From Bryopsis sp. KO-2023 (Eukaryota > Chlorophyta > Ulvophyceae > Bryopsidales > Bryopsidaceae), in assembly GCA_030272585.1 (NCBI GenBank), contig BSYQ01000006.1, positions 4,489,001-4,553,000 of the forward strand: DNA of 64,000 nucleotides, read 5' to 3'. Positions 1 to 64,000 of this stretch are shown in pieces. The notes beneath the pieces are model-generated. The model was not told the origin of the DNA and searched no databases. It saw only the letters and a program-made list of their open reading frames with translations. Positions within the stretch are counted from its first letter, which is position 1. The number at the start of each line of letters is the position of its first letter. The position numbers and the translations under genes were made by a program.

Positions 1-218
1 TTGTGCGACCCTGTGTGGCAAAGTGGAGTAAGGGGTCTAAGAGCAGCGCTAATGGTGCGACCACAAGAGCAGAACGCGAGCAGCTATGGAAGCTACTGAA
101 GTATGGACTACGGAGACGCTGGAGAAGAGCAGCGTTGCAAAGAAAAGAGGTTACCCACCACTGTCGACCCTTTGGACTAGGGTGGGGAAAGCGATCTGCA
201 GTGGTGATGGTGGTGCCA

Positions 219-354
219 GCGAAAGCGTGCTTTGAAGAAGCCTTGAAAAGGTGATCGCCAGCGAGGACGACAAAGAAGACGACCCGCGCAAGCGTACTTT
301 AAAGAAGCCTTGAAAAGGTGATCGCCAGCGAGGACGACCAAGAAGACGGCCCAG
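219..354. repeat. tandem duplication, period 67 bp, 2 copies
   Basis: The block around 'aagaagccttgaaaaggtg' at 235 recurs at 302 with a few substitutions; the flanking 'agcgt.ctt' also repeats at the same period. Confidence 0.85.
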
Positions 355-430
355 GGCCAGAAGTGTCGTCGTCGAACCAGGGCCAGCATTCTCGTCGTCG
401 AACCAGGGACAGAAGTGTCGTCGCCGAACC
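351..430. repeat. tandem repeat, 26-bp unit, 3 copies
   Basis: Units starting with 'ccaggg.cag' begin at 351, 377 and 403, each ending in 'cgtcg.cgaa'. Confidence 0.85.
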
Positions 431-582
431 TGTCTCTGACTACTGGTGTTCGAGTTTCTTGAAAAGAATGGACCAAACCTGCACTACGTGAAAGTGACGA
501 ATGAGCATGACAGCGCAAGTTCGTGGAAGCCCAACAGTGTGACCTTCCAAGAGAGTCGCAGGTCGTGAGGAACGACTGCGCA

Positions 583-672
583 GTGTGAGCCAGCAGCTTT
601 CGTTTCACCAGCAGCAACTGGAGCCGAGTGTGAGCCAGCAGTTTTCGTTTCACGAGCAACAACTGCAGCCTG
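583..672. repeat. tandem duplication, period 45 bp
   Basis: The segment starting 'gtgtgagccagcag' at 583 recurs at 628 with a handful of differences. Confidence 0.8.
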
Positions 673-3600
673 CGTGGTTTGGGGGCTGAGGTCGTACCAT
701 GACTAGTCGTCAGCGACGACCCCCCTTTTCTGACAGCAAACGACTGCAAGTGACTGGCTCGCCCAAGTCGTGTGGGTCGCTAGAGAGCGCCCACTCAGTC
801 GCTTGGATCAGCGCAAGGCTGACAAGCGAAAGATCTGCTAGGGTAACCTAAGATCTAAGGTTTTCCTCTTTGAGGATCCCGAAAAGGCAAACCCTGAAAG
901 CAGCTGTTCAGGCTTCGCTTAAGGTTCAAAGAGGTCGTTAGACCCTCTGGAAGCACCTATTGGCTGGTCGCTATCGAGCGCCAGGTCAATGAGGCTTTGC
1001 TTGAGATCCAGAGAGGGAGTCGAACCCTCTTAAGCCACCTAACTGGCTCGTCGTTCTATTGTACAAGTCGAGGAGACTGTACACAACAGGGCAAACCTCC
1101 TTGGGAGGTGAGTTCGATATCGTTGGTGTTGAGAGTGCAGACGATTCTGCATGAAAACAAAGCGATTGTGGAGACACAAACGGAATCCCAATGAAGGGGA
1201 TGCAGCGAATGTTACATGCAGCACATTGCAATTTCATTGCAATTACAGCAGATGCAGATGTTGCGATGGAAGCGCAACGACGGAAGAAAGTGGCAGGCGT
1301 AAGCCTCGCCTCGGACGCGAAAAGACGGAGTTACAGAAGGCGTTTGGACACTGACAAGAGTGCAACGCCCTGAGAACACAGGCGCAACATTATCACGAGT
1401 GATAAAAGTTGCAGCGCATTGAAACAGCATTTTGCAGGAAGTGCGCAAAATGCAGGACGAATCGACACAGAAAATTCGATCGAATGTTGATCGAACAGTT
1501 GCAGCGCGACGCCGCAGTTGCTACTGATAGCCTGACGGTTGATTGCATGGCGATGGAGCAAAAGGATTGTCGAAATAGTTCGATTGAACTAGACAGCTAC
1601 TCAGAGGCAGCGACAAGTCTTCTATTGTGCTATGTTTCGAAGATCACTGAACTGAGCCACACCACTCGAAGGTGGAATGTGCAGTCGACTGTGTTGATGC
1701 TAAGTGAGCGCTTTTGGCAAAGACTTGAGCAGCTTGTGCGTGGAGAAACGAATCTCACGCGCACCATTGATGGAAAGTGACCCAAGTGCAAAAGCGAACT
1801 GCATCAGACTGCGTCAGTTGGGAGTGACACAAGCACAAAGGCAAACTGCAGAAGACTATGCAAGTTTGGATTTCGACCTCTGAGGAGAGAAGTGTGACCA
1901 GGCGCCAAGCAAAACACGCCGCATCACCTGCAAGTGATGCCGGGCTGATAAGCCAAGCAACAGCAGCGTGAGAGTTTTGATGAGACGATTCTCAGAGAGG
2001 GTGAGAAGCGTGACTGCAAGGAATGCAGTCGTCAAGGTGTTACAGTTGGAGGCATTGCCGCAACTGGCACAAATGAGGGCAGCAAAGACAAGAGAGCCCC
2101 AACGAATGTTGCAATCAATTCGATTGTTAATGTTGCAGACATACATCGAAGTTGGCATCGACGACAACACAGTGAACGGAACAAGTGCGAATGATAAGAA
2201 AGTCAATGATGAGACGGTGGTTGAGGTAGTGCACCAACACGCACGAGATAACCTCTGGAACGAGGATGCTGTTGAAGCACTGTGTGTGTGATACCCACTG
2301 GGATCAAGAGTGCGATCAAGAATGGATGTTACCTCGGGTGCATCTGGGGATACCACAACGAATTCATAATGACTGCAGCATCTACTGCCAGCAGATTTCG
2401 CAGTTCGAACTGAGTTGAACATGCCGCAGCCATGACGTGTTGTTTGCATGGACACATGAAACAATACATCAATGTGTATCACATTGATTGTAACATACAT
2501 TGGAGTGTATGATATGGCAAATATTGTAACGAATGCCAAGGCAAATATCAGAGTTACTGATGTGGAGAAGATCACATCGAAATGCTGAGTCAATACCATC
2601 TACACTTGCACAAGAGGATGCACATCAAGTGGAAGAAGATCATTATTACTCAAGGAGACATGCAACAAATGCCACAGGAGCTGTTGAGTAATAATTCTGA
2701 GTGTGCTACAAAGCAAAGAATGATCTTCCCTCGGAGATGTTGCTGCAATACAAGAGTTGCAGCAAGAGAGCACCAATTGGATGCAAAGTGACTCATGTTT
2801 ATCCAGCAGTAGGAGTCAGAGGACATGACTTGCTGATGCTGAACCTCTTCTTCAAGAGTTTGAGATGAGTTTGGTGGTATTGTCATCAGATTGAATGAAT
2901 GCATTGGTCTTTTCGAAATTCGATGCAGAAAATGGACAGATTTTTATAAAGCAAGGCAGAGAATTTGTTTCTCTTTTTGCATTTGATTATACTCACAGAT
3001 ATGGGAAGAAAGAGATACCTTTTCACCACTTGCTGAAAATTTTGGACAGCAACTACATTTCTGAATTAATAGTTTATGAACTGAGAAGAAAAGAAGTGAT
3101 CAGGGTATTAATCTTTTTCATGCATTTATTTCATTTGAGAAAAGTCATGATCTGATTAGTGATGGAAAGTTCAGGAGAAAAATGATTTTCTTTTGAAGGT
3201 TTCGGGTTATGTGAAAGATGTTTCAAGCAGGAATCTCTCTGTGGAATTTTCTGGCTTGATATTGTTGATAGTGGAACTGAAATATTGGAGTCCGATGTGG
3301 TGGAAAATGGTCAAGGATTTCTGAAGGCTTGTGTTGAGTGACAGCTCTGGAAAATACAAGGGTTGTGCATTGAAATCCAGTCAAGGACCATGATTTGGTG
3401 GATGCTATTAAGGAGGATCAAGTTTGTGCACCAGCGAAGGAGGGCTGAGGTTGACCTAAGAAAGGAAGGTCTCTTCAAGAAAATGAAGGGCACATGTCCC
3501 CACATCTGGATGGGATAGAAAAGTCTATGAGGTGGAGAACGAGGATTGGAGAAACGATTGCGATCCGGCTGTTGTTTATGACAGAATGTTGTGAGACTTC

Positions 3601-4487
3601 TGGAGATACAAGAGGACATCAAGCTTGCGAATCAGTTGATTCGAATTTGTCTTTGCACCAGTGGTAGAAGGTTGCTTATCCTAAAGGCAACACCTCCGGT
3701 GGCAAATAAACTGGAGGTGAAAGGAGTGGCTACAACAAGGCCAAGAATACCCCAGTTGACAAAGGAAAATGGTCAGAAAAATCGACAGTTCAAGGGACTT
3801 GTGAACTGCCGGCTCATGTTGATATGAGATGATGTATGAGGACCAACAGCTTGAGCAAGAGGCCAACTGGATCGCAGCCCAAGAATATATCGATGCCGTT
3901 TCTGCCAATGACACAAAGAGATGATTGTATTCACGGTGGTGAGAGCAACCAGTGGCATCAAAGATTTCTGATGGTGAAGCAGCCAAAGGTTTATGGTGTC
4001 CACCTCAGAACTTCTGAGTCAGAAGGACAAAAGAAGAAGATGCGAGCTTTGGTGCATTATGATGCAAGCTCAGGTTGCTGAAGTTGTCTTTTCACCCTTG
4101 CCGAGACTTAAGGCCCCAACACAGATGTGTGGAAAGAAGAGGGCATACTATGGATGGTCCAGCCCGGTGACAAATCAGGCTTGGCAAGCTGATGTTGTCT
4201 TGGTGTGGATCATTGCTGCAACCTAGAAATTTCAGGAAAATTGCGAGTGCAAGAGAGTGAAAGCAACAACCGCTGAAGATGGATGGAGTGAGATTTATGT
4301 GGGAGGTATCCCAAGACATACTCAGTCCAGAGCTCAGTTTTGAGTTGCTAAGAGATCAACACATGGCATCTTTGGCTGATGTGCAGCCTGGACTGGTCCG
4401 GTGTTTGTGCCGCAGCCAGGATTTGCACCTGTTACTATGTGAAGAAGAGATCTTGAATGTGGAAACAAGAGCTGCACGCAAGCTGCA

Positions 4488-4710
4488 GCAAGGATTTGGA
4501 CAAGGTGCTGATGCAGCAACCAAGGCAAGAATTTGGACAAGGTGCTGATACGGCAACCAGAGCAAGGATTTGGACAAGGTGCTGATGCAGCAATCGACAA
4601 CAAGGAGTTGGAAAAGAGAGGCTGATGCAGCAACCTATAGCACGGATTTGACTGAGGTGCTGATGCAGCAACCGACAACAAGGAGTTGGAAAAGAGGGGC
4701 TGATGCCACA
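4488..4710. repeat. degenerate tandem repeat, about 36-60 bp units
   Basis: The phrase 'ggtgctgatgcagcaacc' and variants recurs about five times, alternating with 'gcaaggatttggacaa' and 'acaacaaggagttggaaaag'. Confidence 0.75.
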
Positions 4711-6896
4711 GCCCACAACAAAGGAGCATCAAGAGTTGCAGCCAAAAGCATTGGCTATGGAGTTCTATCAGAGAAACCCACTTTTATTGGTGGCAAGAAT
4801 GCAACTGCATGCCGAGAGAGATGATACTATCGCGGACATGGAGCGACGCGAGAGCAATTACAGTAAAATACATATGATGAAACCCAGACCACTACGAGAG
4901 AAGTGCCTTGAGCCTCTCTCAAGACTAGTGGCGGGGTTGAAGAAAGGAATGGAGGACAGAGTTCCTGTGATACCGAGGAGAGAAGTGCCTTGGGCTACTC
5001 TCAGAACTTGTGGTGCAGCCGCGGAGAAAAAAAAGGGGTTGAGCGAGAGATCCCCCTAATGAATGAGAAAGTGCTCAGGCTAGGCCGCCTGTACCGAGTT
5101 TCGAGGAGTTGAGACAAGCAAGAACGCACTAAGAACAAGCGAGCCTTGGGCCACTTGTAACGCAATTGAGGGGGCAGAAAGAGCCATAGGCCATTTGTCA
5201 CCAAGAAAAGGGAAGTGGGGATGGGTTCCCTCCCAATTCTGAACCAATTGCGAAGCTTAGGAAGAGCCATATGGGCCACCTAAGGTCAGTGCACGACTAG
5301 AGCCTTGAGCCACCTGTAGAAGGTTTGAGGAGAGCCGACTCGACGGAGGGCCCCTCCAGATTTCAAGAATTATTTGTTACCTCCAAAACGCGGTCGAACA
5401 TTTGTCGCCGCCTCTTGGCGAAACACCCATCAGACGTCAACGGCGCTTGGATATTATCCACACACACTTTAGCGTCTTAAACGGGTAGCTCCCGTAGTGT
5501 TACAGCCGTACCGGTGTTTCACGTAGGGGTTGAGAAAATTTCCCCCATGACTTCAGAGTAGGAAGATTGCAAAGAGAGAAGAGCTATCTGGAGCTCCTCT
5601 TGTAGGCAATATGGTGGTGTGAACTATATTTATAAAATATATGGGATTTGTCTTACATCCCGTGAGCTCAAGACTGAAGGAGCGCACGTACACCTTGTTT
5701 ATCGCTTTGACTGGCTGCAGGCCATTAGCAGCAAAGTGAATGGTGGATCACCATTGGTGATGTCAGATTTTCCCAAGCTCAGTGAAGATGTTCAAGAATA
5801 CAACACTGTGAATGCAACGATTGTGCTACAATCGATACGGAGAACGGAATTGGATTACCTTGGAAGACGAACATGCAAGGCTTGCATGTGCCTGGAGGTT
5901 CAGAGGAATGGCGAGATCCACTGCCACTGAAGTGAAGATTCCTCACTGAAGAATCACAAAAAGCTTCTACTCAATCTCCCTGAGTATATTGCTTCCTTAT
6001 CTCCGTTGCACAAGACGGCGGTGCAATGCCGTGAGTGTGGTTTGTTTCTGAACATTCCCTTCGATATTGATGATTGTTTATATCGTTCTGGTCACTCGTG
6101 GCAACATTGATTGCCCCTCACTCAGTTTTGAATCCTATTGTTAGGCAAGGGACTGCCTAAAGCTGGTGGGGAGGGGGCTTTCAGCGGGTTTTTCAACACG
6201 AGTTCAATGTGGCAAGTGCATGGTTTGTTTTTGGGATATCAGCCTCAGGGCTGATGTCTTGAGCATCTGATGTTGAGTCTCACTTGGGACAGTGAGGCTT
6301 GATGACTGGAAAAAAGAACATATGATTTTGAGTTCCACTTGGAACAGTGGGACTTGATGAATGGGGAACGAGAGAGTATGGAATGAAAGAAAAGGGAAGG
6401 AAAAGAGTGGGAGTGAATATTTTATGGATGCCCACAGAAGGCAGCCAAATTTCTGAAGGAAAAAAAATGCTATGGAAATTTTCAGGCATTCATTTGGTGC
6501 CCCAATGAAGGGAGCACAAGTAAAAAACGAAAAAAAGAAAACATGAGAGCAACCCTCTGGATATTTTATTTTATTTTCAGGTGCCTCGTTGGTGGGAGCA
6601 CATAATTCCAGAGAGGGAAGAATAGTGGACAGAGTTGGTTAATTTTCTGGTAGCCCTTGAGGGCAATGGAACCAACTGGATGTTTCTATTGAAGTGCTGA
6701 GAATCGAATCAGTTCGTTGACATGAAACTGATTCAAATGAATGTTTCGGATATCTCGAACTTTGTTGGAGGTTAGAACATATTGTGGAGAACAATATGGT
6801 TCTCTGAACATTGCTTCTGATGTTCTTGAAGTATCAAGAGGTTGTCAAAATTCGACAGCAGTGGAACATGTTGTAATAAGCGTGGATTAAGGAGAG

Positions 6897-7140
6897 TACA
6901 TCGCAGAAATTCTGGAGTGCGATGGAAGTGCAGAAATTCTGGAGTATTGAAGTGCAAGAATTCTGGATTCTGGAAATGCAAAAATTCTGGAGAATGGAAG
7001 TGCAGAAATTATGGAGAAAGCTTGATGATGGAGACTGCATTGCAGAAATTCTGGAGAAAGCTTGATGATGGAGACTGCATTGCAGAAATTCTGGAGAAAG
7101 CTTGATGATGGAGACTGCATTGCAGAAATTCTGGAGTGCA
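6897..7140. repeat. tandem repeats built on 'gcagaaattctggag'
   Basis: Short variants of 'aaattctgga' recur from 6905. From about 7001 a 44-bp unit with 'gaaagcttgatgatggagac' is present three times in nearly identical form. Confidence 0.85.
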
Positions 7141-7357
7141 ATCGAGGTGAAGAAACTTGCAGCTCGGGAAAGCAAACAGCGGGACTCCATAAAAGCTTAT
7201 GCGCTGTCGAATCAAGAGATCAGAAGCCAAGGAATTAAGTGAAGCTGGAATGTGACAAACTGGAGAGTCTCTAGTGGAGACAAATCAGGCTGCAGCATAG
7301 TGCAGCAGCAGCAATCCATGGGAGTCTCAAGTGATGATAAACGAGGTTGCGTTAGAT

Positions 7358-7361
<4 letters not shown>

Positions 7362-7402
<41 letters not shown>
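7362..7402. repeat. (CAG)n microsatellite
   Basis: An uninterrupted run of about 13 CAG/AGC triplets. It lies in no recognisable gene. Confidence 0.95.
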
Positions 7403-7403
<1 letters not shown>

Positions 7404-7937
7404 TCCAAATATTGCAAGAAGAGGAGCTCTGGAAACTCAGGAGCAGAGAAAGGATATTTCAGTGTGCGGAAGAGAGATTTGAAAGAAATAAAATAAAAAA
7501 AGAATGCTGATTTTTCAAAAGATTATTCAGTGACTTGGAGGTGAATGAATGGTTCAAAGAAAGAGCATGATTAGTTGTCCTTTCACCTGGTTTGAGAAAA
7601 GATATATATGAGCAAAGGAAAACATTGGTGGAATACTTGATGGACAGAAGTATATTTTTGGAGTGATACAAGATGATTTTCTGAATGTTAAAGGATTTTC
7701 TTTTCAGCCAGATGTTTTTCATTTTCATTTTCAGTTTGAAATAGAGAGATGATTTTCTCGATTTTATGGACAAAGCGAAAGAAAATATTATGCCAGTCTC
7801 GTACTCTTTTCGTGTTTGGACACTGAAAGATATTCTGATTTGGATTGTGAGATGCCTTATGGATTGTGATACTTTATGCAACGGGTTTTATTTGAGACAT
7901 GCTCTCCACGGCAGTGTTGGAACTTACTGCCAACCTG

Positions 7938-7948
7938 GTGGGGAGGAA
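7938..7948 (+). other. polypurine tract of zeta
   Basis: The purine run 'gtggggaggaa' immediately precedes TGTAACGG, the proposed LTR start. Plus-strand priming sites of LTR elements sit exactly there. Confidence 0.6.
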
Positions 7949-8575
7949 TGTAACGGTTGGTTATCGCAGCACTCGAGCTGGAACTACAAGAGTAGTTGCC
8001 ATGCTTCCTGCAGCTGAAAAAGGGAAGGTTGCAAGAGTGCAACGTGTAGGAGCAGCGTGCGAGAGTGCGGCGTGTAGGAGTGCAGCGTGCAGCGGTGCAG
8101 CGGTGCAGCGTGCAGCGGTGGATGCAGCGTGCAGCAGTGCAGAGGTGCAGCGGTGCAGCGGTGTAGAGGTGCAGAGGTGCAGAGGTGCAAAGGTGCAGAG
8201 GTGCAGAGGTGCAGTAGTGCGACACCCTTGGAGTCACGACTACAACCAAGCTCGATGGAGTTTGATGGATGATGATGTGGCAGCCATCAAAGTCGAGTTG
8301 TCAATTGGACGTGTGAGTTCTCGTGGAATAGGGGCACGTTCACAGTTGAGGTGGCAAGGAGATGTGTGAATTCCTAGTGAATAGTGACACGTCGACAGGA
8401 ACAAGGGTTTGATGCGCTGTGGCGCTAGGGTATAAGAGTGTGGAAGGAAAAGGTCGTTGTATCTTCTTTATAACTTTATTCGTGTAAGGAAGTTCTATCT
8501 AACGAGACGCTTGAGGAAGGCACTCGTCCTCCTCTAGGAGGGCGAGGGGACCTTGAAAAAAGTAGCCTCGTTTCA
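7949..8575 (+). repeat. zeta 3' LTR (627 bp)
   Basis: It starts TGTAACG and ends CGTTTCA, the usual TG...CA limits with near-inverse ends. Its last base falls exactly where homology to beta pol begins (8576, compared with the intact copy near 55787). A TATA-like 'tataagag' lies at 8431, as expected of an LTR promoter. The 5-bp duplicated target is predicted to be CCCTT (8576-8580), but its partner is outside the window. A GTGCAG-rich minisatellite sits inside. Confidence 0.6.
8040..8220. repeat. GTGCAGCG / GTGCAGAG minisatellite inside the zeta LTR
   Basis: More than a dozen imperfect copies of 'gtgcagcg', 'gtgcagag' and 'gtgtaggagtgcagc' in about 180 bp. It gives long antisense Cys/His-rich shadow frames that are not genes. 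Confidence 0.85.
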
Positions 8576-10699
8576 CCCTTGATACGCAAGTCTAACCTGA
8601 TCCTGAAATACTACGCCTGCTCGGACTTTTGCCACAGCGTTTAATTCCATTTCCGACCTTCGACTCAATGCATCTGCAACTGTATTTTCTTTTCCAGGTT
8701 TGTATTTAATCTCAAAATCAAATTCCTGTAAAGTTTCCATCCACCTAGCCTGTCTACTGGATAATTTAGGCTGCGTCTGAATATATTTCAGCGGAGCGTG
8801 GTCCGTGTGAACCACAAATTTCCTCGCCCCCAAATAATGTCGCCAAGTTTTCAAACAATAGACTATCGCATACAGTTCTTTTTCGTGTGTCGGATAATTC
8901 CTCTCAGCTGAATTTAATTTCCGACTTTCAAATGCGGCTGGTTGTTGCCCCTGACCTTGATCTTGCGTCAAAACTCCTCCAATAGCAAAATCCGATGCGT
9001 CTGTAGTTACTTCAAAACTCAACTCCGGATCTGGAATTATTAACACAGGTGCCTCCTGCATGCTCTTCTTTAGCGTCTGAAACGCTTTCTCCTGACTTTC
9101 AGTCCACTGCCATTTAACTTCCTTCCTTGTTAGTTCATGTAACGGCGTTGCAATCCCAGAGTATCCCTTAATAAATTTCCGATAATAATTCGCTAAACCC
9201 AAAAACGACCTAATATCCCGAACTGTCTGAGGTTGTGCCCACTCCTTAATGGCTAAAACTTTCTTAGGTACCACGGAGAGTCCCTCTCTTCCGACTATGT
9301 GTCCCAAAAATTCGACTTCTGTCATCCCCAAATCACATTTGTCCGGTGAAACGTAAAGTTTGTGTTTTTCGAGTAGCTGAAACACTTGTCTCAGATGTTC
9401 CTTGTGCTCTTCCCAGTTCCGACTGTAAACTAAGATATCATCGAGATAAACTATAACAAACTTATCCAGATGTGGTCGAAAAACATCGTTCATCACATTC
9501 ATAAAAGTTGCTGGTGCATTTGTCAAACCCATTGGCATAACTGTGTATTCGTAAGATCCATATCTAGTTCGAAAAGCAGTTTTCGCCCAATCCTTTTTCG
9601 CCATCCTGACTTGATAGTATCCCGAACACAAATCTATTTTTGAGAAGTATTTTGCGCCATGAAGCTGATCTATCAGTTCATCTATCCTCGGAATCGGATA
9701 AGCGTTTTTCACCGTCACCTTATTCAATGCCCGATAATCTACACACATGCGTAGTTTCCCGTTCTTCTTCGGTACAAAAATTACCGGTGCTCCCCAAGGT
9801 GATCTACTCGGTCGAATAAACCCTTTTTCCGACATGGCTGCAATCTGAGTTTTCAGTTCTGCCATTTCCTTGATGCCTAGTCGATAAGGTGCTTTACTTT
9901 GTGGAACCGTGCCTGGTTCCAACTGGATCGTGTGTTCGATACCTCTGGAAGGGGGTATCTCACTGGGTAATTCTTCCACAAAAGTGTTAGGAAATTCCTG
10001 TCTGATTTCTGCTGCAAGTTCAGCTTGTCTGGAAACATTTTGTTCAGAGTCAGTTCTGTTCAAACATGTTTCAAACACCATCAGCACATACTGTTCCTCT
10101 TCCTCCTCTCCGGGGTTTGCCGGAGGAATCAAATGTTCTTTCAGCCCGTCTGAAACCACTACCTCATTCGTTCGAAAATCAACCCGGGGATTATGCTTAG
10201 CCAGCCAAGTTTTTCCCAATATAGCATCATACTTAGCAAGAGACATTTCATGAAAAATCTCCCTACTAGCAAAATCTCCAAATCTGAGAGTAGCCCTGAT
10301 CTTCCCTTTAGATTCTAAGGTACTTCCCCCAGCCAGGCTAACTTTTTCTTCTTGTGCTTCTAATTCCAGCTTATTTTTCTCGCAAAATTTCCGAGCCAAA
10401 AAGCAATCAGTTGCTCCACAGTCTATTAATATCTCAGCTGCAAAACCTGAGATTTCCCCTTTCACAGTAATCAGTTGTCTAGTTCGGTTATCAGTTTCAG
10501 CCACTGCTAGAAATCCGAACTTAGTCATGTCTAAATCTGTCCCATCAAATGAATGGACTTCTAGGTTATCTTGGTTATCAGGTCTAGTCGGCTCCTTGGA
10601 CGTTTCTTCCAACGAAAAATCCCTCGAATTCCTAGAATTCCTCGAACTCGCAGGCTTCCCCTTAACTTCACACCCTGCGAGTTTACCTAACATACTCAT
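8576..10699 (-). CDS. pol: beta1 Pol, N-terminal part (protease, RT, RNase H), cut off by zeta
   Basis: Retroelement polyprotein that matures Gag and copies RNA to DNA. The start is the ATG at 10699, whose ATGA overlaps the gag stop. A protease motif LIDCGATD sits near residue 92, then the RT core with [10 protein letters not shown] near residue 418, then RNase H with [11 protein letters not shown] near 566. The frame is identical to beta2 Pol until AYQG, where the zeta LTR begins and a stop follows within two codons. The integrase and chromodomain are therefore missing from the window, and this copy cannot make a complete Pol. Confidence 0.9.
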
Positions 10700-11123
10700 T
10701 TTCGCGAGGGGCAGTCTCGAGCGTAATGCCCTCGACGCCCACACTTGTAACACTTCACCTCTCCGTCTGCTTTTTCTTTCTTCCAGACTGGCTTATTTCT
10801 TTCTCTCTCTTTATCACCTCGCTGTTTCTGCTGTCTCTGTTGTCGCCTTCTTCCGACGTAGTCCAATTCCATGTGATCCGATCTGCGATTTCCGCCGCCG
10901 CCGCTGCCGCCGCCGCCGCCGCGATCTCGATTCAAGATCGAACTCCCAGATTGAGCTCCTCCCCACCTTTCCGCCACTCGAATAGCTTCATCCAAGGTCT
11001 TGGGGTTTTGGAGGTCGGTCTCGATACCAACCCTCCCTCGCAAACCATCGACGAACCTGTGTATTTTCTCGCCCTCTGATGCGTCGGAAATATACAACAT
11101 CAGCTGCCTAAAGCGATGCGTGT
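10696..11123 (-). pseudogene. gag: beta1 gag, 3' part with zinc knuckle
   Basis: Encodes the C-terminal half of Gag: the helical segment containing HRFRQLMLYISDASEGE, a glycine-rich linker, a basic stretch and the CCHC knuckle [14 protein letters not shown], which binds RNA during packaging. The stop overlaps the pol ATG. Alpha1 separates it from its 5' part at the duplicated CGTGT, and the 5' part carries a large deletion. Confidence 0.85.
11119..11123. other. target-site duplication of alpha1, left copy (CGTGT)
   Basis: CGTGT stands at 11119-11123 and again at 21222-21226, directly outside the two LTRs. Removing alpha1 plus one copy restores the beta gag sequence seen intact near 53236. 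Confidence 0.95.
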
Positions 11124-11545
11124 TGATAGTGAAGCTTGTGGGTGACGCAATAGTGGTCGGCTGTGTTGATTGGATTCGTGATAACTTGCTGGCTAACGCA
11201 AGTATACTTGTGGGGTTTGTTGGTTTAGACAACTCTCTAGCTAGCGCGGTTGTGAACGCTACTAGAGCACTTGGGTTGGGAAGTGATTGCGTCAGGCAAA
11301 CACTTAACACACACACACACACAAACACACACACAAGCGGGAACACACCAATCCCACGAATCCCGAGTTCTTACAAAATAAAGTGAATGTCAAAACAACG
11401 AGTGGGCCTCTTAAGTACCCCTAAGTGTAGTACGCTGACGCATGCCCCAAACTCTGGGTCTAATCTGTCTTACTCGCGAACCCGCATGCGTCAGCCACCC
11501 TCGGCTCTATCCCAAACTACCTCGTATAGCGCTAAAAGACTAACA
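11124..11545 (-). repeat. alpha1 3' LTR (422 bp)
   Basis: Limits TGATAG...CTAACA on the plus strand. It contains a (CA)n run, four TGACGCA-type motifs (11143-11149, 11288-11294, 11436-11442, 11487-11493) and a 12-bp inverted repeat, GCTGACGCATGC at 11434 and its complement at 11484. Confidence 0.95.
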
Positions 11546-11548
11546 TAC

Positions 11549-11558
11549 GCCCCCCCCG
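11549..11558 (-). other. alpha1 polypurine tract (G-run)
   Basis: On the minus strand this reads GCGGGGGGGGC, 3 nt before the 3' LTR. A 12-bp perfect palindrome GTGGGCGCCCAC (11565-11576) lies just upstream. The remaining stretch to ORF3 is CA/GT-rich 3' untranslated sequence. Confidence 0.7.
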
Positions 11559-11740
11559 CAAAAAGTGGGCGCCCACGCACACCAAAACACAAAGAAAAAC
11601 AAAAACACAAAAACACAAACACAAAACTCACCCACTCCCATACCCACACCCAACTGTCTTGGACCTGTCTCTTGCTCTGACGTCTCTGACAGCTGCTGCA
11701 CGCACACACTTGGTCGACGATAACTCCTTTTCCCTCCTCC

Positions 11741-13555
11741 TTAACACTGTTCCGGCGCTTGCGCTTGCTGAATAGCACGCTGCTCCTGCGCATGCGCTTG
11801 CTGCACTGCACGATACCGGACACAGGGATCAAATGCGGCAGCCACCCTCTTGGACTTAAGGAATGGCAGATCCCTTGTGATGCCGGACACCTTGAGCTGC
11901 CGCTTCACACACATGTTGCAGTGTGGCAACTTCTCGTGCTCAGCCGGGAACGGAGGGATTTCTTCGAACGTCGAGCGTGTCAGCTTCAACATATGGGCAG
12001 GTAGAGAGAATGGGGAGACGGTGGCGATGGACTTGTTGTCCACTTCCGCGACTTTTTGGACCGCCGTGACGATGCGCCCCAGCATCGAGTATGCCAACCA
12101 ATGAGCATCACACACGAGGTGATACCCACAAGGAAGGACGGAATACTTCTTCTGCGTCAGCCGCTGAGCACTTGCTTGCATTGGGCTTCTCCCGCACCAA
12201 ATGCACATGGGCAACTCGTGAAAGTGCCGGTTGCCGCGGTAATTTTGCAAGGCTCGGTCCCTGGGGTTCGTATATTGGACCTTCGGCCATTTCTCTGACG
12301 CAGTGATGGGGTTGCAAGCCTCCTCGATATCCTCCCGTGACAGGTTCACTTCGCTAGGTGCAGCATCCACTTTGTCCTGAGCAGCCGCCCTTAATCTCCT
12401 GAGCTTAACCTTTTCTCGGAAAGCCCGAAGTGCTGCTTCTGTTGGAGCTAACTCCAACGGTGGATGGACCGCACGCTGAACCTCTGTCACCTGGCTTGGC
12501 CCTTCATCATTCCTGATTTCCCCGTCCTCCAGTTCAGAACTAGGACCTTCGAGCCTAGGAGCTGGACTGCCGAAGTCAATTTCTTCGTTAAAATCCAAGT
12601 CCAAAAGCTCCTCCTCCCTCATGTCGAATAGGTCCTCCCCCGGTGCTATTGCGGTAGCCTCATCTCCGGGAGTCTGAACTGTTGGCGCTGGTTGTGAGGG
12701 TGCTGGAGTCTTTAATGCGGCAGCCTTTAACTTGAGTAACAAGTTGGCTCTTGCTGCATCTCCAGGCATACGATCCCTCGGTGGCTCACCACCTTCATCG
12801 TCACCGTCCTCTCGCCTTCTCTTTCCGTGTGGATCTTCATCCCTACACGGCGAGCTTGGGCGTTTGTTTTTCCCTTTCCCCTTGCCCTTGCTTGAGCCTC
12901 CCGCATCATCGTCCTTGGACGGTTCCAGATCAAGTGTTGCGTTTGACAACAGAACTTGGACTTGGCGATCCAGTTCTTCGCGTACCCGTGGTGCTGGTAC
13001 CGCCGGGTTCAAACGCAGCATCTTGTCCGTTGTTTCGCTCTGCACTTGAAGTTTTTCAGAGCCGTCTCTGAGGGACTCTCCTAGCAAATCGATCTGCAGC
13101 TCTTGTTCTGCCAATTCCTTCTTAAGGTTGTTGGCTGCTGCACTCCACGCGGTTGCTACAGCTCGCTGCAGCGTTTCCTCTACCGCGGTAAATCGATCCA
13201 CCATTCCCCTGAGAGCTTGCTTGCGGAGGTCATTCTCACGATGGTTAGCCATCATGTGAGATTGGAACCGCTGCTTCTTCAGCTTCATGGCTTCCAATTT
13301 TTCTTCCAAGACCTTAGTCTTGTCCTCCGCTTCTTTCCTTTCCGCCTCTGCCTTTTCCTTGGCTTTCTCCGCTGCCTCCTTCGCAGCCTCAGCTGCTTTC
13401 GTCCGGTCACTCAACTCTGAGAGCTGCCGGGTTAAGGCCTCATTGTTCTGCAGCACTTCCTCTGCGGTCGACGTAAAGTGCTGCAGCTCCTCTTCTTTTT
13501 GAGCTACCTCCGCTTCCAACCTCGCAATAATTGCGGCGGGTGTGTCGGCAGCCAT
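11741..13555 (-). CDS. alpha1 ORF3: coiled-coil protein with C-terminal RING-like Cys/His module
   Basis: 604 aa from the ATG at 13555 (MAADTPAA), chosen because upstream residues differ between alpha copies and the ATG has A at -3 and G at +4. Residues about 15-150 are heptad-rich coiled coil (Glu/Lys/Ala); then a basic stretch, acidic and proline-rich linkers, and a C-terminal module from 451 to 549. The module has spacing C-x2-C-x21-C-x2-H-x2-C-x2-H-x60-C-x2-C, with CIWC, CGYHLVCDAH and CNMC. The same order of ligands recurs in the ORF3 of beta and gamma. It lies between pol and the 3' LTR, with its own TATA box upstream. The function is unknown; a zinc-binding, possibly RING-type role is inference. 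No signal peptide or membrane segment is seen, so it is not envelope-like. Confidence 0.85.
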   Translation of the reverse strand: MAADTPAAIIARLEAEVAQKEEELQHFTSTAEEVLQNNEALTRQLSELSDRTKAAEAAKEAAEKAKEKAEAERKEAEDKTKVLEEKLEAMKLKKQRFQSHMMANHRENDLRKQALRGMVDRFTAVEETLQRAVATAWSAAANNLKKELAEQELQIDLLGESLRDGSEKLQVQSETTDKMLRLNPAVPAPRVREELDRQVQVLLSNATLDLEPSKDDDAGGSSKGKGKGKNKRPSSPCRDEDPHGKRRREDGDDEGGEPPRDRMPGDAARANLLLKLKAAALKTPAPSQPAPTVQTPGDEATAIAPGEDLFDMREEELLDLDFNEEIDFGSPAPRLEGPSSELEDGEIRNDEGPSQVTEVQRAVHPPLELAPTEAALRAFREKVKLRRLRAAAQDKVDAAPSEVNLSREDIEEACNPITASEKWPKVQYTNPRDRALQNYRGNRHFHELPMCIWCGRSPMQASAQRLTQKKYSVLPCGYHLVCDAHWLAYSMLGRIVTAVQKVAEVDNKSIATVSPFSLPAHMLKLTRSTFEEIPPFPAEHEKLPHCNMCVKRQLKVSGITRDLPFLKSKRVAAAFDPCVRYRAVQQAHAQEQRAIQQAQAPEQC

Positions 13556-14004
13556 TATGTTCGTCGGAAAGAAAGAAATAACAACGGTTTGTGCGTCTTT
13601 AGACTGTTTTTCACTCAGGAGCTCGCTCCGTTCACACAAACACTAGGGCAAAATGGTTCGAGGGCTGCGCTTATAAGGCTGGGTGACTCGTACACTTTCC
13701 TCGTTGAGTTATTGGGGTGAGACACCAACGTTTTGCTCGGTTGGAGTCTCGTCAAGACCACCTCAACACGTCACTTGATAGGGGTTTTCTCGGAACAACC
13801 ACACTATCTCGAATGTGACATCGTTTGCCCGGTTTCTAAAGTACTACTGAAGCTACACTTACTGCGCCAGCCAAATAACTTAGGCACCTAACGCATTAAA
13901 GTTAAAGAGTTGGTTTGGAAGTCGACAGAGTTTTTCTAAGGTATCCTTTTTCGCGCCCCCTTGCTATAAGGAGTTCCACCTTAGCCATCAAACACTCTGT
14001 TTCC
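13556..14004 (-). promoter_or_regulatory. alpha1 pol-ORF3 spacer with candidate internal promoter
   Basis: About 450 bp without a gene. On the minus strand 'CCTTATAAGC' places a TATA box at 13675-13670, 120 nt before the ORF3 ATG. The same arrangement is present in alpha2 (43584, 121 nt) and in unrelated gamma1 (27915, 119 nt). A promoter for a separate ORF3 transcript is inferred; a splice acceptor would be the alternative. Confidence 0.5.
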
Positions 14005-17000
14005 CTATTCTCTTCCTTTCTGCAACTCTTTTCTTTCTTTCTCTTTAAATGCGCGAAGTATATCTGGTGCGTTAACCAGATTAGCTTCAGGTTCCCAAGT
14101 AGCGTCAAGTAGATCGTATCCTTTCCACAGCACTAGGTATTCACGATTACGTTTACCTCTAGCCCTTAGGATATTTTCGACCTCATACTCTACTTCGCTA
14201 CCAATCAACTCTCCTTCTGGAGGTTGTATCTGCCTGCTGTTATCACTCGAGGCGTGATAACGCTTGAACTTAGAAACATGAAACACTGGGTGAATGAGCC
14301 ATGTTTCCGGAAGTTGAACTCTGTAAGCCACCTTTGATATTTTCTCCACAATTTCAAAGGGACCCACAAATCGACGGCGCAGTTTGGGACTCACTTTGTT
14401 CAAAGCAGCCAACGGAATAAAACGGCTTTTTATCAGGACTTTATCCCCTTTCTCAAAAGCAATATCTTTCCTCTTCTTGTTTGCACTCACACACATTCTG
14501 TGTTGTGCTCTAGCGTAATATGCTTTTGCGGTATCTAAGTCCTGTGCCATCCGTGCTACCATAGTCTTAACTGCTTCCACTTGAAATTGCGTTGCCGTCC
14601 CACCAATGTTTGGCGTTTCTGGATGGTACCCATACATCAAGTATGCAGGTGCGAACCCTGTACTCGCATTCACTGCATTGTTTGCTGCAAACTCTGCTGT
14701 AGGTAAATACTCAACCCACTTATGGGGATACCTCTCAGCATATGGCCTTAGAAAATTTTCCAGAGTACGTATGGTAACCTCACTCTGCCCATCCGTTTGA
14801 GGGTGGTAAGCTGTACTCATACGAATCTCTGTACCCAGAGCTTTAAAAAGCGTCTGCCAGAACTTGCTGGTAAAGCGAGGGTCTCTATCAGACACAATCA
14901 CTTTAGGTAGGCCATGGTTGCGGTAAACATGTTCGATAAAAAGTTGGGCGTATCCTGCAGCGGTAATCTCTTTAGTACATGGGGCGAAATGCACAAACTT
15001 GGTAAGTCTATCGACAAAGACAGCTACAGCACTAAACCCATTGGATGCTGGTAGATCTGTCACCAAGTCAGTGGTAATCTGCTCCCACTTCCGCTCAGGT
15101 ATTGGCAGGGGTTGAAGTAAGCCCATAGGCTTCTGTGTGTCAGCCTTTATTTGTTGGCACACAGGGCATTCGCGCACAAATGCCTTCAACTCATTCATCC
15201 ACCCCTTCCACCAATATCGCCGCGCGAGGATTTCTCCTGTTCGCGCTGGTCCTGTATGGCCTGCTGAAGGTGTCTCATGGCACTCCTTCATGATCTTATT
15301 GCGCTGGCCTTTAGGAACCACCACTTTCTCGACTAATCCTCTCTTTGGGACCGTCCAGAGTATTCCCTCTCTGAGGAAATATCCCTCAACTTCCTCGCCA
15401 CTCTCAAGCTTCCGCAATATCTTCACCAAGGAGTTATCAGCTTGGAGGGCTTGTTTCCACTCGTCTTGGCTTGCTTGATGCACTTGCCAAGTGGAAATGT
15501 TCATCGCAGTTTCCACGGGCTTAGGAACACTGCGGGAGAGAGCATCTGCTAACACATTAGCCTTGCCTTTGATATAGGAGATCTTGGGGTTGATCGAAGT
15601 CAGGTACCCCGCCTCAAGCCATCTTGCTTGGGTTCTAGAAAGGTTCCTCTGCGACAGAATATGCGTCAGAGGTTGGTGGTCAGTGAACACTGTTACTCCA
15701 CCCGCACAACCTTCTAGATAATGTCTCCACTGCACCATCGCATAACATATTGCACACAACTCTTTGTCGTATGGTGCATAGTTAAGCTCGGCAGGCTTGA
15801 ATCTACGTGAGAGGTAAGCTATTGGCTGTAGCCCCTCTCCGTGATCCTGTGTTAACACGGCACCGATGGCCTCATTCGACGCATCAGTGATCACAGTGTA
15901 AGGCAGTGACGCATCTGGAAAAATAAGGACGGGAGCTTGACTTAAACGCTTTTTCAGTTCATTGAATGCGCCACGCTCAACCTGTCCCCATCTCCAGGGA
16001 TGGTCTTTTTTCACTAAGTCATGGAGTGGTCCAGCAACATGTGCAAACTGGGGAATGAATTTCCTGTAGTATGAAACCATTCCAAGGAAACTACGTACAT
16101 CACTAACACTCTGTAGTTCCTTCCACTCCTTCACTGCCTTCACTTTTTGTTCCTGTGGTTTTAACCCACTTCCGCTAATGCGGTAGCCAAGATAGTCTAC
16201 TGTTGCGACAGCCAGCTCACTTTTACTTGCCTTAGCAAAAAGCTGATATTCTGCTAGTCGCGACAGGACTTTCTCTAAGTGTTCGGCATGCTGTTCCATG
16301 TTTTCAGAGAAGATGAGTATGTCATCGATAAAGACAACAACAAAATCATCTAAAAACTCTGCGAGTAGGTCTTGCACTAGAGTTTGGAATTGCGCTGGGC
16401 AATTGGTTAGCCCAAAAGGCGCTACCAAAAACTCAAAGTGACCGTATCTCGTGCGGAACGCTGTTTTATCTGTATCAGATGGCCTTACTGGAAATTGCCA
16501 ATAGCCTGATCGCAGATCTAACTTCGAGAACACTTTGGCTTTGAACACTCTATCCATCAATTCTTCTGGCAGGGGTAAAGGATACCGGTTTTTCACCGTC
16601 ACCTTATTGATCCACCTGTAATCCACACACATCCTTAAGCCTCCATCCTTTTTCGGTACAAATAGGATTGGCGCGCCCCAAGGGGACTCGGATGGTTTGA
16701 TTTTCTTCTGTTCCAAAAGGTAGTCCACTTGTGCTTTCACTTCATCCAGCTCTGCTGGTGAAAGCTTGTATATTGGACGATGGATAGGTGTTGGATCCTC
16801 CAGGTCTATCTTAAACTCATGACCTTTTCTCTTCGGAGGGATCCCTGGGGGTAAATCACGAGGGAACACACCACGGTGTGTTTCTACCACCTTTTTAATT
16901 TCGGCAGGGGTGTCTGAACGAATAAGTTTGCCAATCTCATCCTCAGTGTTGAATGGCTGTGTTCGCTCTATTGCGTCAGGCAATTCATGTTGGCCTAAAG

Positions 17001-18015
17001 CTTTCTCTTCAGACTCTTGCACTACAACCATGAATGCTGTCTCTGTTTTGAGATGACGCATCATTCGTTTAGCTGAACACTCAGTCACTGGCACTTCTTG
17101 CAGTATCGACTGTACTTTTCGTTCAGGTTCAATACTCTCTTGGGTTGGATGACGCAACGGAAGATGAAACACTTGGCTGTTTTTGCAAACTGAAATCTCA
17201 TTCTGCTGAAAGTCTATGCGGGGGTTTTCTTTCTGCAACCAAGGCATGCCCAATATTAGGTCATAACCAAGGTCTGGGAACAGATCCGCTTTCATTTTGC
17301 ACTTCAGCCCTCCTATCTTTACTCGGAGGTTGTTACAGCTGCCAGCCAACTCTTTAATATCTCCGTTTGCCAACATTGCTCTCTTTGAGCTTGGTGTAAT
17401 CGACAACCCGAGATCACGCGCTACCTTATCATTGATATAGTTTGCGGTACTTCCACAATCAATGAATGCATAAAGGTCCGTGGTCTTGATCCGTGCTTTT
17501 ACTTCGTACCCTCTCACAGGCACTTCTTGAATTTTTAACAGAGGGCATGTGTCACCCTTGGTTGATGAAGTTGATCGAACTTCTGACACATTAACTCGCT
17601 CTGTGGTAGACCGCTGGGTTGTTTCTGACCCACTATCGTCTACGTCTGCAGGCAGGGACTCCTGTAGACTACTCTGCGACTCCAATGAGCCCACAGATTC
17701 ACTAACAGAGGGAAGAGATGCAGATGACGCATGAGGCGCGTCCATCTCATCCGGTGTGCTTTCCTTCTGTTCATTTTTCCAATCGCAGTTGTCATGTGCC
17801 GATTGGGTAGATGTGGAGAGTGTCTCTGTTCTCTCTTCACGCGGTGTACTAGTCCGCTCCTCAGGTTTTCCGCTGTGAGTACTTTTAACCTTTTTCGAGG
17901 CACCTACTTTTGATCTATGCTTCCTACGCCGCCTTCGAACTCTGTTTCGCTTACGACGTTTGCGTCGGCCAGGCTCAGACGAAGCAGTTTCCTGCCTGGC
18001 GGTCAGTTTAACATT
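14005..18015 (-). CDS. pol: alpha1 Pol (protease, RT, RNase H, integrase, chromodomain), entered by -1 frameshift
   Basis: The frame is open from the slip site beside the gag stop; the first in-frame ATG is at 17745, giving 1246 aa. Numbered from that ATG: protease DCGS near 96, RT with VFIDDILIFS near 470, RNase H with VITDASNEAIG near 620, integrase zinc finger ending CPVCQQIK near 860, integrase core with VSDRDPRF and TAYHPQTDGQ, and a chromodomain with YLVLWKGY and WEPE near 1180-1220. Between the slip site and the ATG the frame encodes a strongly basic segment (RRKRRKRNRVRRRRRK), a likely nuclear signal or nucleic-acid binder. All catalytic motifs look intact. The protease has Cys in place of the usual Ser/Thr after Asp, as do beta and gamma. 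Confidence 0.93.
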   Translation of the reverse strand, partial: NVKLTARQETASSEPGRRKRRKRNRVRRRRRKHRSKVGASKKVKSTHSGKPEERTSTPREERTETLSTSTQSAHDNCDWKNEQKESTPDEMDAPHASSASLPSVSESVGSLESQSSLQESLPADVDDSGSETTQRSTTERVNVSEVRSTSSTKGDTCPLLKIQEVPVRGYEVKARIKTTDLYAFIDCGSTANYINDKVARDLGLSITPSSKRAMLANGDIKELAGSCNNLRVKIGGLKCKMKADLFPDLGYDLILGMPWLQKENPRIDFQQNEISVCKNSQVFHLPLRHPTQESIEPERKVQSILQEVPVTECSAKRMMRHLKTETAFMVVVQESEEKALGQHELPDAIERTQPFNTEDEIGKLIRSDTPAEIKKVVETHRGVFPRDLPPGIPPKRKGHEFKIDLEDPTPIHRPIYKLSPAELDEVKAQVDYLLEQKKIKPSESPWGAPILFVPKKDGGLRMCVDYRWINKVTVKNRYPLPLPEELMDRVFKAKVFSKLDLRSGYWQFPVRPSDTDKTAFRTRYGHFEFLVAPFGLTNCPAQFQTLVQDLLAEFLDDFVVVFIDDILIFSENMEQHAEHLEKVLSRLAEYQLFAKASKSELAVATVDYLGYRISGSGLKPQEQKVKAVKEWKELQSVSDVRSFLGMVSYYRKFIPQFAHVAGPLHDLVKKDHPWRWGQVERGAFNELKKRLSQAPVLIFPDASLPYTVITDASNEAIGAVLTQDHGEGLQPIAYLSRRFKPAELNYAPYDKELCAICYAMVQWRHYLEGCAGGVTVFTDHQPLTHILSQRNLSRTQARWLEAGYLTSINPKISYIKGKANVLADALSRSVPKPVETAMNISTWQVHQASQDEWKQALQADNSLVKILRKLESGEEVEGYFLREGILWTVPKRGLVEKVVVPKGQRNKIMKECHETPSAGHTGPARTGEILARRYWWKGWMNELKAFVRECPVCQQIKADTQKPMGLLQPLPIPERKWEQITTDLVTDLPASNGFSAVAVFVDRLTKFVHFAPCTKEITAAGYAQLFIEHVYRNHGLPKVIVSDRDPRFTSKFWQTLFKALGTEIRMSTAYHPQTDGQSEVTIRTLENFLRPYAERYPHKWVEYLPTAEFAANNAVNASTGFAPAYLMYGYHPETPNIGGTATQFQVEAVKTMVARMAQDLDTAKAYYARAQHRMCVSANKKRKDIAFEKGDKVLIKSRFIPLAALNKVSPKLRRRFVGPFEIVEKISKVAYRVQLPETWLIHPVFHVSKFKRYHASSDNSRQIQPPEGELIGSEVEYEVENILRARGKRNREYLVLWKGYDLLDATWEPEANLVNAPDILRAFKEKERKELQKGRE

Positions 18016-20654
18016 TTTTTTACATCGGGGAGGTTTTTCACCTCCTCCAATCTAGGACATTGCCTCACAGGATGACCCTTCTTTCCACAAAGATAACAAT
18101 GATATCCCCCTCCCCCCTGGGGGTTCTGTCTTCCCTGATTGGCTTGTCCTCTTCCACGGTTACCACCACCGCGTCCACGTCCACCACCACCACGTCCTCC
18201 TCCTCGTCCTTGTTGCTGTTGCTGCTGCTGTTGCACTCCTGCGGCAGCTTGTGGTGGTGCTTGGGCTGGTGGTGTAGGGTTCTGCTGCTGCTGACCCTGA
18301 TTCTGGTTTTTCTTCTTTTTTCCACCACGCCAGACTCCTTTCTTTTTCTGATTGGTCTGCCCTCCTTGGCCTTGTGTTCCAACTCCAAGGGCTTCCAATC
18401 GTTCGGCGGATATGATGGCGGCCTCGACATCTCGAGGTACCGTTGCTGCGACTAACTTCTGAACTTCACTTTTAAGTCCATCCACGAAGAGCAAATACTG
18501 GTGATCCTCTTCGAGGTCTGGAATCCTCAAAACTAACCGCTGAAACTCTTTAACGAACTGTTTCACGGTTCCAGTCTGCTTGAGTTTATGGAGGTCACGC
18601 CACGCTTCATCTCGATCACTAGAGAATTCGAAAGCTGTAGCTAAACCATCCATGAAGTCCATCCAGTCACGGAAGGGTGGTCTTTCACCTCGGTGAATTT
18701 TCAACTCTTGCATCGTTAACCAATCCGAGGCAGCTCCATAAAGGTTAGTGGCCATAATCGATTGCCACTGTGCTTCATGCACTCCGCAGGTTCTCAAGTA
18801 CCGCGTCATGAGCACTTGCCATTTACGGGCTTTTGGTTCTCCACTTCCGTTAAATGCGCGAGGCATTTGCAACTTGACGGTGCTAGGCAACCACTGTCCT
18901 TGCCTAGGAGGTCCTGGGCCTGCCGGTCCAGCGCCACCTCCACCTCCACCTCCATCAGGAGGTCCACCGGGAGGTCCACCGCCTCCACCATCTCCACCGC
19001 CGCCACCACCTCCTCCGCCATCAGGCGCACCTGGAATGCGGGAAGGTGGGCGGTTCCGTCTGTCGCGGTAATCATCACCGCCATCATCATCTGGGTCGTC
19101 ATCACCAGGGTCTCCAAAGTTACCTCGCATGCGAGGAACTCGACTGGGTCCACCAGTAGACTCATATGAACCAAGTGCAGCAAAGGGATTATTTTCTACC
19201 CTTGCTCCCAAAGCACTTAACCCAAGTCCCAATCTTCCAGTACGTGTGGGGATCTGCATGGGTTCTTTTCCTTTCTCTTCTCTGACCTGTGCCTTAGCAC
19301 GCTCAAGGTCAATTTGATATAACACTTCTGCTGAGGAGAGAACTCTTGGGTTAGTTCGTGTGGGTCTACGTGATCCATCGGCAGAGTCGGGTTCTGAGAT
19401 GCGTACTCCAGGCTGAGCTCTTGTACTTGGAGGTATCAACTGAGGGAATGTGAAATCAGCGTCTGGTGCGCTATCCACTGCAGTGCATGGTGGTGCTTCT
19501 GCAGCAACAATTTCACCCTCCTCGACCTGTACTGCTGGAGGAGCCGGTATTGTTGAGGTTCCTGCCCCAACCATTCCTACCGCGAAGCTCTGGTCTAGTG
19601 GCGGCCATGATGCAGCCAACTGCTTTACTGATTTCTTCGGCAGCGGCATCCCAAAGGCTGAGTCCTCAGGCTCAGGAGAAGTTGATTCTTCTCGCTCTGG
19701 TGATACTGCACGAGCATCACTTCCACTTTGGGCACTCTGACTTCCGCCACTCACATCCTCCATGCTTCGTTCCAGGCCAGATAATCTTAAGGCAACCACA
19801 TCAGCTGCATCTTGCTGCTGATCCCAGGTCTTGGATGCCTTTTTCTCCAAGGCAATCAAATCTTTTTGAATTGCTACTCTGGAGCTCTGCAAACGCTTCA
19901 CCTCAGCACCTTGCTTATGCAAGGACTCCCGAAACAATTCTAGAGTCCGTTCGACTTTTTCGTTGGAATCCGCAACAGTTCCTAATAAGCCTTCAATTCT
20001 CCGCCCTTGAACAAGGGATAACTCGGAGAGTTGTTTTAACTGAAGTGCTGATGCTTCAGTTGCTTCTTTTAGGTCAGCAAAACGAGAGTCCGCTAGGATG
20101 TCTGCGGCATCCATCCTCCTCGTTATTGCATCCACAGAAGCTTTGATCTCGGCTCTTTCTTTTCTATGGTCGATATCTTGGCGTAATAGCCTCTGCTCGT
20201 ATCGACTATGTTGAGCCGCTACTGAATCCAGCTTCTGCTGTTGCGACACCACCGCATGCTGTGTGGCCTCAACCTGTTGCGCATGCTGGTGCTGTGTTTC
20301 CAGCGCCTGCCCGATCACCTCTGATGCGCCAGCCAGTTGGTTCGACACAGAGGCCTCAGCATGGGCTAGCCTCTGCCCCAGTGTCTGGTCAACTTGCTGC
20401 AGGTGACCCCTTAGCCCGTGGGCTAAATCGTCCACACGGTCATGGACCGCATCCACATCCTCTCTTAAGGCTTCCGCATCAGCTCCCATGTCTATGTCGA
20501 CAGCTGCTTGCTGGACATTGTGGATGTTCTGGACGTTTATTTGTTGATACACAACATTGGGTGCGTCAGGCAATTCCTCATCGAACTCAGGTTCAATCCC
20601 TGGCTCTTCAACTTGAGGCTCGCGCACTGCCAATGCGTGTTCACGGTCAGCCAT
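18003..20654 (-). CDS. gag: alpha1 Gag (883 aa) with long coiled coil, RGG-rich tail and CCHC knuckle
   Basis: Particle protein. The ATG sits in a strong context (accATGG), 145 nt after the LTR. Residues about 40-310 form a long predicted coiled coil; an acidic/proline linker and a poly-Gly/Pro region follow. Then comes the retrotransposon capsid fold (PRAFNGSGEPKARKW through FVDGLKSEVQKLV), a Gln-rich and RGG/GRG-rich RNA-binding stretch, and one zinc knuckle CYLCGKKGHPVRQC near the C-terminus. It is unusually large for a Ty3/gypsy Gag (commonly 300-500 aa). It ends 10 nt after the A AAA AAA heptamer that would shift ribosomes into pol. Confidence 0.92.
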   Translation of the reverse strand: MADREHALAVREPQVEEPGIEPEFDEELPDAPNVVYQQINVQNIHNVQQAAVDIDMGADAEALREDVDAVHDRVDDLAHGLRGHLQQVDQTLGQRLAHAEASVSNQLAGASEVIGQALETQHQHAQQVEATQHAVVSQQQKLDSVAAQHSRYEQRLLRQDIDHRKERAEIKASVDAITRRMDAADILADSRFADLKEATEASALQLKQLSELSLVQGRRIEGLLGTVADSNEKVERTLELFRESLHKQGAEVKRLQSSRVAIQKDLIALEKKASKTWDQQQDAADVVALRLSGLERSMEDVSGGSQSAQSGSDARAVSPEREESTSPEPEDSAFGMPLPKKSVKQLAASWPPLDQSFAVGMVGAGTSTIPAPPAVQVEEGEIVAAEAPPCTAVDSAPDADFTFPQLIPPSTRAQPGVRISEPDSADGSRRPTRTNPRVLSSAEVLYQIDLERAKAQVREEKGKEPMQIPTRTGRLGLGLSALGARVENNPFAALGSYESTGGPSRVPRMRGNFGDPGDDDPDDDGGDDYRDRRNRPPSRIPGAPDGGGGGGGGGDGGGGGPPGGPPDGGGGGGGAGPAGPGPPRQGQWLPSTVKLQMPRAFNGSGEPKARKWQVLMTRYLRTCGVHEAQWQSIMATNLYGAASDWLTMQELKIHRGERPPFRDWMDFMDGLATAFEFSSDRDEAWRDLHKLKQTGTVKQFVKEFQRLVLRIPDLEEDHQYLLFVDGLKSEVQKLVAATVPRDVEAAIISAERLEALGVGTQGQGGQTNQKKKGVWRGGKKKKNQNQGQQQQNPTPPAQAPPQAAAGVQQQQQQQQGRGGGRGGGGRGRGGGNRGRGQANQGRQNPQGGGGYHCYLCGKKGHPVRQCPRLEEVKNLPDVKKMLN
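18015..18021 (-). promoter_or_regulatory. alpha1 -1 ribosomal frameshift site A AAA AAA
   Basis: In the gag frame the minus strand reads GTA AAA AAA ATG TTA AAC TGA. This gives an X XXY YYZ heptamer 10 nt ahead of the gag stop, and the -1 frame is exactly the open pol frame. Alpha2 has it at 47921-47927. Confidence 0.7.
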
Positions 20655-20785
20655 GGTCTCTCAGCCACTATTTGGGAGTACTCAACAACCACGGTTGGAG
20701 TTTCTCTCTACCAAACAAACAAACAAAAACGTTTGTTGCGCCACGTTCACAAGTTTCGATCTCAAGAACTTAAAGTTCTTGCCTA

Positions 20786-20797
20786 GCTCCGAAACCA
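20786..20797 (-). other. alpha1 primer-binding site TGGTTTCGGAGC
   Basis: On the minus strand TGGTTTCGGAGC lies 2 nt downstream of the 5' LTR. The same 12 nt serve delta1, gamma1/2 and beta1/2. It pairs with a tRNA 3' end GCUCCGAAACCA; I cannot name the tRNA. It resembles, with mismatches, the plant initiator-Met type TGGTATCAGAGC. Confidence 0.85.
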
Positions 20798-20799
20798 AT

Positions 20800-21221
20800 T
20801 GATAGTGAAGCTTGTGGGTGACGCAATAGTGGTCGGCTGTGTTGATTGGATTCGTGATAACTTGCTGGCTAACGCAAGTATACTTGTGGGGTTTGTTGGT
20901 TTAGACAACTCTCTAGCTAGCGCGGTTGTGAACGCTACTAGAGCACTTGGGTTGGGAAGTGATTGCGTCAGGCAAACACTTAACACACACACACACACAA
21001 ACACACACACAAGCGGGAACACACCAATCCCACGAATCCCGAGTTCTTACAAAATAAAGTGAATGTCAAAACAACGAGTGGGCCTCTTAAGTACCCCTAA
21101 GTGTAGTACGCTGACGCATGCCCCAAACTCTGGGTCTAATCTGTCTTACTCGCGAACCCGCATGCGTCAGCCACCCTCGGCTCTATCCCAAACTACCTCG
21201 TATAGCGCTAAAAGACTAACA
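20800..21221 (-). repeat. alpha1 5' LTR (422 bp)
   Basis: Reads as identical to 11124-11545, including the (CA)n run. Followed by CGTGT (21222-21226), the right copy of the target duplication. Confidence 0.95.
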
Positions 21222-21226
21222 CGTGT

Positions 21227-21365
21227 ATTCCCGCACAGACATTCCGCCTTGGCGTAAATTCGCCCATTCTGTCCGTGTGCGTCGCAAAAAATGTGGTTCT
21301 CCGAACTGGTTTTTCAGCTCCTCACAGAAATCCTCATACGTCGGCAAAGGTCGGCCTCCATCAGT
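21227..21365 (-). pseudogene. gag: beta1 gag, 5' remnant after a 435-bp deletion
   Basis: It corresponds to the gag segment with YEDFCEELKNQF. Compared with beta2, the sequence between the leader frame stop and 'actgatggagg' is missing (beta2 52664-53098). A GAG trinucleotide at both break points is consistent with microhomology-mediated loss. The gag start codon is gone. Where beta2 has TAG this copy reads TGG (Trp). Confidence 0.85.
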
Positions 21366-21366
21366 C

Positions 21367-21726
21367 TCAAAAATCCTCGGTTAGGGTATTCCGCGGATAG
21401 GTAAATTCGGATACCCTAACTTTCTTCGACTGCCTTTTCCGATCAAGGAGCTCCACTGACTCTCCTTCCTGATTTACGAGGGTGTCTGGAACCCTCTTCC
21501 TCTCTGGATCTCCGGTGCACGTCCTCACGATCTGCCGCTCCTCTTGGGTCAGCTGCAAAAACTTGTCGCCAAACAAACCCAGAGGTCTGATAGTTGGGAT
21601 TTCCAGACCCTCTGAGTTCACAACCGGCTCTTGCTCGTGCCCCCGTACGTTATGTACTCCTGGCTGCGCGAGCGTCCACTTTACTTGGTAGGTGTCGTTT
21701 AGTTCGTGGATCCTCTCCTCTTTCAT
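21367..21726 (-). CDS. beta1 leader ORF c (119 aa)
   Basis: Identical to the beta2 protein at 52303-52662. Its ATG overlaps the stop of the preceding frame as ATGA. No recognised domain; charged, with a basic patch (DRKRQSKKVR) near the C-terminus. Confidence 0.55.
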   Translation of the reverse strand: MKEERIHELNDTYQVKWTLAQPGVHNVRGHEQEPVVNSEGLEIPTIRPLGLFGDKFLQLTQEERQIVRTCTGDPERKRVPDTLVNQEGESVELLDRKRQSKKVRVSEFTYPRNTLTEDF

Positions 21727-22022
21727 TGGTGAAAAAGCGATGTCAGGGCCAAGGAGTTCCGTTCCTCCTCGTCGTAGCGGTAAAACCTTGATGTAGTGGG
21801 AAAGTCGAGAGGTGACTCGGTAGTTGGGGTTGGCTGATTCTCCTTGTCAGCCTGTTCTTCCAGCTCTTTCAGGAAGCAGAGTAGGTCGAGTTCTTCGTAG
21901 TTCAACTGGACCTCGTTCCTCCTAGCTTCCCTCCGCACAATCGGTAATCCCAGCTCCTCGTCGGGATACTGCCACTCTACTCTGTAATAAAGATCGAGAA
22001 GGTGAGCCAGCCAAGGGTCCAT
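21723..22022 (-). CDS. beta1 leader ORF b (99 aa)
   Basis: Counterpart of beta2 52007-52306. It starts MDPWLAHLLDLYYRVEW; acidic, no recognised domain. Confidence 0.5.
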   Translation of the reverse strand: MDPWLAHLLDLYYRVEWQYPDEELGLPIVRREARRNEVQLNYEELDLLCFLKELEEQADKENQPTPTTESPLDFPTTSRFYRYDEEERNSLALTSLFHQ

Positions 22023-22033
22023 AGACAACGAAC

Positions 22034-22264
22034 TCACTGATGTTGGGGTTCCTCCTGAGTTGGGGTTTCAGGGGTAAGCGGAAGATCAACTGTCGCCTCT
22101 GTCTCAGTTCTCGATTCGCTTGATCCTGTACTTTCAGTATCACTATTGTCTTCGCCTATGTGCAGAACTTCCAACGGGTTCTCTTCCAGCCAGAGGTCTA
22201 CAAGCAGTAACCTAGGATCTCCTTCTTCGCCAAACCAGTATTCTTCTTCTCTGATTATAGGCAT
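22034..22264 (-). CDS. beta1 leader ORF a (76 aa)
   Basis: Counterpart of beta2 51765-51995. The first ATG after the primer-binding site; acidic and Ser/Thr/Glu-rich, no recognised domain. Confidence 0.45.
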   Translation of the reverse strand: MPIIREEEYWFGEEGDPRLLLVDLWLEENPLEVLHIGEDNSDTESTGSSESRTETEATVDLPLTPETPTQEEPQHQ

Positions 22265-22269
22265 AACTC

Positions 22270-22281
22270 GCTCCGAAACCA
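22270..22281 (-). other. beta1 primer-binding site
   Basis: Minus strand TGGTTTCGGAGC, 1 nt after the 5' LTR end GTTTCA. Confidence 0.85.
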
Positions 22282-22282
22282 G

Positions 22283-22853
22283 TGAAACGGATTTGTTTCC
22301 TGAGGCTGAATACTTCCAGCCGCCACTTAACCCGTTCTTCACACACGTTGGGAGACGACCAGAAGTTCTGTAAGAAAGGTCTGGGACACGAGAGTATACA
22401 ACTGAATCTTATTTCAACAAGCTTGTTCTTTACAACGATCCCCAGCCTTTTATACTCTCAGCCCAGAGCTTCTAGAAAACTCCCAGCCCATCTCCTAACC
22501 TTACAAATACTAGCTATCATCTAGCTCTCCTCAAAACGTCTCTATCATTTCTCAGCTCAGCCCTTCTAGCCAGAGCTCCGACTAACCCTTTATAACCCTT
22601 GATAACCTCTAGACTAAGGACCCAGACTGAAGCTCCTTCCAGTCTGACTCCCGACTCTCTACCCAAACTCTCAGCCATCTGAGACCTGACACTGAATATA
22701 CTGAACCTGGTTCGAACTCTTTTCACTACGTTTCAGCCTCTCATTGAGCATCACGTAACTACCCCATTCCAGTCAGTCCGCGACTACCTGGAACTCTCAG
22801 ACTGTAACCTCTGTTTTCCGCCTAGATCTTCGCCTACTAAGTCAGCCGTTTCA
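22283..22853 (-). repeat. beta1 5' LTR (571 bp)
   Basis: Ends are TGAAACGG...CCGTTTCA, an 8-bp perfect inverted terminus. Same length as the beta2 LTR and reads as nearly identical. A TATAAAAG box lies at 22454-22447 (minus). Confidence 0.93.
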
Positions 22854-24169
22854 CATACGAACTGGAATCCATTCAGGATACCTTAAGAACTGTTTCAGGA
22901 GAATCAGTTGAAGAGTTGCAAGGAGGATTATCGGAATTCACCTGCCAGGGAGTTCCCTCTTCTCCTTCAGCCCCAACGACTCCCCACTTGGATGGCAGTT
23001 TACAGACTTCTCTGGGGAATTCTTCTGAACACACTCGATTCAATTCTGGAACGAAAGCATCAGCAGTACCTTCTGCAGCTCCTGGAGTTTTTAAAAGAAG
23101 TTCTGGATTATCGGAATTCACCTTCCAGGGAATTCCCTCTCCTCCTTCAACTCCAACCACTCCTTACACAGACGGCAGTTTACAGCTTTCTTTGGGGATC
23201 TCTCCTGGAAGCTCTCGGATCAGTTCTGGAAGGGAAACACAAGAAGACCTTTCTACAGCTCCAGTTGGTCAACACCAACATGCAACTGCAACAATTCTGG
23301 GAGAACACGAAAGGAGATTAAAGGCAAACCTGAATGTGACTGCAGTTCCACCTCCAGCTCCAGCAGCTGCTCAGCTCCCCTTGCGAATGGAGCAGGATAC
23401 CTGGGGACAGACAAAGGAAAAGTCGGGAAACGGGAACAAACTGGACAAAGCAGAGCAAGAAAATGAAGTGAACTCCCCTGAGGATGCCTCCTTGCTCCAG
23501 CACTGGACTTCAAGGTTTCCTGACGTCTTCACTGACGACCTACAGCACATTCCAAAAAACAAGTGGAGCAAGAGACTTCGAATATGTCACAGGGAAATAA
23601 ACTGGAGAGTACCTATGCACAGAATACCTTTGTCGTCGACAGGAAGACGATACCATCCTACTGGCATCGAGAAACACGAAATCGCTGAGTTTATGGGAAA
23701 CCTGGAGCGAAAAGGAGTTGTGGAGCATCTCCTACCTGGACAGCGCGCCCATTTCTCCCCAGTTCTCTTCTTGAGGAAGCCATCGGGGAAACTCCGCAAG
23801 ACAGTCGACTTCAGACCGCTCAATGGCTATTCTCCTCCCTGGGGTTCGTCATCTCTGAATGTGCGTTCGGTGGTGGACTCCATCCCTGCGGAATGGACGA
23901 CGTTCTCTGTCCTCGACCTCTCCGACGGTTTCTTCCAATTGGAAGTGTGTCCCTCCCTTCGCCCACTCTTTGGCTTCGAAACGGACGTGGGACGCTATTG
24001 GTACCTCCGTCTTCCGCAGGGATGGAGCTCATCACCAGGGCTGTTCAATGAACGCGTGAAGTCCGTTTTGGAAGGGAAGGCCGCCCGAAATTTCGTCGAC
24101 GATATCCTAGTAGGGGGAAGAAACCGCGCAGAGCATGACCTCCACCTTCACCAAGTTCTGGAACGTCTT
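22854..24169 (+). CDS. pol: epsilon Pol part 1: retrovirus-like RT of a divergent LTR element (5' end lost to beta1)
   Basis: Open from the beta1 boundary to the delta1 insertion. Residues encoded by about 22920-23250 hold an imperfect direct duplication (GLSEFTCQGVP and GLSEFTFQGIP, then DGSLQ.SLG), Ser/Pro-rich. From about 23480 a domain upstream of RT (FPDVFTDD) leads into RT: FSPVLFLRKPSGKLRKTVDF, VLDLSDGFFQLEV, LPQGWSSSPGLFNE and the active site FVDDILVGG. LPQG and the FVDD box resemble retroviral RTs more than the other elements here. The frame continues across delta1 at 40488 with no stop. Protease and Gag are not in the window. Confidence 0.8.
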
Positions 24170-24405
24170 TGTTACAAGTGATCACCGAGATGTCTAGTAA
24201 GCACTAGCTAGAGCTACAGACTAGCTATGGGCACTAGTGATAGCCTAGTCAGAGCTTAAGGTCCATAGGATCCCAATAGGAGATCCTATAGCTCAAGAAC
24301 CTTGGTGCCTCGCCCTAATGACATTAGTCAAGGGTCCCATCAATGAGTGGGGGTTTGATGGGTTAAGGAGGCTTCGAGGGAGGGTTCTGGGAGGTTTTTG
24401 TAACA
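24170..24405 (+). repeat. delta1 5' LTR (236 bp)
   Basis: TGTTACA...TGTAACA, a perfect 7-bp inverted terminus. Reads as identical to 40247-40482. Confidence 0.95.
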
Positions 24406-24407
24406 GT

Positions 24408-24419
24408 TGGTTTCGGAGC
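24408..24419 (+). other. delta1 primer-binding site
   Basis: TGGTTTCGGAGC, 2 nt after the LTR. The leader from here to 24751 holds no convincing gene. Confidence 0.85.
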
Positions 24420-24751
24420 AGGAAGAGAGCGCGTCACGTTTTGACGCATAAGTACGCCATAAAAACTCGGAATTGGACAAAACAGGAGTCTAAAAGTAAG
24501 CCGAGAACAGGGCGCTTCGTTTGAAGCTTGTTTGAGGTCAATCGGAGTTGTCAGTGGAAAGTTACAGCCCGACAAAGTTAGGGTTTGTTTTCTGAATCGG
24601 TGGAAAGCTAGTTCTGTGAGTTCGAGGAGACCCAAGAGGTCCTCGAAGGGCTAGTGAAGCGATAAAAGTTGGGTTTCAGAGTTTTGGGCAAATTTCCAGT
24701 GTTTTGCTGTGTTGGGGTTGTGTCCAAAGGAAACCAAAATAAAAAGTGACC

Positions 24752-25598
24752 ATGAGTCAAGAAGAAGAACAAGAGGTACTTGCCTTAGAAGAAGGGTCTG
24801 TTCTGGAGGAAGTCAATGAGGACTCTCCAAGTGAAAGAACAGAGGGACCACAGTCCCCTAGCACTCTCAGGTCTGAAGTGACCAAAGAAGAGAAAGATGC
24901 TAGCCTGGGCAAAACCAGAAGAGTGACTGCTGATAAACCTGAAAAGTACCAGGGCAAAGTCCCGTGGCCAGAATTCCGTTTGGAGTTAGCCATGTACTTC
25001 AGGGCAGCAAAAGTCCCAAGAGAGGAGTGGGGAGTGATTGCACCTACTTTCCTCGGATCAAAACCCCGCCGACATTTATTGGCTAGGGTACCCAAGGAAG
25101 AACTCGAGGACGGGTCTTTATCTTGGGAAAAATTCTGCCAAGTCCTGGAAGATGGCACATTTGGAGATCTTGCCACAGATTACTCCATAAATAATGCCCT
25201 TACTTCCTGCAAGGATCATATTGACCAGAAGGTCGATACTCCTGGCTTCGTACGCTTTGTGGATGCTCACTTAGCAATGCGAAAAGAGCCAATGGACGAC
25301 ACTACCAAGTGTTGGATCCTTCTGAGGGGCCTCCATCCACACTTGTGCAAACAAGTGGAGACTGATACACTTGGTCGGGAATGGAGAAGCTACTCAGCCT
25401 TGCGAACGTATGTGCTGGCTAAAGCCCCGGGTCACGATGCTCGTTTTCCGTTGAAAACTACGGACCGGAAGGCTAAAAAGAGAGGTATGGAAACTACCTT
25501 CTCAGATCCAGCCAAAGGAAGTAAGAAGAGGCATCAGCCTAAGCAACCAAGGCTTAAAGCTCAAAGTGGCACTCAGCCCTCACGAAGACCGGTGGTAC
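24752..25598 (+). CDS. gag: delta1 Gag, N-terminal part
   Basis: The start is the ATG at 24752 (gaccATGAG). An acidic N-terminus is followed by a capsid-like region with WPEFRLELAMYFRA, SWEKFCQVLEDG and FVRFVDAHLAMR, and a basic Lys-rich tail. Gamma1 interrupts it at the GGTAC duplication. Removing gamma1 and one duplicate joins this frame to 35849 without shift, so Gag and Pol were one polyprotein. Capsid assignment is by position and pattern only. Confidence 0.8.
25594..25598. other. target-site duplication of gamma1, left copy (GGTAC)
   Basis: GGTAC recurs at 35844-35848 directly outside the other LTR. Confidence 0.95.
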
Positions 25599-25772
25599 TG
25601 TTAGGTCCCTGTAGGTTTTAGTGAGTCGTTGCTGAAGTTGAGACTGGGGTCACACACTTTCACAAACCAGAGAATTAATTTTACAAGTGTTCTCTCTGAA
25701 CTTAACCCCCTAGAACCCGTACTAACCCGTACTACACACTCGTACTGCAAAATGAGTGCGATCAACGTATCA
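25599..25772 (-). repeat. gamma1 3' LTR (174 bp)
   Basis: Plus strand TGTTAGG...CGTATCA. Very short for a 10-kb element. It contains 'cccgtactaa' twice in tandem; no clear TATA box. Confidence 0.95.
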
Positions 25773-25778
25773 ACTACT

Positions 25779-25793
25779 CCCCCCCCCCCCCCC
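25779..25793 (-). other. gamma1 polypurine tract: G15 run
   Basis: On the minus strand 15 consecutive G end 6 nt before the 3' LTR, instead of a mixed A/G tract. It is followed upstream by 3' untranslated sequence. Confidence 0.6.
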
Positions 25794-25826
25794 AAAGGGT
25801 GTCCACACCCGTAGAAGAACCCAAAA

Positions 25827-25867
25827 AGAAAGAAAAAGAAAAGAAAAGAAAAGAAAAGAAAAGAAAA
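25827..25867. repeat. (AAAAG)n microsatellite in the gamma1 3' untranslated region
   Basis: About seven units of AAAAG/AAAGA in the 155 bp between the G-run and the ORF3 stop. Confidence 0.85.
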
Positions 25868-25927
25868 CCCCCAAGGAAAAACTGTCGCTGTCCGGCTCTG
25901 ACGCTCTGGCTCTGGCTCCGCGCTCGC

Positions 25928-27796
25928 TCACTCTGTCTCTGAGTCCAAGCCCTCGAGATCCCACATCGTTCGTAGGATGTATGTCAGCCGGGATCCAAGC
26001 TCCTTGACACCGGTTTTCGAAGGGAAGGCTGCGGATTTGACCCGACACACCTGACATGGTAAGGTGAGCTGATCAGTGGCATCCGGGGGTGGAAGCGATG
26101 GGAGCGGAAGAAAATCCTCCGCACGTTTCCCGAGGCGAAGATGCTCCGCGGTCATATCGAGCGGCCGGATACTTTTATCCGCGAGCCACCGATTGATGAC
26201 CCGATCCATTACATGATGATGGGGCCAGTGTGTGGGACAAACGTAGTGAGCCCCACAACTGGTTTTTATCCCGACACCATGTTGCGTTCCCGCGCAGTAG
26301 TAGCACTTCGTTCCCGCGAGTGCTGGATCGTGCGTGCCTTTGATCTTCTTGAGCGCTGCACGCAACTCTTTCGCGTCCTTCGCGCGTGTGCGTTTCTTCC
26401 CCCGCTTGGTGCTTTTCTCCGCGCCCTTTTTGTCCGCTTCCTTCACTTTTTCCGCATCCGCCTGAGTCGACGGCTCCCCTTTCTTGGTTTCAGCGGTTGT
26501 CTTTTTCTCCGCGTCCGCCTTCTTTTGTTTTCCCGCGTCCGCATGTGTTTTCTCCGCGTCCGCCTTTTGTTTTTCCGCAGCCGCCTTTTTCTCCGCATGT
26601 GTTTTCTCCGCGTCCGCCTGTTGTTTTTCCGCGGCCGCCTTTTTCTCCGCGGCTGCTTTCTTTTTCTCCGCAAGTGCTTTGAGCATTGCTGCTTTGACGA
26701 GTGCTTTTGTTTGTGCGTCCTCCGCGCTCAGCGGTGGTTTTGAACCTGTCGGTTCTTCCGCTATGACGTCTTCGTTGTCGTTATCGTCAAGGGAACTCTG
26801 GGGTGGTTTCGCCAACTGCTGTGAGATATTTTCCGCTGCCCCGTCTATCCGGCTCAACCAGTCGTTCACTTGGTCCAAATTGTGCGCCTTCGTAAGGTCT
26901 ACGTTTGTGATGGTTATCTCTTTGACCTTATGCATATCGACCTGATCTTTTATCCGGCCATCCCTCACCAACTGCGCCTGTGTTTTCGCGGTGTCCAGAC
27001 GTACTCCCACGAGTCCGTGTGAGAAACTCGCGAGTGACTGCGGAATGTCCATGAGGCTGGCCCGAAGCCGGCTGACCTCAACCTTGGACGCCACCAACTC
27101 GGACATTAACACGCGGGCAGTCGTGCTGCTGCAGAAATTGTCTCCTTTTTCCGCCTTGGCGAGAGCGGCTTTCGTGGCTGCCAACTCTTTTTGGACCGTG
27201 GCGAGGTGCTTGTAACGTTTCTCCGCCTCGCTGATGAGCTGCTTGTTTTCCTTGTGGTACCAATCTGTATCCGCTTGAGCTTTGGTGGCTGCTTTCCGGG
27301 AGAGGGTCAGATCGGTGGTCAGCTGGGTGATTTCCTTTGCTTTCGCGGAAATTTCTTGATCCCGCGCGGAAATTATTTGATCCTTTGCGGAATTTTCTTC
27401 CTCTTGCGCGGATAACTCTCTTTTGATGGTCTTGAGTTCCGCTTCCGCACCGCGGGCTTTCACTTGAGCATCACTCAACTGCTGTTGAAGAGCCCGGTAT
27501 CGATCCTTCCAATCCGCCTCCAGCTTAATTTTCTCCGCCGTCTGTTTCTCCTCTGTTTCCCGGAGTTTCGCCGCCAGCTCACAGATTTCCGCCTCCTGCT
27601 CATCCCTTTTTGTCACACCCTCCTGAAGCTTCGTGTGTAATTTTTCGTAATCCGCCGCCACATTTGCATGTAATTCCACTGCCTCAGTTCCAGATTCTAA
27701 GGCTTCCGCGAGCTCCGTTTCCAAGGCCTCTGCCTTTGTTTTCCACTCATCCCTCTGCTGACGGAGTCGCTCCAAATGCTCGGATGTTCCAGACAT
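25928..27796 (-). CDS. gamma1 ORF3: coiled-coil protein with RING-like Cys/His module (622 aa)
   Basis: ATG at 27796 (aaaATG). Residues about 5-250 are nearly continuous coiled coil. Residues about 365-440 are a low-complexity Ala/Glu/Lys repeat (AEKKKAAAEKKAAAEK type), then a basic patch. Residues 498-584 carry C-x2-C-x12-C-x2-H-x2-C-x2-H-x57-C-x2-C with CYYC, CGAHYVCPTHW and CQVC. The ligand order and the 'H-[LYW]-V-C' core match the ORF3 of alpha and beta despite little other similarity. It lies between pol and the 3' LTR, same strand. Function unknown; zinc binding is inferred from the pattern. Confidence 0.85.
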   Translation of the reverse strand: MSGTSEHLERLRQQRDEWKTKAEALETELAEALESGTEAVELHANVAADYEKLHTKLQEGVTKRDEQEAEICELAAKLRETEEKQTAEKIKLEADWKDRYRALQQQLSDAQVKARGAEAELKTIKRELSAQEEENSAKDQIISARDQEISAKAKEITQLTTDLTLSRKAATKAQADTDWYHKENKQLISEAEKRYKHLATVQKELAATKAALAKAEKGDNFCSSTTARVLMSELVASKVEVSRLRASLMDIPQSLASFSHGLVGVRLDTAKTQAQLVRDGRIKDQVDMHKVKEITITNVDLTKAHNLDQVNDWLSRIDGAAENISQQLAKPPQSSLDDNDNEDVIAEEPTGSKPPLSAEDAQTKALVKAAMLKALAEKKKAAAEKKAAAEKQQADAEKTHAEKKAAAEKQKADAEKTHADAGKQKKADAEKKTTAETKKGEPSTQADAEKVKEADKKGAEKSTKRGKKRTRAKDAKELRAALKKIKGTHDPALAGTKCYYCAGTQHGVGIKTSCGAHYVCPTHWPHHHVMDRVINRWLADKSIRPLDMTAEHLRLGKRAEDFLPLPSLPPPDATDQLTLPCQVCRVKSAAFPSKTGVKELGSRLTYILRTMWDLEGLDSETE

Positions 27797-28118
27797 TTTT
27801 ATGCAAATGCTTTTTAATGTTTTGCTCTGGTGGCGGTTGCTTCTGAAGGTTCAGTGCGCTCGGCGTAAACTTTTGACGAAATAGGGCTGGAGGGTTGCAG
27901 CCTAGCTAGTTTATACAAGTGATAGAGTCACTCACTTGTCACTGATGGAAGACTTCCTCTATTGAGTGTCGTCTCATCCAAGGTTCTAGCCCGCTTTGAT
28001 ATTACCCTCGCTATCTTGACTCAGCTCTCTGTAGCTCGCTCTTAGATGTATTTGATTATGGGTGAACTGATACCAACACATCAACCATCGTTCCCTTCCC
28101 CATATCAACCTGTATCAT
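27797..28118 (-). promoter_or_regulatory. gamma1 pol-ORF3 spacer with candidate internal promoter
   Basis: 322 bp without a gene. The minus strand has 'ACTTGTATAAAC' with TATAAAC at 27915-27909, 119 nt before the ORF3 ATG, the same spacing as in the alpha elements. Confidence 0.5.
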
Positions 28119-31100
28119 CTAAAGAGGTTGTTTCCGCCGCCTTGTCCGCCTTTCTTCCCGCTTAGAGCGGATTTCCTCTTTGGTCGGCAAGCGCGTGCGG
28201 TTTCTGAGATACTCTGCCAAGATATCGCTGGCATTGGCCAGGTGGGCTTCTGGCTCCCAGGTGGCTTCCATCAAATCATAGCCCTTCCACAGAATCAAGT
28301 ACTCCCGACGGTTGGGTGTGCCTCGATCCCGCAGAATACGCTCGACCTCATATTCAATGGCGCCATCCACCAACTCCCCTTCGGGAGGTTCCACCTCCCG
28401 CTCATCATCTTTTGACAAGCGGTTGTATGCCTTCAGCTTGGAGACATGGAAGGTAGAATGAATAGTCCAATGGGGTGGTAGTTGCAGGCGATAAGCGACT
28501 GTGGATATCGCTTTGTCCACTTTGAATGGCCCGACAAACCTCCGGCGGATTTTTGGTGGGATCTTTTGCAAGGATTGCAGCGGAATAAATGTACTCCGCA
28601 CCAAAACTTCATCCCCTTCTTTGAAGATTACTTCCCGCCGCCGTTTGTTCGCTTGGACACACATCCGCTCTTGTGCGGTTGCATACTGCTGCTTTGCCTG
28701 CTGCAGTTGCTCGTCCATTCGTTTCACCATTTCGGTTGCCATTTCGGACTCTTCTTTCGCCGTTAACTTTTTCTGCACGGTAATTTGTCCCATATGCTGC
28801 CCATACAACAAGTGTGCTGGGGCATAGCCGGTTGACACATTGCGGGAGTTGTTGGCAGCAAATTCCGCTGTCGCCAAGAAATCAACCCAGCGGTCTGGAT
28901 ACCGCTCCACATAAGGCCGCAAAAAGTCTTCCAACACCCGAATAGTAACCTCTGACTGCCCATCTGTTTGTGGGTGGTAGGCTGTGCTCATTCGGAGTTG
29001 GGTTCCCAGAAGTGAAAATAAAGACCGCCAGAAGGAACTTGTGAATCTGGGGTCTCGATCGGAAATTATCACTTTGGGGAGGCCATAGTGTTTGTATATT
29101 TTGTCCACAAACAACTTAGCATATTCCGGGGCGGTTATTTCCTTAGTGCAGGGTGCGAAGCGAACGTACTTGGTTAACCGATCAACAAATACCGCGATGG
29201 CGGTGAACCCACGTGACTTTGGTAAATCAGTCACGAGGTCAGTGGTGATCTGTTCCCACTTTGTTGTCGGTATTGGGAGTGGATGCAGAAGCCCTTTCTG
29301 CTTCGTCGTATCAGCTTTTGTCCGCTGACAGACAGGGCATGTCCGCACGTATGCTTGGACATCCTTTCCAACTCCTTTCCACCAGTAGTATCGCTGTAGC
29401 ACATCCGATGTCCGGGCGGCACCTGCGTGTCCAGCGCTCGGAACATCATGGAACTCCCCCATAACCTTTTTCCGGTATCCATTTGGAACCACTAGTACTT
29501 TGTCTGAGGTGGGAGTTGCTTGATAGTACAACCAGCCATCCTCGAACGAAAGTTTCGTGGGTTTACCCGCTTGAATTTTCGTGACTTCCGCCTGCAGTTT
29601 TTGATCTGCTGCAATAGCGGTCTTCCATGCATCCGCTTCATCCACCACCCAGGCGGACAAAGCATGAATTTGATCCTGTGAATCAGGAAGGCTTCGGGAT
29701 AACGCATCCGCCAGTACGTTGGCTTTACCAGGCACATAGACGATTTTTGGATCGATGGAATCAAAATACCCTGACGTATACCATCGGGATTGTGTCCGCG
29801 ACATTTTAGCTTGGGTCATGAAGTGGGTTATCGGCTGATGGTCTGTCATAACCGTAACCTCCCCAGGCGCTCCTTCGAGGTAATGCCGCCATTGGCTGAG
29901 CGCATATGCTACAGCCCCCAGCTCCCGCTCATATGCGGAATATCGTGTCTCAGCTGGTTTTAATCGTCTTGAAAGGTAGGCTATTGGCTGTAGCCCCTTT
30001 CCATGGTCCTGACACAGAACTGCTCCATATGCAGTTCCTGATGCGTCCGTTATTACGGTGTACCTAAGAAGCGGATCGGGTAGGAGAAGTATGGGGGTGC
30101 GGGTGATCTTTTGCTTGAGTTTGCTGAAGGCTTCGCGCTGAATAGGCCCCCATGTCCACACATGATTCTTTTTGATCAGATCATGTAAGGGTCCTGCAAT
30201 CCGCGCAAACTCTGGTATAAACTTACGATAGTAAGATACCATGCCCAGAAAACTTCGCACATCCCCAACTGAGCTCAACTCCTTCCATTCTTGAATAGCC
30301 CGCACTTTATCACTCATTGGTTGCAGGCCTTTCCCTGACAAATGATATCCCAGATAATCGGTCTCGCTGACCCCCACTTCACACTTGCTCGCTTTCGCGT
30401 AGAGCTTGTGTTTGTGTAACCGCTCGAATACCTGTTTCAAATGATCGACATGTTCTTCCACTGAATTGGAAAACACCAGAATGTCGTCAATGAACACAAC
30501 CACAAAGTGGTCCAAAAACTCCCCCAACAAATCCTGTACCATAGTTTGAAACTGGGCCGGACAGTTGGACATTCCGAAGGGACAAACGAGGAACTCGAAA
30601 TGCCCGTATCGTGTGCGGAATGCAGTTTTTGGGGTATCCTTTGGCCGGACTGGAAATTGCCAGTAGCCCGAGCGGAGGTCGATCTTGGTGTAGATCTTCG
30701 CTTTAGCGAGCCGGTCCATTAACTCTTCGGGGAGCGGAAGTGGATAGCGGTTTTTGATGGTGTAGTGGTTGATCCATCTGTAATCAACACACATCCGCAG
30801 TCCGCCGTCTTTCTTAGGGACAAAGAGTATGGGGGCTCCCCAGGGACTCTCTGACGGCCTAATCTTCCGTTGCTCGAGGAGATAATCCACTTGTGTCCGA
30901 ACTTCATCCAATTCAGCCGGAGAAAGTTTGTACAGGGGACGGTGGATTGGGCTCATACTCTCATCCTCAAGGTCGATCTTAAATTCATGACCCTTGCGGA
31001 CGGGAGGTATGCCAGGTGGGAGATCTTTTGGAAAAATGTGGCTATATTCCTCCACCACAGAGCGGATATCCGGATGCATCTGATCATGCAGCAACTTCGG

Positions 31101-32229
31101 TACCTCCGTCTCTTGTGGTGTGTTGGTGCCCGCTGAAGTTTGAAGGCTATCAACGGTTACCCCTTCATACGGATATTGCATCAAGTGATTGCTATCCGTG
31201 GGGTCAGATTCACGCACCACCACCAAGTAAGCCAAACTATCTGTGGCTTCAGTTTGCTTCTTGATGTAGCGGAATATCTTCTTGTGGGTGATGAGAGGTG
31301 TGGTTTCATTCGCAAGTTGAAGATAATCAGTCGGTCTTTCCTTTACCGGTACTGTTATCCAACCTTGACCTTGGCGAATGTTGATAGTTCCCTGTGCAAA
31401 GTTTATGGACGGGTTATTGGCGATGAGCCACGGTAACCCTAACACGATGTCATATGTGAGATGAGGAAAAACATCCGCAGAAAACTGGGTTTTGTATCCG
31501 CCCAACTGCATATTGATGTTTCCGCATCGTTTGTCCACATTGCAAACAGACCCGTTGGCTAATGAAACGGTCTTATTACACGAGGAGAACTCTAACCCCC
31601 AAACGATCCACAAGTTTCTGCGCTACATAATTTTCCGTAGCTCCACAGTCCAAATAAGCGGAGATTGAAACTCCCCCTATCCGCCCCTTAAGCTCATATC
31701 CCATGAACTTAAGGTGGTGATTATTTACCAGCGGGTTAAAACTGTCTTGAAGGTAATCCCCACCTTCAACCCCTGGTTGTTTCTTTCTGTCCGATGCCCC
31801 CCTTGCGTCGGCGTCAGACGGAACCCTTGGGCTGGTCCGGTCTAAACTTTTTACACTTCCTTCCGAAGCCTGTTTCTCTCCACAAGGCGGGATAGATTCC
31901 AGGTTGCTATCTCCGGAGGAACTTCCAGAGTCTTCATGTACTGAACCAACACTTTCCGCCAACTCTCTGCCGGAAGTGCTTAGGATGACCGTACTTGAAT
32001 CATCCATCCGCTCTTTGTCACCAAGTTTTGTACTCATCAGCGGATTTTCAGCCCTCTGGGCGGGATTTCTTTTTGACTCTTTCTCGGTCTTTTTATTCCC
32101 CTCTCGTTCTCTTGCTCGTGACTCCCGGAGCTTCTGACGTCTGCGATGTCTATATCTTCGGCGTCTGGCTCTTTTTCTTCTGGCCGCATGGAGTGAAGTC
32201 TCCTCTATGCGGCGTGATCTTTTAGCCAT
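28119..32229 (-). pseudogene. pol: gamma1 Pol, broken by one extra G
   Basis: The pol ATG at 32229 overlaps the end of gag. A very basic N-terminus ([15 protein letters not shown]) and the protease motif [11 protein letters not shown] are read until a run of five G (complement of 31596-31600), where gamma2 has four. The frame then shifts. RT ([10 protein letters not shown]), RNase H (VITDASGTAYGAV), the integrase finger (CPVCQRTK), integrase core (ISDRDPRF, TAYHPQTDGQ) and chromodomain (YLILWKGYDLMEATWEPE) follow in the restored frame down to the stop at 28119. The enzyme domains themselves look undamaged, so the lesion is minimal and recent. Confidence 0.9.
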
Positions 32230-35171
32230 TTTTGAAAAGTTGGGCCTTTAGGACATTTTCCAAAGCCATGACCCACTTCACCGCAGATGTAACATGCGCC
32301 TCCGCCTCTAGCTCCGCCTTGTTGCTGCCTTCCGCCACCACCTCGATTTCGTCCGCCACCTCGTCTTCCGCCTCTTCCGCGGCCACGGCCGCCGCCACCT
32401 CTGTTGCCTCCTCCCATTTGCTGATTTTGATCTTGGGGTGGAGGTGGTGGTTGCGGTTGCTGACCTTGCATTTGCTGGTTCTGATCAGCTTTGGGCTTGT
32501 TTTTCCAATTCCAGTTCCATCGCCCTCGTCCGCGACCACGTCCGCGGTTGTTTTGAGATTGGCTACCCAACGAATCGATTCTTTCGGCAGTGACTATCGC
32601 CGCTTCCACTCCTTCTGTCACCATTGTAACAACTTGATGTCGGATCTGGGGCCGTAGTCCGTCAACAAACGTCAAGTACTGCTCCTCCTCCGTCATATTC
32701 GGAATTCTGAGTATGAGATCCCGAAATGCGTTAATGTAGGAACGAACAGTCCCTGTTTGTTGAAGTTTCCGCAGCTTCCTACGCGAAACATCGGACATTC
32801 TTGTAGGTTCAAAAGCAATAGCTAACTCTTCCACAAGTTGTACCCAGTCCTGGAACATCGGACGAACTCCTTCCCGAATCCGCATCTCTTGCATATTCCG
32901 CCATGTGGCGGCTGAACCAGAGAGATTTGTGCGGAATACTTTAAGCCAAACAGACTCATCCAAATCATAAACTTTACAGAAGTTGGTGAGTTCTGCCTGC
33001 CAATCCCGAATCCAGCGATCTCCAGCGCCAGTATACGGTTTCGGCATCGGGAATTTGACCGCATTGGGAATGTGAAGCAAACGATTTTCTGGACGTGCAT
33101 AGCCCATAAAATCTGGGACCCCACCTGGGGGACCAGGAGGTCCGCCTCCTCCGCCACCTCCACCACCACCATCTCCAGGACCGCCTCCTGGGTTCCTAGA
33201 TGGTCCTTCTCCTCCTCCACCAATATGTGGTCCAGGTGCAGACCCACGGCCACTTCTGTCCGATGGGCCTCCGCCACTTCCATCACCGGAACCATCATCA
33301 TCTCCACCTCCGCCTCCTCCGCCTCCTCCGCCTGCGCGTTGAGGAATACGCGGATAGGATCCCCATCCAACATAGGGGTTTCCGGATGATGGAGCTCCGT
33401 ATACATTCACGGAGTGACCTAAGATAGAAGGCCGAATGTATGATGCTCCCATGGCATAATAGCCGGGTGGTGAAATCATTGATGGATGTGATAACACTGG
33501 CTGAGAAACTGGTGGTGGCATGGGTAATGTTCTAGGTGGCTCGGGTGACGTGGTTGTTGGAGTTGTCAGCGGAACAGTTTGTACCACGGGAGAAGCCTGC
33601 GTACGCTGTGGCGGTTGTACTGGCTGTAATACCGCTGGTGGTCTTGTATTTGGTGTTTGTCCAAACACAGCGCTAGGCCTCACGATCGGCCTAGGTACAT
33701 TTCCCTGTCCGCTGATTGCACTGCCTCGCCCCACTCCAGGAATAATGACTGGGGGTGATGCAGGTCGGGTAATCGGTCTATTTGCCCGCGGGAATACTGG
33801 TGGTATTGGCGGGAAACCTACCGAATCCGGGGCAAAGCCGGATGAGGTTTGGGGCGGTTGACCGAATGGAACTTGTACTTCGGCCAAGCTTGGTGGTTGT
33901 GCCACCGTTCTGGTTCCCGCGCCCGCCATAGCAGCCACAAGAGGTGTTTGTTGAGCAGCGGATGCCATTTGTGTGGCAACTGCTGCAGCATCTTTCTTCC
34001 GCCAAAACTCAAAATTCGACGTGAACTTTGTGTCCGCTACATCCTCAAACACCTTCTTTAGCTCTTGCGCTGTTTCCGGGTCTTGTAGCATTTCTTGTAA
34101 CATTTCCCGCGGCTCTCTGCTCCTTGTTGAGCTTCTCGATCTGCTTCTCCTTGAAGACCGACTTTGACTTCTTTTCAACTCCTCCATTTCCGCTTGTAAT
34201 CTAGCCGCCGCTTCTTTCGCAGCCGCTGCCTCCTTTACCAAATAGGCTACTTCCGCATGATGCTGTATCTGAAAACTTTCCGCTTTTTCTTGCGTCTCTT
34301 TGAGATCATACTTAACACGAGCGATTTCCTTGAACTGTTTATCTTGACCCGCATCCATTTCTGCCTGGGTCTCTCTCAGTTCTTGTTGAACCGTATCCAA
34401 CCCCCAAAGGGCGTCGTTATATTGCCGGTCATACTCTTCTTCGAGTTTCTTCCTTTTTTCGTCCGTGTCAGCCACTTGTTCAGCCAATATCCGCTGAGCC
34501 TCTTTGGCTTCGTCCACCTCTTTCTGGGCGACATCACGGATATTCGCCAAGCCAGCTTCCATTTGGCTGAGCCTCCCCTTGGCTGCAGCATCCAGATCTT
34601 GTATCCGCTCATCCAACCTCTCACTGAGCTGTCCTTCGATCTGGTGATGGCGGGACTGTAGAGTAGAGTCCAACACATCATGTACTTGGGAAGCCATGCT
34701 TGAACAAGCTCCCTCCATCCGACTATCAAGGTGCTCGGCGACCTGGGCTGTCCGCTGGGCAGCCTCCTCGGACAATTGGCTGTATAACCGCTCTTGCGAT
34801 TCATGGAGGTCGCGCTCCTGCAGGCCATCGTTGTGCACGTGCAGGGTCTGGTTATGCACGTTTACTTGGCTCTGTTGCAGGTGCTGCGTTTGTTGATTGA
34901 TGAAGACTCCTGGCTCTTCTTCCATCTCCTCATCAAACTCCGGGCCAATGTCCGCTTCCTCATCGCCTGCCTCCTCCACCATGTCCGGGTGCGCGGGGAC
35001 ACCGTATGCCTGTAAAGGCTGGTCCATTTCTGCTTGTATCGGCAGTCCGACAGCAGGTAATTCCTGGGCGACGATCAGCGGATATAGCGGCGGGCCATCT
35101 GGGGCGTCGCGCTCTTGCTGATTGTCTTCGATACCGTATTCCAGGTATAGCTGCTCGTCGTGTCCGCTCAT
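32205..35171 (-). CDS. gag: gamma1 Gag (988 aa)
   Basis: Particle protein, ATG in context accATGA. Domains in order: acidic N-terminus; coiled coil of about 90-330; an SR-type stretch ([15 protein letters not shown]); a short helical segment ([13 protein letters not shown]); a long Pro/Ala-rich linker; a poly-Gly block; the capsid fold ([14 protein letters not shown] to [14 protein letters not shown]); an RGG-rich RNA-binding region; and one CCHC knuckle [14 protein letters not shown]. Very large for a Ty3/gypsy Gag. It differs from the gamma2 Gag mainly in one block of the coiled coil (34185-34467). Confidence 0.92.
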   Translation of the reverse strand: MSGHDEQLYLEYGIEDNQQERDAPDGPPLYPLIVAQELPAVGLPIQAEMDQPLQAYGVPAHPDMVEEAGDEEADIGPEFDEEMEEEPGVFINQQTQHLQQSQVNVHNQTLHVHNDGLQERDLHESQERLYSQLSEEAAQRTAQVAEHLDSRMEGACSSMASQVHDVLDSTLQSRHHQIEGQLSERLDERIQDLDAAAKGRLSQMEAGLANIRDVAQKEVDEAKEAQRILAEQVADTDEKRKKLEEEYDRQYNDALWGLDTVQQELRETQAEMDAGQDKQFKEIARVKYDLKETQEKAESFQIQHHAEVAYLVKEAAAAKEAAARLQAEMEELKRSQSRSSRRSRSRSSTRSREPREMLQEMLQDPETAQELKKVFEDVADTKFTSNFEFWRKKDAAAVATQMASAAQQTPLVAAMAGAGTRTVAQPPSLAEVQVPFGQPPQTSSGFAPDSVGFPPIPPVFPRANRPITRPASPPVIIPGVGRGSAISGQGNVPRPIVRPSAVFGQTPNTRPPAVLQPVQPPQRTQASPVVQTVPLTTPTTTSPEPPRTLPMPPPVSQPVLSHPSMISPPGYYAMGASYIRPSILGHSVNVYGAPSSGNPYVGWGSYPRIPQRAGGGGGGGGGGDDDGSGDGSGGGPSDRSGRGSAPGPHIGGGGEGPSRNPGGGPGDGGGGGGGGGGPPGPPGGVPDFMGYARPENRLLHIPNAVKFPMPKPYTGAGDRWIRDWQAELTNFCKVYDLDESVWLKVFRTNLSGSAATWRNMQEMRIREGVRPMFQDWVQLVEELAIAFEPTRMSDVSRRKLRKLQQTGTVRSYINAFRDLILRIPNMTEEEQYLTFVDGLRPQIRHQVVTMVTEGVEAAIVTAERIDSLGSQSQNNRGRGRGRGRWNWNWKNKPKADQNQQMQGQQPQPPPPPQDQNQQMGGGNRGGGGRGRGRGGRRGGGRNRGGGGRQQQGGARGGGACYICGEVGHGFGKCPKGPTFQKWLKDHAA

Positions 35172-35669
35172 GGTGGATGTCTTGATTCGTCGGCGGTAGA
35201 ATCACGTGTCCGTTTGGTGGATTCCGTTGGCGGGTAATCCACGTGACTAATTGGTCACTCTTTGTCAGCGGTTTCTGGCAGCGGTTTCTGGCACGTAATT
35301 TCTGGCGGGAACGTATTCGTCCGCAGAAACGTCCGCTGGCAGACTCGTTTTGTCCGCTCTGCGGTAACCGCGTGCACTGTCGACAACTCTCCGACAAACG
35401 GAAGTACTACTACGCCGTGCTGTGGTCGTAGCGTCCAAGGATCTATAGATCCTGTGATTTTGGGAGGGATGATCGAGCGCAGCAACGTGCGTTCTCGTTC
35501 GTCCAGCGTTTGGTTGGTGCGCAGCAACACGAAGTAGGTTCCAGACACGAGGGGAAACCTTCTTCGACCTAGCCGACCCTGATCTTTTGCACCTCGACTG
35601 CAAAATCTCCTGTCGATCTCTTCAAGTAGACTCGACTTGCCGGAAGGGTGCTTCGGCTCCGAAACCAGT
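35172..35669 (-). other. gamma1 leader with primer-binding site
   Basis: About 500 nt between 5' LTR and gag. TGGTTTCGGAGC lies at 35667-35656 (minus). It contains an open frame lacking any ATG, which I do not call a gene. Confidence 0.8.
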
Positions 35670-35843
35670 TGTTAGGTCCCTGTAGGTTTTAGTGAGTCGT
35701 TGCTGAAGTTGAGACTGGGGTCACACACTTTCACAAACCAGAGAATTAATTTTACAAGTGTTCTCTCTGAACTTAACCCCCTAGAACCCGTACTAACCCG
35801 TACTACACACTCGTACTGCAAAATGAGTGCGATCAACGTATCA
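35670..35843 (-). repeat. gamma1 5' LTR (174 bp)
   Basis: Reads as identical to 25599-25772; flanked by GGTAC at 35844-35848. Confidence 0.95.
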
Positions 35844-35848
35844 GGTAC

Positions 35849-38484
35849 GGTTGACCGAGAGTGAGAGGGAGGCTCGCAAGAAAGCTGGCTTATGCTGGTT
35901 CTGTGGGGAACCATGGGCAAGAGGCCATAAGTGTGGTCAGTCGAAAAAGGTGAACCTCAGTTCTTGTGAAGTCCCACTTGAGTGGACACAATTGAGAGAT
36001 CAGAAGAATCTGAATCCACATTCCACAATTGACCCAATGGACATTGATTGTGATGCTTTTCTTGCACCAATCTTGACCAGAAGTCAAAAAAGTGAAGAAA
36101 TGAAATCTTCTGTGGAATTTAGGGATGAGAGAGAAGATTCTCACCAAGGAATTACAAGGGCGGAGTTCCAACGTCTTGAGACACTTTCAGGCCGCGTATT
36201 TACGTTGGATGGGTGTTCGGATGTGAACAGTGCCTTATGTAATACATTTTGCACACCTTCTGAATTTCTGGAAAGAGATTTAGGTGGACAGCATGTGTGG
36301 TTGAATCCTCCTTTCAAGGATATCAACAAATATCTCGATCACTATCTTCTCGCAAAGAAGAGATCTCCCCATGATACTTCTTGTTGCATTCTTGTTCCAG
36401 TAAGGTCTAAAGAGTTGCATCCAGCCTTGACCTCAATGAGATTGATTGCACAATACAAGAAGGGAACAGTTTTATTCACAGCCAAAAAGGGGAAAAGTCG
36501 GAAAAGACTTCCTGGCATTCCTTGGCCCGTGAATGTGTTCTATGATCCACCCGTACCCAAAATGCCAGAGGAAGCAACAGAGCTTCTCATGCAAGATAAG
36601 CTTGCAATGCATTTTGAGGGCCTCTTGAGTGGAATCCCAGCCCATTGTCTTTTGGACTCAGGAGCTAAAGGATTAGCCTTCCTATCCAAACAGTTTTGTG
36701 AACAAAATGGGATAGCTTATCGAGCTACCGTTGGATCACAGGCTGAGTTGGCAAATGGGGATAATATTGATATAATGGGAGAGACAAAGATCACACTGAA
36801 AATTCAAGGCTATCGAGAGAAGCTTGATTGTTTGGTGTTGGATCTTCTAGATCGGTTTGATATTATACTTGGTGATACGTGGTTGCAGAAGCGTAAAGCG
36901 GTTTTAGACTTCTTTGAAAAGAAGTGCGCTTTAACGACTTCATCCCATCAACGAATATTGCTTCGTCAGGGATTATTACCCAAAGCTACGGGTAAAGATA
37001 TTCCCCAAAAACAGGTTGCATCTCTACTCTCGATACCACAGGTGAAAAGGAAGTTGAAAGATACTTCAATAAAACCTATTTTGTTGGTAGTTCGTGAGAT
37101 GGAAGAGATATCATCCCATCTGAAATTGGCGGATGAAACGAGTGAATCAGACAAAGTTCCAGAGGAGCAAATGGAAGCTCTGTTGAAGGACTTTGATGAT
37201 TTGTTTATTTCTGGTTTGGCGGAATATCCTCCTGAAAGGGCAGTGGCAGCGGATATCCCTTTGGTCGAGGGAACGCGTCCGGTCAATAGACCCTTATTTA
37301 GATACACCCCTGCTGAAAGGAAAGAGATAGAGGACCAGTTGTCCGAACTCTTATCCAAAAAATTAATTCAGCCGAGTGCTAGTCCATGGGGCGCTCCGGT
37401 CCTCTTTGTTCCTAAAAAGGATGGAGGTTTCCGGATGTGCATTGACTATAGGGGTTTAAATAAAGTAACTATCAAGAATCAGTTCCCGATCCCGCGGATT
37501 GATGACCTTCTTGATCAGTTACAAGGCGCGAGATGCTTCACATCTCTTGACCCCAGAGCCGGTTATTGGCAAATGAGAGTCAAAGAGGAAGACATCCCCA
37601 AAACCGCCTTTAAAACGCCTTTTGGATTATTTGAGTACCGGGTTCTCCCAATGAGATTAACGAACGCTCCGGCAGTGTTTCAAACACTGATGAATCATGT
37701 GTTTCAAGGAATGATAGGCAAATATGTCTTGATTTACCTTGATCACATTTTGATTTACTCAAAAACACCAGAGGAACATGTGGCCCATGTACGAGCCGTG
37801 ATGCAAAGATTAAGAGAACATAACTTGTTCCTTAAGAAGTCCAAATGTGACTTTAACAAAACAGAGTTACATTACCTTGGCTTCATTGTAGGTCGCAAAG
37901 GTATCTCTGTAGACCCTCGAAAAACGAATAAAGTACGAGAATGGCCTCGTCCACAAGGGGTACACGATTTGAGATCGTTCCTCGGGCTTGCCAATTATTT
38001 TCGTAAGTTCGTCCAGGGTTATTCTTCTTTGGCATCACCTCTCACTGATTTGCTTAAAAAGCAACAGACATGGGATTGGACTCCAGCTTGTGAGGCCGCT
38101 TTTGAGGGGGTGACGAAGGCATTAACAGAAGCACCTTGCTTGGCTATGCCGGATTTTACCAAACCCTTTGAAGTAATTACGGATGCTTCTAACAATGCAA
38201 TAGGGGCAGTTCTCCTTCAAGAGGGACATCCCATTGCATATGAGAGTAGAAAGCTTACCGGCCCACAACTGAATTGGTCTACAAGTGATCAAGAAATGTA
38301 TGCTACAGTTTATGCACTTCAACTATGGAGATGCTACTTGGCTGATAGCAAATTCAAAGTAATCACAGACCATAGTCCAAACACATTTTTCCATTCCCAA
38401 TCGACCTTGAATCGACGGCAGGTTCGCTGGTTAGCATTACTCCATGAATTCCAATTTGAATGGGAGTATAGACCGGACGGGTAA
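35849..38484 (+). pseudogene. pol: delta1 Gag C-terminus and Pol: zinc knuckle, methyltransferase-like domain, protease, RT, RNase H
   Basis: Continues the delta gag frame. A zinc-knuckle variant CWFCGEPWARGHKC comes first. Then at about 36190-36552 a domain with FTLDGCSD, NSALC and the motif NPPF (36304-36315), ending in IPWPVNVFYDPP, resembling phage-type DNA N6-adenine methyltransferases (Dam family, PF05869). Protease DSGA follows, then RT and RNase H (VITDASNNAIGAVL). Two lesions are visible: the RT active site reads YLDH where YLDD is expected (about 37737-37748), and the frame ends in TAA at 38482 within the conserved segment that precedes ADPLSR. Other conserved RT positions are also altered (MRLTNAP). 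Confidence 0.88.
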
Positions 38485-40100
38485 ACGTGGCTGATCCCTT
38501 GTCGCGGATACCGTCTTGCTCACCATCTATTGGAGTATTATGCGAGACCGGGAGATCACGTGGCTTGGTTTCTAGCCGGCGGGACTCTGTGGACCCATCT
38601 CCGCCTCAGGGTTATTATACCCAGTTGATGGATAGGTTGACTGAAGGGTACACTAAGGACCCTTGGTATGACACACTGGAAGCTGCCCAGGTGTTACAAT
38701 ATCAAGATGGTTACTGGTGGAATGGTAATGTGCTGGCTGTACCAAATTTTGGAACATTGAGACAGGATATAATCCATGATTGCCATAGTACAGTCTATAG
38801 TGGACACTTTGGTGTGGCTAAGACTTTACGGCAAATCAAGAGACATTTTTGGTGGCCTCAGATGGAGGACCATATCAGATCATATGTGCAAGGATGTGAT
38901 TCATGCCAAAGGCACAAGGGTAGGCGAAGAAAGCCTCAAGGTCCCCTAAAACCCTTGTCTATTCCGAATGCACAATGGGAAAATGTTTCGATGGATTTTG
39001 TCACTCACCTCCCACCATCTAGTGGAGCAGGTTATGATGCAATCCTTGTCTTTGTGGACATGTTAACCAAAATGGTACATCTCGCTGCAACTCGAACGGA
39101 TTGTGGTGCAGCTGAAGCAGCAAATCTCTTTGTGAACCATGTTTTCAAAGCTCATGGCATGCCAAAGAAATTGGTCACAGATAGAGATCCAAGATTTGTC
39201 TCACACTTCTTTAGGGAGTTGTGTGATAAATGGGAAATCAGTCAAGCCCTTTCTTCGGCTTATCATCCAGAAACAGATGGGCAAACCGAAGCGATGAACA
39301 AAGTGATGCAAGATACTCTTCGCCACTTTGTGGGGCCTTCCCAAAGAAATTGGGCTGATTTATTACCGGTTGTTGAGTTTGCAATAAATAACTCAAGATC
39401 AGAAGCAACTGGAGAAACACCCTTCTTCCTGAACTATGGAAAAGATCCATGGACAGCATTGACTGCTCAGATCCCTAGAAAAGGACCAAAGCAGGTCGCT
39501 GTACCAGAAGTTCAGAAAATGACGAGTGAAATCCGAGAAGGGATTGTTGAGGCAAAGAAACGCCTTCAGGCGGCTCAGCAACGCTATAAAGCTCAAGCTG
39601 ATCGTCACCGGGCTCCTGTAGAGATCAAGGTTGGAGACCTTGTTCTCCTTGATGCAAGGAACTTAAGGTTAAAGCATCCAGGATCGCGGAAATTAACGCC
39701 GAAATGGGTAGGACCTTTCCCTATCGAGCGTCAAATAAATGAGGTTGCTTTCAAAATAAAGCTTCCCGATACTTTGCCCATACATCCGGTGTTCCATGCT
39801 TCACTCTTGAAGCCATATTGGGCTAAAGGAACTGTGCAACCCCCGCCACCTATCGAGATTGAAGGTGACTTGGAATGGGAGGTTGAGCGCATTCTTGATC
39901 GCAGAGAGCGACGTAGGGGCAAGAAATGCTACACAGAATTCCTAGTGAAATGGGTTGGATACGGTCATGAGCACAACTCATGGGAACCGGAACAGAATGT
40001 CGTGCACGCGCGAGAATTGGTTGACGAGTTTCACCAATCTCAAGCACAATCGATTGTACCACCTCGCACGATCCGAAGGAGATCACAAGCGAAGGTTTGA
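38485..40100 (+). pseudogene. pol: delta1 Pol C-terminal part: integrase and chromodomain
   Basis: Open in a frame shifted relative to the preceding segment, beginning with VADPLSRIP, the normal end of RNase H. No ATG supports an independent start, so a short deletion/frameshift is inferred. It carries the integrase HHCC finger (HSTVYSGHFG...CDSCQRHKG), the core with DFVTHLPP, VTDRDPRF and SAYHPETDGQTE, and a chromodomain (EWEVERILDRR, FLVKWVGYGHEHNSWEPE). It would need the upstream frame to be expressed. Confidence 0.88.
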
Positions 40101-40233
40101 GACATCATATCACAGTTGGCCACTGGATGATGATGATCTCCTCTCTTAAAATAGTGTAACTACTAGACACTATCATTTGTATGATGCCTATCATGCATTT
40201 GATTCCTAGTGAACCCGAGGCGGCTTCACATCT

Positions 40234-40246
40234 AAGGAGGGGGCAC
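40234..40246 (+). other. delta1 polypurine tract
   Basis: 'aaggagggggcac' immediately precedes the 3' LTR. Confidence 0.75.
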
Positions 40247-40482
40247 TGTTACAAGTGATCACCGAGATGTCTAGTAAGCACTAGCTAGAGCTACAGACTA
40301 GCTATGGGCACTAGTGATAGCCTAGTCAGAGCTTAAGGTCCATAGGATCCCAATAGGAGATCCTATAGCTCAAGAACCTTGGTGCCTCGCCCTAATGACA
40401 TTAGTCAAGGGTCCCATCAATGAGTGGGGGTTTGATGGGTTAAGGAGGCTTCGAGGGAGGGTTCTGGGAGGTTTTTGTAACA
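40247..40482 (+). repeat. delta1 3' LTR (236 bp)
   Basis: Reads as identical to 24170-24405; followed by GTCTT (40483-40487), the right target duplication. Confidence 0.95.
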
Positions 40483-40487
40483 GTCTT

Positions 40488-41033
40488 CGCGAGGTCGGGT
40501 GGTGCGTAAACCCCTCGAAGGCCCAAATCGCTCGCTCGGAAGTCCAATTCCTCGGCTACACCCTGGGTCCTGAAGGCATCTCGTTAAAACACTTCCTGGA
40601 GCAACAGCGCAAAAACTTACCTCCTATCCGCTCTCCCAGCGATCTTCGGAAGGTCCTAGGGCTCTTCAATGTCTCGCGCGGAGTATGCCCAGGCTACAGC
40701 GCATACGTGGAGCCCCTACAAGCACAGCCACCAAACACTCCTGGAGAAACATTGGACCAACTGGCGAAAGAAGCATGGACGAAAATACTGGAGAACAACA
40801 TCTCACTTACGAGGGAAGAAGCCTCCACTTTCCACCTCCAAGTGGATTGGTCGGGAACTGGGCGAGGCTACGTGCTCTTCTCGGGACCGCCAGAACAAGG
40901 AAGGGTCGTCGCGCTCAACTCCCAACGGCTCTCGGGCGTTCCTCCGTCCAGCTTCTTGGGCGAACTCCAATGCCTCGCCTGGTCCCTGCGCGATATCATG
41001 CCTTTGGTGGGAGCTCGACCTATCGTGGTTTAC
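40488..41033 (+). CDS. pol: epsilon Pol part 2: RT thumb/connection and RNase H
   Basis: Continues the epsilon frame after delta1 without a stop: FLGYTLGPEGISL and DLRKVLGLFNVSRG (end of RT), then RNase H with LQVDWSGTGRGYV (first Asp) and FLGELQCLAWSLR (Glu). It is interrupted by alpha2 after VVY at the duplicated TTTAC. Confidence 0.8.
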
Positions 41034-41453
41034 TGATAGTGAAGCTTGTGGGTGACGCAATAGTGGTCGGCTGTGTTGGTTGGATTCGTGATAACTTGCT
41101 GGCTAACGCAAGTATACTTGTGGGGTTTGTTGGTTTAGACAACTCTCTAGCTAGCGCGGTTGTGAACGCTACTAGAGCACTTGGGTTGGGAAGTGATTGC
41201 GTCAGGCAAACACTTAACACACACACACACAAACACACACACAAGCGGGAACACACCAATCCCACGAATCCCGAGTTCTTACAACTAGAATGGAATGTCA
41301 AAACAACGAGTGGGCCTCTTAAGTACCCCTAAGTGTAGTACGCTGACGCATGCCCCAAACTCTGGGTCTAATCTGTCTTACTCGCGAACCCACATGCGTC
41401 AGCCACCCTCGGCTCTATCCCAAACTACCTCGTATAGCGCTAAAAGACTAACA
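41034..41453 (-). repeat. alpha2 3' LTR (420 bp)
   Basis: TGATAG...CTAACA. A G8-run polypurine tract lies just outside (complement around 41457-41465). Confidence 0.95.
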
Positions 41454-41648
41454 TACGCCCCCCCCGCAAAAAGTGGGCGCCCACGCACACCAAAACACAA
41501 AGAAAAACAAAAACACAAAAACACAAACACAAAACTCACCCACTCCCATACCCACACCCAACTGTCTTGGACCTGTCTCTTGCTCTGACGTCTCTGACAG
41601 CTGCTGCACGCACACACTTGGTCGACGATAACTCCTTTTCCCTCCTCC

Positions 41649-43463
41649 TTAACGCTGTTCCTGCGCTTGCGCTTGCTGGATAGCACGCTGCTCCTGCGCT
41701 TGCGCTTGCTGCACTGCACGATACCGGACACAGGGATCAAATGCGGCAGCCACCCGCTTGGACTTTAGGAATGGCAGATCCCTTGTGATGCCGGACACCT
41801 TGAGCTGCCGCTTCACACACATGTTGCAGTGTGGCAACTTCTCGTGCTCAGCCGGGAACGGAGGGATTTCTTCGAACGTCGAGCGTGTCAGCTTCAACAT
41901 ATGGGCAGGTAGAGAGAATGGGGAGACGGTGGCGATGGACTTGTTGTCCACTTCCGCGACTTTTTGGACCGCCGTGACGATGCGCCCCAGCATCGAGTAT
42001 GCCAACCAGTGAGCATCACACACGAGGTGATACCCACAAGGAAGGACGGAATACTTCTTCTGCGTCAGCCGCTGAGCACTTGCCTGCATTGGGCTTCTCC
42101 CGCACCAAATGCACATGGGCAACTCGTGAAAGTGCCGGTTGCCGCGGTAATTTTGCAAGGCTCGGTCCCTGGGGTTAGTATATTGGACCTTCGGCCATTT
42201 CTCTGACGCAGTGATGGGGTTGCAAGCCTCCTCGATATCCTCCCGTGACAGGTTCACTTCGCTAGGTGCAGCATCCACTTTGTCCTGAGCAGCCGCCCTT
42301 AGTCTTCTGAGCTTAACCTTTTCTCGGAAAGCCCGAAGTGCTGCTTCTGTTGGAGCTAACTCCAACGGTGGATGGACCGCACGCTGAACCTCTGTCACCT
42401 GGCTTGGCCCTTCATCATTCCTGATTTCCCCGTCCTCCAGTTCAGAACTAGGACCTTCGAGCCTAGGAGGTGGACTGCCGAAGTCAATTTCTTCGTTAAA
42501 ATCCAAGTCCAAAAGCTCCTCCTCTCTCATGTCGAATAAGTCCTCCCCCGGTGCTATTGCGGTAGCCTCATCTCCGGGAGTCTGAACTGTTGGCGCTGGT
42601 TGTGAGGGTGCTGGAGTCTTTAATGCGGCAGCCTTTAACTTGAGTAACAAGTTGGCTCTTGCTGCATCTCCAGGCATACGATCCCTCGGTGGCTCACCAC
42701 CTTCATCGTCACCGTCCTCTCGCCTTCTCTTTCCGTGTGGATCTTCATCCCTACACGGCGAGCTTGGGCGTTTGTTTTTCCCTTTCCCCTTGCCCTTGCT
42801 TGAGCCTCCCGCATCATCGTCCTTGGACGGTTCCAGATCAAGTGTTGCGTTTGACAACAGAACTTGGACTTGGCGATCCAGTTCTTCGCGTACCCGTGGT
42901 GCTGGTACCGGCGGGTTCAAACGCAGCATCTTGTCCGTTGTTTCGCTCTGCACTTGAAGTTTTTCAGAGCCGTCTCTGAGGGACTCTCCCAGCAAATCGA
43001 TCTGCAGCTCTTGTTCTGCCAATTCCTTCTTAAGGTTGTTGGCTGCTGCACTCCACGCGGTTGCTACAGCTCGCTGCAGCGTTTCCTCTACCGCGGTAAA
43101 TCGATCCACCATTCCCCCGAGAGCTTGCTTGCGGAGGTCATTCTCACGATGGTTAGCCATCATGTGAGATTGGAACCGCTGCTTCTTCAACTTCATGGCT
43201 TCCAATTTTTCTTCCAAGACCTTAGTCTTGTCCTCCGCTTCTTTCCTTTCCGCCTCCGCCTTTTTCTTGGCTTTCTCCGCTGCCTCCTTCGCAGCTTCAG
43301 CTGCTTTCGTCCGGTCACTCAACTCTGCGAGCTGCCGGGTTAAGGCCTCATTGTTCTGCAGCACTTCCTCTGCGGTCGACGTAAAGTGCTGCAGCTCCTC
43401 TTCTTTTTGAGCTACCTCCGCTTCCAACCTCGCAATAATTGCGGCGGGGGTATCAGCAGCCAT
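41649..43463 (-). CDS. alpha2 ORF3: coiled coil plus RING-like module (604 aa)
   Basis: Same architecture as alpha1 ORF3 with scattered substitutions; all eight Cys/His ligands are kept. The region upstream of the chosen ATG is out of register with alpha1, which supports starting at MAADTPAA. A TATA box on the minus strand lies at 43584-43579, 121 nt before the ATG. Confidence 0.85.
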   Translation of the reverse strand: MAADTPAAIIARLEAEVAQKEEELQHFTSTAEEVLQNNEALTRQLAELSDRTKAAEAAKEAAEKAKKKAEAERKEAEDKTKVLEEKLEAMKLKKQRFQSHMMANHRENDLRKQALGGMVDRFTAVEETLQRAVATAWSAAANNLKKELAEQELQIDLLGESLRDGSEKLQVQSETTDKMLRLNPPVPAPRVREELDRQVQVLLSNATLDLEPSKDDDAGGSSKGKGKGKNKRPSSPCRDEDPHGKRRREDGDDEGGEPPRDRMPGDAARANLLLKLKAAALKTPAPSQPAPTVQTPGDEATAIAPGEDLFDMREEELLDLDFNEEIDFGSPPPRLEGPSSELEDGEIRNDEGPSQVTEVQRAVHPPLELAPTEAALRAFREKVKLRRLRAAAQDKVDAAPSEVNLSREDIEEACNPITASEKWPKVQYTNPRDRALQNYRGNRHFHELPMCIWCGRSPMQASAQRLTQKKYSVLPCGYHLVCDAHWLAYSMLGRIVTAVQKVAEVDNKSIATVSPFSLPAHMLKLTRSTFEEIPPFPAEHEKLPHCNMCVKRQLKVSGITRDLPFLKSKRVAAAFDPCVRYRAVQQAQAQEQRAIQQAQAQEQR

Positions 43464-43913
43464 TATGTTCGTCGGAAAGAAAGAAATAAACAACGGTTTG
43501 TGCGTCTTTAGACTCTTTTTCACTCAGGAGCTCGCTCCGTTTACACAAACACTAGGGCAAAATGGTTCGAGGGCTGCGCTTATAAGGCTGGGTGACTCGT
43601 ACACTTTCCTCGTTGGGTTATTGGGGTGAGACACCAACGTTTCACTCGGTTGGAGTCTCGTCAAGACCACCTCAACACGTCACTTGATAGGGGTTTTCTC
43701 GGAACAACCACACTATCTCGAATGTGACATCGTTTGCCCGGTTTCTAAAGTACTACTGAAGCTACACTTACTGCGCCAGCCAAATAACTTAGGCACCTAA
43801 CGCATTAAAGATAAAGAGTTGGTTTGGAAGTCGACAGAGTTTTTCTAAGGTATCCTTTTTCGCGCCCCCTTGCTATAAGGAGTTCCACCTTAGCCATCAA
43901 ACACTCTGCTTCC

Positions 43914-46900
43914 CTATTCTCTTCCTTTCTGCAACTCTTTTCTTTCTTTCTCTTTAAATGCGCGAAGTATATCTGGTGCGTTAACCAGATTAGCTTCAGG
44001 TTCCCAAGTAGCGTCAAGTAGATCGTATCCTTTCCACAGCACTAGGTATTCACGATTGCGTTTACCTCTAGCCCTTAGGATATTTTCGACCTCATACTCT
44101 ACTTCGCTACCAATCAACTCTCCTTCTGGAGGTTGTATTTGCCTGCTGTTATCACTCGAGGCGTGATAACGCTTGAACTTAGAAACATGAAACACTGGGT
44201 GAATGAGCCATGTTTCCGGAAGTTGAACTCTGTAAGCCACCTTTGATATTTTCTCCACAATTTCAAAGGGACCCACAAATCGACGGCGCAGTTTGGGACT
44301 CACTTTGTTCAAAGCAGCCAACGGAATAAAACGGCTTTTTATCAGGACTTTATCCCCTTTCTCAAAAGCAATATCTTTTCTCTTCTTGTTTGCACTCACA
44401 CACATTCTGTGTTGTGCTCGAGAGTAATATGCTTTTGCGGTATCTAAGTCCTGTGCCATCCGTGCTACCATAGTCTTAACTGCTTCCACTTGAAATTGCG
44501 TTGCCGTCCCACCAATGTTTGGTGTTTCGGGATGGTACCCATACATCAAATATGCAGGTGCGAACCCTGTACTCGCATTCACTGCATTGTTTGCTGCAAA
44601 CTCTGCTGTAGGTAAATACTCAACCCACTTATGGGGATACCTCTCAGCATATGGCCTTAAGAAATTTTCCAGAGTACGTATGGTAACCTCACTCTGCCCA
44701 TCCGTTTGAGGGTGGTAAGCTGTACGCATACGAATCTCTGTACCCAGAGCTTTAAAAAGCGTCTGCCAGAACTTGCTGGTAAAGCGAGGGTCTCTATCAG
44801 ACACAATCACTTTAGGTAGGCCATGGTTGCGGTAAACATGTTCGATAAAAAGTTGGGCGTATCCTGCAGCGGTAATCTCTTTAGTACATGGGGCGAAATG
44901 CACAAACTTGGTAAGTCTATCGACAAAGACAGCTACAGCACTAAACCCATTGGATGCTGGTAGATCTGTCACCAAGTCAGTGGTAATCTGCTCCCACTTC
45001 CGCTCAGGTATTGGCAGGGGTTGAAGTAAGCCCATAGGCTTCTGTGTGTCAGCCTTTATTTGTTGGCACACAGGGCATTCGCGCACAAATGCCTTCAACT
45101 CATTCATCCACCCCTTCCACCAATATCGCCGCGCTAGGATTTCTCCTGTTCGCGCTGGTCCTGTATGGCCTGCTGAAGGTGTCTCATGGCACTCCTTCAT
45201 GATCTTATTGCGCTGGCCTTTAGGAACCACCACTTTCTCGACTAATCCTCTCTTTGGGACCGTCCAGAGTATTCCCTCTCTGAGGAAATATCCCTCAACT
45301 TCCTCGCCACTCTCAAGCTTCCGCAATATCTTCACCAAGGAGTTGTCAGCTTGGAGGGCTTGTTTCCACTCGTCTTGGCTTGCTTGATGCACTTGCCAAG
45401 TGGAAATGTTCATCGCAGTTTCCACGGGCTTAGGAACACTGCGGGAGAGAGCATCTGCTAACACATTAGCCTTGCCTTTGATATAGGAGATCTTGGGGTT
45501 GATCGAAGTCAGGTACCCCGCCTCAAGCCATCTTGCTTGGGTTCTAGAAAGGTTCCTCTGCGACAGAATATGCGTCAGAGGTTGGTGGTCAGTGAACACT
45601 GTTACTCCACCCGCACAACCTTCTAGATAATGTCTCCACTGCACCATCGCATAACATATTGCACACAACTCTTTATCGTATGGTGCATAGTTAAGCTCGG
45701 CAGGCTTGAATCTACGTGAGAGGTAAGCTATTGGCTGTAGCCCCTCTCCGTGATCCTGTGTTAACACGGCACCGATGGCCTCATTCGACGCATCAGTGAT
45801 CACAGTGTAAGGCAGTGACGCATCTGGAAAAATAAGGACGGGAGCTTGACTTAAACGCTTTTTCAGTTCATTGAATGCGCCACGCTCAACCTGTCCCCAT
45901 CTCCAGGGATGATCTTTTTTCACTAAGTCATGGAGTGGTCCAGCAACATGTGCAAACTGGGGAATGAATTTCCTGTAGTATGAAACCATTCCAAGGAAAC
46001 TACGTACATCACTAACACTCTGTAGTTCCTTCCACTCCTTCACTGCCTTCACTTTTTGTTCCTGTGGTTTTAACCCACTTCCGCTAATGCGGTAGCCAAG
46101 ATAGTCTACTGTTGCGACAGCCAGCTCACTTTTACTTGCCTTAGCAAAAAGTTGATATTCTGCTAGTCGCGACAGGACTTTCTCTAAGTGTTCGGCATGC
46201 TGTTCCATGTTTTCAGAGAAGATGAGTATGTCATCAATAAAGACAACAACAAAATCATCTAAAAACTCTGCGAGTAGGTCTTGCACTAGAGTTTGGAATT
46301 GCGCTGGGCAATTGGTTAGCCCAAAAGGCGCTACCAAAAACTCAAAGTGACCGTATCTCGTGCGGAACGCTGTTTTATCTGTATCAGATGGCCTTACTGG
46401 AAATTGCCAGTAGCCTGATCGCAGATCTAACTTTGAGAACACTTTGGCTTTGAACACTCTATCCATCAATTCTTCTGGCAGGGGTAAAGGATACCGGTTT
46501 TTCACCGTCACCTTATTGATCCACCTGTAATCCACACACATCCTTAAGCCTCCATCCTTTTTCGGTACAAACAGGATTGGCGCGCCCCAAGGGGACTCGG
46601 ATGGTTTGATTTTCTTCTGTTCCAGAAGGTAGTCCACTTGTGCTTTCACTTCATCCAGCTCTGCTGGTGAAAGCTTGTATATTGGACGATGGATAGGTGT
46701 TGGATCCTCCAGGTCTATCTTAAATTCATGACCTTTTCTCTTCGGAGGGATCCCTGGGGGTAAATCACGAGGGAACACACCACGGTGTGTTTCTACCACC
46801 TTTTTAATTTCGGCAGGGGTGTCTGAACGAATAAGTTTACCAATCTCATCCTCAGTGTTGAATGGCTGTGTTCGCTCTATTGCGTCAGGCAATTCATGTT

Positions 46901-47921
46901 GGCCTAAAGCTTTCTCTTCAGATTCTTGCACTACAACCATGAATGCTGTCTCTGTTTTGAGATGACGCATCATTCGTTTAGCTGAACACTCAGTCACTGG
47001 CACTTCTTGCAGTATCGACTGTACTTTTCGTTCAGGTTCAATACTCTCTTGGGTTGGATGACGCAACGGGAGATGAAATACTTGGCTGTTTTTGCAAACT
47101 GAAATCTCATTTTGCTGAAAGTCTATGCGGGGGTTTTCTTTCTGCAACCAAGGCATGCCCAATATTAGGTCATAACCAAGGTCTGGGAACAGATCCGCTT
47201 TCATTTTGCACTTCAGCCCTCCTATCTTTACTCGGAGGTTGTTACAGCTGCCAGACAGTTCTTTAATATCTCCGTTTGCCAACATTGCTCTCTTTGAGCT
47301 TGGTGTAATCGACAACCCGAGATCACGCGCTACCTTATCATTGATATAGTTTGCGGTACTTCCACAATCAATGAATGCATAAAGGTCCGTGGTCTTGATC
47401 CGTGCTTTTACTTCGTACCCTCTCACAGGCACTTCTTGAATTTTTAACAGAGGGCATGTGTCACCCTTGGTTGACGAAGTTGATCGAACTTCTGACACAT
47501 TAACTCGCTCTGTGGTAGACCGCTGGGTTGTTTCTGACCCACTATCGTCTACGTCTGCAGGCAGGGACTCCTGTAGACTACTCTGCGACTCCAATGAGCC
47601 CACAGATTCACTAACAGAGGGAAGAGATGCAGATGACGCATGAGGCGCGTCCATCTCATCCGGTGTGCTTTCCTTCTTTTCATTTTTCCAATCGCAGTTG
47701 TCATGTGCCGATTGGGTAGATGTGGAGAGTGTCTCTGTTCTCTCTTCACGCGGTGTACTAGTCCGCGCCCCAGGTTTTCCGCTGTGAGTACAAACCTTTT
47801 TCGAGGCACCTACTTTTGATCTTAGCTTCCTACGCCGCCTACGAACTCTGTTTCGCTTACGACGTTTGCGTCGGCCAGGCTCAGACGAAGCAGTTTCCTG
47901 CCTGGCGGTCAGTTTAACATT
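43914..47921 (-). CDS. pol: alpha2 Pol, entered by -1 frameshift
   Basis: The ATG-started part (47654 to 43914) is 1246 aa with the domain order of alpha1. Relative to alpha1 the pre-ATG segment carries a 3-nt deletion that keeps the frame open from the slip site, which suggests this segment is translated. A substitution near the integrase active-site region gives RMRTAYHPQ instead of RMSTAYHPQ. Catalytic motifs are otherwise retained. Confidence 0.92.
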   Translation of the reverse strand, partial: NVKLTARQETASSEPGRRKRRKRNRVRRRRRKLRSKVGASKKVCTHSGKPGARTSTPREERTETLSTSTQSAHDNCDWKNEKKESTPDEMDAPHASSASLPSVSESVGSLESQSSLQESLPADVDDSGSETTQRSTTERVNVSEVRSTSSTKGDTCPLLKIQEVPVRGYEVKARIKTTDLYAFIDCGSTANYINDKVARDLGLSITPSSKRAMLANGDIKELSGSCNNLRVKIGGLKCKMKADLFPDLGYDLILGMPWLQKENPRIDFQQNEISVCKNSQVFHLPLRHPTQESIEPERKVQSILQEVPVTECSAKRMMRHLKTETAFMVVVQESEEKALGQHELPDAIERTQPFNTEDEIGKLIRSDTPAEIKKVVETHRGVFPRDLPPGIPPKRKGHEFKIDLEDPTPIHRPIYKLSPAELDEVKAQVDYLLEQKKIKPSESPWGAPILFVPKKDGGLRMCVDYRWINKVTVKNRYPLPLPEELMDRVFKAKVFSKLDLRSGYWQFPVRPSDTDKTAFRTRYGHFEFLVAPFGLTNCPAQFQTLVQDLLAEFLDDFVVVFIDDILIFSENMEQHAEHLEKVLSRLAEYQLFAKASKSELAVATVDYLGYRISGSGLKPQEQKVKAVKEWKELQSVSDVRSFLGMVSYYRKFIPQFAHVAGPLHDLVKKDHPWRWGQVERGAFNELKKRLSQAPVLIFPDASLPYTVITDASNEAIGAVLTQDHGEGLQPIAYLSRRFKPAELNYAPYDKELCAICYAMVQWRHYLEGCAGGVTVFTDHQPLTHILSQRNLSRTQARWLEAGYLTSINPKISYIKGKANVLADALSRSVPKPVETAMNISTWQVHQASQDEWKQALQADNSLVKILRKLESGEEVEGYFLREGILWTVPKRGLVEKVVVPKGQRNKIMKECHETPSAGHTGPARTGEILARRYWWKGWMNELKAFVRECPVCQQIKADTQKPMGLLQPLPIPERKWEQITTDLVTDLPASNGFSAVAVFVDRLTKFVHFAPCTKEITAAGYAQLFIEHVYRNHGLPKVIVSDRDPRFTSKFWQTLFKALGTEIRMRTAYHPQTDGQSEVTIRTLENFLRPYAERYPHKWVEYLPTAEFAANNAVNASTGFAPAYLMYGYHPETPNIGGTATQFQVEAVKTMVARMAQDLDTAKAYYSRAQHRMCVSANKKRKDIAFEKGDKVLIKSRFIPLAALNKVSPKLRRRFVGPFEIVEKISKVAYRVQLPETWLIHPVFHVSKFKRYHASSDNSRQIQPPEGELIGSEVEYEVENILRARGKRNREYLVLWKGYDLLDATWEPEANLVNAPDILRAFKEKERKELQKGRE

Positions 47922-50560
47922 TTTTTTACATCGGGGAGGTTTTTCACCTCCTCCAATCTAGGACATTGCCTCACAGGATGACCCTTCTTTCCACAAAGAT
48001 AACAATGATATCCCCCTCCCCCCTGGGGGTTCTGTCTTCCCTGATTGGCTTGTCCTCTTCCACGGTTACCACCACCGCGTCCACGTCCACCACCACCACG
48101 TCCTCCTCCTCGTCCTTGTTGCTGTTGCTGCTGCTGTTGCACTCCTGCGGCAGCTTGTGGTGGTGCTTGGGCTGGTGGTGTAGGGTTCTGCTGCTGCTGA
48201 CCCTGATTCTGGCCTTTCTTCTTTCTTCCACCACGCCAGACTCCTTTCTTTTTCTGATTGGTTTGCCCTCCTTGGCCTTGTGTTCCAACTCCCAGGGCTT
48301 CCAATCGTTCGGCAGATATGATGGCGGCCTCGACATCTCGAGGTACCGTTGCTGCGACTAACTTCTGAACTTCACTTTTAAGTCCATCCACGAAGAGCAA
48401 ATACTGGTGATCCTCTTCGAGGTCTGGAATCCTCAAGACTAACCGCTGAAACTCTTTAACGAACTGTTTCACGGTTCCAGTCTGCTTGAGTTTGTGGAGG
48501 TCACGCCACGCTTCATCTCGATCACTAGAGAATTCGAAAGCTGTAGCTAAGCCATCCATGAAGTCCATCCAGTCACGGAAGGGTGGTCTTTCACCTCGGT
48601 GAATTTTCAACTCTTGCATCGTTAACCAATCCGAGGCAGCCCCATAAAGGTTAGTGGCCATAATCGATTGCCACTGTGCTTCATGCACTCCGCAGGTTCT
48701 CAAGTACCGCGTCATGAGCACTTGCCATTTACGGGCTTTTGGTTCTCCACTTCCGTTAAATGCGCGAGGCATTTGCAACTTGACGGTGCTGGGCAACCAC
48801 TGTCCTTGCCTAGGTGGTCCTGGCCCTGCTGGTCCAGCGCCACCTCCACCTCCACCTCCACCAGGAGGTCCACCGGGAGGTCCACCGCCTCCACCATCTC
48901 CACCGCCGCCACCACCTCCTCCGCCATCAGGCGCACCTGGAATGCGGGAAGGTGGGCGGTTTCGTCTGTCGCGGTAATCATCACCGCCATCATCATCTGG
49001 GTCGTCATCACCAGGGTCTCCAAAGTTACCTCGCATGCGAGGAACTCGACTGGGTCCACCAGTAGACTCATATGAACCAAGTGCAGCAAAGGGATTATTT
49101 TCTACCCTTGCTCCCAATGCACTTAACCCAAGTCCCAATCTGCCAGTACGTGTGGGGATCTGCATGGGTTCTTTTCCTTTCTCTTCTCTGACCTGTGCCT
49201 TAGCACGCTCAAGGTCAATTTGATATAACACTTCTGCTGAGGAGAGAACTCTTGGGTTAGTTCGTGTGGGTCTACGTGATCCATCGGCAGAGTCGGGTTC
49301 TGAGATGCGTACTCCAGGCTGAGCTCTTGTACTTGGAGGTATCAATTGAGGGAATGTGAAATCAGCGTCTGGTGCGCTGTCCACTGCAGTGCATGGTGGT
49401 GCTTCTGCAGCAACAATTTCACCCTCCTCGACCTGTACTGCTGGAGGAGCCGGTATTGTTGAGGTTCCTGCCCCAACCATTCCTACCGCGAAGCTCTGGT
49501 CCAGTGGCGGCCATGATGCAGCCAACTGCTTTACTGATTTTTTCGGCAGCGGCATCCCAAAGGCTGAGTCCTCAGGCTCAGGGGAAGTTGATTCTTCACG
49601 CTCTGGTGATACTGCACGAGCATCACTTCCACTTTGGGCACTCTGACTTCCGCCACTCACATCCTCCATGCTTCGTTCCAGGCCAGATAATCTTAAGGCA
49701 ACCACATCAGCTGCATCTTGCTGCTGATCCCAGGTTTTGGATGCCTTTTTCTCCAAGGCAATCAAATCTTTTTGAATTGCTACTCTTGAGCTCTGCAAAC
49801 GCTTCACCTCAGCACCTTGTTTGTGCAAGGACTCCCGAAACAATTCTAGAGTCCGTTCGACTTTTTCGTTGGAATCCGCAACAGTTCCTAATAAGCCTTC
49901 AATTCTCCGCCCTTGAACAAGGGATAACTCGGAGAGTTGTTTTAACTGAAGTGCTGATGCTTCAGTTGCCTCTTTTAGGTCAGCAAAACGAGAGTCCGCT
50001 AGAATGTCTGCGGCATCCATTCTCCTCGTTATTGCATCCACAGAAGCTTTGATCTCGGCTCTTTCTTTTCTATGGTCGATATCTTGGCGTAATAGCCTCT
50101 GCTCGTATCGACTATGTTGAGCCGCTACTGAATCCAGCTTCTGCTGTTGCGACACCACCGCATGCTGTGTGGCCTCAACCTGTTGCGCATGCTGGTGCTG
50201 TGTTTCCAGCGCCTGCCCGATCACCTCTGATGCGTCAGCCAGTTGGTTCGACACAGAGGCCTCGGTATGGGCTAGCCTCTGCCCCAGTGTCTGGTCAACT
50301 TGCTGCAGGTGACCCCTTAGCCCGTGGGCTAAATCGTCCACACGGTCATGGACCGCATCCACATCCTCTCTTAAGGCTTCCGCATCAGCTCCCATGTCTA
50401 TGTCGACAGCTGCTTGCTGGACATTGTGGATGTTCTGGACGTTTATTTGTTGATACACAACATTGGGTGCGTCAGGCAATTCCTCATCGAACTCAGGTTC
50501 AATCCCTGGCTCTTCAACTTGAGGCTCGCGCACTGCCAATGCGTGTTCACGGTCAGCCAT
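47909..50560 (-). CDS. gag: alpha2 Gag (883 aa)
   Basis: Same length and domain order as alpha1 Gag: long coiled coil, Pro/Gly linkers, capsid fold, Gln/RGG-rich region, CCHC knuckle. A few substitutions, such as an Asp-to-Gly change in the poly-Gly block. Confidence 0.92.
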   Translation of the reverse strand: MADREHALAVREPQVEEPGIEPEFDEELPDAPNVVYQQINVQNIHNVQQAAVDIDMGADAEALREDVDAVHDRVDDLAHGLRGHLQQVDQTLGQRLAHTEASVSNQLADASEVIGQALETQHQHAQQVEATQHAVVSQQQKLDSVAAQHSRYEQRLLRQDIDHRKERAEIKASVDAITRRMDAADILADSRFADLKEATEASALQLKQLSELSLVQGRRIEGLLGTVADSNEKVERTLELFRESLHKQGAEVKRLQSSRVAIQKDLIALEKKASKTWDQQQDAADVVALRLSGLERSMEDVSGGSQSAQSGSDARAVSPEREESTSPEPEDSAFGMPLPKKSVKQLAASWPPLDQSFAVGMVGAGTSTIPAPPAVQVEEGEIVAAEAPPCTAVDSAPDADFTFPQLIPPSTRAQPGVRISEPDSADGSRRPTRTNPRVLSSAEVLYQIDLERAKAQVREEKGKEPMQIPTRTGRLGLGLSALGARVENNPFAALGSYESTGGPSRVPRMRGNFGDPGDDDPDDDGGDDYRDRRNRPPSRIPGAPDGGGGGGGGGDGGGGGPPGGPPGGGGGGGGAGPAGPGPPRQGQWLPSTVKLQMPRAFNGSGEPKARKWQVLMTRYLRTCGVHEAQWQSIMATNLYGAASDWLTMQELKIHRGERPPFRDWMDFMDGLATAFEFSSDRDEAWRDLHKLKQTGTVKQFVKEFQRLVLRIPDLEEDHQYLLFVDGLKSEVQKLVAATVPRDVEAAIISAERLEALGVGTQGQGGQTNQKKKGVWRGGRKKKGQNQGQQQQNPTPPAQAPPQAAAGVQQQQQQQQGRGGGRGGGGRGRGGGNRGRGQANQGRQNPQGGGGYHCYLCGKKGHPVRQCPRLEEVKNLPDVKKMLN
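47921..47927 (-). promoter_or_regulatory. alpha2 -1 ribosomal frameshift site A AAA AAA
   Basis: Identical in sequence and position to alpha1; 10 nt before the gag stop. Confidence 0.7.
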
Positions 50561-50691
50561 GGTCTCTCTGCCACTATTTGGGAGTACTCAACAACCACGG
50601 TTGGAGTTTCTCTCTACCAAACAAACAAACAAAAACGTTTGTTGCGCCACGTTCACAAGTTTCGATCTCAAGAACTTAAAGTTCTTGCCTA

Positions 50692-50703
50692 GCTCCGAAA
50701 CCA
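50692..50703 (-). other. alpha2 primer-binding site
   Basis: Minus strand TGGTTTCGGAGC, 2 nt after the 5' LTR. Confidence 0.85.
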
Positions 50704-50705
50704 AT

Positions 50706-51125
50706 TGATAGTGAAGCTTGTGGGTGACGCAATAGTGGTCGGCTGTGTTGGTTGGATTCGTGATAACTTGCTGGCTAACGCAAGTATACTTGTGGGGTTT
50801 GTTGGTTTAGACAACTCTCTAGCTAGCGCGGTTGTGAACGCTACTAGAGCACTTGGGTTGGGAAGTGATTGCGTCAGGCAAACACTTAACACACACACAC
50901 ACAAACACACACACAAGCGGGAACACACCAATCCCACGAATCCCGAGTTCTTACAACTAGAATGGAATGTCAAAACAACGAGTGGGCCTCTTAAGTACCC
51001 CTAAGTGTAGTACGCTGACGCATGCCCCAAACTCTGGGTCTAATCTGTCTTACTCGCGAACCCACATGCGTCAGCCACCCTCGGCTCTATCCCAAACTAC
51101 CTCGTATAGCGCTAAAAGACTAACA
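50706..51125 (-). repeat. alpha2 5' LTR (420 bp)
   Basis: Same length and diagnostic changes as 41034-41453. Confidence 0.95.
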
Positions 51126-51130
51126 TTTAC

Positions 51131-51175
51131 ACTGATTCCCAAAGTGCTTACCACCGCTTACGCAATCCTCCTGGA
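51131..51175 (+). CDS. pol: epsilon Pol part 3: RNase H TDS motif, cut off by beta2
   Basis: Directly continues the epsilon frame: TDSQSAYHRL supplies the catalytic Asp expected after the preceding segment. Beta2 interrupts it at CTGGA (51171-51175). Confidence 0.75.
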
Positions 51176-51746
51176 TGAAACGGCTGACTTAGTAGGCGAA
51201 GATCTAGGCGGAAAACAGAGGTTACAGTCTGAGAGTTCCAGGTAGTCGCGGACTGACTGGAATGGGGTAGTTACGTGATGCTCAATGAGAGGCTGAAACG
51301 TAGTGAAAAGAGTTCGAACCAGGTTCAGTATATTCAGTGTCAGGTCTCAGATGGCTGAGAGTTTGGGTAGAGAGTCGGGAGTCAGACTGGAAGGAGCTTC
51401 AGTCTGGGTCCTTAGTCTAGAGGTTATCAAGGGTTATAAAGGGTTAGTCGGAGCTCTGGCTAGAAGGGCTGAGCTGAGAAATGATAGAGACGTTTTGAGG
51501 AGAGCTAGATGATAGCTAGTATTTGTAAGGTTAGGAGATGGGCTGGGAGTTTTCTAGAAGCTCTGGGCTGAGAGTATAAAAGGCTGGGGATCGTTGTAAA
51601 GAACAAGCTTGTTGAAATAAGATTCAGTTGTATACTCTCGTGTCCCAGACCTTTCTTACAGAACTTCTGGTCGTCTCCCAACGTGTGTGAAGAACGGGTT
51701 AAGTGGCGGCTGGAAGTATTCAGCCTCAGGAAACAAATCCGTTTCA
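51176..51746 (+). repeat. beta2 5' LTR (571 bp) with TATA box
   Basis: TGAAACGG...CCGTTTCA. TATAAAAGG at 51575 fits an LTR promoter, with transcription expected to begin near 51605. Confidence 0.93.
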
Positions 51747-51747
51747 C

Positions 51748-51759
51748 TGGTTTCGGAGC
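51748..51759 (+). other. beta2 primer-binding site
   Basis: TGGTTTCGGAGC, 1 nt after the LTR. Confidence 0.85.
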
Positions 51760-51764
51760 GAGTT

Positions 51765-51995
51765 ATGCCTATAATCAGAGAAGAAGAATACTGGTTTGGC
51801 GAAGAAGGAGATCCTAGGTTACTGCTTGTAGACCTCTGGCTGGAAGAGAACCCGTTGGAAGTTCTGCACATAGGCGAAGACAATAGTGATACTGAAAGTA
51901 CAGGATCAAGCGAATCGAGAACTGAGACAGAGGCGACAGTTGATCTTCCGCTTACCCCTGAAACCCCAACTCAGGAGGAACCCCAACATCAGTGA
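51765..51995 (+). CDS. beta2 leader ORF a (76 aa)
   Basis: First ATG after the primer-binding site. Acidic, with a Ser/Thr/Glu-rich C-terminal half (TESTGSSESRTETEAT). No recognised domain. It is followed after 11 nt by the ATG of ORF b. Identical in beta1. It may be a regulatory upstream ORF or a real small protein. Confidence 0.5.
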   Translation: MPIIREEEYWFGEEGDPRLLLVDLWLEENPLEVLHIGEDNSDTESTGSSESRTETEATVDLPLTPETPTQEEPQHQ

Positions 51996-52006
51996 GTTCG
52001 TTGTCT

Positions 52007-52306
52007 ATGGACCCTTGGCTGGCTCACCTTCTCGATCTTTATTACAGAGTAGAGTGGCAGTATCCCGACGAGGAGCTGGGATTACCGATTGTGCGGAGGG
52101 AAGCTAGGAGGAACGAGGTCCAGTTGAACTACGAAGAACTCGACCTACTCTGCTTCCTGAAAGAGCTGGAAGAACAGGCTGACAAGGAGAATCAGCCAAC
52201 CCCAACTACCGAGTCACCTCTCGACTTTCCCACTACATCAAGGTTTTACCGCTACGACGAGGAGGAACGGAACTCCTTGGCCCTGACATCGCTTTTTCAC
52301 CAATGA
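52007..52306 (+). CDS. beta2 leader ORF b (99 aa)
   Basis: Acidic protein starting MDPWLAHLLDLYY, with a Glu/Leu-rich helical middle. Its stop codon overlaps the ATG of ORF c as ATGA, an arrangement known to permit termination-reinitiation. No recognised domain. Confidence 0.55.
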   Translation: MDPWLAHLLDLYYRVEWQYPDEELGLPIVRREARRNEVQLNYEELDLLCFLKELEEQADKENQPTPTTESPLDFPTTSRFYRYDEEERNSLALTSLFHQ

Positions 52307-52662
52307 AAGAGGAGAGGATCCACGAACTAAACGACACCTACCAAGTAAAGTGGACGCTCGCGCAGCCAGGAGTACATAACGTACGGGGGCACGAGCAAGA
52401 GCCGGTTGTGAACTCAGAGGGTCTGGAAATCCCAACTATCAGACCTCTGGGTTTGTTTGGCGACAAGTTTTTGCAGCTGACCCAAGAGGAGCGGCAGATC
52501 GTGAGGACGTGCACCGGAGATCCAGAGAGGAAGAGGGTTCCAGACACCCTCGTAAATCAGGAAGGAGAGTCAGTGGAGCTCCTTGATCGGAAAAGGCAGT
52601 CGAAGAAAGTTAGGGTATCCGAATTTACCTATCCGCGGAATACCCTAACCGAGGATTTTTGA
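52303..52662 (+). CDS. beta2 leader ORF c (119 aa)
   Basis: Starts MKEERIHELNDTY; charged, with a basic patch (DRKRQSKKVRVSEF) near the end. The stop is 7 nt before the gag ATG. All three leader frames lie in different registers, so they are not one broken Gag exon. Identical in beta1. Confidence 0.55.
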   Translation: MKEERIHELNDTYQVKWTLAQPGVHNVRGHEQEPVVNSEGLEIPTIRPLGLFGDKFLQLTQEERQIVRTCTGDPERKRVPDTLVNQEGESVELLDRKRQSKKVRVSEFTYPRNTLTEDF

Positions 52663-52669
52663 GGCTGAG

Positions 52670-53665
52670 ATGGAGCAACAGGTGGCTGAGTTGAGGGCGG
52701 CGTATGAGGAGGTAATGGGAAGGTTGAACCGAGTGCAAGGCGTGGTCGAAGAAGTACCGGGAATGCTGAGCACGGCGGTCAATGAGGCTGTGGGAAGCTC
52801 CATTTTGGAGCAACTAACCGACAAAGTGGGAACAGCAATCGGGGCGGCAACTGCAGCACAGGCTGGAACGGCGGCTGGAAGTGGTGGTCGAGGTAATGAC
52901 CTGAGAAGCAAGCCAGCCCGACCTGATCTGTGGGGAGGCAGGCAGAATGACCCTCCTATCCAGGACTGGTTGTTCAGCCTCCGAGTGCATTTTGACGCCA
53001 CCCACGTCGAAGATGGAGTCTCGAAACTCCGCCTGGCAGGATCTCTACTGAGAGGGCCAGCCGCGACATGGTGGAGGACAAGAGTGGAGGAGTCGGAGAC
53101 TGATGGAGGCCGACCTTTGCCGACGTATGAGGATTTCTGTGAGGAGCTGAAAAACCAGTTCGGAGAACCACATTTTTTGCGACGCACACGGACAGAATAG
53201 GCGAATTTACGCCAAGGCGGAATGTCTGTGCGGGAATACACGCATCGCTTTAGGCAGCTGATGTTGTATATTTCCGACGCATCAGAGGGCGAGAAAATAC
53301 ACAGGTTCGTCGATGGTTTGCGAGGGAGGGTTGGTATCGAGACCGACCTCCAAAACCCCAAGACCTTGGATGAAGCTATTCGAGTGGCGGAAAGGTGGGG
53401 AGGAGCTCAATCTGGGAGTTCGATCTTGAATCGAGATCGCGGCGGCGGCGGCGGCAGCGGCGGCGGCGGAAATCGCAGATCGGATCACATGGAATTGGAC
53501 TACGTCGGAAGAAGGCGACAACAGAGACAGCAGAAACAGCGAGGTGATAAAGAGAGAGAAAGAAATAAGCCAGTCTGGAAGAAAGAAAAAGCAGACGGAG
53601 AGGTGAAGTGTTACAAGTGTGGGCGTCGAGGGCATTACGCTCGAGACTGCCCCTCGCGAAAATGA
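52670..53665 (+). pseudogene. gag: beta2 Gag with in-frame TAG
   Basis: 331 codons from the ATG at 52670. A short coiled-coil N-terminus, then the capsid fold (RPDLWGGRQNDPPIQDW, LRGPAATWW, YEDFCEELKNQF), then a TAG at 53198-53200. The same frame continues (MSVREYTHRFRQLM) through a Gly-rich linker to the CCHC knuckle [14 protein letters not shown] and the stop at 53663. Beta1 reads TGG (Trp) at the TAG position, so this is a G-to-A nonsense change rather than a family-wide readthrough codon. Confidence 0.88.
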
Positions 53666-56600
53666 GTATGTTAGGTAAACTCGCAGGGTGTGAAGTTAAG
53701 GGGAAGCCTGCGAGTTCGAGGAATTCTAGGAATTCGAGGGATTTTTCGTTGGAAGAAACGTCCAAGGAGCCGACTAGACCTGATAACCAAGATAACCTAG
53801 AAGTCCATTCATTTGATGGGACAGATTTAGACATGACTAAGTTCGGATTTCTAGCAGTGGCTGAAACTGATAACCGAACTAGACAACTGATTACTGTGAA
53901 AGGGGAAATCTCAGGTTTTGCAGCTGAGATATTAATAGACTGTGGAGCAACTGATTGCTTTTTGGCTCGGAAATTTTGCGAGAAAAATAAGCTGGAATTA
54001 GAAGCACAAGAAGAAAAAGTTAGCCTGGCTGGGGGAAGTACCTTAGAATCTAAAGGGAAGATCAGGGCTACTCTCAGATTTGGAGATTTTGCTAGTAGGG
54101 AGATTTTTCATGAAATGTCTCTTGCTAAGTATGATGCTATATTGGGAAAAACTTGGCTGGCTAAGCATAATCCCCGGGTTGATTTTCGAACGAATGAGGT
54201 AGTGGTTTCAGACGGGCTGAAAGAACATTTGATTCCTCCGGCAAACCCCGGAGAGGAGGAAGAGGAACAGTATGTGCTGATGGTGTTTGAAACATGTTTG
54301 AACAGAACTGACTCTGAACAAAATGTTTCCAGACAAGCTGAACTTGCAGCAGAAATCAGACAGGAATTTCCTAACACTTTTGTGGAAGAATTACCCAGTG
54401 AGATACCCCCTTCCAGAGGTATCGAACACACGATCCAGTTGGAACCAGGCACGGTTCCACAAAGTAAAGCACCTTATCGACTAGGCATCAAGGAAATGGC
54501 AGAACTGAAAACTCAGATTGCAGCCATGTCGGAAAAAGGGTTTATTCGACCGAGTAGATCACCTTGGGGAGCACCGGTAATTTTTGTACCGAAGAAGAAC
54601 GGGAAACTACGCATGTGTGTAGATTATCGGGCATTGAATAAGGTGACGGTGAAAAACGCTTATCCGATTCCGAGGATAGATGAACTGATAGATCAGCTTC
54701 ATGGCGCAAAATACTTCTCAAAAATAGATTTGTGTTCGGGATACTATCAAGTCAGGATGGCGAAAAAGGATTGGGCGAAAACTGCTTTTCGAACTAGATA
54801 TGGATCTTACGAATACACAGTTATGCCAATGGGTTTGACAAATGCACCAGCAACTTTTATGAATGTGATGAACGATGTTTTTCGACCACATCTGGATAAG
54901 TTTGTTATAGTTTATCTCGATGATATCTTAGTTTACAGTCGGAACTGGGAAGAGCACAAGGAACATCTGAGACAAGTGTTTCAGCTACTCGAAAAACACA
55001 AACTTTACGTTTCACCGGACAAATGTGATTTGGGGATGACAGAAGTCGAATTTTTGGGACACATAGTCGGAAGAGAGGGACTCTCCGTGGTACCTAAGAA
55101 AGTTTTAGCCATTAAGGAGTGGGCACAACCTCAGACAGTTCGGGATATTAGGTCGTTTTTGGGTTTAGCGAATTATTATCGGAAATTTATTAAGGGATAC
55201 TCTGGGATTGCAACGCCGTTACATGAACTAACAAGGAAGGAAGTTAAATGGCAGTGGACTGAAAGTCAGGAGAAAGCGTTTCAGACGCTAAAGAAGAGCA
55301 TGCAGGAGGCACCTGTGTTAATAATTCCAGATCCGGAGTTGAGTTTTGAAGTAACTACAGACGCATCGGATTTTGCTATTGGAGGAGTTTTGACGCAAGA
55401 TCAAGGTCAGGGGCAACAACCAGCCGCATTTGAAAGTCGGAAATTAAATTCAGCTGAGAGGAATTATCCGACACACGAAAAAGAACTGTATGCGATAGTC
55501 TATTGTTTGAAAACTTGGCGACATTATTTGGGGGCGAGGAAATTTGTGGTTCACACGGACCACGCTCCGCTGAAATATATTCAGACGCAGCCTAAATTAT
55601 CCAGTAGACAGGCTAGGTGGATGGAAACTTTACAGGAATTTGATTTTGAGATTAAATACAAACCTGGAAAAGAAAATACAGTTGCAGATGCATTGAGTCG
55701 AAGGTCGGAAATGGAATTAAACGCTGTGGCAAAAGTCCGAGCAGGCGTAGTATTTCAGGATCAGGTTAGACTTGCGTATCAAGGGGATGAACATTGCAGA
55801 GAAGTTATAGCTAATTGGGAAGCTGGTGAAAAAGATCCGCGTTATAGGTGGGATGGCACAAAATTGTGGTATAGTCTGAAAGACAAATGGTTTTGGTATA
55901 TTCCAAAGGACAAAGAAATTACACAAACAGTGTTGGCTGAATGTCACGATCAGGCTGGACATTTTGGGAGACACAAGACTGTCGCAAATGTTCGAAAAAG
56001 ATATTATTGGCCTAGATGCACTGAGGATGTCGAACGATATGTTAGGACTTGTGTTGGTTGTCAGAAAAACAAGTCTAGCACTCAAAAACCATTGGGGTTA
56101 TATCAGCCAATTCCAGTTCCAGACGAACGCTGGAAAGAAGTTTGTTTAGATTTTGTGGGACCTTTACCTATGACACAAAAGGGTCATGATTATTTAGTGG
56201 TTATGGTCGACCGTTTTAGTCGAATGATCCACTTGGTAGCCACCACTACTGCAGTTACAGCTAGTGGGGTAGCTGAAATTTTCTTTGATACAATTTTCAG
56301 ACATCATGGGTTGCCAGAGGCTATTATTTCCGATCGAGATACTCGTTTTACAGGCCAGTTTTGGCGAAAACTGTGGGAATTAGCGGGAACTCGTTTAGCC
56401 ATGTCATCGGGATATCACCCTGAAACTGATGGAATGACTGAAAGGGCAAATCGAGTAGTCGGAGACATGTTGCGAATTTATATTTCGACCATAGGGGGTG
56501 ATTGGGACACTAAATTAGTGGCGGCTGAGTTTGCTTATAACTCATCCGTTCACTCATCAACAGGTTTTACACCTTTTTATTTGGTTTATGGGCAACATCC

Positions 56601-57207
56601 CAGATCCCCTCAGGATTTGTTAGACTCAGGTCCAGTTTCAGATGAATGGTGGACAGTTTGGGCTAAAAGTTTACAGCTGGCTCGGAAAGCGATTTTGAAA
56701 AGCCAACAGCGACAGAGGGCTGTCGCAAACCGAGGGCGGAGGGATGCAAGTTTTGCATTAAATCAGTATGTCTTTTTATCGACAGCTGATTTACCTTTAC
56801 CGCCAATGATGGGCCGGAAGTTGGTATCTAAGTTTTGTGGACCTTTTAGAATTATTGATATTGTGACATCAGTAACTTACAGGTTGGAACTTCCTAATCA
56901 CTGGAAAATACATGATGTTTTTCATGTTTCCAAGCTAAAAGCATTTGAAGATGGATCAGAAGAGTTTCCAGCCAGGGCTATTTCTCCACCTCCAGATCCA
57001 GTGGTGTTGGAAGGAGTCGAGGAATATATCGTCGAAAAGATCAAGACACATCGAACCAAACGGCGGAAAAAGAAGAATGTGACAGAGTACTTGGTTTCCT
57101 GGGAAGGATACGGATCGGAAGAGGACCAGTGGCTCCCGTCACATCACTTGGGTAATGCGCAGCAAGTGCTGCAGGAGTATTTACGTCAAAAATCTTCCAT
57201 GGACTAG
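53662..57207 (+). CDS. pol: beta2 Pol (1181 aa), complete
   Basis: The ATG at 53662 overlaps the gag stop as ATGA, so Pol probably arises by reinitiation. Domains: protease LIDCGATD near 92, RT with [10 protein letters not shown] near 418, RNase H with TTDASD near 566, integrase HHCC finger ([12 protein letters not shown]...CVGCQKNK) near 760-800, integrase core ([28 protein letters not shown]) near 830-945, and a chromodomain near 1118-1172 ([27 protein letters not shown]). No lesion seen. ORF3 starts 94 nt downstream. Confidence 0.95.
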
Positions 57208-57301
57208 CTCCTGTTTTCCTGAGTTCGGGTTGAGTGTGTGCGAGTGCGAGAGTGTGCGAGAGACAGTTTGGAGTTCGAAAAAGAAAAAGAAAGCAGACAA
57301 C

Positions 57302-58321
57302 ATGGTTGAGTTTGGTGGAGGAGTCAAAGCACTGTTGGAGGAGATTAAAAAGAATGCTGGAGCGATCGAGGGAGTGTCGGAAAGGATCAACAAAATGCTG
57401 GAGGAGTACCTGAAGGAAGGAACCAGACTGGAAAGAATCCAAGAAAGAGATGAGCAGGAGGCCCTGGAAAAAATGGCAAAGCTGGAGGAGGAAAAAGAAC
57501 AACTCAAGCAAAAGATCGGCGAGCTGGAAGAAGAAGGGGGATTTCAGGCGGAAAGAGATAGCTGGGAGGCTGAACGCACTCGGTTGCTCGACGACCGGGC
57601 GAAATATTTGGCGGAAAATGAGGACCTCAGCGTAAAATTGGCGATGGCGGAAACTTCAGCGGACGCGGCGAAAAGAGAGGCGGAAAAGCTGCTGATGGAG
57701 GGGGCAGATGAGGAAATGCGCCACAAGCTCGACGGGGTCGAAGACAAGCTGCGGGAAGAGCAAATGCGGAACCAACAGCTCAAGGGCCAGGTAGACTTGT
57801 TGAAGAGTATGGTAGAGTCCATGTCGGGAAAACCAAGCGGAGAAGTGAAGCACGAAGAGGGGGAAAAACACACTTGCGTGTTTTGTCGCACCCCGAGCAG
57901 CAACTGTCAGCCGACCGGAGAAGACTGCCAACGGCACTGGGTGTGCTCGAATATCGGGTGTCGGGATCGGGTGTGGCTGAGTATCAGTCTGGAAGTCGAT
58001 GAGGAAAAACGAGACTGGCGGAGAATGTGGGTACCAGCTGAAACAGGGCCACCAATGGTGCTACACTCGGAAACCTGCAAACTCTGCGCCTTGGGTTTCA
58101 AGTTGGGGGCGGATTATACTCGGGGAGTGTATTTAAAGGCCAAGCGGACCGTGGGCCCCCTGAGAAAATTCGAGGCAGCCGAAGACGATGCAGAACCAAC
58201 GGACTACGATGGGGATTGGGTCGTCAATGAGCCAGGCGGAGACAGTGGACCAGAAGGAAAGAAAAGGAAACCTCCTGGAAGTTCAGGGGGATCCAGAAAT
58301 GTGAAACTCAGAAAAGCCTGA
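57302..58321 (+). CDS. beta2 ORF3: coiled coil plus RING-like Cys/His module (339 aa)
   Basis: ATG at 57302 (acATGG), 94 nt after pol. Residues about 10-180 are coiled coil. Residues 192-261 carry C-x2-C-x13-C-x2-H-x2-C-x4-C-x38-C-x2-C (CVFC, CQRHWVC, CKLC), the same ligand order as the alpha and gamma ORF3 proteins and closest of the three to RING spacing. The C-terminus is acidic, then basic and Ser/Gly-rich (KKRKPPG). No signal peptide or membrane segment. Function unknown. Confidence 0.85.
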   Translation: MVEFGGGVKALLEEIKKNAGAIEGVSERINKMLEEYLKEGTRLERIQERDEQEALEKMAKLEEEKEQLKQKIGELEEEGGFQAERDSWEAERTRLLDDRAKYLAENEDLSVKLAMAETSADAAKREAEKLLMEGADEEMRHKLDGVEDKLREEQMRNQQLKGQVDLLKSMVESMSGKPSGEVKHEEGEKHTCVFCRTPSSNCQPTGEDCQRHWVCSNIGCRDRVWLSISLEVDEEKRDWRRMWVPAETGPPMVLHSETCKLCALGFKLGADYTRGVYLKAKRTVGPLRKFEAAEDDAEPTDYDGDWVVNEPGGDSGPEGKKRKPPGSSGGSRNVKLRKA

Positions 58322-58612
58322 GTTGAATATAAAAAAAAAAAAATAAAAAAATATAGGATCAAGAGTGAAATATGATTTTCTGTTGGTAATTGGGTGTTTG
58401 AATTTTATTTTGTTTTTGGAAGAAAAAGGAAAAGAACAGTGAATGGATCAAGTGAGGGTAGAGGGAATTTCTGGAAAACAATTAACATACTGAGTGTGTA
58501 AAAACACTTGTGAGAATTACAGTTTGACTAGAGCTGAGACTGTGTGATTTCCAGTGTGGGCTGTGAAGTCTATTGAACAGGGTTGGGTTTATGTGTGAAC
58601 GGGCTGGGATGG
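58322..58612 (+). other. beta2 3' untranslated tail
   Basis: A/T-rich, starting with A-rich runs soon after the ORF3 stop. No gene seen. Gamma2 interrupts it; the left flank is GATGG (58608-58612), the predicted target duplication. Confidence 0.75.
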
Positions 58613-58786
58613 TGATACGTTGTCGCACTCATTTTGCAGTACGAGTGTGTAGTACGGGTTAGTACGGGTTCTAGGGGGTTAAGTTCAGAGAGAACACCTT
58701 GTAAAATTAATTCTCTGGTTTGTGAAAGTGTGTGACCCCAGTCTCAACTTCAGCAACGACTCACTAAAACCTACAGGGACCTAACA
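58613..58786 (+). repeat. gamma2 5' LTR (174 bp)
   Basis: TGATACG...CCTAACA; differs from gamma1 by one 1-nt deletion and one 1-nt insertion, keeping the length. Confidence 0.94.
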
Positions 58787-59288
58787 ACTGGTTTCGGAGC
58801 CGAAGCACCCTACCTGCAAGTCGAGTCTACTTAGTGGAAGAGATCGACAGGAGATTTTGCAGTCGAGGTGCAAAAGATCAGGGTCGGTTAGGTCGAAGAA
58901 GGTTTCCCCTCGTGTCTGGAACCTACTTCGTGTTGCTGCGCACCAACCAAACGCTGGACGAAAGAGAACGCACGTTGCTGCGCTCGATCATCCCTCCCAA
59001 AATCACAGGATCTATAGATCCTTGGACGCTACGACCACAGCACGGCGTAGTAGTACTTCCGTTTGTCGGAGAGTTGTCGACACTGCACGCGGTTACCGCA
59101 GAGCGGACAAAACGAGTCTGCCAGCGGACGTTTCTGCGGACGAATACGTTCCCGCCAGAAATTACGTGCCAGAAACCGCTGCCAGAAACCGCTGACAAAG
59201 AGTGACCAATTAGTCACGTGGATTACCCGCCAACGGAATCCACCAAACGGACACGTGATTCTACCGCCGACGAATCAAGACATCCACC
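58787..59288 (+). other. gamma2 leader with primer-binding site
   Basis: TGGTTTCGGAGC at 58789-58800, then about 490 nt of leader. The longest frame (58834-59205) has no ATG and is not called. Confidence 0.8.
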
Positions 59289-62255
59289 ATGAGCGGACAC
59301 GACGAGCAGCTATACCTGGAATACGGTATCGAAGACAATCAGCAAGAGCGCGACGCCCCAGATGGCCCGCCGCTATATCCGCTGATCGTCGCCCAGGAAT
59401 TACCTGCTGTCGGACTGCCAATACAGGCAGAAATGGACCGGCCATTACAGGCATACGGTATCCCCGCACACCCGGACATGGTGGAGGAAGCAGGCGATGA
59501 GGAAGCGGACATTGGCCCGGAGTTTGATGAGGAGATGGAGGAAGAACCAGGAGTCTTCATCAATCAACAAACGCAGCACCTGCAACAGAGCCAAGTAAAC
59601 GTGCATAACCAGACCCTGCACGTGCACAACGATGGCCTGCAGGAGCGCGATCTCCATGAATCGCAAGAGCGGTTATACAGCCAATTGTCCGAGGAGGCTG
59701 CCCAGCGGACAGCCCAGGTCGCCGAGCACCTTGATAGTCGGATGGAGGGAGCTTGTTCAAGCATGGCTTCCCAAGTACATGATGTGTTGGACTCTACTCT
59801 ACAGTCCCGCCATCACCAGATCGAAGGACAGCTCAGTGAAAGGTTGGATGAGCGGATACAAGATCTGGATGCTGCAGCCAAGGGGAGGCTCAGCCAAATG
59901 GAAGCTGGCTTGGCGAATATCCGTGATGTCGCCCAGAAAGAGGTGGACGAAGCCAAAGAGGCTCAGCGGATATTGGCCGAACAAGTAGCGGACACGGATG
60001 AGCAAAGAAGGAAACTCGAAGAAGAGTTTGACCGGCAACATGCCGACGCCCTTTGGGGGTTGGATACGGTTCAACAAGAACTGAGAGAGACCCAGGCACT
60101 AGTGGATGCGGGTCAGAGTAAACAGTTCAAAGAACTCATTCGTGTTAAGCATGATCTTGAAGCGACTAAAGACAGAGCGGAAAGTTTTCAAACACAGCAT
60201 CATGCGGAAGTAGCCTATTTGTTAAAGGAGGCAGCGGCTGCGAAAGAAGCGGCGGCTAGATTACAAATGGAAATGGAGGAGTTGAAAAGAAGTCAGAGTC
60301 GGTCTTCAAGGAGAAGCAGATCGAGAAGCTCAACAAGGAGCAGAGAGCCGCGGGAAATGTTACAAGAAATGCTACAAGATCCGGAAACAGCGCAAGAGCT
60401 AAAGAAGGTGTTTGAGGATGTAGCGGACACAAAGTTCACGTCGAATTTTGAGTTTTGGCGGAAGAAAGATGCTGCAGCAGTTGCCACACAAATGGCATCC
60501 GCTGCTCAACAAACACCTCTTGTGGCTGCTATGGCGGGAGCGGGAACCAGAACGGTGGCACAACCACCAAGCTTGGCCGAAGTACAAGTTCCATTCGGTC
60601 AACCGCCCCAAACCTCATCCGGCTTTGCCCCGGATTCGGTAGGTTTCCCGCCAATACCACCAGTATTCCCGCGGGCAAATAGACCGATTACCCGACCTGC
60701 ATCACCCCCAGTCATTATTCCTGGAGTGGGGCGAGGCAGTGCAATCAGCGGACAGGGAAATGTACCTAGGCCGATCGTGAGGCCTAGCGCTGTGTTTGGA
60801 CAAACACCAAATACAAGACCACCAGCGGTATTACAGCCAGTACAACCGCCACAGCGTACGCAGGCTTCTCCCGTGGTACAAACTGTTCCGCTGACAACTC
60901 CAACAACCACGTCACCCGAGCCGCCTAGAACATTACCCATGCCACCACCAGTTTCTCAGCCAGTGTTATCACATCCATCAATGATTTCACCACCCGGCTA
61001 TTATGCCATGGGAGCATCATACATTCGGCCTTCTATCTTAGGTCACTCCGTGAATGTATACGGAGCTCCATCATCCGGAAACCCCTATGTTGGATGGGGA
61101 TCCTATCCGCGTATTCCTCAACGCGCAGGCGGAGGAGGCGGAGGAGGCGGAGGTGGAGATGATGATGGTTCCGGTGATGGAAGTGGCGGAGGCCCATCGG
61201 ACAGAAGTGGCCGTGGGTCTGCACCTGGACCACATATTGGTGGAGGAGGAGAAGGACCATCTAGGAACCCAGGAGGCGGTCCTGGAGATGGTGGTGGTGG
61301 AGGTGGCGGAGGAGGCGGACCTCCTGGTCCCCCAGGTGGGGTCCCAGATTTTATGGGCTATGCACGTCCAGAAAATCGTTTGCTTCACATTCCCAATGCG
61401 GTCAAATTCCCGATGCCGAAACCGTATACTGGCGCTGGAGATCGCTGGATTCGGGATTGGCAGGCAGAACTCACCAACTTCTGTAAAGTTTATGATTTGG
61501 ATGAGTCTGTTTGGCTTAAAGTATTCCGCACAAATCTCTCTGGTTCAGCCGCCACATGGCGGAATATGCAAGAGATGCGGATTCGGGAAGGAGTTCGTCC
61601 GATGTTCCAGGACTGGGTACAACTTGTGGAAGAGTTAGCTATTGCTTTCGAACCAACAAGAATGTCCGATGTTTCGCGTAGGAAGCTGCGGAAACTTCAA
61701 CAAACGGGGACTGTTCGTTCCTACATTAACGCATTTCGGGATCTCATACTCAGAATTCCGAATATGACGGAGGAGGAGCAGTACTTGACGTTTGTTGACG
61801 GATTACGGCCCCAGATCCGACATCAAGTTGTTACAATGGTGACAGAAGGAGTGGAAGCGGCGATAGTCACTGCCGAAAGAATCGATTCGTTGGGAGGCCA
61901 ATCTCAAAACAACCGCGGACGTGGTCGCGGACGAGGGCGATGGAACTGGAATTGGAAAAACAAGCCCAAAGCTGATCAGAACCAGCAAATGCAAGGTCAG
62001 CAACCGCAACCACCACCTCCACCCCAAGATCAAAATCAGCAAATGGGAGGAGGCAACAGAGGTGGCGGCGGCCGTGGCCGCGGAAGAGGCGGAAGACGAG
62101 GTGGCGGACGAAATCGAGGTGGTGGCGGAAGGCAGCAACAAGGCGGAGCTAGAGGCGGAGGCGCATGTTACATCTGCGGTGAAGTGGGTCATGGCTTTGG
62201 AAAATGTCCCAAAGGCCCAACTTTTCAAAAATGGCTAAAAGATCACGCCGCATAG
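59289..62255 (+). CDS. gag: gamma2 Gag (988 aa)
   Basis: Same length and domain order as gamma1 Gag: coiled coil, SR-type stretch, Pro-rich and Gly-rich linkers, capsid fold, RGG region, CCHC knuckle [14 protein letters not shown]. Divergence from gamma1 is concentrated in the coiled-coil block at 59993-60275. The last 25 nt overlap pol. Confidence 0.93.
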
Positions 62256-64000
62256 AGGAGACTTCACTCCATGCGGCCAGAAGAAAAAGAGCCAGACGCC
62301 GAAGATATAGACATCGCAGACGTCAGAAGCTCCGGGAGTCACGAGCAAGAGAACGAGAGGGGAATAAAAAGACCGAGAAAGAGTCAAAAAGAAATCCCGC
62401 CCAGAGGGCTGAAAATCCGCTGATGAGTACAAAACTTGGTGACAAAGAGCGGATGGATGATTCAAGTACGGTCATCCTAAGCACTTCCGGCAGAGAGTTG
62501 GCGGAAAGTGTTGGTTCAGTACATGAAGACTCTGGAAGTTCCTCCGGAGATAGCAACCTGGAATCTGTCCCGCCTTGTGGAGAGAAACAGGCTTCGGAAG
62601 GAAGTGTAAAAAGTTTAGACCGGACCAGCCCAAGGGTTCCGTCTGACGCCGATGCAAGGGAGGCATCGGACAGAAAGAAACAACCGGGGGTTGAAGGTGG
62701 GGATTACCTTCAAGACAGTTTTAACCCGCTGGTAAATAATCACCACCTTAAGTTCATGGGGTATGAGCTTAAGGGGCGGATAGGGGGAGTTTCAATCTCC
62801 GCTTATTTGGACTGTGGAGCTACGGAAAATTATGTAGCGCAGAAACTTGTGGATCGTTTGGGGTTAGAGTTCTCCTCGTGTAATAAGACCGTTTCATTAG
62901 CCAACGGGTCTGTTTGCAATGTGGACAAACGATGCGGAAACATCAACATGCAGTTGGGCGGATACAAAACCCAGTTTTCTGCGGATGTTTTTCCTCATCT
63001 CACGTATGACATCGTGTTAGGGTTACCGTGGCTCATCGCCAATAACCCGTCCATAGACTTTGCACAGGGAACTATCAACATTCGCCAAGGTCAAGGTTGG
63101 ATAACAGTACCGGTAAAGGAAAGACCGACTGATTATCTTCAACTTGCGAATGAAACCACACCTCTCATCACCCACAAGAAGATATTCCGCTACATCAAGA
63201 AGCAAACTGAAGCCACAGATAGTTTGGCTTACTTGGTGGTGGTGCGTGAATCTGACCCCACGGATAGCAATCACTTGATGCAATATCCGTATGAGGGGGT
63301 AACCGTTGATAGCCTTCAAACTTCAGCGGGCACCAACACACCACAAGAGACGGAGGTACCGAAGTTGCTGCATGATCAGATGCACCCGGATATCCGCTCT
63401 GTGGTGGAGGAATATAGCCACATTTTTCCAAAAGATCTCCCGCCTGGCATACCTCCCGTCCGCAAGGGTCATGAATTTAAGATCGACCTTGAGGATGAGA
63501 GTATGAGCCCAATCCACCGTCCCCTGTACAAACTTTCTCCGGCTGAATTGGATGAAGTTCGGACACAAGTGGATTATCTCCTCGAGCAACGGAAGATTAG
63601 GCCGTCAGAGAGTCCCTGGGGAGCTCCCATACTCTTTGTCCCTAAGAAAGACGGCGGACTGCGGATGTGTGTTGATTACAGATGGATCAACCACTACACC
63701 ATTAAAAACCGCTATCCACTTCCGCTCCCCGAAGAGTTAATGGACCGGCTCGCTAAAGCAAAGATCTACACCAAGATCGACCTCCGCTCGGGCTACTGGC
63801 AATTTCCAGTCCGGCCAAAGGATACCCCAAAAACTGCATTCCGCACACGATACGGGCATTTCGAGTTCCTCGTTTGTCCCTTCGGAATGTCCAACTGTCC
63901 GGCCCAGTTTCAAACTATGGTGCAGGATTTGTTGGGGGAGTTTTTGGACCACTTTGTGGTTGTTTTCATTGACGACATTCTGGTGTTTTCCAATTCAGTG
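62231..64000 (+). CDS. pol: gamma2 Pol, N-terminal part (runs off the window)
   Basis: The ATG at 62231 (aaaATGG, strong context) lies inside the end of gag, in the -1 register. A basic N-terminus ([15 protein letters not shown]), protease [11 protein letters not shown], and RT to [10 protein letters not shown] at the window edge are open for 590 codons. The four-G run near 62857, against five in gamma1, keeps the frame. Expression by reinitiation or frameshift is inferred; I see no canonical slip heptamer. Confidence 0.93.

Follow-up and report, generated by a model that had tools for sequence, protein, structure and literature searches.

Accessory genes that are common to unlike mobile elements hint at what all of these elements must overcome, and several have been described. 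TET/JBP dioxygenases are carried by 11 lineages of fungal DNA transposons and, as far as the relevant part of that account extends, by no retrotransposon (Kojima 2025, PMC12730594). Host proteins with the Plant Mobile Domain act in gene regulation and in transposon silencing, and a screen of 121 angiosperm genomes detected 15 extra domains in LTR elements, with no RING among those discussed in the corresponding section (PMC9289625). For VANC of the VANDAL MULEs, a title among the references points to fast coevolution (PMC13317346, PMC6446971). Among the titles and abstract openings returned by searches of open-licence papers, no ORF in LTR elements of the kind considered in the present work was seen.

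Here we present the analysis of a 64,000-nucleotide stretch of DNA (termed the window) from the coenocytic alga Bryopsis sp. KO-2023, in which a third open reading frame (ORF3) is found in several Ty3 elements, together with a search for related ORFs in the genome (91.1 Mb, 28 contigs). Sequence evidence agrees with a Bryopsis or close relative as host: one light-harvesting exon (L045) almost equals the siphonaxanthin-binding Bry-Lhcb1 of the PDB (8hlv), and rbcL is present on contig C28.

Results

Mobile elements of the window

The window is a pile of young Ty3 elements, comprising alpha, beta, gamma and one more Ty3 element (Table 1). Alpha copy 1 (11123-21221) is inserted into a beta copy and is 98.7% identical across 10.1 kb to alpha copy 2 (41034-51126), and gamma (25599-35843) is inserted into another Ty3 element; the two LTRs of each of these three elements are identical. 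The beta element starts at about 51176 and a second gamma begins at 58613. Reverse transcriptase, RNase H, integrase and a chromodomain were recognised by Pfam in the alpha, beta and gamma pols, and the Chromo profile scored above its cut-off in all three, which identifies them as chromoviruses.

The Ty3 element at 24170-40484 has its pol stop at 40100 and its LTR from 40247, leaving no space for an ORF3 after pol, and ORF3 is therefore dispensable for some Ty3 elements. The pol of this element is made up of 35827-38484 and 38487-40100, and a Dam-like adenine-methyltransferase stretch precedes its protease (PF05869, E 1.5e-5; 25.2 bits, under the cut-off of 28.1). Several tandem repeats with units of 3 to 78 bases occupy positions 1-8300.

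Table 1 Coordinates of ORF3 and associated features in the window.
Feature	Position	Strand	Remarks
Alpha copy 1, 3' LTR	11123..11545	-	identical to 5' LTR 20799-21221
Alpha copy 1, ORF3	11741..13555	-	type-A finger ligands 11909-12205
Alpha copy 1, pol with chromodomain	14005..17745	-	
Gamma, 3' LTR	25599..25772	-	identical to 5' LTR 35670-35843
Gamma, segment without similarity to gamma2 (ORF3 with some 80 bases upstream and 120 bases downstream)	25811..27878	-	flanks 83% and 81% identical
Gamma, ORF3 (622 aa)	25928..27796	-	coiled-coil-like N-terminus 27044-27796
Gamma, type-A finger ligands C498 to C584	26045-26305	-	
Gamma, pol with chromodomain	28119..31613	-	
Alpha copy 2, 3' LTR	41034..41454	-	identical to 5' LTR 50706-51126
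Alpha copy 2, ORF3	41649..43463	-	type-A finger ligands 41817-42113
Alpha copy 2, pol	43914..47654	-	ORF length and place equal copy 1
Beta, pol with chromodomain	53608..57207	+	same sense as beta ORF3
Beta, ORF3 (339 aa)	57302..58321	+	coiled-coil-like N-terminus 57302-57832
Beta, type-B finger ligands C192 to C262	57875-58087	+	

Architecture of the ORF3 product

An initial annotation of this DNA had proposed that alpha, beta and gamma each encode, in sense between pol and the 3' LTR, a third protein that has a long N-terminal coiled coil and whose C-terminal module contains eight Cys/His ligands. All of these ORFs were found at the places claimed. The shared orientation with pol is true for beta, gamma and alpha copy 1 on the basis of Pfam, and the pol ORF of alpha copy 2 matches that of copy 1 in length and place; the location ahead of the 3' LTR was borne out in alpha and gamma, the beta 3' LTR not being delimited. 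The ligand spacings were re-measured and came out as C2C-x21-C2H2C2H-x60-C2C in alpha, with x12 and x57 in gamma and with x13, C2H2C4C and x38 in beta, in agreement with the annotation, and the core H-[LWY]-V-C was present in the three proteins. The modules are referred to below as type A (alpha, gamma) and type B (beta).

The N-terminal stretches are charged, free of proline and heptad-patterned. With a home-made heptad score (not COILS), computed over the first 60% of each protein, the best window was matched by 2/60 shuffles in alpha, 1/60 in beta and 0/60 in gamma, and the proline-free stretches measure 177, 177 and 251 residues, respectively. Applied to 16 finger proteins, the same home-made score gave a best window that no more than 3 of 60 shuffles could equal in any of them, as expected of coiled coils; their proline-free stretches range from 52 to 251 residues and reach just 52-92 residues in heli1, heli2, KDZb, F4, F5 and F6. 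Basic clusters of nuclear appearance were seen by eye in the finger proteins, and the Pfam scan of the proteins matched no signal peptide, transmembrane segment or envelope profile. The sequences thus support the proposal of a coiled coil joined to a C-terminal Cys/His module, probably a zinc binder, as third gene in several retrotransposon families. In the F2-F4 proteins (L050, L051, L054) a middle motif was noticed by eye, in which a basic cluster is followed by I-(L/D)-D-E-A-x-E-x-D and an acidic run.

Conservation and copy number

The ligand pattern is kept in all 30 copies that were read (12/12 alpha, 10/10 gamma and 8/8 beta), and pN/pS amounts to 0.061 in alpha, 0.194 in gamma and 0.099 in beta, the last value being based on five variable codons; these copies are the best-scoring of 71 alpha, 75 gamma and 120 beta matches, so that the ligand and pN/pS counts tilt to intact copies. 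The corresponding pN/pS-type ratio is 0.20-0.34 in the delta group (three pairs), and dN/dS is 0.28 between the two finger ORFs of the Helitron described below. Alignment of ten type-A sequences left seven ligands and one Arg as invariant columns; the third Cys is present in 10/10 and moves by one position.

Intact copies are numerous. Alpha ORF3 is stop-free in 70 of the 71 scored matches (71 of 261 candidates scored), beta ORF3 is full-length and stop-free in 52 of 120 genome matches (45 at 97% or above, 7 at 90-91%), and gamma ORF3 is full-length and stop-free in 34 of 75 matches (71 of 202 candidates scored). Decay of ORF3 in alpha, beta and gamma is ruled out by the intact copies, the kept ligands and the low pN/pS; the ORF is under purifying selection.

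Distribution among mobile elements

Related ORFs were found in nine Ty3 groups, namely alpha, beta, gamma, gamma2, delta, F1, F2, F3 and F5, in each of which a pol or integrase ORF was seen upstream on the same strand; gamma and gamma2 are counted separately, and the assignment of gamma2, delta, F1, F2, F3 and F5 to Ty3 is by BLAST alone. The initial description of the ORF as encoded by LTR retrotransposons proved too narrow, since the same kind of ORF is also present in a Helitron and in a KDZ DNA transposon, and these copies refute a Ty3-only feature. The genome search with beta ORF3 returned 120 matches, among which the finger-only matches fall into the delta group (29), the Helitron (5) and the KDZ element (7), the remainder being fragments and a few singles. 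In delta, a Ty3 pol or integrase ORF lies on the same strand in 5/6 loci read (L031, L032, L033, L035 and L044; BLAST).

In two Helitron loci (L036, L037) the finger ORF lies downstream of a long Rep/helicase (1344 residues in L036), which is recognised by Pfam as Helitron_like_N (E 1.1e-42) and PIF1 (E 1.5e-51). In 4/5 copies another finger ORF lies about 14 kb off, and in the fifth copy 24 kb off; its finger is 74-75% identical to that of the first. Both ORFs probably belong to one Helitron and not to a duplicated segment that contains a Helitron. Helitron-like units were noted at L036, L037 and L055 and on contigs C4, C7, C13 and C15, and 114-115 base tandem arrays stand behind one finger ORF.

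The KDZ element (L038-L040) has a KDZ-like transposase ORF whose KDZ (E 4e-4) and Chromo (E 6e-4) matches are both under the Pfam cut-off. It carries two finger ORFs on opposite strands, the first of type B and the second of type A, and one of the two is encoded opposite to the transposase. The repeated unit covers both finger ORFs, and the two types co-occur at 6/7 places with the KDZ type-B finger. L038-L040 also contain an array of 186-base tandem repeats, accompanied by an inverted copy of the repeat unit.

The KDZ type-A module found 125 places in the genome. Six further type-A groups (F1-F6) were opened. A pol or integrase ORF of Ty3 type lies directly upstream on the same strand in F1, F2, F3 and F5; F4 and F6 are known from the ORF alone. 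Type A is accordingly found in Ty3 and KDZ, type B in Ty3, Helitron and KDZ, and homologous genes were thus detected in elements with unrelated transposition enzymes. Many short or broken type-A finger matches cluster on contig C2 between 1.25 and 6.4 Mb; the sole copy of this group that was read (L056) has lost at least one ligand and looks degenerate, and the region is possibly one where old elements persist. Helitron, KDZ and delta loci have tandem arrays with units of 39-186 bases close to their finger ORFs; the tandem repeats adjoining ORF3 in alpha and gamma are all short (units of 5-14 bases), and beta has none next to its ORF3.

In a large protein collection, none of 3457 candidates qualified as a beta ORF3 homologue at E 1e-3. 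Viral contigs searched with gamma ORF3 and the Helitron ORF gave 34 and 5 pattern matches, respectively, none of which was confirmed.

Exchange of ORF3 apart from pol

The pols of gamma and gamma2 are 90% identical (pS 0.43, dS 0.64, dN/dS 0.087) and their ORF3 products 41% identical, with silent sites saturated in 4/4 parts (pS 0.76-0.88). At the DNA level, the match between the two elements breaks off at 27879 (83 bases upstream of the start of ORF3) and returns at 25810 (118 bases past its end), with no similarity at word size 7 in between. Fast evolution as the mere cause of this divergence is rejected because of the saturated silent sites against a pol dS of 0.64 and because of the sharp borders. 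ORF3 has been exchanged apart from pol in this pair, which is best read as the replacement of an ORF3 cassette, for instance by template switching. The F2-F3 pair likewise shows 81% identity in the compared pol part against 33% in ORF3; pol dS is about 2 for both F2-F3 and F3-F5, and a swap is consequently indistinguishable from fast evolution in these two pairs.

The module tree is short and unrooted, with three forks left open. It joins the type-A finger of KDZ to that of Ty3 F1 (81/92, a modest value) amid four Ty3 and two unassigned fingers, and a 100/99 branch separates this set from alpha and gamma; a single origin of the Ty3 label is compatible with its well-supported branches. By their pols, the bearers of type A fall into an alpha/gamma/F clade and those of type B into the beta and delta lineages. 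As alpha, gamma and F belong to one pol clade and are all type A, part of the spread may be vertical inheritance.

Relation between the two module types

Within type A, hhalign returned 16% for alpha-gamma, 76% for alpha-F, 88% for gamma-F and 89% for alpha against F plus gamma, the F profile including the KDZ type-A sequence, and all four pairs beat 40/40 column shuffles. Within type B, all ten pairwise BLASTP comparisons of a five-sequence set gave E <= 1e-8. Between the types, the full profiles yielded 1.2%, and with type B as partner the value was 1.3% for alpha, 0.3% for F and 0.8% for F plus gamma. These values, and a sixth ligand that is His in type A and displaced by two residues in type B, would suit two unrelated modules that converged on a Cys/His cross-brace and spread each on its own. 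Such convergence is a serious contender, to be held somewhat below an even chance, and against it stands gamma, which aligns with type B at 69% over 101 columns with 7/8 ligands in register and scores above 40/40 plain and 40/40 ligand-preserving shuffles. The view that beta carries the same module as alpha and gamma hence draws weak support, from the gamma comparison and not from alpha or F. On this mixed evidence, gamma may be the link that unites types A and B in a single old family, or the types may be two families; given the weak link between them, what is termed one family here may be two.

Comparison of the module with RING fingers

The RING consensus is C-x2-C-x(9-39)-C-x(1-3)-H-x(2-3)-[CH]-x2-[CH]-x(4-48)-C-x2-C. 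The module had been called RING-like, and its ligand order and core spacings do fit; strict spacing and profiles do not. Only 2/16 proteins (F4, F6) meet the strict consensus, two of the 16 being from delta: type B misses it through x4 between ligands 5 and 6, and 8/10 type-A proteins through a last loop of 49-60. CPxC, which is RING-like at the last ligand pair, occupies that place in 7/10 type-A sequences with a Lys two residues further on.

No Pfam family, curated RING profiles included, exceeded its cut-off with the modules or the full-length proteins. Below threshold, the modules matched Zn_Tnp_IS91 (E 0.0086, 1/10 type-A), Prok-RING_4 (E 0.025, 1/10) and Zn_ribbon_8 (0.08, 2/10), and the full-length proteins gave weak sub-threshold matches chiefly in the coiled parts. 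Searches of the PDB found nothing below E 0.02. AlphaFold2 models had a mean pLDDT of 40.7 for the gamma module (3 alignment rows) and 33.6 for the beta module (a single row) and are unusable.

Full RING membership is rejected on spacing and profiles, and filing the module as a RING would be unjustified in view of the spacing misses and the lack of a profile match. It may nevertheless work like a RING. A true but divergent RING E3 ligase, dimerising through its coiled coil, recruiting an E2 and ubiquitinating host silencing factors, would account for the fitting ligand order and core spacings, for the CPxC with its Lys, for the strict spacing of F4 and F6 and for the weak Prok-RING_4 match; its layout would be that of Bre1-type E3s, in which a coiled coil is followed by a C-terminal RING. 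We regard this as unlikely, as 14/16 proteins fail the strict consensus, the sixth ligand is His or displaced, the non-RING Zn_Tnp_IS91 outscores all RING families, none of which passes its cut-off, and neither a PDB match nor a usable AlphaFold model speaks for it.

Discussion

The reading that we prefer, at a probability of about one half, is that ORF3 encodes an exchangeable accessory protein which would help unrelated elements with something that they all require, most likely the evasion of silencing. Ty3, Helitron and KDZ elements share no transposition chemistry and all depend on being expressed from host chromatin, for which reason a benefit common to them would most likely be anti-silencing. 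In the mechanism we envisage, ORF3 would pass among mobile elements as a cassette, and its product would self-associate through the N-terminal coiled coil and enter the nucleus by means of its basic clusters. The eight-ligand C-terminal module, probably holding two zinc ions in a cross-brace-like manner, would then engage a host factor, and the element could be protected from host silencing if, for instance, a silencing factor were recruited or modified, possibly by ubiquitination. The zinc binding, the oligomerisation, the nuclear site and the anti-silencing role are inferred, and E3 ligase activity is only a possibility.

The product could alternatively serve the element itself, in packaging, nuclear entry, integration or the choice of target, with ORF3 taking the place of an envelope-like ORF. 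The position of ORF3 after pol, in sense, in the nine Ty3 groups read is in keeping with this, and a coiled coil with a zinc module would suit a structural part. It is nevertheless improbable as a general explanation, because the ORF occurs also in Helitron and KDZ elements, whose enzymes differ, and because KDZ has two fingers of different type, one of them opposite the transposase strand. A role in replication or integration may exist all the same, and it is hardest to set aside within the Ty3 groups.

Small Cys-rich silencing suppressors occur in some plant viruses, and ORF3 might similarly encode an RNA-silencing suppressor, that is, a coiled-coil Cys-rich protein binding small or double-stranded RNA or Argonaute. 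Its benefit would be common to retrotransposons, Helitrons and DNA transposons, and the basic clusters seen by eye would agree with it; against it, Pfam matched no suppressor family, and we hold this option to be slightly less probable still than an element-intrinsic role. Passive and fortuitous capture of a host gene from which the elements gain nothing is very improbable even though elements are known to capture genes, as the ligands are kept in 30/30 copies, pN/pS is 0.06-0.19, the ORF is retained in many groups and the small share of matches opened included no recognisable ordinary host gene with the module.

Taking anti-silencing as the preferred function, we tentatively suggest that the ORF may represent a family of anti-silencing effectors that apparently has not been described before and may consist of E3 ligases, encoded by a cassette that circulates among the LTR retrotransposons, Helitrons and KDZ elements of a coenocytic alga, such that unrelated parasites would share a public counter-defence gene. 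If this is true, the product could, in a cell with very many nuclei per cytoplasm, also serve elements residing in other nuclei. One kind of ORF is present in class I and class II elements together, is under purifying selection, has been swapped whole at least once and persists in many intact copies; host silencing in siphonous algae, and the sharing of counter-measures by mobile elements, thereby become open to direct testing.

With regard to known systems, the module resembles RING fingers in its ligand order and in the RING-like CPxC end of part of type A, and it differs from them in loop lengths, in the sixth ligand and in having no profile match. Among element-borne genes, the likeness to the TET/JBP dioxygenases lies in an accessory gene common to heterogeneous elements including Helitron and KDZ, in transfer between lineages and in the silencing escape proposed for it; in the part of the report concerned, that gene is an enzyme of known fold in fungi, whereas Bryopsis ORF3 joins a Cys/His module to a coiled coil and is carried mostly by Ty3 (PMC12730594). 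The Plant Mobile Domain is likewise an accessory domain of class I and class II elements, being carried by plant Ty3/gypsy and MULE elements, but it is another protein, of angiosperms, and Helitron and KDZ are unnamed in the section devoted to it (PMC9289625). The same source describes an extra ORF for an AlkB-like m6A demethylase in orchid Ty3/Gypsy, proposed to reflect host surveillance; this ORF differs in having a known enzyme domain and in its single element lineage (PMC9289625). VANC of the VANDAL MULEs is comparable, by description only, as an accessory protein encoded by the element that lifts the silencing of related copies, but it belongs to one DNA-transposon family and acts via non-coding DNA motifs (PMC13317346, PMC6446971). 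Retrotransposons of dinoflagellates and charophytes also took up a silencing-tied gene, that of cytosine methyltransferases, which are however enzymes and, as far as listed there, confined to retrotransposons (PMC5890265). Set beside these systems, the protein family specified by ORF3 is apparently new, the kind of arrangement is known, and its occurrence across both class I and class II elements is unusual.
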